A DNA stretch of 20,655 nt from a virus: IMG/VR virus record IMGVR_UViG_3300006928_000139, positions 1-20,655 of that record, one strand, 5' to 3'. The translations under genes were made by a program, and so were the position numbers. Below the pieces are notes generated by a model. It was not told the DNA's origin. It made no database searches and saw only the letters and a program-made list of their open reading frames with translations. Of the stretch, positions 1 to 20,655 are shown piece by piece; within the stretch, counting starts at the first letter, position 1, and each line of letters begins with the position of its first letter.

Positions 1-1
1 A

Positions 2-163
2 AAAAAATGGAAAAGTGTAGCAATACGCAGAGAAATCGTTGATATAGCCGCTGAAATCGGTGAAAAAACGGAAAGACCTACCAGCAATGTTTTTGCTTTC
101 GCGGTAAAACGTTTGAAAGAAGATCTGGAAAAGGGAAACCTCTCTGAAGTACCAAAACAGTGA
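2..163 (+). CDS. Partial small ribbon-helix-helix-like protein (C-terminus)
   Basis: The reading frame is open from the window edge to TGA at 161-163 and gives about 53 residues; the start lies outside. It reads as a short strand (WKSVAIR) followed by two helices (REIVDIAAEIGEK and NVFAFAVKRLKEDLEK). This is the layout of a ribbon-helix-helix DNA-binding fold of the Arc/CopG kind, in which the strand pairs in a dimer and lies in the DNA groove. Its stop overlaps the GTG start of the next gene (GTGA), so the two are probably translated together. That would place a possible small regulator or DNA-binding protein with a phage recombination or replication nuclease. The fold assignment is my reading of a fragment and is tentative; that it is coding is better supported, by the open frame and the overlap. 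Confidence 0.5.
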   Translation, partial: KKWKSVAIRREIVDIAAEIGEKTERPTSNVFAFAVKRLKEDLEKGNLSEVPKQ

Positions 164-867
164 AGCACAAAATACTTTACGAATCACCGTATGAGTATGG
201 TGTGTTCTCTAGTGAAACTCGCAAAAGCGGAAGGTTTTATGACTGCAATGGAGACAAACTTCCTTCAGTAACTACTGTACTATCTGGAACAAAAGAAGGA
301 GACTTCTTGAAGAAATGGATAGACAAAGTAGGTGAGGAAGAAGCAGAACGTATTCGCCTCGAAGCTGCGGCCAGAGGCACATACATGCATAACATTCTTG
401 AAAAACAAATCATCAACGGTGAGATTTGGGAATACAAGCCTGAGAACGCAGAGCAAAAGAGAGCTTTGAAGATGGCATGTACGATCATGGACCAAGGGTT
501 TCCCAACATATCACAAGTGTATGGTTGTGAAGTATCTTTGTATTATCCTGATAAATACGCAGGTCAAGCGGATGTTATTGGTGTACACGACAACGATCTT
601 TCTATCATAGACTTTAAGCAGACAAATAAACCAAAGCGCAGACAATGGGTTTGGGATTACTTTCAACAACTTGCTGCGTACTCTTTGGCCCACAACGAAC
701 TGTACGGCACAGACATACACAAAGGCGTAATTATGATGTGCTCAGTAGACTGCTTGTATCAAGAATTTGTTTTAGAAGGCAGGGAGTTTGACCGAGCCGC
801 TGAAGCTTGGATGGATCGAGTAGAGAAGTTTAGTCTTCTGTCCAAGGAGTTGGAAGCTCGGGACTAG
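160..867 (+). CDS. PD-(D/E)XK exonuclease (RecB/Cas4-like)
   Basis: This 235-residue protein has the motif order of RecB-family nucleases: RGTYMH at 72-77, E124 in GCEVSLYY, D138 in GQADVI, the D151-F-K153 metal/catalytic pair, and QQLAAY at 169-174. In this family the acidic residues and lysine bind metal and cut DNA. Phage members degrade DNA ends for recombination or replication, or break down host DNA. The GTG start gives a 4-base GTGA overlap with the upstream small gene, which supports it. It is one of only two + strand genes in the window, and its last 38 bases overlap the end of the opposing 1808-residue gene. The nuclease class is confident; the exact role (single-strand exonuclease, MGME1-like, recombination) cannot be told from sequence alone. 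Confidence 0.85.
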   Translation: MKHKILYESPYEYGVFSSETRKSGRFYDCNGDKLPSVTTVLSGTKEGDFLKKWIDKVGEEEAERIRLEAAARGTYMHNILEKQIINGEIWEYKPENAEQKRALKMACTIMDQGFPNISQVYGCEVSLYYPDKYAGQADVIGVHDNDLSIIDFKQTNKPKRRQWVWDYFQQLAAYSLAHNELYGTDIHKGVIMMCSVDCLYQEFVLEGREFDRAAEAWMDRVEKFSLLSKELEARD

Positions 868-3800
868 ACAAAAGAGATATTTCACCACTGTCTAAAAAAG
901 ATTCTCTATCTGCTATTTGGTCTTCGGGCCACGGAATAGCGCTTTCTCTATCCTCTCTTATTCTTTCATAGTTGTCTTGAAACCTAGGAGGCAGTATCCA
1001 AGGAGTGAATATTCCTTTTTCTATGTTATCCAAAGTAGTGTTATCCACACCTTGAATATTGGTAAGCCTTGTATATTGTTCTTCAAGAATATCTGGGTCT
1101 ACCTTTAATTTTTTAAGGTCTTGAAGTTTAAAATAAATATCTTGTTGTATAGTAAACCAAGCTCTTTGAGCATCATCGTATTGGTCTAAAATATATTCTT
1201 GCGTTATTCCTGTTTTTAAAACAGTTTCTGGAATAGCTGAATAGAACGAAGCGGGTGCTATGTTGGATTCTACATAACGTTTAAAAATACCGTCGTCTGT
1301 GTCAGTGATAGATGTGATGTAATATCTAACAGCCTCATTCGGATTTGCTGTACTCTGCGTCATACCAGCAATTCTTAATAAAGCTTGTATTTCTTCAACC
1401 CTTCTTCCGCTCTTCGTATATTGATCCTCGTCTTCAGAAAAAGCTTTTATTAAATCTCTACCTTGCCTGTATCCTCCTGGTCCAGCGTTGTCCAAACCAT
1501 ACACAAAAATTGTTTTTAACTTGTCACCAAGGCTATCGGTAGGATTATAAATTTGTCTACCTGTGTCTGTTTCATTGTTTATCAATTGAGCAGAAACTTC
1601 AGCTGCAATTGAAAGACCGTAATAATCTTCTAAAAATTGTATGGTAGCTTCAATAGAACCATCTACAATCGCTTCTGGAATGGAGGCTTGTTCTTCCCCT
1701 CTATCTCTTATAGAGCTATCAATTGCTGTATAAGCTCTTTGCAAAAAGGTAAACGGCATTAGGTAATCTAACAATATATAATCAAAACCTGTTCCATCAT
1801 CTCTTACAGAACTTGTTGGTGCTCTTGTAGCGTTTTTGTTGTACTCCGCTCCAATTCCGTCTGCTGCTTCTAAGTCTTCGTCGTCTACATCATACATAAC
1901 TTGACCTAAAGCAACCAATGCAGCAGGTAGTCCTACGATGGAACCTCCACCAATCAAAAGTCGTTTAGCTGCTTTTCTATGAAAAGGTCTTTGGTTTAAA
2001 AAAGACACATAAGGTTTGCCATCAGCTCCCATGTAAGCAGCCTTTTCTAAAGGCAAGCCAGCTTTTTCCATTAGCTCGTCAGGCACTCTATATGTCGCGT
2101 CTTTAACCTGCATTTGAACCAAGTTTCCACTGACTCTTATCATTTCTGTTGGGAAAGCAATAAAGTTTCCAAGAGGAAGTTTTCTCCAAAACTTTGCAAA
2201 AGCTCCAACATAATCATAGTTAGGAATAGTGTTTCTGGTTATATGCGCGGCCAAGTGTTTAGTGTAACTGTCTAAATCAGTCACGTTTCTATATAAAACA
2301 GCTGCGCTTGATTTATATGTGCCAATGTTTGTCGTCAACGTGCTTGAATAATCTCTTAAAATTTCAAGTTTCAACTCGTCTGTTAAAGGAGGAAACCCAT
2401 TTGCAACAGCTGCTTCTGACATTCTGTTTAAAGAATTTTTTATTTCAATAATGTTTGCTCCCCATGTCATCAGTTTAAAGTAATCATCGGCGGCAGCGTA
2501 GGTTCCTTTAAGCTTTCTAAAGACGGAACCAACAGTTTTGTCTATAGCATAACCAGGCAAAGTCATAGCCGTGGTAAAAGCCGTTTCTGTGTTCAAATGT
2601 TTTAGTGAGTACAAAGCGTGCATTACTTTTTCAGCGGTGTCGTACTTACCCGATCCTATCTCATTAAAAATACCAAACGCGTCGTTAAGATTGGCACTTG
2701 TGTTTGAAATGCCAAGTTGTCTAGCAATCCTCATTGTAGCTCTGGCTTCTCCAGCCGAGTTTCCTTGCCCTACTATATTTCCATCTTTGTCGTAAGCAAG
2801 TCCCGGAAAAAGCTCTTGCATAATGGTGTTGTTTGTAAGGCTCCAATCTCCTTGAATTAAATGCCCTCCTGCCGCAAACATTAGTGCCGCACCAAAAAAG
2901 TTTCTGGTTTGGGTTCCCGGACTCAAGACAATCATTCCACCTTGAATACCTGCTTTAGCTCTTAAAAAAGTGTTTTGGTAAACATTTATCAAACCGCTCC
3001 AACTGTTCGCTTGTGACAAAGTATCTAATCCTAACTCTTGTGCTATTTCTTTAGTGGTCCACATACCTTTTAAAGGATTAAATTCATCTACGGTAGGTAT
3101 CTCAAAATCAAACACCCCAGGAATTTTCTTTTGAGAAAACATCATTTCGCCAGGCATGTTGTTAAAGTTTTTAAGATCTCTATAAAAATTGTGCATCTCT
3201 ATAAGTTTTGCAACACGAGAAATGCTGGTAGCTGTCATTAAAGTCGGATCGGTTATCTCTCCCATCAAACGTCTTACAGCAAAAGGTATTTTATATCTTT
3301 CTTGCAAAAGCTTTGGACCTTCTGGAAGATTTACCGCCGTCGCTTCGTTTTTCATTTTCATAACACCAGGAAGACTCGCCATATCAGCGGAAGAACTAAA
3401 ATATGTTTGCGTTAAAATGTCGTCAACTATGTTTATAGCGTCCTGTCTTGTGAAAGTTGGATCTCCTGCGTTCATGGTTTCAAGAGAAACAATTGCAGAT
3501 TCAATAAGGTTTTGAGCTGCTGGCGATTTAATAAAAGCAGCACTAAATTTTGGGTTGAATCCCAACTGGTTTTCAAACAAAGCAAAAGAGCTTACAACAT
3601 AGGAGCCTAATTGATTTTCTAAAATCTGTCTTGTCGCTCCTTTTGCGTCTTCAACATCCCCTAACATCTCAGGAGGAAACTCGTTTAGTATTCTTTCTGT
3701 TAAAACATCTATTGATTTTCTTGCTCTAAGAGCAGCTTTTCTTAAAGGACTTGTTGGCAAATCTTGCGCAGCAACACTGGTTTTTTGGTTGCCTGCAATC

Positions 3801-6256
3801 AATGTTTTTAAATCATCTATTGCATCCGCGTTTTCTTCTGGGTTTTGTTCCAACAAATTTAACTCGTTTAAAGCCGCATTTTTTCCTTCTGGGTCTAGTT
3901 CAACCAAGGCTCCCGTTTTTCTAATAAAGTTTCTAACTTTTCTTCGTACTTCTTGTTCAGCTTCTAAAAACCTTTTTGTTTTAAACACACTGTCTTTTTT
4001 GGATGTTTCTTCAACCGCAGCAGCAATAATGGCTTTTTCTAAATCCGTTGCCATTTCTTTTGCTGTTTGGTTGTGTGCTCTTAAAGCTGCTTGAGTTTGT
4101 TTTTGTTTAGCCGTTGCTATTAGACCCATCTTACCCATTGGTCTAAACAAAGCAGACAAACGTCCTTTTGCTTTTGTAATAAACTCTCTTTGATCTAGAG
4201 GTCTACTGCTTCCAACAAGTCTCATACCTATAAGTTCTGAGTTAGGTATTTTTGAAATAGGGTCTACAATCAACTCATCAATTGTTTTTCCTTGATAATT
4301 ATTTTCAAATTCGTTTGAGTCAATGCTGGCGTCTTTACCCGTTGCAATTAATTTACCTAGATTTTTTTCTGCCAATATTGGTCTACCACCTTCTTCTTGT
4401 GTCGCCTCATCAATTAAGTTTTCCAACTCTTTGTTTTCTAAAAACTGTCTTTGAAAATAAATTTTTCCTTTTTCATTTCCTAAATCATCGTACAACATAA
4501 CTCTGGCAGACATGGCGTTGCCTTGTTCAGACAAACTGTCTCTTGTGTTTATATCTATAGGCAAGCCTTTGGTTTCGTCCCCTTCTTTTCTTTGAACATT
4601 TATATCAACAGGGCGAGTCATTTTTTCGTTTTTCATTCGATTTAACTCGTTTATAGACATAAGTTCTGCAATTTCAAAAGCAAGTTCTGTGTTGCTCATT
4701 GAAGAAGTGTTGTCTATAGAATCTCTTGGACGGTTTCTTTGAACAGCTCTTATCAAAGCTTCTCTGTCATATTTTTCAGACAGGTTTTTTATGTAATTTC
4801 TAAAGCCCGCTTTTCCCTCTAAAGATATAGTGATTGGCCCAGGAGCTGATTCTTTTTGCTGCATTTGAGAAGTCGCGTTAGCAAAAGCTTCTATTGAATC
4901 GTCCCAAGCTCCTTCCATTTCAGGGTTGTTGTAAAAGTTTGAATCAAACGCAGCAGGAGTAAAACTGTATCGACCTTGGCCCCCCGCCCAAAGTGTGTAG
5001 TTACTCCAAGTCTCTTCAGGAGTTGCACCTTGAAACTCTCTTGACACATAGTCAAAAAGCTCTTGACCAGCCATAGACTCAAATAGTTTTGTGTTTTCTT
5101 TAAACCGCTTTTCAAACGTTTCTTCGCTACCCAAATCCATTTCAAGCGCTTCTTTTTCTGCGACTTCTTGAAACTGTGTTTTGTAGAAACCTTTTAATTT
5201 TTCAAAAATTTGGTCCGTCGTATCTCCAGGCAAAACTGTAATGTCATTTTCTTCTGCTGCTTTCTTCAAAATGTCCATGTCTATAACAGCGCCTTCAGAC
5301 AAATCTTGTCCTTGAGTTTCTAAATACTCCATGAGTTGTCCTTGGGCAAAAGTTTCGAGAGTTTCTTCTATAAGTTCTTGGCTGTCTTTAGCCATCTTCT
5401 CTCGTTCTTTTATGTTTTTATATTTGGTGTGTCTTCTGTTTACACTAGAAACAACAGCAGGCGCCTCAAAAGCAAGCTCTCCCGCAATGCCCGAAGCAAT
5501 ACCAGTAGTAGGATCCAATGTCGGATCAACATATTTTTTTGTTAATAAGTTTGAAGAAACATTGTCTCCAGTTTCTGCCCCAGCTTGTAATACTGCTTGT
5601 ATCAAAGATCTTTTAAAAGGCTCTATTGATCTACCAACAAGAGCAAGAGGAAGAGTTGCGGCATTGATGATTGAACTTAAACCAGATTTTTTAAGAGCGT
5701 AAAGCTCTGCTCCCTCTTCGTCGTCGGGATTTTCTTCTAAATATTCAAAATACGAGTTTCCAAAATCTTGAGCAAATACTGTAGCGCCACCGCCCAACAT
5801 GCCTCCAGCAAGCGCTCCAGCAGGGCCACCCATTAAGAAACCAGCTGTGGCTCCTGTTCCAGCGCCAGCTAAAAAAGGAACAGAACCAGGTATTGCTTCT
5901 CCCAAAGTTTTAGCCCACCATTTTGAATCAGACAGATTTTTAAACTGCTCTGCTCCAGCGTCTCCATACTTTGCTCTGTAAACCTCTCTCGCTGCCGCTT
6001 CTTCTAATTCTTTTATTCCTTCTGCTCTTTTTTGAGCATCTTCGCTTTCCGCATCATCAATCGCTTGCTTTGTTTGTCTAAAAGACATCCTAGTAGCGGC
6101 GCTTCCTTTTTTAAGACTTTTAGCAAATATCTCTCCAAGCCCTAGCTCTTCGCCTTCGGGCAAATCTTTTTCTTCTTCAGGTAGTGTTTTTTCAGGAAGA
6201 TCTTGATTGGCAAGGATTGTTTGTCTTCGCCTTAACTGTTCCTCAGTGTAGGGCAT
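830..6256 (-). CDS. Giant internal virion / large polyvalent-type phage protein
   Basis: This is an 1808-residue protein, the largest and last gene of the leftward operon. The N-terminus is charged and helical. A Gly/Ala-rich hydrophobic stretch follows at about 121-162 and could cross or enter a membrane. The rest is mostly helical and charged, with a hydrophobic stretch near residues 1455-1475. I see no clear lysozyme, transglycosylase or protease motif. Size, position after several Gln/Gly-rich virion genes and composition fit the giant ejection proteins of podoviruses (role analogous to T7 gp16 or P22 gp16), which travel in the capsid and form a conduit for DNA entry. The ATG follows the previous stop by one base and has an AAGGAG ribosome site six bases upstream. 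The role is by analogy; I did not recognise a named family. Confidence 0.7.
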   Translation of the reverse strand: MPYTEEQLRRRQTILANQDLPEKTLPEEEKDLPEGEELGLGEIFAKSLKKGSAATRMSFRQTKQAIDDAESEDAQKRAEGIKELEEAAAREVYRAKYGDAGAEQFKNLSDSKWWAKTLGEAIPGSVPFLAGAGTGATAGFLMGGPAGALAGGMLGGGATVFAQDFGNSYFEYLEENPDDEEGAELYALKKSGLSSIINAATLPLALVGRSIEPFKRSLIQAVLQAGAETGDNVSSNLLTKKYVDPTLDPTTGIASGIAGELAFEAPAVVSSVNRRHTKYKNIKEREKMAKDSQELIEETLETFAQGQLMEYLETQGQDLSEGAVIDMDILKKAAEENDITVLPGDTTDQIFEKLKGFYKTQFQEVAEKEALEMDLGSEETFEKRFKENTKLFESMAGQELFDYVSREFQGATPEETWSNYTLWAGGQGRYSFTPAAFDSNFYNNPEMEGAWDDSIEAFANATSQMQQKESAPGPITISLEGKAGFRNYIKNLSEKYDREALIRAVQRNRPRDSIDNTSSMSNTELAFEIAELMSINELNRMKNEKMTRPVDINVQRKEGDETKGLPIDINTRDSLSEQGNAMSARVMLYDDLGNEKGKIYFQRQFLENKELENLIDEATQEEGGRPILAEKNLGKLIATGKDASIDSNEFENNYQGKTIDELIVDPISKIPNSELIGMRLVGSSRPLDQREFITKAKGRLSALFRPMGKMGLIATAKQKQTQAALRAHNQTAKEMATDLEKAIIAAAVEETSKKDSVFKTKRFLEAEQEVRRKVRNFIRKTGALVELDPEGKNAALNELNLLEQNPEENADAIDDLKTLIAGNQKTSVAAQDLPTSPLRKAALRARKSIDVLTERILNEFPPEMLGDVEDAKGATRQILENQLGSYVVSSFALFENQLGFNPKFSAAFIKSPAAQNLIESAIVSLETMNAGDPTFTRQDAINIVDDILTQTYFSSSADMASLPGVMKMKNEATAVNLPEGPKLLQERYKIPFAVRRLMGEITDPTLMTATSISRVAKLIEMHNFYRDLKNFNNMPGEMMFSQKKIPGVFDFEIPTVDEFNPLKGMWTTKEIAQELGLDTLSQANSWSGLINVYQNTFLRAKAGIQGGMIVLSPGTQTRNFFGAALMFAAGGHLIQGDWSLTNNTIMQELFPGLAYDKDGNIVGQGNSAGEARATMRIARQLGISNTSANLNDAFGIFNEIGSGKYDTAEKVMHALYSLKHLNTETAFTTAMTLPGYAIDKTVGSVFRKLKGTYAAADDYFKLMTWGANIIEIKNSLNRMSEAAVANGFPPLTDELKLEILRDYSSTLTTNIGTYKSSAAVLYRNVTDLDSYTKHLAAHITRNTIPNYDYVGAFAKFWRKLPLGNFIAFPTEMIRVSGNLVQMQVKDATYRVPDELMEKAGLPLEKAAYMGADGKPYVSFLNQRPFHRKAAKRLLIGGGSIVGLPAALVALGQVMYDVDDEDLEAADGIGAEYNKNATRAPTSSVRDDGTGFDYILLDYLMPFTFLQRAYTAIDSSIRDRGEEQASIPEAIVDGSIEATIQFLEDYYGLSIAAEVSAQLINNETDTGRQIYNPTDSLGDKLKTIFVYGLDNAGPGGYRQGRDLIKAFSEDEDQYTKSGRRVEEIQALLRIAGMTQSTANPNEAVRYYITSITDTDDGIFKRYVESNIAPASFYSAIPETVLKTGITQEYILDQYDDAQRAWFTIQQDIYFKLQDLKKLKVDPDILEEQYTRLTNIQGVDNTTLDNIEKGIFTPWILPPRFQDNYERIREDRESAIPWPEDQIADRESFLDSGEISLLSSPELPTPWTED

Positions 6257-6257
6257 G

Positions 6258-7643
6258 TTACACTCCTTCGTTTACAGGCTCGTCTACAGGTAGTGCTCTA
6301 AATTCGTTTACATAAACAGAAGACTGTTTTGGATCAAAGGTTCCAGCTGCTCTAATTTTAGCGATGATAAAGTCTGCAAAACTTGTTGGCGCTCCGTTGT
6401 ATGTTTTTATTACAGCTAAAGTACGGTCATGCGCCTCAACAATGTCGCTGTGTCCTTGCATAGCAAAAACCACAGACGCGTGATCCGTAGAAGAAGAGTT
6501 ACCTAGTTTTCTTTCCTTTAAAAGGTCTTGAGAACTGGACATAACAGATTCATAAATCTTTTTCTTGTCTATTATAGGACCTTCATCGTCATCAAAAATA
6601 GCGTCTCTTATAGTAGCTGTAAACTGTGGGCCTTGTCCTTGTGCTCTGCTACTTAACTGATTTCCAAGTCGAATCATTTCAAGTTCGTCTGCTAGCACCT
6701 TGTCTCGCGCTGTTGCTTGATTTGCTCTATAGGCGTTCATCTGCGACGCAAACCCAAGTATGCCTCCTTGTTTTGTTTGTGGCATCACTGCTGATTTTTT
6801 TGCTAATTCTTTACGCTCTTCTATAATATTGTTTATTCTTTCCATTAACTGTTGTTGTTTTGTGGTGTCTACTTGTTGAGTACCTAACAAAGCAGATCCT
6901 CCCGCTTTTAAAAGTCTTTCTTTCTCTTCGTTAGAAAGCCCTTGCCACACATTCCAAGGAAAAGAACCTAGTCCATATTGCGCAAGATCTTCTGGCTTTT
7001 GAACCAAACCAGCCAATGTTGATCCTCCCTCTTGCATACCCGGAGCAGTAAGCATGTTTTTAATTTCTGTTAAAAAACTAGGTGTCAAAAGTTGCTCGTT
7101 AGGAAACGCTTCTGTGATACCAAATTCTTTTTTCAATTTTTGCAAAGAATTAGAATAAGCCACACTCATGTTTTTTAAATAGCTTTGTACTTTTTCCATG
7201 TCTTTGGTTTTCATAACAAAGCCAGAAATTTCGTCGTAAAAATCTTGCTTTAAGTTTTTCAAAGCGTTTTCAAAACCACTAGGTCCTTGGTCCTTGGACA
7301 TTTCGCCCATACCCATGCCCATAGGTTTAGTTTCCATTTTACTGATGTCTTCGATTGAAGGATTGGTCATGCTCGCCATGGTATTAAGCGCCATGTTAAT
7401 GTCTTGATCGCCTTGCTCAAAGAGTTGTGTGGGCATCACTTTACCACCCATTTGATAACGCTTACCGTCCATAACGTTTTCTTTTTGACCTTTGGTCATC
7501 TTGTCCCAAATAGAAAACATTTTTTTGCGTTCCACAGGTGTTGCGCCAACAGCTCCCCCACCTCTGTAGCTAGGATAAGGTACAGTGCCTCCGCTTTGCA
7601 TATCAACGGCGGAAGAGAACATTTTACGTCCTTTCCAAGCCAT
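6258..7643 (-). CDS. Virion protein with repeated Gly-Gly motifs, unknown family
   Basis: This 461-residue protein has no signal peptide or membrane span. It is rich in Met, Gln and Lys and probably mainly helical. Short motifs of the pattern x-x-Gly-Gly-small recur: MQSGGTV and RGGGAV near the N-terminus, then QMGGKV, MQEGGST and KQGGIL. The same kind of motif appears in the neighbouring genes. The ATG overlaps the stop of the 281-residue gene by one base (TAATG), so the two are translationally coupled. It sits between a Gln-rich protein and the giant internal protein, which makes a capsid-internal or ejection protein the best guess. I do not recognise a named domain; a scaffold or tail-associated role is also possible. 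Confidence 0.6.
   Translation of the reverse strand: MAWKGRKMFSSAVDMQSGGTVPYPSYRGGGAVGATPVERKKMFSIWDKMTKGQKENVMDGKRYQMGGKVMPTQLFEQGDQDINMALNTMASMTNPSIEDISKMETKPMGMGMGEMSKDQGPSGFENALKNLKQDFYDEISGFVMKTKDMEKVQSYLKNMSVAYSNSLQKLKKEFGITEAFPNEQLLTPSFLTEIKNMLTAPGMQEGGSTLAGLVQKPEDLAQYGLGSFPWNVWQGLSNEEKERLLKAGGSALLGTQQVDTTKQQQLMERINNIIEERKELAKKSAVMPQTKQGGILGFASQMNAYRANQATARDKVLADELEMIRLGNQLSSRAQGQGPQFTATIRDAIFDDDEGPIIDKKKIYESVMSSSQDLLKERKLGNSSSTDHASVVFAMQGHSDIVEAHDRTLAVIKTYNGAPTSFADFIIAKIRAAGTFDPKQSSVYVNEFRALPVDEPVNEGV
6263..6268 (-). promoter_or_regulatory. Ribosome-binding site of the 1808-residue gene
   Basis: AAGGAG on the - strand lies six bases before the ATG at 6256 and within the last codons of the preceding gene. 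It is a near-perfect Shine-Dalgarno match, stronger than at most genes here, and it settles the start of the giant protein. Confidence 0.75.
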
Positions 7644-8488
7644 TAAACGTACCCAAGCATCTTAAACAAGTCTGCTAAACCACCGCCAGCTTGAGAACCG
7701 TAAATAGTTGTAGCTCCTTGTGGAATCATTCCAAGCATACCTTGATACATTTGCATACGTTTCCAAGGCTCCATAGCCATTTCTTGTGCGCCTTTATATT
7801 GAGAATCATACATTTGTTGTTGTATGTCTCTGCCTTGACTTCCAAGTTGACCAAACTGGTTTATTTGATTCATAAGGCCTTGTTGTCCTTGCATACCTAA
7901 ATCAGCAAAACCTCGTCCCATTTGTCCCATTTGTCCTCCAAGTTGACCTAAACCTTGTCCAGCTCTTTGTGCCAAATTTTGTGCTTGAGTATAGCCTTGT
8001 TGCCTTATGCCACCAACCGCTTCCATCATACCTCGACTGGCCTGTCTTTGTCTTTCTTGTTCCATAAGACGTCCACGAGAACCACCAAACGCACCAGAAC
8101 CTACGGCTCCTGCTCTATCTTGCAAGCCTTGTTGAGCGGTGGCTTGTTGCATGTCTCTCATAGTTTGTTGAACTACTTGATCTTCATACGGATTATAAAA
8201 CTGTTGTGCTGCCATCGGATTATACATTCCTTGTGCCTGTTGCAAAGCTCCAAAGCCTTGTTGTGCCATGCCCGCACCTTGTTGTAAATACGGTGCAAAT
8301 CCTCCAAGACCGCCCGCCAGTGCTCGCGCTTGCATTTGGTAAGGATCGAGTCCAGCAACTTGTCTGATTGGAACAGGAATAGGTTGATTGGCTAAACCCG
8401 CTGCTGATTCTAAAAACCCACGACGCATTGCCCCAGCATAAGGCTGGTCATAATAAGCTGTTGTTGATGGATCTGAATAACTTGCCAT
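7643..8488 (-). CDS. Gln/Gly-rich virion protein, probable DNA-ejection component
   Basis: This is a 281-residue low-complexity protein, strongly enriched in Gln, Gly, Met and Ala, with recurring QQG, GQLGGQMGQMG and AQQG-type stretches and a predicted helical core. It has no signal peptide. Small Gln/Ala-rich helical proteins next to a giant protein are typical of podovirus ejection proteins (compare P22 gp7/gp20 and T7 gp14), which are packed with the DNA and released at infection. It starts directly after the stop of the preceding small ORF (no spacer) and its own stop is shared with the next start (TAATG). The C-terminal SQAGGGLADLF resembles the Gly-Gly motifs of its neighbours. The role is by composition and position only. 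Confidence 0.6.
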   Translation of the reverse strand: MASYSDPSTTAYYDQPYAGAMRRGFLESAAGLANQPIPVPIRQVAGLDPYQMQARALAGGLGGFAPYLQQGAGMAQQGFGALQQAQGMYNPMAAQQFYNPYEDQVVQQTMRDMQQATAQQGLQDRAGAVGSGAFGGSRGRLMEQERQRQASRGMMEAVGGIRQQGYTQAQNLAQRAGQGLGQLGGQMGQMGRGFADLGMQGQQGLMNQINQFGQLGSQGRDIQQQMYDSQYKGAQEMAMEPWKRMQMYQGMLGMIPQGATTIYGSQAGGGLADLFKMLGYV

Positions 8489-8671
8489 CTAACCCCCCAT
8501 TGAATTGATTTGTTCTAGTGTCGGTATGCCTACTGCATCTACCGCTTCTCTACGGATAACAAACTCACCCGGCTCTAGTTTTGCAAAAGTAATATCACCT
8601 GGTCTGTTTTTTATAGAGCCTCCGCTTTTGTAACCCATTTTTTGTACTACATCGGGTCTAACTTTAGCCAA
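8489..8671 (-). CDS. C-terminal segment likely joined to the 314-residue ORF by -1 frameshift
   Basis: As a free-standing gene this would be 60 residues with a TTG start and no convincing ribosome site. In the same frame the codons just upstream read FPNKGLAAL and run into AKVRPDVVQKMGYKSGG, a smooth continuation in composition. This frame is entered by a -1 slip at 8695-8701 in the end of the preceding ORF. I therefore think the segment is the natural C-terminus of a fusion of about 377 residues. It carries a KSGGSI motif like those in adjacent virion proteins and a conserved-looking EPGEFVIRREAV stretch. The alternatives are a true separate gene started at TTG, or a single-base assembly error in the A6 tract. 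Confidence 0.6.
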   Translation of the reverse strand: MAKVRPDVVQKMGYKSGGSIKNRPGDITFAKLEPGEFVIRREAVDAVGIPTLEQINSMGG

Positions 8672-8676
8672 CGCAG

Positions 8677-9621
8677 CTAAACCTTTGTTTGGAAATTTTT
8701 TGCTTCTCCACCTTTCATCATTCCTGGTGCGTTTCCATAACCTACTCCTGGAAGCAATGCAGGCTGTAGTTTTGTAGGTTGATAATCTTGATAATTAAAG
8801 GGTTGTGCTTGTCCGTAAGCTTGTTCTCCTATGGGAACCGATCCTCCACTTCCGCGTTGATCTTTTAACAACGATTTCATCATAAGATAATCGACCAAAG
8901 GGTTTCCAGAACCTTTTCCACCTAAAAAAGACCCTAAAAAATTTCCACCGCCAAGTCCTAACAAACCCAAAAGTCCGCCAAACATGTCTTTAAGTTTAGG
9001 TCCTAAAGTCCCACCAAAAATTCCTGTTTCTGTTCCAGTTCCGTTTGTTCCTGTTCCGTTTGTTCCTGTGTCGCCATTACTACCACTACCGTCTCCAGGT
9101 GTTGTATCTACATCATCAAACAAACTATCTATATAGTCATCTATGTCAAAATCATAATCATAATCAAAATCATAATCACTTAAACCAGAGCTAGAAGACA
9201 TAGATGATGTGTCTCCAACAGGAAAGTTTTCGTCAAGATACTCGGTGTACAAACGCGTATACTCATCTTGAGGAGTTGTTGCAGCAAAGCTCAGTAGCTC
9301 GTCAAGAGTCAAATCACCACCATAAACAGAACTATCCGCCATTCCTGCCGTGTTGGAAGCAGATAAAGCTCCAGACGAAATTAAATCTTCTAAAGTAGGA
9401 TAATTAGATGTTTGGTCGAGATTAAATCCAGCAGCCCCTAAAACAGACGGAGATATAAAATCAATGTAATTTCCAAACAAGTTAGAAATTCCACCACCAA
9501 CAGCGTCACCAATAGCGCCATAATCCGATACAGGCGGAGGTGTGTACGACGTATCAACCGAATCATCAATGATATCATCAATGATATCTGAATAGTCGTA
9601 ATCGTAATTAAAATCTACCAT
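8677..9621 (-). CDS. Asp/Tyr-repeat virion protein, unknown family (frame-0 part)
   Basis: This 314-residue protein is of striking composition. It has an acidic N-terminus (YDYDYSDIIDDIIDD), a second Asp/Tyr/Phe block (DYDFDYDYDFDIDDYIDS) at about 145-165, and then a Gly/Thr/Asn linker (GTNGTGTNGTGTETG). A Gly/Leu-rich hydrophobic stretch around 215-235 (LLGLLGLGGG) and a C-terminal MMKGGEAK motif follow. The acidic blocks could bind calcium or act as electrostatic spacers. It starts with ATG, with AGGA about 12 bases upstream and a gap of 49 bases to the preceding gene, the longest spacer in the - strand operon. It lies among virion genes, so a minor capsid or tail-associated protein is likely. 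It probably continues into the next ORF through the slippery site near its end. Confidence 0.6.
   Translation of the reverse strand: MVDFNYDYDYSDIIDDIIDDSVDTSYTPPPVSDYGAIGDAVGGGISNLFGNYIDFISPSVLGAAGFNLDQTSNYPTLEDLISSGALSASNTAGMADSSVYGGDLTLDELLSFAATTPQDEYTRLYTEYLDENFPVGDTSSMSSSSGLSDYDFDYDYDFDIDDYIDSLFDDVDTTPGDGSGSNGDTGTNGTGTNGTGTETGIFGGTLGPKLKDMFGGLLGLLGLGGGNFLGSFLGGKGSGNPLVDYLMMKSLLKDQRGSGGSVPIGEQAYGQAQPFNYQDYQPTKLQPALLPGVGYGNAPGMMKGGEAKNFQTKV
8695..8701 (-). other. Candidate -1 ribosomal slippery site A AAA AAT
   Basis: On the - strand, frame 0 of the 314-residue ORF reads GCA AAA AAT TTC and stops at TAG 8679-8677. Slipping back one base gives AAA AAA TTT CCA, which runs on without a stop to 8489. 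The heptamer fits the X XXY YYZ rule with both tRNAs able to re-pair on A-rich codons. No stimulatory hairpin or pseudoknot was verified downstream. Confidence 0.5.
9038..9067. repeat. 15-base tandem duplication (two perfect copies)
   Basis: The unit gttccgtttgttcct is present twice in tandem and encodes the repeated Gly-Thr-Asn-Gly-Thr linker of the Asp/Tyr-rich protein. Confidence 0.8.
9146..9178. repeat. 18-base-period repeat coding for Asp-Tyr/Phe alternation
   Basis: tcaaaatcataatca appears at 9146-9160 and again at 9164-9178, within the alternating Asp-Tyr/Phe block of the Asp/Tyr-rich virion protein. Confidence 0.7.
9562..9585. repeat. 12-base tandem duplication (two perfect copies)
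   Basis: The unit atcatcaatgat occurs twice head to tail inside the N-terminal coding part of the Asp/Tyr-rich gene and encodes part of its DIIDDIID run. Each unit is itself an imperfect inverted repeat (atcat/atgat). It is likely a product of replication slippage. Confidence 0.8.
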
Positions 9622-9670
9622 TTGCTTGTTCCTGTTTTCGTTTTATTCTAGCATGTTTTTTTGCCAATGT

Positions 9671-10681
9671 TTATTTTCTTGAAGCCCCACCACTACTTAT
9701 TTTCCTGTTTAGCCCAGAGCGATCATATTTTGCCTCTTTCCCCGTTAAGGCTCTTGCTGCGGCCCTTTTAGCCAACATTCTTCCAATATTGCTTGCCCTT
9801 AGTCCTTGGTTCGTGGACTGTGCAGCACCGGGCACTAAACCATACATATAAGCACTGGGATCACCGCCTGTTTCTGCTATTCTGTTTGCAAGGCTTTCGT
9901 TAGCGAACTGTTGCACTCTGGCCGCTCTTTCGGCTCTTTCTCGTGCGTTTGTTTGGGCCTGTGTTTCTCTCATTTGAGCAGTGACTTCGACAGGCTGTAT
10001 ATCTGGATACATGTCTACATTTTCAGCTTCTTTTTCTGCAAAAGACTTTATTGGTAATATTCTAGCAAACAAGTTTCTAAGTTGTGGCCCTAGTCCTTGG
10101 CCCAATATACCCCGTTGTCCTTCTATTCTAGGCTGTATTCTATTTAACAAATAACCAATTCCTGCAATCTGCGGAAACATTTGAGCAAACTTAACTCTGT
10201 TTGCTATTTGACTTGCTGCACCAAAAGGATTCTTTTTAAAAGCTTTGTCAAGACCTAAACCTCCAATACCAGACGTTCCATATCCTAATAAACCTCCTTG
10301 ATTGCCAATCAAAGAAACAATTGGTCCATATTTCTGAGCCATTTTCTTAATGGCTTCTCTTCGTAAAAACTCTCTTGCTATACCTTTTCCACCACCAAAA
10401 TTAGGATCAAAAATACCCGCACCAATTATGTTGGTGGTGGGGTCCATTTTCATAATGTTTGCAAGAAGTTGTCTTCTCCACGCTTTTTGTCTTTCACGAA
10501 TTGCTTGAACAGCGGCTGAAGGTTCTTCTTCCTCTGTTACCATAACCGAACCACCTGACTGATACCCCTTGTACCCAGAAGCATACGCAGCTCTCGCTTG
10601 TTTAGCAGCTTGAGCTTTTGTCGGATAAACCTTTCCAGATTCACCCCACTTGTATCCTCCTTTTACTTTCTTAATAGGCAT
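9671..10681 (-). CDS. Basic virion protein, unknown family
   Basis: I take the ATG at 10681, giving 336 residues beginning MPIKKVKGGYKWGESGKVYP. The open frame extends 35 codons further upstream, but that part lies on the preceding gene and reads as a low-quality basic stretch. At 10681 the stop of the preceding gene and this start share a base (TAATG). The N-terminal 40 residues are a Lys/Tyr/Gly-rich module, followed by YQSGGSVMV, an acidic patch (TEEEEPS), then helical and Gly-rich parts and a very basic C-terminus (KRAAARALTGKEAKYDRSG). The basic ends suggest contact with DNA or a packed capsid interior. Position between the tail hub-like gene and the ejection-type genes points to a virion component; no named family is recognised. 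Confidence 0.6.
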   Translation of the reverse strand: MPIKKVKGGYKWGESGKVYPTKAQAAKQARAAYASGYKGYQSGGSVMVTEEEEPSAAVQAIRERQKAWRRQLLANIMKMDPTTNIIGAGIFDPNFGGGKGIAREFLRREAIKKMAQKYGPIVSLIGNQGGLLGYGTSGIGGLGLDKAFKKNPFGAASQIANRVKFAQMFPQIAGIGYLLNRIQPRIEGQRGILGQGLGPQLRNLFARILPIKSFAEKEAENVDMYPDIQPVEVTAQMRETQAQTNARERAERAARVQQFANESLANRIAETGGDPSAYMYGLVPGAAQSTNQGLRASNIGRMLAKRAAARALTGKEAKYDRSGLNRKISSGGASRK

Positions 10682-11007
10682 TATAATATTGGGACCGTTG
10701 TAGTACCATTTGTTGATATTGTTACATTTCCGAGTTGTCCCGTGGCTTTCACACCTTTTCCGTCTGGTGCGTATAGTGTTTGCCACGCATATCCATCAAA
10801 AACTTGCAGACTGTCTTCTGTCAAATTCCAAATAATATCTCCGTGACTAAACAAGTTTTGGTCGCGAGTAGTATTAGTATACTGGTAAGTTGCTGTAGGA
10901 TCAAAACCTTGTAGGTTTAGTTCTAAAATTCTTACCAACCTATTAAAAACAACAGAGTCAACATCTCCCACTGCTGTAGGCAAACGTGTATCAAGCAATC
11001 GTGCCAT
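10681..11007 (-). CDS. Small virion-associated protein, unknown family
   Basis: This 108-residue protein has an N-terminal helix (DVDSVVFNRLVRILELN), then polar, beta-prone sequence (TYQYTNTTRDQNLFSHGDIIWNLTEDSLQVFDGYAWQTLY) and a Thr/Val-rich end. It has no signal peptide or membrane span. Both ends are joined to neighbours by one-base TAATG overlaps, so it is locked into the virion operon between the large beta-rich tail protein and the basic virion protein. The FDGYAWQTLY-like aromatic stretch resembles short receptor- or fibre-linked beta modules, but this is only an impression. A tail adaptor or fibre accessory protein is possible. Confidence 0.6.
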   Translation of the reverse strand: MARLLDTRLPTAVGDVDSVVFNRLVRILELNLQGFDPTATYQYTNTTRDQNLFSHGDIIWNLTEDSLQVFDGYAWQTLYAPDGKGVKATGQLGNVTISTNGTTTVPIL

Positions 11008-12893
11008 TATCTCCTACCATCCGGTCTGGTGTTTAATCGCATATCTCCAAGTCTCCATCCCACACCAAGCCTTACTTCAGTGCTTGCGTCGTCGTCAGAC
11101 TCTAACCTAACCACCGCTTGTCTTGCCCGACCTCTCAAATCTACTTTCTGTGTGCTTTCGGTTACTTGGCTTGTGCTTTTGGTTGTTAAGCTCTCGTTTG
11201 GATAGTTTCTAGTTTTTAACACAAAATTAACCGCTTGATCTGAGCCCCCATTACCTAAGAAACGCACATCTGGTATAACGTTTTGTATTTGTGTGTACGC
11301 GTTTCCTATGCCGTCCAACGAAAAATCAGCCGATTCAATGTAAACGTTGTCCATAGGCGTTCCGTCTGCATCGTTTCCAGTCTCGTGTTTGTAGACATAG
11401 TTATATGTATCTGTGCCCGTGGCTCTTGGGAAAGGCTGCACGCCTTCGTCTAACCAAGCAAAGCGCGTCATTTGTCCATAGTACCAAACGTTTTCTTGGT
11501 AATTAAAAACAACATATCTGTCTATTTCTGTAGAGCTTCCAGAAGGGTAGAACCAACCGACCTCGTTAAACTGTCGATTTAAATAACCAAACACTTTAAA
11601 CGATTGGTTTTGGTTAAAATCGTTAAACACATAGTTGTGCACGGAACAAGGCACTCTTGAAACCGAACCGTTGTAATTATAAAAGCCAGAACGATCCATC
11701 CAGTATACCCCTGCTGGCGTATTAACAGCAGCTTTAGGAGCAACCATACCTACTCCCTGATTAATTAGGTTTACGCCAAAAGTGTAGGGAGGACCAATAA
11801 ACTGCATACTATACAACGCATCATCTGTCCAAATCAGTATCTCTTGCCGAGAACGAAGCGCGCCAATAATTTGTGTCCCAGCAGACAAACGCAAAGAGCC
11901 CGCCGTGTTTGTTGAAGTGGGCTCCCAATCATTAATGTTTTCTTGGTCTGACCAAGCAATAAACATAGGATCAACAACACTGGTTCTAGCTACCCCTGCA
12001 TCATCTAATGGGTCTGCGCCTAAACAAATAACATGCCTGTCGACGTCGCTAACAAGCACTTGCAAAGCAACGGTTGGAGGAAGAATTGCACCTAAATCCG
12101 TTAAACTTTGAGCACGCACACTTGTTCCGCTGTTCTCGGTCCAATAAAAAATACCCCCTGCTCTTGGGTTTATAACTAAGTCTTCACCAAAATTATCGTG
12201 CGTCCATATTCTTAATTGGTTATTAAACGCAAGTGCAGAAGCAGAACCAAACGTACTGTCGCCCCAAGCTCCAGCACCATAGCCTGAACCAGAAACATAT
12301 TCATCTAGTCCTACACTGATTTGATAAGCGCCAACGACACTTGATCCACCGTTTCCAGAATCACTCGCGTTTGCTGTTACAGTAGAATCAGAAGTGTCTT
12401 TTGCCGTAATTTTGTAACTGTTTGCATTAACAATAGAATCAATAGAGTATTCTTGGTTGAGTACAGCAGCCGTAACATTTCCTCCAAGACTGGCTGCACC
12501 ACTAAAAGTTACATAATCTCCTTTACTTGCTCCGTGCGAAGTATCGGCTACAGTCACTGTAGAGGAACCGTTTGTTGCTGAAAAAGTTACGTCCCCCGCC
12601 GAAGTCGTGGCTCTTATAGGTGTTATGTCGTAAAAGTTAGTTCCGTCTTTAACATAATATTTTACCGTGGTTCCAAGACTTAAATATTTTGTACCGCCCA
12701 AGGAAACCCATGCGTGCAAAGCTCGCCCTGTTCCTAAATATGTATCTGTTTGTTCTTTTTCCCAGCCCCCTATTTTTTCTGGGAAGCCTTTACGAAAACG
12801 CACCAAGTTAGAATCAAACCAACCACCTTGAGCAGAAAACGCAGTTCCTTCCCTATTTATTCCTGGAATAAGTTTGTATTTAGAGTACGGCAT
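11007..12893 (-). CDS. Beta-rich phage tail hub/appendage protein (P22 gp10-like type)
   Basis: This 628-residue beta-rich protein opens MPYSKYKLIPGINREGTAF and then has WFDSNLVRFRKGFPEKIGGWE, a signature I associate with podovirus tail hub/stabilisation proteins of the P22 gp10 kind. Repeated Trp/Gly blade-like segments follow (HAWVSLGGTKYLSLGT, LRIWTHDNFGEDLVINP, ILIWTDDALYSMQFIGPP, GVYWMDRSGFYNYNG). At about 100-165 there is an inserted small beta domain (TVTVADTSHGASKGDYVTFSG ending SYKI), similar to the FCCH-like modules common in marine phage structural proteins. In P22-like phages such proteins close the portal and bind the tail needle and fibres. It ends with a TAATG overlap into the next gene. 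The exact equivalence to gp10 is not proven. Confidence 0.65.
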   Translation of the reverse strand: MPYSKYKLIPGINREGTAFSAQGGWFDSNLVRFRKGFPEKIGGWEKEQTDTYLGTGRALHAWVSLGGTKYLSLGTTVKYYVKDGTNFYDITPIRATTSAGDVTFSATNGSSTVTVADTSHGASKGDYVTFSGAASLGGNVTAAVLNQEYSIDSIVNANSYKITAKDTSDSTVTANASDSGNGGSSVVGAYQISVGLDEYVSGSGYGAGAWGDSTFGSASALAFNNQLRIWTHDNFGEDLVINPRAGGIFYWTENSGTSVRAQSLTDLGAILPPTVALQVLVSDVDRHVICLGADPLDDAGVARTSVVDPMFIAWSDQENINDWEPTSTNTAGSLRLSAGTQIIGALRSRQEILIWTDDALYSMQFIGPPYTFGVNLINQGVGMVAPKAAVNTPAGVYWMDRSGFYNYNGSVSRVPCSVHNYVFNDFNQNQSFKVFGYLNRQFNEVGWFYPSGSSTEIDRYVVFNYQENVWYYGQMTRFAWLDEGVQPFPRATGTDTYNYVYKHETGNDADGTPMDNVYIESADFSLDGIGNAYTQIQNVIPDVRFLGNGGSDQAVNFVLKTRNYPNESLTTKSTSQVTESTQKVDLRGRARQAVVRLESDDDASTEVRLGVGWRLGDMRLNTRPDGRR

Positions 12894-12909
12894 TTATATA
12901 TATTATCCT

Positions 12910-13344
12910 TTATTTTTTAACTAGACTACCACCAAAATACATACCAATAATGGCGGACACCAAGTTTGTATCCAATTGTGTAATGACCAAGCCCTCAAAT
13001 GTAACCCATTCAAAAACTTCTCGTCCTTCTTTAAAAAACCAAAAACCCGGCATCCAATTTGTATAGCCAACAGTCACAGACACATCAGGAGCGTACACAG
13101 CTACCAACTTTGGCAAAAGAATAATTGCAAAGATTGATGTTAGTGCAATAACTCTACGAGTAAAAGTAAAGCCTTTGTCTTGAACATTTCTTGCAGCTTC
13201 AATTGCTTTGAGTTGAAACTCCCCTCTAGTAATAAGTAATTGTTGTTCGTCCGCTTTCGCTTTACGACTTTGTGCCCATATACTTAGTAAACTACTCAAC
13301 AAAGTTGAGCCGAGCATTGTGATTATCTCAAACGGAAAACCCAC
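12910..13344 (-). CDS. Three-span membrane protein, holin-like
   Basis: This 144-residue protein has hydrophobic spans at about 6-23, 63-83 and 125-141, with a charged, probably coiled helix between the first two (QSRKAKADEQQLLITRGEFQLKAIEAARN). The end is a short span of the IGMYFGG kind with a Lys tail. Size and layout resemble the three-span holins found in phages and gene-transfer agents (GTA_holin_3TM type). Such proteins open the inner membrane so that the lytic enzyme can reach the wall. The start is a GTG eight bases after the previous stop; an in-frame ATG at codon 10 is the alternative. No endolysin gene is in the window to support a lysis cassette, so a virion membrane-protein role remains open. 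Confidence 0.5.
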   Translation of the reverse strand: MGFPFEIITMLGSTLLSSLLSIWAQSRKAKADEQQLLITRGEFQLKAIEAARNVQDKGFTFTRRVIALTSIFAIILLPKLVAVYAPDVSVTVGYTNWMPGFWFFKEGREVFEWVTFEGLVITQLDTNLVSAIIGMYFGGSLVKK

Positions 13345-13351
13345 TTCATTA

Positions 13352-13558
13352 CTAAAAGTACTTTGTTTTTTTGCGTCGGTCTGGCATTACTGCTCCACAA
13401 CCTCTTGCAATTTTAGCTTTTGGCACCACGCCCCCAGACATCTTCTTAGGCCAGCCTGCTTGCATATCAGCGTATGCCTCTTTGGATATAGTCGAGTCTT
13501 TTTTAGAACGACTCTTGCCTGCTTTCTTTCTTTTGTTTATGTTTTCTACCAAGCTCAT
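13352..13558 (-). CDS. Small basic Cys-containing phage protein
   Basis: I choose the ATG at 13558 (68 residues, starting MSLVENINKRKKAG). It falls one base after the stop of the upstream gene and has GGAAG about ten bases upstream. The open frame begins 22 codons earlier, but that would overlap the previous gene by 65 bases. The protein is Lys/Arg-rich with SGGVVPKAKI and a C-terminal block GCGAVMPDRRKKTKYF, a tail I recognise as recurrent in small proteins of marine phages. It may bind nucleic acid or pack into the virion; no function is established. The Gly-Gly-hydrophobic motif is like those of the larger virion proteins downstream. Confidence 0.65.
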   Translation of the reverse strand: MSLVENINKRKKAGKSRSKKDSTISKEAYADMQAGWPKKMSGGVVPKAKIARGCGAVMPDRRKKTKYF

Positions 13559-13559
13559 A

Positions 13560-13847
13560 TCAACACTTCCATCTTCTTCTAGCAGCTTTGCCTCTTTCGC
13601 CTTTCCATCCTTTTGACCGAGCACAAAAAGACTTACGTCGTTTTGCGGCTTTACTGCCTCTTTTAACTTTCCCTGTAACCGCAGTTTTTAACTTTGATCC
13701 AGGATTCTTTTTTCTATAGGCCTTGACTCCTTTTTTGGTCATGCCTGCGCCCTTTTTAGTAGGACGGTAGTTTGCGCCTTTTCCTTTCGTAGTGCGTCTT
13801 ATTGACTTCGTTTTTCTTTTACTTTTACTTTTTCTTTTTGCCGCCAT
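13560..13847 (-). CDS. Small highly basic protein, DUF6321-like
   Basis: With the ATG at 13847 the product is 95 residues, beginning MAAKRKSKSKRK. About a third of it is Lys/Arg. The core PTKKGAGMTKKGVKAYRKK, NPGSKLKTAV, then KRRKSFCARSKGWKG matches the pattern of a small family (DUF6321, from memory) often seen in marine phages. Residues in that pattern (Lys-Gly-Gly/Ala, Asn-Pro-Gly-Ser, Lys-Ser-Phe-Cys-Ala-Arg) are intact. The charge suggests DNA or RNA binding or DNA compaction. Its first 23 bases overlap the end of the 52-residue gene. Longer starts (GTG 13886, ATG 13862) exist but have no better ribosome site. The function is unknown. Confidence 0.7.
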   Translation of the reverse strand: MAAKRKSKSKRKTKSIRRTTKGKGANYRPTKKGAGMTKKGVKAYRKKNPGSKLKTAVTGKVKRGSKAAKRRKSFCARSKGWKGERGKAARRRWKC

Positions 13848-13983
13848 GCGTTTTTTGAACATCAAAACTTGCATAAAGACTTGCACCCTTATGCGGTTTA
13901 TATTTGCCCGTATGTTTCATCAACTTAGGGGCCCCTCTTTTTTGTTTCATCCAATGAAACCCTTTTGGTGCTTTTACTTTCAT
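13825..13983 (-). CDS. 52-residue basic phage protein
   Basis: An ATG at 13983 opens a 52-codon frame to TAA at 13827-13825: it starts MKVKAPKGFHWMKQK, continues PKLMKHTGKYKPHKGASLYA and ends in a Lys run. The pattern of aromatic and Lys residues is one I recognise from short proteins in marine phage genomes, so I regard it as real despite its size. It fills what would otherwise be an empty gap between the cyclase and the next basic gene. It is highly basic and soluble. The function is unknown; a role in nucleic-acid binding or virion assembly is only a guess. A promoter-like sequence lies directly upstream with almost no room for a leader. Confidence 0.7.
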   Translation of the reverse strand: MKVKAPKGFHWMKQKRGAPKLMKHTGKYKPHKGASLYASFDVQKTHGGKKKK

Positions 13984-13990
13984 AAATAAG

Positions 13991-14019
13991 AGTATAAATT
14001 AAAAAGAGAAAACGCTCAA
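13991..14019 (-). promoter_or_regulatory. Candidate sigma70-type promoter before the virion genes
   Basis: On the - strand TTGAGC (14019-14014), a 17-base spacer and TATACT (13996-13991) resemble -35 and -10 boxes. The start of transcription would fall at or next to the ATG at 13983, giving a leaderless or near-leaderless message. It lies at the junction between the sensing/curli module and the virion genes. In AT-rich DNA chance matches are common, so this is tentative. Confidence 0.35.
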
Positions 14020-15777
14020 AGGTTTCTCCTTTCCTTTGACTTTTATTTTGTCAACAAACTTTAAATCAAAAGCACAAAACCGAGCCGTGTCTTCTCCTAC
14101 CAATAAACTAACTCCCAGGTCCTTGGTCCCTGATTCAAGTCTCGCTGCCACATTAACCGCATCGCCTATCGCAGTGTAGTCAAACCGTGTTTCCGATCCC
14201 ATGTTTCCTATCACAGCTTTGCCTGAATTAATTCCTATACCTATTTCTACAGGAGGTAAACCTTCTTCTTCAAGCTCTACGTTTAATTCTTTCATGTTAT
14301 CCATGATTAACTTTGCACAAAGCAATGCTTTTGTTTCGTGTGCAGGTTGATCTAAAGGCGCGTTCCAAAATGCCATCATTGCATCACCAATGTATTTATC
14401 AACAGTGCCTTCAGCTCTTTGCACCGCTTTTTGTTGTGCCGTCAAAGCTTTGTTCATAATGTATGTCACTTGTTCGGGTGGTAGTGTTTCTGACATAGCT
14501 GTGAACCCTCTTACGTCTGTGAACAAGAATGTTGCATATCTTGTCTCTCCTCCAAGGACCAAGAGCTCTGGATTGTCTTGCAGTTTTTTAACTTGTCTGG
14601 GGTCGAGATAGTGTTCAAACTGTTTTTTAATCTCTTGCCTAAGTTTGTACTGTTCTCTAAAGTTTAAATAAAAGCCAACGGATCCCGCTATAAAGCCAGC
14701 GATCAAGGGCCAAGTGACGTCGATCAATAAATTGTTTTGCACCAAATAATAGCCACCGCCAGCAACGATTCCATTCAACATAAAGAAAAAGAACAGTCCA
14801 GAACTTACACCAAACTTAACCACAAAAATCCATGCCAAAGAAACCACTGCTAAGTAAACACCTAACTCAGCCAATAAAGCGTAATCAGGGATCATCGGAC
14901 TGTCTTGTATCAATATGGATTCAGACAACGCGGCTTGTATCTTGTGTGGCTCTACTAAGCCAACAGGTGTGGCGATTTGTGGCATCACACCTTTTGCTGT
15001 AACACCTATAAATATAAAGCGGTCTTGAATTAAGTCTGTGTTTTTGATGTCAGCAAGAGAAAACTCAGGAGTCTTCACCCAACTAATCCATTTTCTTCCC
15101 AAGGTGTCGGTCTTAACTGGAGGCAGTCCCTTGACTCTAATCTCTTGTATACCTGCTTCTGAAGTTTTTATTAGGTAAGTGTCTGATCCAGTTAAAACCT
15201 TCAGAACCTCTGTGCCGTAGGCAGAAACCCAACCGTCAGGGGTTCTTAGTAATAATGGCATTCTTCTCACCAATTGGTCAACCTCTGTTGGAGCAACTGC
15301 AATACCTTGATATGCAGCTTCTCTTAACAAAGGTGTGTTTTGTACAACACCTTTTGCCTTAAATCCCCCACGATCTTCGCCTAATATAACGGTGCCTGTG
15401 GTAAGTGGGTACTCACCGTTGTCGTTTTCAAAAGAAGCTAAAACGCTGGGAGCAGAGGCAAGACTTTCTGCAAATGCCAAATCGCCATTAAAACGATCTG
15501 GTTGAGGAAAGGCAATAACCCAACCAACACCCAGTGCACCTTTATTAATAAGCTCATTTTGTATTTCTGCTAAACGTTTTCTTGGAAACGGATACCCGCC
15601 TTCCTGTTCTACATCTTCCTCTGTAATGTTTAATATTGAAAAATAGTTTGATGGTTGTTTTTCTGCAACCATGGCATCAAATGTTTTCAGTTTTATTGTT
15701 TCATAAAAAGCTGGGTTGTACACCAACGGCAAACCCAAAACGAGCAACAAAACCATGAATACTTTTGTTTTAATCAC
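13999..15777 (-). CDS. CHASE2-domain membrane adenylate cyclase (class III)
   Basis: This 592-residue receptor cyclase makes cAMP from ATP. It has an N-terminal membrane anchor (about 5-20) and a periplasmic CHASE2 sensor (about 25-290; typical openings FDAMVAEK and the late IFIGVTAKG). Three membrane spans follow at about 300-320, 325-347 and 350-372, then a linker helix and a class III cyclase domain (about 412-592). All hallmark residues are present: metal Asp421 (FTDVRGFT) and Asp465, Lys461 and Thr535 for adenine selection, Asn542 and Arg546 for the transition state (YTAIGDAVNVAARLE). It is therefore predicted active and ATP-specific. The GTG start overlaps the curlin gene stop by eight bases; ATG at codon 8 is an alternative. 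Such an enzyme is unexpected in a phage. Confidence 0.92.
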   Translation of the reverse strand: MIKTKVFMVLLLVLGLPLVYNPAFYETIKLKTFDAMVAEKQPSNYFSILNITEEDVEQEGGYPFPRKRLAEIQNELINKGALGVGWVIAFPQPDRFNGDLAFAESLASAPSVLASFENDNGEYPLTTGTVILGEDRGGFKAKGVVQNTPLLREAAYQGIAVAPTEVDQLVRRMPLLLRTPDGWVSAYGTEVLKVLTGSDTYLIKTSEAGIQEIRVKGLPPVKTDTLGRKWISWVKTPEFSLADIKNTDLIQDRFIFIGVTAKGVMPQIATPVGLVEPHKIQAALSESILIQDSPMIPDYALLAELGVYLAVVSLAWIFVVKFGVSSGLFFFFMLNGIVAGGGYYLVQNNLLIDVTWPLIAGFIAGSVGFYLNFREQYKLRQEIKKQFEHYLDPRQVKKLQDNPELLVLGGETRYATFLFTDVRGFTAMSETLPPEQVTYIMNKALTAQQKAVQRAEGTVDKYIGDAMMAFWNAPLDQPAHETKALLCAKLIMDNMKELNVELEEEGLPPVEIGIGINSGKAVIGNMGSETRFDYTAIGDAVNVAARLESGTKDLGVSLLVGEDTARFCAFDLKFVDKIKVKGKEKPLSVFSF

Positions 15778-16480
15778 TTTGGTTAATGGTTAGTGTTTTA
15801 TTGCAGTTACTGCTACAGTTATAGTTTACTGTGATTGATTTGTTGGTTGCACCTGATTGACTTGCGGTGACATCGTAATCATCGGTGTAAAAGTTCAGCT
15901 TCATATAATGATCGCCACTTCCAGTCTGTGTTATGGTCGCATCATTGTTGTCTGCTGAATTGCTTGCATATATCTTGGCATAGTGTTCACCGCTTCCTGA
16001 TTGTGTAATTGAGAAGTTTGAGTTATCACCGAATGCCCTAATCTCTCCTTCCTTGTCATCTCCTGTTTGTGTAATTTCATATACGTTATTATCACCCTGC
16101 ATATAGATTTCAGCATCGTTGTTGTTTCCGTTTTGCACAATGTCCATATCGTTTCCATCATCATCGGCATCTATATAACCAAAGTTATCATTGCCATCTT
16201 GGTCAATCTTGTATTCATTTCCTGTGTGATTTGCAACTTGGCTGTATGCTCTGGCTGTGTTTGAAGTCCCATCTTGGTCTATGTCTATCGTGGCATTGCT
16301 ACATTTGTGTGTGGTGTAGGTGCCTTGAGACAAACCGCACCAGACTCTTGCTGTGTTGCTGTTGCCTATTTGATCAATGTGTATAAGCGAAGAATTGCCT
16401 TTGGTTCTTATCTCAACGTTGTTATCGCCCGCATGTACACAGAAGGAAAAACTAATCAGACTGATTAATAATAATCTCAT
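15770..16480 (-). CDS. Curlin-repeat secreted protein 2 (CsgA/CsgB-like)
   Basis: It has a signal peptide (MRLLLISLISFSFCVHA, then GDNN) and eight to nine curlin-type repeats of the form x-I-D/T-Q-x-G-x-x-N/D: IDQIGNSNTA, IDIDQDGTSNTA, KIDQDGNDN, DIVQNGNNND, EITQTGDDK, SITQSGSGE, TITQTGSGD and TASQSGATN. In curli the repeats stack into a beta-solenoid amyloid fibre outside the cell. Gln, Gly and Asn positions are kept, but the protein is richer in Asp than E. coli CsgA. It has four Cys, including C-x3-C near the end, and finishes INQSD. I prefer the ATG at 16480 (236 residues) because GGGGGCGG is well spaced from it; GTG at 16486 is the alternative. Partner or second subunit of the other curlin-like protein. 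Confidence 0.85.
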   Translation of the reverse strand: MRLLLISLISFSFCVHAGDNNVEIRTKGNSSLIHIDQIGNSNTARVWCGLSQGTYTTHKCSNATIDIDQDGTSNTARAYSQVANHTGNEYKIDQDGNDNFGYIDADDDGNDMDIVQNGNNNDAEIYMQGDNNVYEITQTGDDKEGEIRAFGDNSNFSITQSGSGEHYAKIYASNSADNNDATITQTGSGDHYMKLNFYTDDYDVTASQSGATNKSITVNYNCSSNCNKTLTINQSD

Positions 16481-17543
16481 TTTCACCGCCCCCGTTTGTT
16501 TTTATGCTGATTTGTTTACCAGCAGAAAGTATTTCAATATTATAGCCTCCAGTTTTGTCAAGCTCTAGGTCAATCGTGTTTTCTACTTGTCTTACTAAAG
16601 ATAAAACTTCTCCCTCAACAAAAGTGTAGACCTGTGCGTTTTGGTCAAAACCCGCAACGATTCCTTCCAATCTTACACCATCAAGTTCACTGGCCTCTTC
16701 TTCTTTTTTACCTAGGTCTTCTATGATTTCTAACAAGTCTTGCAGAAAGTCTACAGCCAGTAGGTCAATATCTAACCTAGTGATCTCTTCTTCTAGCTCG
16801 TCTTTTGATAAATCGCTGTCATCGTCTAAGTCGTTTTCCTCTAATAAGTCTGTGTCCAGCACATTGCTGGATGTACCGCTTTGTTCGTCAACCGCCTCTT
16901 GCACTTCATCTGGAGGGTTTACGATCAATAAATTGTCTATAAAGTTTAAAGAAAGGTTGGCCAGAGTGACGGGTTGTGTAGGCGGTCTTTCTGCAACACT
17001 GACCATCGTGGCTTGAAAAGGTTGGTTTAAAACTTCGATTCCGCCTGCGGTTTCCACGCTTATAGACCCCGATGTTGTACCGTCTGGGTTGGGTAAAAGA
17101 ATAATTAAAGACCTACCTAGCTCATCTACAGTTGTTGTGAAATCAGTGCCTCGAATAAATATAGAGGCGGAAGGAGTCTTAATAGAAATGTTTTCTTTGT
17201 CTATCTTCCCCAACGCACCTGTAATAAAGCGGGCAGTTCCGCTCGCCATTTTGAGTGCCATTTTGCTTTTAGATGGATCAGGATCGAATACATACTCATC
17301 AATAATGATTTTAGAGTGCTCAGTAAGACGTATGACAGAAGAATCAAGAAACGTAATGCCAAGCCTACCGTTACCAGTGCGCACATCATCGTAACTAAGA
17401 ATATCCAGGGAAGTTCTAGCTGAAAGTCGATCTTCTTGGTTTGCTCGTAAAACCTCTCCAATACCTCTAAGTTCAGATATTTCACCTACTTCGGAGTAAG
17501 CGTTAGATACTAAAAAATATAGTATTAACAGCCACTTGTGCAC
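16452..17543 (-). CDS. Secreted FecR-domain protein
   Basis: This 363-residue protein has a signal peptide (MHKWLLILYFLVSNAYS) and a FecR domain at about 45-170, with the usual run DVRTGNGRLGITFLDSSVIRL, then MASGTARFITGAL, IKTPSASIFIRGTDF. After it come an acidic region rich in Asp/Glu/Leu (about 215-285) and a beta-rich end finishing NEIIINQSD, the same last five residues as the curlin encoded next. FecR domains relay periplasmic signals, and in bacteria they are often encoded beside CHASE2 cyclases, as here two genes downstream. It lacks the N-terminal anti-sigma part and has no membrane anchor, so it is probably free in the periplasm. GTG start; overlaps both neighbours (19 and about 29 bases). 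It may be a ligand or co-sensor of the cyclase (inference). Confidence 0.88.
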   Translation of the reverse strand: MHKWLLILYFLVSNAYSEVGEISELRGIGEVLRANQEDRLSARTSLDILSYDDVRTGNGRLGITFLDSSVIRLTEHSKIIIDEYVFDPDPSKSKMALKMASGTARFITGALGKIDKENISIKTPSASIFIRGTDFTTTVDELGRSLIILLPNPDGTTSGSISVETAGGIEVLNQPFQATMVSVAERPPTQPVTLANLSLNFIDNLLIVNPPDEVQEAVDEQSGTSSNVLDTDLLEENDLDDDSDLSKDELEEEITRLDIDLLAVDFLQDLLEIIEDLGKKEEEASELDGVRLEGIVAGFDQNAQVYTFVEGEVLSLVRQVENTIDLELDKTGGYNIEILSAGKQISIKTNGGGENEIIINQSD

Positions 17544-18208
17544 TGATCAATGTCTATTGTTGCGTTGCTTGTGGTTGATGTAAGAACCACCACACCTGAA
17601 GTGCTTCCAGTGCTGTTGGTTTGATCAATGTCAATATTGTTTGTGCTACCAGTAATATCTGCTGTAATTGAGTGGTCAGAGTTTCCTGTTTGAGTCGTGT
17701 CTATATCGTTTGAATCGCCATCAACATCCCAATTGTTTATACAACCAACAACCTCACAAGTTGCATTCAGGTCGTTTGATGTGCCTGATATAACAATGTC
17801 TTGATTACCTGCGGTGGCTGTTGCTGCTGCACCCTGAGTAAAGGTTACTGCATTTGAATCACCTGTTGCAGCATAATCAAAATCAGTGTTAGCAACATCA
17901 CCGCTTGCGCCCAATGCCAATGTAGTTGTATTGCTATCACCTGTGGTTGTTGCTGTAAAACTGGTGCTATTACCTTGTGCTACTGAAGCAGCCATTGTAT
18001 TGCTGTCTCCCACTTGATCTATGTCCACAGTCATAGACGTACCTGTAAACGTAGCTCTTGTTTGGGATGTACCAACCTTGTTAGTGTCTCCAATCTGATC
18101 AATGTTCATCGTCAAACCTGTTCCAGACTGAGTGATATAGATGTCATTGTTTCCTGCGTTTACAGAAAACACAGCAAACAATAAAACTAAACTAACTAAC
18201 TTCTTCAT
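17525..18208 (-). CDS. Curlin-repeat secreted protein 1 (CsgA-like)
   Basis: This 227-residue protein has a clear signal peptide (MKKLVSLVLLFAVFSVNA, then GNND) and about ten imperfect curlin repeats: DIYITQSGTG, NIDQIGDTN, VDIDQVGDSN, TTTGDSNT, AATGDSNAV, DVDGDSND, TTQTGNSD, IDIDQTNS, IDIDQCTSG. The strand-turn pattern with Gln/Gly/Asn fits an amyloid beta-solenoid subunit exported through CsgG. It is less regular than E. coli CsgA, with Thr/Asp in place of many Gln, so fibre behaviour may differ. Four Cys occur as C-x4-C mid-protein and C-x3-C at the very end. It starts inside the last codons of csgG (17-base overlap) and its end overlaps the FecR gene by 19 bases. Likely fibre subunit; a surface adhesin is the alternative. 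Confidence 0.85.
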   Translation of the reverse strand: MKKLVSLVLLFAVFSVNAGNNDIYITQSGTGLTMNIDQIGDTNKVGTSQTRATFTGTSMTVDIDQVGDSNTMAASVAQGNSTSFTATTTGDSNTTTLALGASGDVANTDFDYAATGDSNAVTFTQGAAATATAGNQDIVISGTSNDLNATCEVVGCINNWDVDGDSNDIDTTQTGNSDHSITADITGSTNNIDIDQTNSTGSTSGVVVLTSTTSNATIDIDQCTSGC

Positions 18209-19013
18209 AATTGAAATCCCACATTTCTTGTTCTAGACCTTTTTGTATCAGAGTATAGACGGCCTCTTCGATGGCTACTCTGGTTGCGTATCCCATTGCT
18301 TCGTTTTCTGTGTAGCCTGTTTCAACTTCGACAAGTTCGGTCCCCATTTCTATGAAGCGAAACACATCACGGCTGACACCTGCGCTTAATACGGTTTTGC
18401 TTACCATACAATTTAACACAACTTCCCCTGTTTGAACAAGAACAGCTCGCAAAGACACAGTAATTTCATCTTTTCTCCATTGGTTTTTTGAGCCTATTCC
18501 TAAGTATCTTGCACCGTTTCCACCTGTTCCTATGTTGGTGTCGTATTCAACAATCGCGCCTTCAATGATAAGACCAGCAAACAATAATGGTTTTAATATG
18601 TTTCCACCTTCACCATCATAACTTTGCCTAGTGGATTTTATGAGCTGGCGTTCACGAGTCAATGCGTCTAAATTGTTTCGTTCTACGACCACGAACCAGT
18701 TTCCTCTGCCTGCACTTCTCAAAGAATCAATCAAATAATGGTCTGCTCCTTGGGTAACAGCGGTGCTAAACAAAGCCATCTTTTGTGAACTTTTACGTTG
18801 ACCAGTTAGATCTTGAAATTTATAAACAGCAATAACTGCTTTTTGGTTTGGAGCCGGAAGGTTTACCAATTTCTCATGTGACGGACGTACAATCTTTGCT
18901 TCTTCAACACATTCCAAAAAATTAGCGCACCCTGTATGCCCTACTGGAGCAAAACTTGCACAGCTAGAAAGCAGTGGCAATAAAAGAACTAAATACCACA
19001 CTCGCCCGAACAT
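18192..19013 (-). CDS. csgG: CsgG curli secretion pore lipoprotein
   Basis: This is a 273-residue outer-membrane lipoprotein with lipobox LSSC (Cys18). It follows E. coli CsgG through the whole length: LPAPNQKAVIAVYKFQDLTGQ, FSTAVTQGA, VVVERNNLDALTRER, NGARYLGIGSKNQW, SKTVLSAGVSRDVFRFIE and VETGYTENEAM. Nonamers form a beta-barrel channel that exports curlin from periplasm to surface. The constriction differs: Phe82 matches E. coli Phe56, but Leu81 replaces Asn55 and no Tyr stands at the Tyr51 site. There is an unusual C-x5-C (29, 35) after the lipid anchor. It overlaps csgF by 25 bases and the first curlin gene by 17. Family assignment is secure; what passes through it in infection is inference. 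Confidence 0.96.
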   Translation of the reverse strand: MFGRVWYLVLLLPLLSSCASFAPVGHTGCANFLECVEEAKIVRPSHEKLVNLPAPNQKAVIAVYKFQDLTGQRKSSQKMALFSTAVTQGADHYLIDSLRSAGRGNWFVVVERNNLDALTRERQLIKSTRQSYDGEGGNILKPLLFAGLIIEGAIVEYDTNIGTGGNGARYLGIGSKNQWRKDEITVSLRAVLVQTGEVVLNCMVSKTVLSAGVSRDVFRFIEMGTELVEVETGYTENEAMGYATRVAIEEAVYTLIQKGLEQEMWDFNYEEVS

Positions 19014-19462
19014 ACGCCTAATATTCCAATTGGAATAATAATCTCAGTTATTGTTCCGTTTTCATCAATAACAGTGAGCGTTATATTAATGCCATCATTA
19101 ACAAACCTTATAATGCTGCCTTCTAATTCAAACTCTCCACCTGTGCCTCCTTTTTCAGAATCAAACAAAGACTCAGCAATGTCTCTTGATAGTTGTGAGT
19201 AGATTCTTGATTCTAGGTTTCTTAAAAATTTTGCAAGGGTTGTATTCTCAGCTTCGCGTTCTGCTTCTTTTAAAGCATCTTCAATGTCTTGAGCAATTTC
19301 ATCTCTTCTGGTTTTTTCTTGCTCGTCAATGGTCAGGTAATGAGAAGAAGTGCCGATGCCACTAAACGATGGGTTTTTAAATTCGTGTACAAGATCGTCC
19401 CCAACGACAGTCGCTGTGAACCCTAATAAAACAATTATCGAATAATATATTAACCACTTCAT
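18989..19462 (-). CDS. csgF: CsgF-like curli assembly factor
   Basis: This 157-residue protein has a signal peptide (about 1-21), and the mature N-terminus then carries the CsgF hallmark HEFKNPSFSGIG (Asn30-Pro31-x-Phe33). In E. coli that segment inserts into the CsgG channel to form a second constriction and passes newly exported subunits to the fibre. The C-terminal RFVNDGINITLTVIDENGTITEI also matches the CsgF beta end. The middle (about 45-105) is a longer, charged helix than in E. coli, and the end adds C-x3-C (CSGEC). It precedes csgG with a 25-base overlap, as csgF precedes csgG in E. coli, and its start overlaps the previous gene by ATGA. Family assignment is good. Confidence 0.88.
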   Translation of the reverse strand: MKWLIYYSIIVLLGFTATVVGDDLVHEFKNPSFSGIGTSSHYLTIDEQEKTRRDEIAQDIEDALKEAEREAENTTLAKFLRNLESRIYSQLSRDIAESLFDSEKGGTGGEFELEGSIIRFVNDGINITLTVIDENGTITEIIIPIGILGVCSGECGI

Positions 19463-19704
19463 TTTTTCTTTTTTTCATTCTCTCGCATCTGTAAAACAGT
19501 GTTGACCTTCTGTTGTAATCTTATCATATCGTTGTCCAACATTCTTACTTGGTCAATGAGTTTGATGATTGTCATGTGCATGTCTTTGATTGTTGGGTTA
19601 ATGACTTTTGTTATTGTAACCCATACAAAGTAAACAAAATAACCAAGCCCAACCATTGCTACAATGGGAAACCCAAAATCTGCGATCAATTGTGAGACGT
19701 TCAT
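19459..19704 (-). CDS. Small membrane protein with coiled coil (paralogue B)
   Basis: This 81-residue protein has one N-terminal membrane span (about 11-32, FGFPIVAMVGLGYFVYFVWV), then a helix predicted to coil (DMHMTIIKLIDQVRMLDNDMIRLQQKV) and a Lys-rich end. The NDMIRL core and overall layout match the preceding 98-residue gene, so the two are probably tandem paralogues. Both neighbours are coupled to it by overlaps (TAATG before, ATGA into csgF), which ties it to the curli genes by translation. It could be a lysis-associated protein or an inner-membrane partner of the secretion module; I cannot tell which. Confidence 0.7.
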   Translation of the reverse strand: MNVSQLIADFGFPIVAMVGLGYFVYFVWVTITKVINPTIKDMHMTIIKLIDQVRMLDNDMIRLQQKVNTVLQMRENEKKKK

Positions 19705-20000
19705 TAGTCTCGCCTAGCATCAATGGATCCGTCTTCTACAAAATTTTCTGTTCTGGCTATTCGATCCAGGTCTGGTGCTAACTCTAAAGCTGCGCTTACA
19801 CTAGTGTCGAGTCTTATCATGTCGTTGTTGATTGTTTTGACTCTTGTAATCAGGCTTTGTGTAAACCCTTTAAGCGTTTTGATTTGGTTCACCACACCGT
19901 TCATAATTTGTTTCATAATAATGAATATAAAAGCACCAGCGACTAGGGCTCCCGCTATAGGGGCGCCCACTTCAGAAATTAAGGTAAAAGCGTCTTTCAT
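19704..20000 (-). CDS. Small membrane protein with coiled coil (paralogue A)
   Basis: I start it at ATG 20000 (98 residues, MKDAFTLISEVGAPIAG), which has AGG about eight bases upstream and an ATGA overlap with the small gene before it; the frame reaches back to 20054 but that part overlaps the previous gene. It has one membrane span (about 12-30), a coiled-coil-like helix with INNDMIRLD near residue 60, then a soluble acidic tail. The NDMIRL motif is shared with the next gene, and both open with a similar hydrophobic N-terminus. The stop of this gene and the start of the next share one base. A role in lysis, or as a membrane helper of the curli module, is a guess. Confidence 0.7.
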   Translation of the reverse strand: MKDAFTLISEVGAPIAGALVAGAFIFIIMKQIMNGVVNQIKTLKGFTQSLITRVKTINNDMIRLDTSVSAALELAPDLDRIARTENFVEDGSIDARRD

Positions 20001-20128
20001 AAAAGACCTAGCGCGACGAGTGTATCCCAAAGAACGTATGCAAAACAAACCCAAAACCCTTTTTTATAAAAATCGTGTTTGAGGTATAGCTCTTTTGGAA
20101 TAATTCCTCTTTCCGCTAGGTCTTTCAC
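19997..20128 (-). CDS. 43-residue single-span membrane protein
   Basis: A GTG at 20128 opens a 43-codon frame: KDLAERGIIPKELYLKHDF, then a C-terminal hydrophobic span (about FWVCFAYVLWDTLVALGLL). Its TGA overlaps the next ATG by four bases (ATGA), and it begins six bases after the previous stop, so it fits exactly in the gap between two genes. The amphipathic head plus span is sensible for a tail-anchored membrane peptide. No clear ribosome site is seen. I cannot name a family; small holin- or antiholin-like proteins have this shape. Confidence 0.55.
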   Translation of the reverse strand: MKDLAERGIIPKELYLKHDFYKKGFWVCFAYVLWDTLVALGLL

Positions 20129-20133
20129 AAGGC

Positions 20134-20310
20134 TTACTTATCGCCTGGTTTTTGCTTGGCCTTCCAGACATTTAAAGCACACATGTCAACCAGCTTGTAA
20201 AGCTTGCCAATCCACACGTCGTCTTTAGGAGTCGGCGTCACAGCAGCAATAATACTTGCCCCTGAGATAATGGCCATCACCATAGCGATTATGTTTGCAA
20301 TCATTTCCAT
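20134..20310 (-). CDS. 58-residue single-span membrane protein
   Basis: An ATG at 20310 opens 58 codons. The product has a hydrophobic N-terminal span (about 3-25), then TPTPKDDVWIGKLYKLVDM and ALNVWKAKQKP. The TPTPKDD, GKLYK and ALNxxKAK run is a pattern I recognise from small phage membrane proteins often found near lysis or tail genes. An AGGGGA ribosome site lies five bases before the ATG and the preceding stop two bases before it. It would be anchored in the inner membrane with the charged end in the cytoplasm. The function is not established. Confidence 0.7.
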   Translation of the reverse strand: MEMIANIIAMVMAIISGASIIAAVTPTPKDDVWIGKLYKLVDMCALNVWKAKQKPGDK

Positions 20311-20311
20311 T

Positions 20312-20494
20312 TTATTCCCCTGTTATTACTTTAAAGATTATGCCCGCCATACTTAGCACGAGCGTAATCAAAGTTAGCAGAATGAATTGTTCAAGTCTAG
20401 TAACTCTGTGTATAACTTCTAGCCAACGTTCCGCACAAACAGCTTCGTGTTTTTCTATTTTGGCGTTGACTTCAGCTACAGATAATCTGCTCAT
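20312..20494 (-). CDS. Tail-anchored membrane protein, XhlA-like
   Basis: I start it at ATG 20494 (60 residues, MSRLSVAEVNAKIEKHEAVC) because AGAGG precedes it at a good distance and its start overlaps the preceding stop as ATGA; the frame runs seven codons further upstream. The first 35 residues are a charged helix with HEAVCAERW and RVTRLE, followed by one membrane span near the C-terminus (about 37-57). That layout, with a His-Glu then Arg-Trp helix before a span, resembles the XhlA family of small phage proteins that work with a holin in lysis. The similarity is by pattern only. Confidence 0.6.
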   Translation of the reverse strand: MSRLSVAEVNAKIEKHEAVCAERWLEVIHRVTRLEQFILLTLITLVLSMAGIIFKVITGE

Positions 20495-20655
20495 GCTGCC
20501 TCTACTTCCCAACAATTAAGATTAGAAGCAACTGTTCGTCTTTCGCCTTCGCCTTTAAATGGATAAACCATGTGAGAAAGCCAGGATGGAAATAAATACA
20601 GTTTTCCGACTTCAGGTTGTACTTCAAAACTTTGTGGTGGTCTTAATCGTTCTAC
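20491..20655 (-). CDS. Partial 2OG-Fe(II) oxygenase (C-terminus)
   Basis: The - strand frame is open from the right edge to TGA at 20493-20491, giving the last 54 residues. It contains GKLYLFPSWLSHMVYPF and then ERRTVASNLN, the closing part of the phage 2-oxoglutarate/iron oxygenases (2OG-FeII_Oxy_5 type). The His after LS would be the distal iron ligand, and the Arg in ERR would bind 2-oxoglutarate. These enzymes hydroxylate or otherwise oxidise a substrate using oxygen and 2-oxoglutarate; they are common in aquatic phages and their targets are mostly unknown. The gene continues beyond the window. It is linked by ATGA overlap to the small membrane gene that follows. Confidence 0.75.
   Translation of the reverse strand, partial: VERLRPPQSFEVQPEVGKLYLFPSWLSHMVYPFKGEGERRTVASNLNCWEVEAA

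Follow-up and report, generated by a model that had tools for sequence, protein, structure and literature searches.

A curli-type module with FecR and CHASE2 cyclase genes in phages, and a second gene pair found at its site

A curli-type module among phage genes

The window, by which we mean the whole stretch of DNA analysed, is a linear IMG/VR virus fragment of 20,655 bp. Between 20,054 and 13,999 its minus strand carries, in this order, two small membrane-type genes followed by CsgF, CsgG, curA (the first of two curlin-type proteins), a FecR-domain protein, curB (the second) and a CHASE2 adenylate cyclase (Table 1). From CsgF (19462) to the cyclase (13999) successive ORFs overlap by 8 to 35 bases at all junctions, and the first ORF beyond the cyclase starts at a distance of 16 bases. 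A sequence-only reading had described the last six of these genes as one overlapping minus-strand run among phage genes, and Pfam, PHROG and the ORF coordinates agree with it. Pfam finds CsgF, CsgG, FecR, CHASE2 plus cyclase and the curB repeats, with curA just under the cut-off (19.4 against 20.7 bits).

On the upper side of the module, where PHROG families are matched, two further small membrane-type genes (h3 and h4) are accompanied by a partial 2OG-Fe(II) oxygenase. On the lower side, small genes and a possibly holin-like membrane gene lead into phage virion genes, with an exonuclease last. A tRNA search of the window found none. We also noted a late protein of 1,808 aa (830-6256) without a Pfam or PHROG family; it shows weak similarity to HTVC027P and 023Pt_psg01 structural proteins and, again weakly, to a Pseudoalteromonas phage protein with an ADP-ribosyltransferase annotation.

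Table 1. Features of the window, and the alternative gene pair on other contigs
Feature	Position	Strand	Match or remark
h4, small membrane-type protein	20312..20515	-	upstream flank; also in module-less phages
h3, small membrane-type protein	20134..20310	-	upstream flank; phrog_9685
HK1	19704..20054	-	phrog_18771, 2e-24
HK2, HK1 paralogue, 81 aa	19459..19704	-	phrog_18771, 1e-27
CsgF, curli pore partner	18989..19462	-	Pfam CsgF 4.6e-13, over cut-off; phrog_35372 7e-39
CsgG, outer-membrane curli export pore	18192..19013	-	Pfam CsgG 2.6e-53
curA, first curlin-type protein, signal peptide	17525..18208	-	Curlin_rpt 1e-3, below cut-off
FecR-domain protein	16452..17543	-	Pfam FecR 1.8e-11
curB, second curlin-type protein	15770..16486	-	Curlin_rpt 4.6e-16, five repeats; ends INQSD
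CHASE2 adenylate cyclase	13999..15777	-	Pfam CHASE2 2.3e-26 and class III cyclase 7.4e-19; phrog_35576 3e-132
Three small overlapping ORFs, one DUF6321	13352..13983	-	downstream flank; common to curli-less phages
gp628, phage virion protein	11007..12893	-	phrog_3287, 9e-72; basis of lineage tree
Phage exonuclease	160-867		PHROG match, 1e-50
altA/altB pair at the curli site	L087:1130-4613; L218:1104-5125; L106:4108-8131		altA phrog_20531; altB without known family

Because the window is known from a metagenome contig alone, it might be an assembly chimaera, or a phage contig fused to a bacterial island. The sequence-only reading had itself pointed to assembly breaks at the module edges, or to flanks lying in a bacterial chromosome without phage genes, as the findings that would undo it. 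No break was found: four independent contigs (L004-L007), at 83-99.9% identity to the window, cross its module edges. L004 is 99.9% identical over 14105-20655, L005 holds the module together with virion genes (94% over 11184-13350, 97% over 13991-15773 and 95% over 15769-20127), and L006 and L007 cross the edges too. Module genes occur together with gp628 in 55 contigs. A chimaera is thus exceedingly improbable, and we rejected it. We likewise rejected a bacterial chromosome as the source of the fragment, since phage genes flank the module on both sides. The module is a property of the phage, carried as a discrete and exchangeable unit.

The sequence-only reading knew of no account uniting pore, cargo and a cAMP-signalling pair, but one exists: Wittmers et al. 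2022 report exactly this gene order, including FecR, a cyclase and one or two 'histidine kinases' but no CsgC, D or E, from SAR11 myophages and nine podophage genomes (PMC9599517). CsgG-like genes in marine phages, mentioned in the sequence-only reading, are indeed in print: CsgG/CsgF were reported by Zaragoza-Solas 2020 (PMC7029224) and in the Melnitz paper (PMC9004378), as well as in PMC9599517. Our survey located the module, in the same order, at about 95 loci.

The window is a member of the published pelagiphage T8SS module kind (PMC9599517), with one or two HK genes, CsgF, CsgG and a curlin adjacent in that order, followed by FecR and then by a second curlin and the adenylate cyclase, and without CsgE. 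It differs in its GC of about 41% and in belonging to a lineage apart from the cultured HTVC023P-type phages. The gp628 tree puts HTVC023P, HTVC027P, 023Pt_psg01, DSL-LC04, CRP-901 and a Planktothrix phage outside the group of the window, on long branches that leave their placement unsure. The Kyanoviridae phages HTVC008M and Melnitz, the only annotated phages with HK2, carry all eight genes in the same order, but at 31-49% protein identity and at a different genome site. Canonical E. coli curli operons share CsgG, CsgF and curlin repeats with the window, which lacks CsgE and adds FecR, the CHASE2 cyclase and the two small proteins. New here are the exchange with another gene pair (altA/altB), the FecR tail, the apparently wrong histidine kinase label, and the conservation of the cyclase together with purifying selection.

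Published trees favoured Alphaproteobacteria as the source of the module (PMC9599517). Our single scan of genome contigs found no bacterial donor; most of what it returned was either phage-type modules that had been binned into MAGs (GC 0.33-0.40) or bacterial CsgG loci with no FecR or cyclase close by. The phage-type modules lie in MAG contigs L164-L168, L170 and L175, labelled Synechococcus, Flavobacteriaceae, Pelagibacter, Maricaulis and Neomarinimicrobiota. These are probably mis-binned phage contigs, and curli claims for the same five groups call for caution.

The pore, the curlins and the small proteins

CsgG carries a lipobox-like LSSC, whose Cys18 is invariant in our alignment (A1), and matches E. 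coli CsgG structures at 1.6e-43. The canonical pairing of a CsgG lipoprotein pore with CsgF is therefore present. A CsgE gate was found in none of 11 related phage records, some of them fragmentary, in a search whose E. coli control gave a positive signal. As an aside, a very short record, OR851715.1 (Salmonella phage S.Kent 1-2-1, 1,499 bp), holds a CsgG at 40% identity and is possibly a host fragment deposited as phage.

AlphaFold2 models curA as a repeat fold made up entirely of strands (pLDDT 84), and the curlin-type QxGxxN motifs of this protein are conserved in relatives; a fold search against solved structures gave nothing significant, the CsgA fibril appearing only at E 0.66. Where synonymous change is unsaturated, dN/dS is 0.02-0.09 for curA and 0.02-0.13 across all module genes, a strong purifying selection at a level like that of the virion gene at 11007-12893. 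Judging from these proteins, fibre formation is likely. A surface fibre or matrix, as the sequence-only reading had supposed, is plausible and already in print, with 'sibling capture' and protection from superinfection among the proposed roles (PMC7029224, PMC9599517); the choice it had offered between capture, exclusion and release is one that sequence does not decide.

On another reading it is the pore itself that matters: CsgG/CsgF would form a lysis-timing or uptake channel, a role put forward earlier for Melnitz and pelagimyophages, and the curlins would be minor or vestigial. It would fit with the missing CsgE gate, with the small membrane genes and, in some relatives, the endolysin genes that adjoin the module, and with the lack of clumping in Melnitz cultures (PMC9004378). 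Yet the argument from Melnitz needs csgA and csgB to be missing, as its paper states (PMC9004378), and the GenBank record of that phage (L003:9737-12531) annotates two curlin-repeat proteins. Strong purifying selection also acts on both curlins, and an open pore would leave FecR and the cyclase unexplained. We consider this role for the pore rather unlikely.

The two small proteins at the head of the module are module-specific and sit at the published place, so their homology to the proteins of Wittmers et al. stands, but the kinase label fails. These proteins are small, 81-116 residues among the members scanned, and a kinase domain was absent from all 13. Their sequence reads as a single hydrophobic segment and then a probable coiled coil, and the alignment places the likely true start of HK1 near 20000. 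'Histidine kinase' looks like the wrong name for them. HK1-like proteins were also seen in L124 (1483-1764) and L149 (785-1066), two contigs with no curli genes, where they adjoin a peptidase-like gene and a small holin-like gene.

The FecR tail and a candidate route to cAMP

The FecR protein opens with a signal peptide, a hydrophobic segment lying immediately before the FecR domain, and continues through an acidic linker, disordered in the model, to a C-terminal strand domain that ends in INQSD, as curB does. In fold it matches the surface-signalling domain of PupR (E 3.6e-4), with a second, weak match to the adhesin anchoring domain 5ix9 (E 0.018); a sequence search of the PDB gave no match. 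The best alphaproteobacterial homologues lie mostly within large open frames.

Wittmers et al. take FecR to be an iron-dependent regulator that, with the small proteins as histidine kinases, controls the curli genes. The family name and the published annotation speak for this, and so does the resemblance of the FecR-domain fold to PupR, a genuine regulator. However, an anti-sigma domain is absent from 11 of 11 FecR proteins, in which FecR is the sole domain present, Pfam and PHROG revealed neither a sigma factor nor a FecA partner in the window, and the small proteins have no kinase domain. The iron label looks wrong, and control of this kind is very unlikely.

The end of the protein offers another clue. 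The pattern I-x-[hydrophobic]-x-Q, with at most four residues after it, ends all 74 distinct complete phage FecR proteins and 39 of 61 second curlins, against none of 756 other ORFs of at least 150 aa. In the window the same 35 bases (16452-16486) encode the FecR tail and the signal-peptide start of curB; such an overlap is seen in many phages, and the curB signal peptide could constrain the tail. But in modules without curB (L114, L125, L131, L161 and others) the overlap with the next gene is 0-4 bases and the tail is retained. We therefore rejected the overlap as its sole cause, and the tail appears to be selected at the protein level, although it may be a generic final strand.

Class III cyclases use two metal aspartates, a lysine plus a threonine or serine on the adenine side, and an asparagine/arginine pair. 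The cyclase of the window has the corresponding D421, K461, D465, T535, N542 and R546 (Asp also being accepted in place of the Thr/Ser), these six residues are conserved in 67-68 of 68 homologues, and its domain matches solved bacterial cyclases. FecR and CHASE2 proteins also adjoin in a bacterial biofilm operon (PMC5192318), and we saw such neighbours in contig L178. That operon, Burkholderia BiofilmReg, resembles the window in placing an exported FecR-domain protein beside a CHASE2 sensor with a link to biofilm, but it has a kinase in the cyclase's place, no curli genes, and is bacterial (PMC5192318). From these neighbourhoods it is reasonable to infer that the FecR protein is coupled to the cyclase, and its curlin-like tail suggests that the signal sensed would be fibre assembly itself. 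The earlier idea that the phage monitors its fibre through cAMP gains from the catalytic residues, the FecR-CHASE2 neighbours and the tail; on the other side, a search of 11 related phage records, some fragmentary, turned up no cAMP (cNMP)-binding protein.

We envision the cassette as a phage-borne type VIII secretion (curli) unit used late in infection. The phage would insert a CsgG-CsgF pore into the outer membrane of its host, and the two curlin-type proteins, by homology, would be exported through it to build an amyloid fibre or matrix at the surface of the infected cell. The FecR-domain protein would be an extracytoplasmic partner of the fibre and not an iron regulator: its C-terminal curlin-like strand could stack on curlin subunits, cap them or give way to them, and its FecR domain could meet the CHASE2 domain of the inner-membrane cyclase. 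In this way the assembly state of the fibre would set host cAMP. That the cassette makes a late surface matrix, with FecR coupling its assembly to cAMP, seems to us an even call. If phages do make curli, infection would confer a new surface property on the host and affect aggregation, superinfection and recombination, and the FecR tail offers a concrete, testable link of the fibre to cAMP.

Two gene sets at one site

The nearest gp628 relative of the window, contig L218 (97% protein identity), has no curli genes. The two share their flanks, at 90% over 20275-20655 upstream and at 93% over 13556-13985, 93% over 9320-13349 and 98% over 5887-9068 downstream, but in L218 the curli unit is replaced by two other genes with signal-like N-termini, altA and altB. 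The match restarts at most 14 bases from the window's cyclase stop. Between L021 and L226 it restarts within 3 bases of the cyclase stop, with a flank at 98%. altA combines Asn/Thr-rich repeats with a cysteine-containing domain; altB is long and acidic, without a Pfam match, and its N-terminus looks nidogen-like.

Among dereplicated, complete intervals from the upstream membrane genes to gp628, 20 hold curli, 14 the alternative pair, 15 neither and none both (Fisher p 2e-4, kinship ignored). Across all 226 contigs examined, which are partial, none carries the two sets together. Mapped on the gp628 tree, the curli label has to change 16 times, and well-supported branches force at least 15 of these changes. 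The curli unit moves as a block that begins with the first small membrane protein and ends at the stop codon of the cyclase.

This bears on another reading of the FecR-CHASE2 cyclase pair, as an independent cAMP switch that acts on host metabolism or on the entry of other phages and is only a passenger beside the curli genes. Bacterial FecR-CHASE2 pairs do exist without curli, and some modules have lost the second curlin or the cyclase. Against such independence, FecR lies between the curlin genes, overlaps them and has a curlin-like end, and the entire block is exchanged as one. We find a separate switch distinctly unlikely.

That altA/altB occupy the curli site in close relatives suggests that a slot next to the late genes is dedicated to surface modification. 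A bolder version, which we offer tentatively and regard as doubtful, is a surface-matrix slot in which the curli cassette with its assembly sensor and the altA/altB pair are functional substitutes repeatedly exchanged by recombination, FecR being a fibre cap that reports to the cyclase. The swap of cassettes between near-identical phages amounts to a natural experiment, in which the trait under selection should be whatever both versions have in common.

The C-terminal domain of altA also occurs in cultured SAR11 phages, e.g. Mosig (L281), HTVC023P (L282) and HTVC033P (L283), whose records gave no CsgG match. In all three the protein encoded next again has a signal-like N-terminus, and in two of them the altA domain lies near a lysozyme or M15 peptidase gene.
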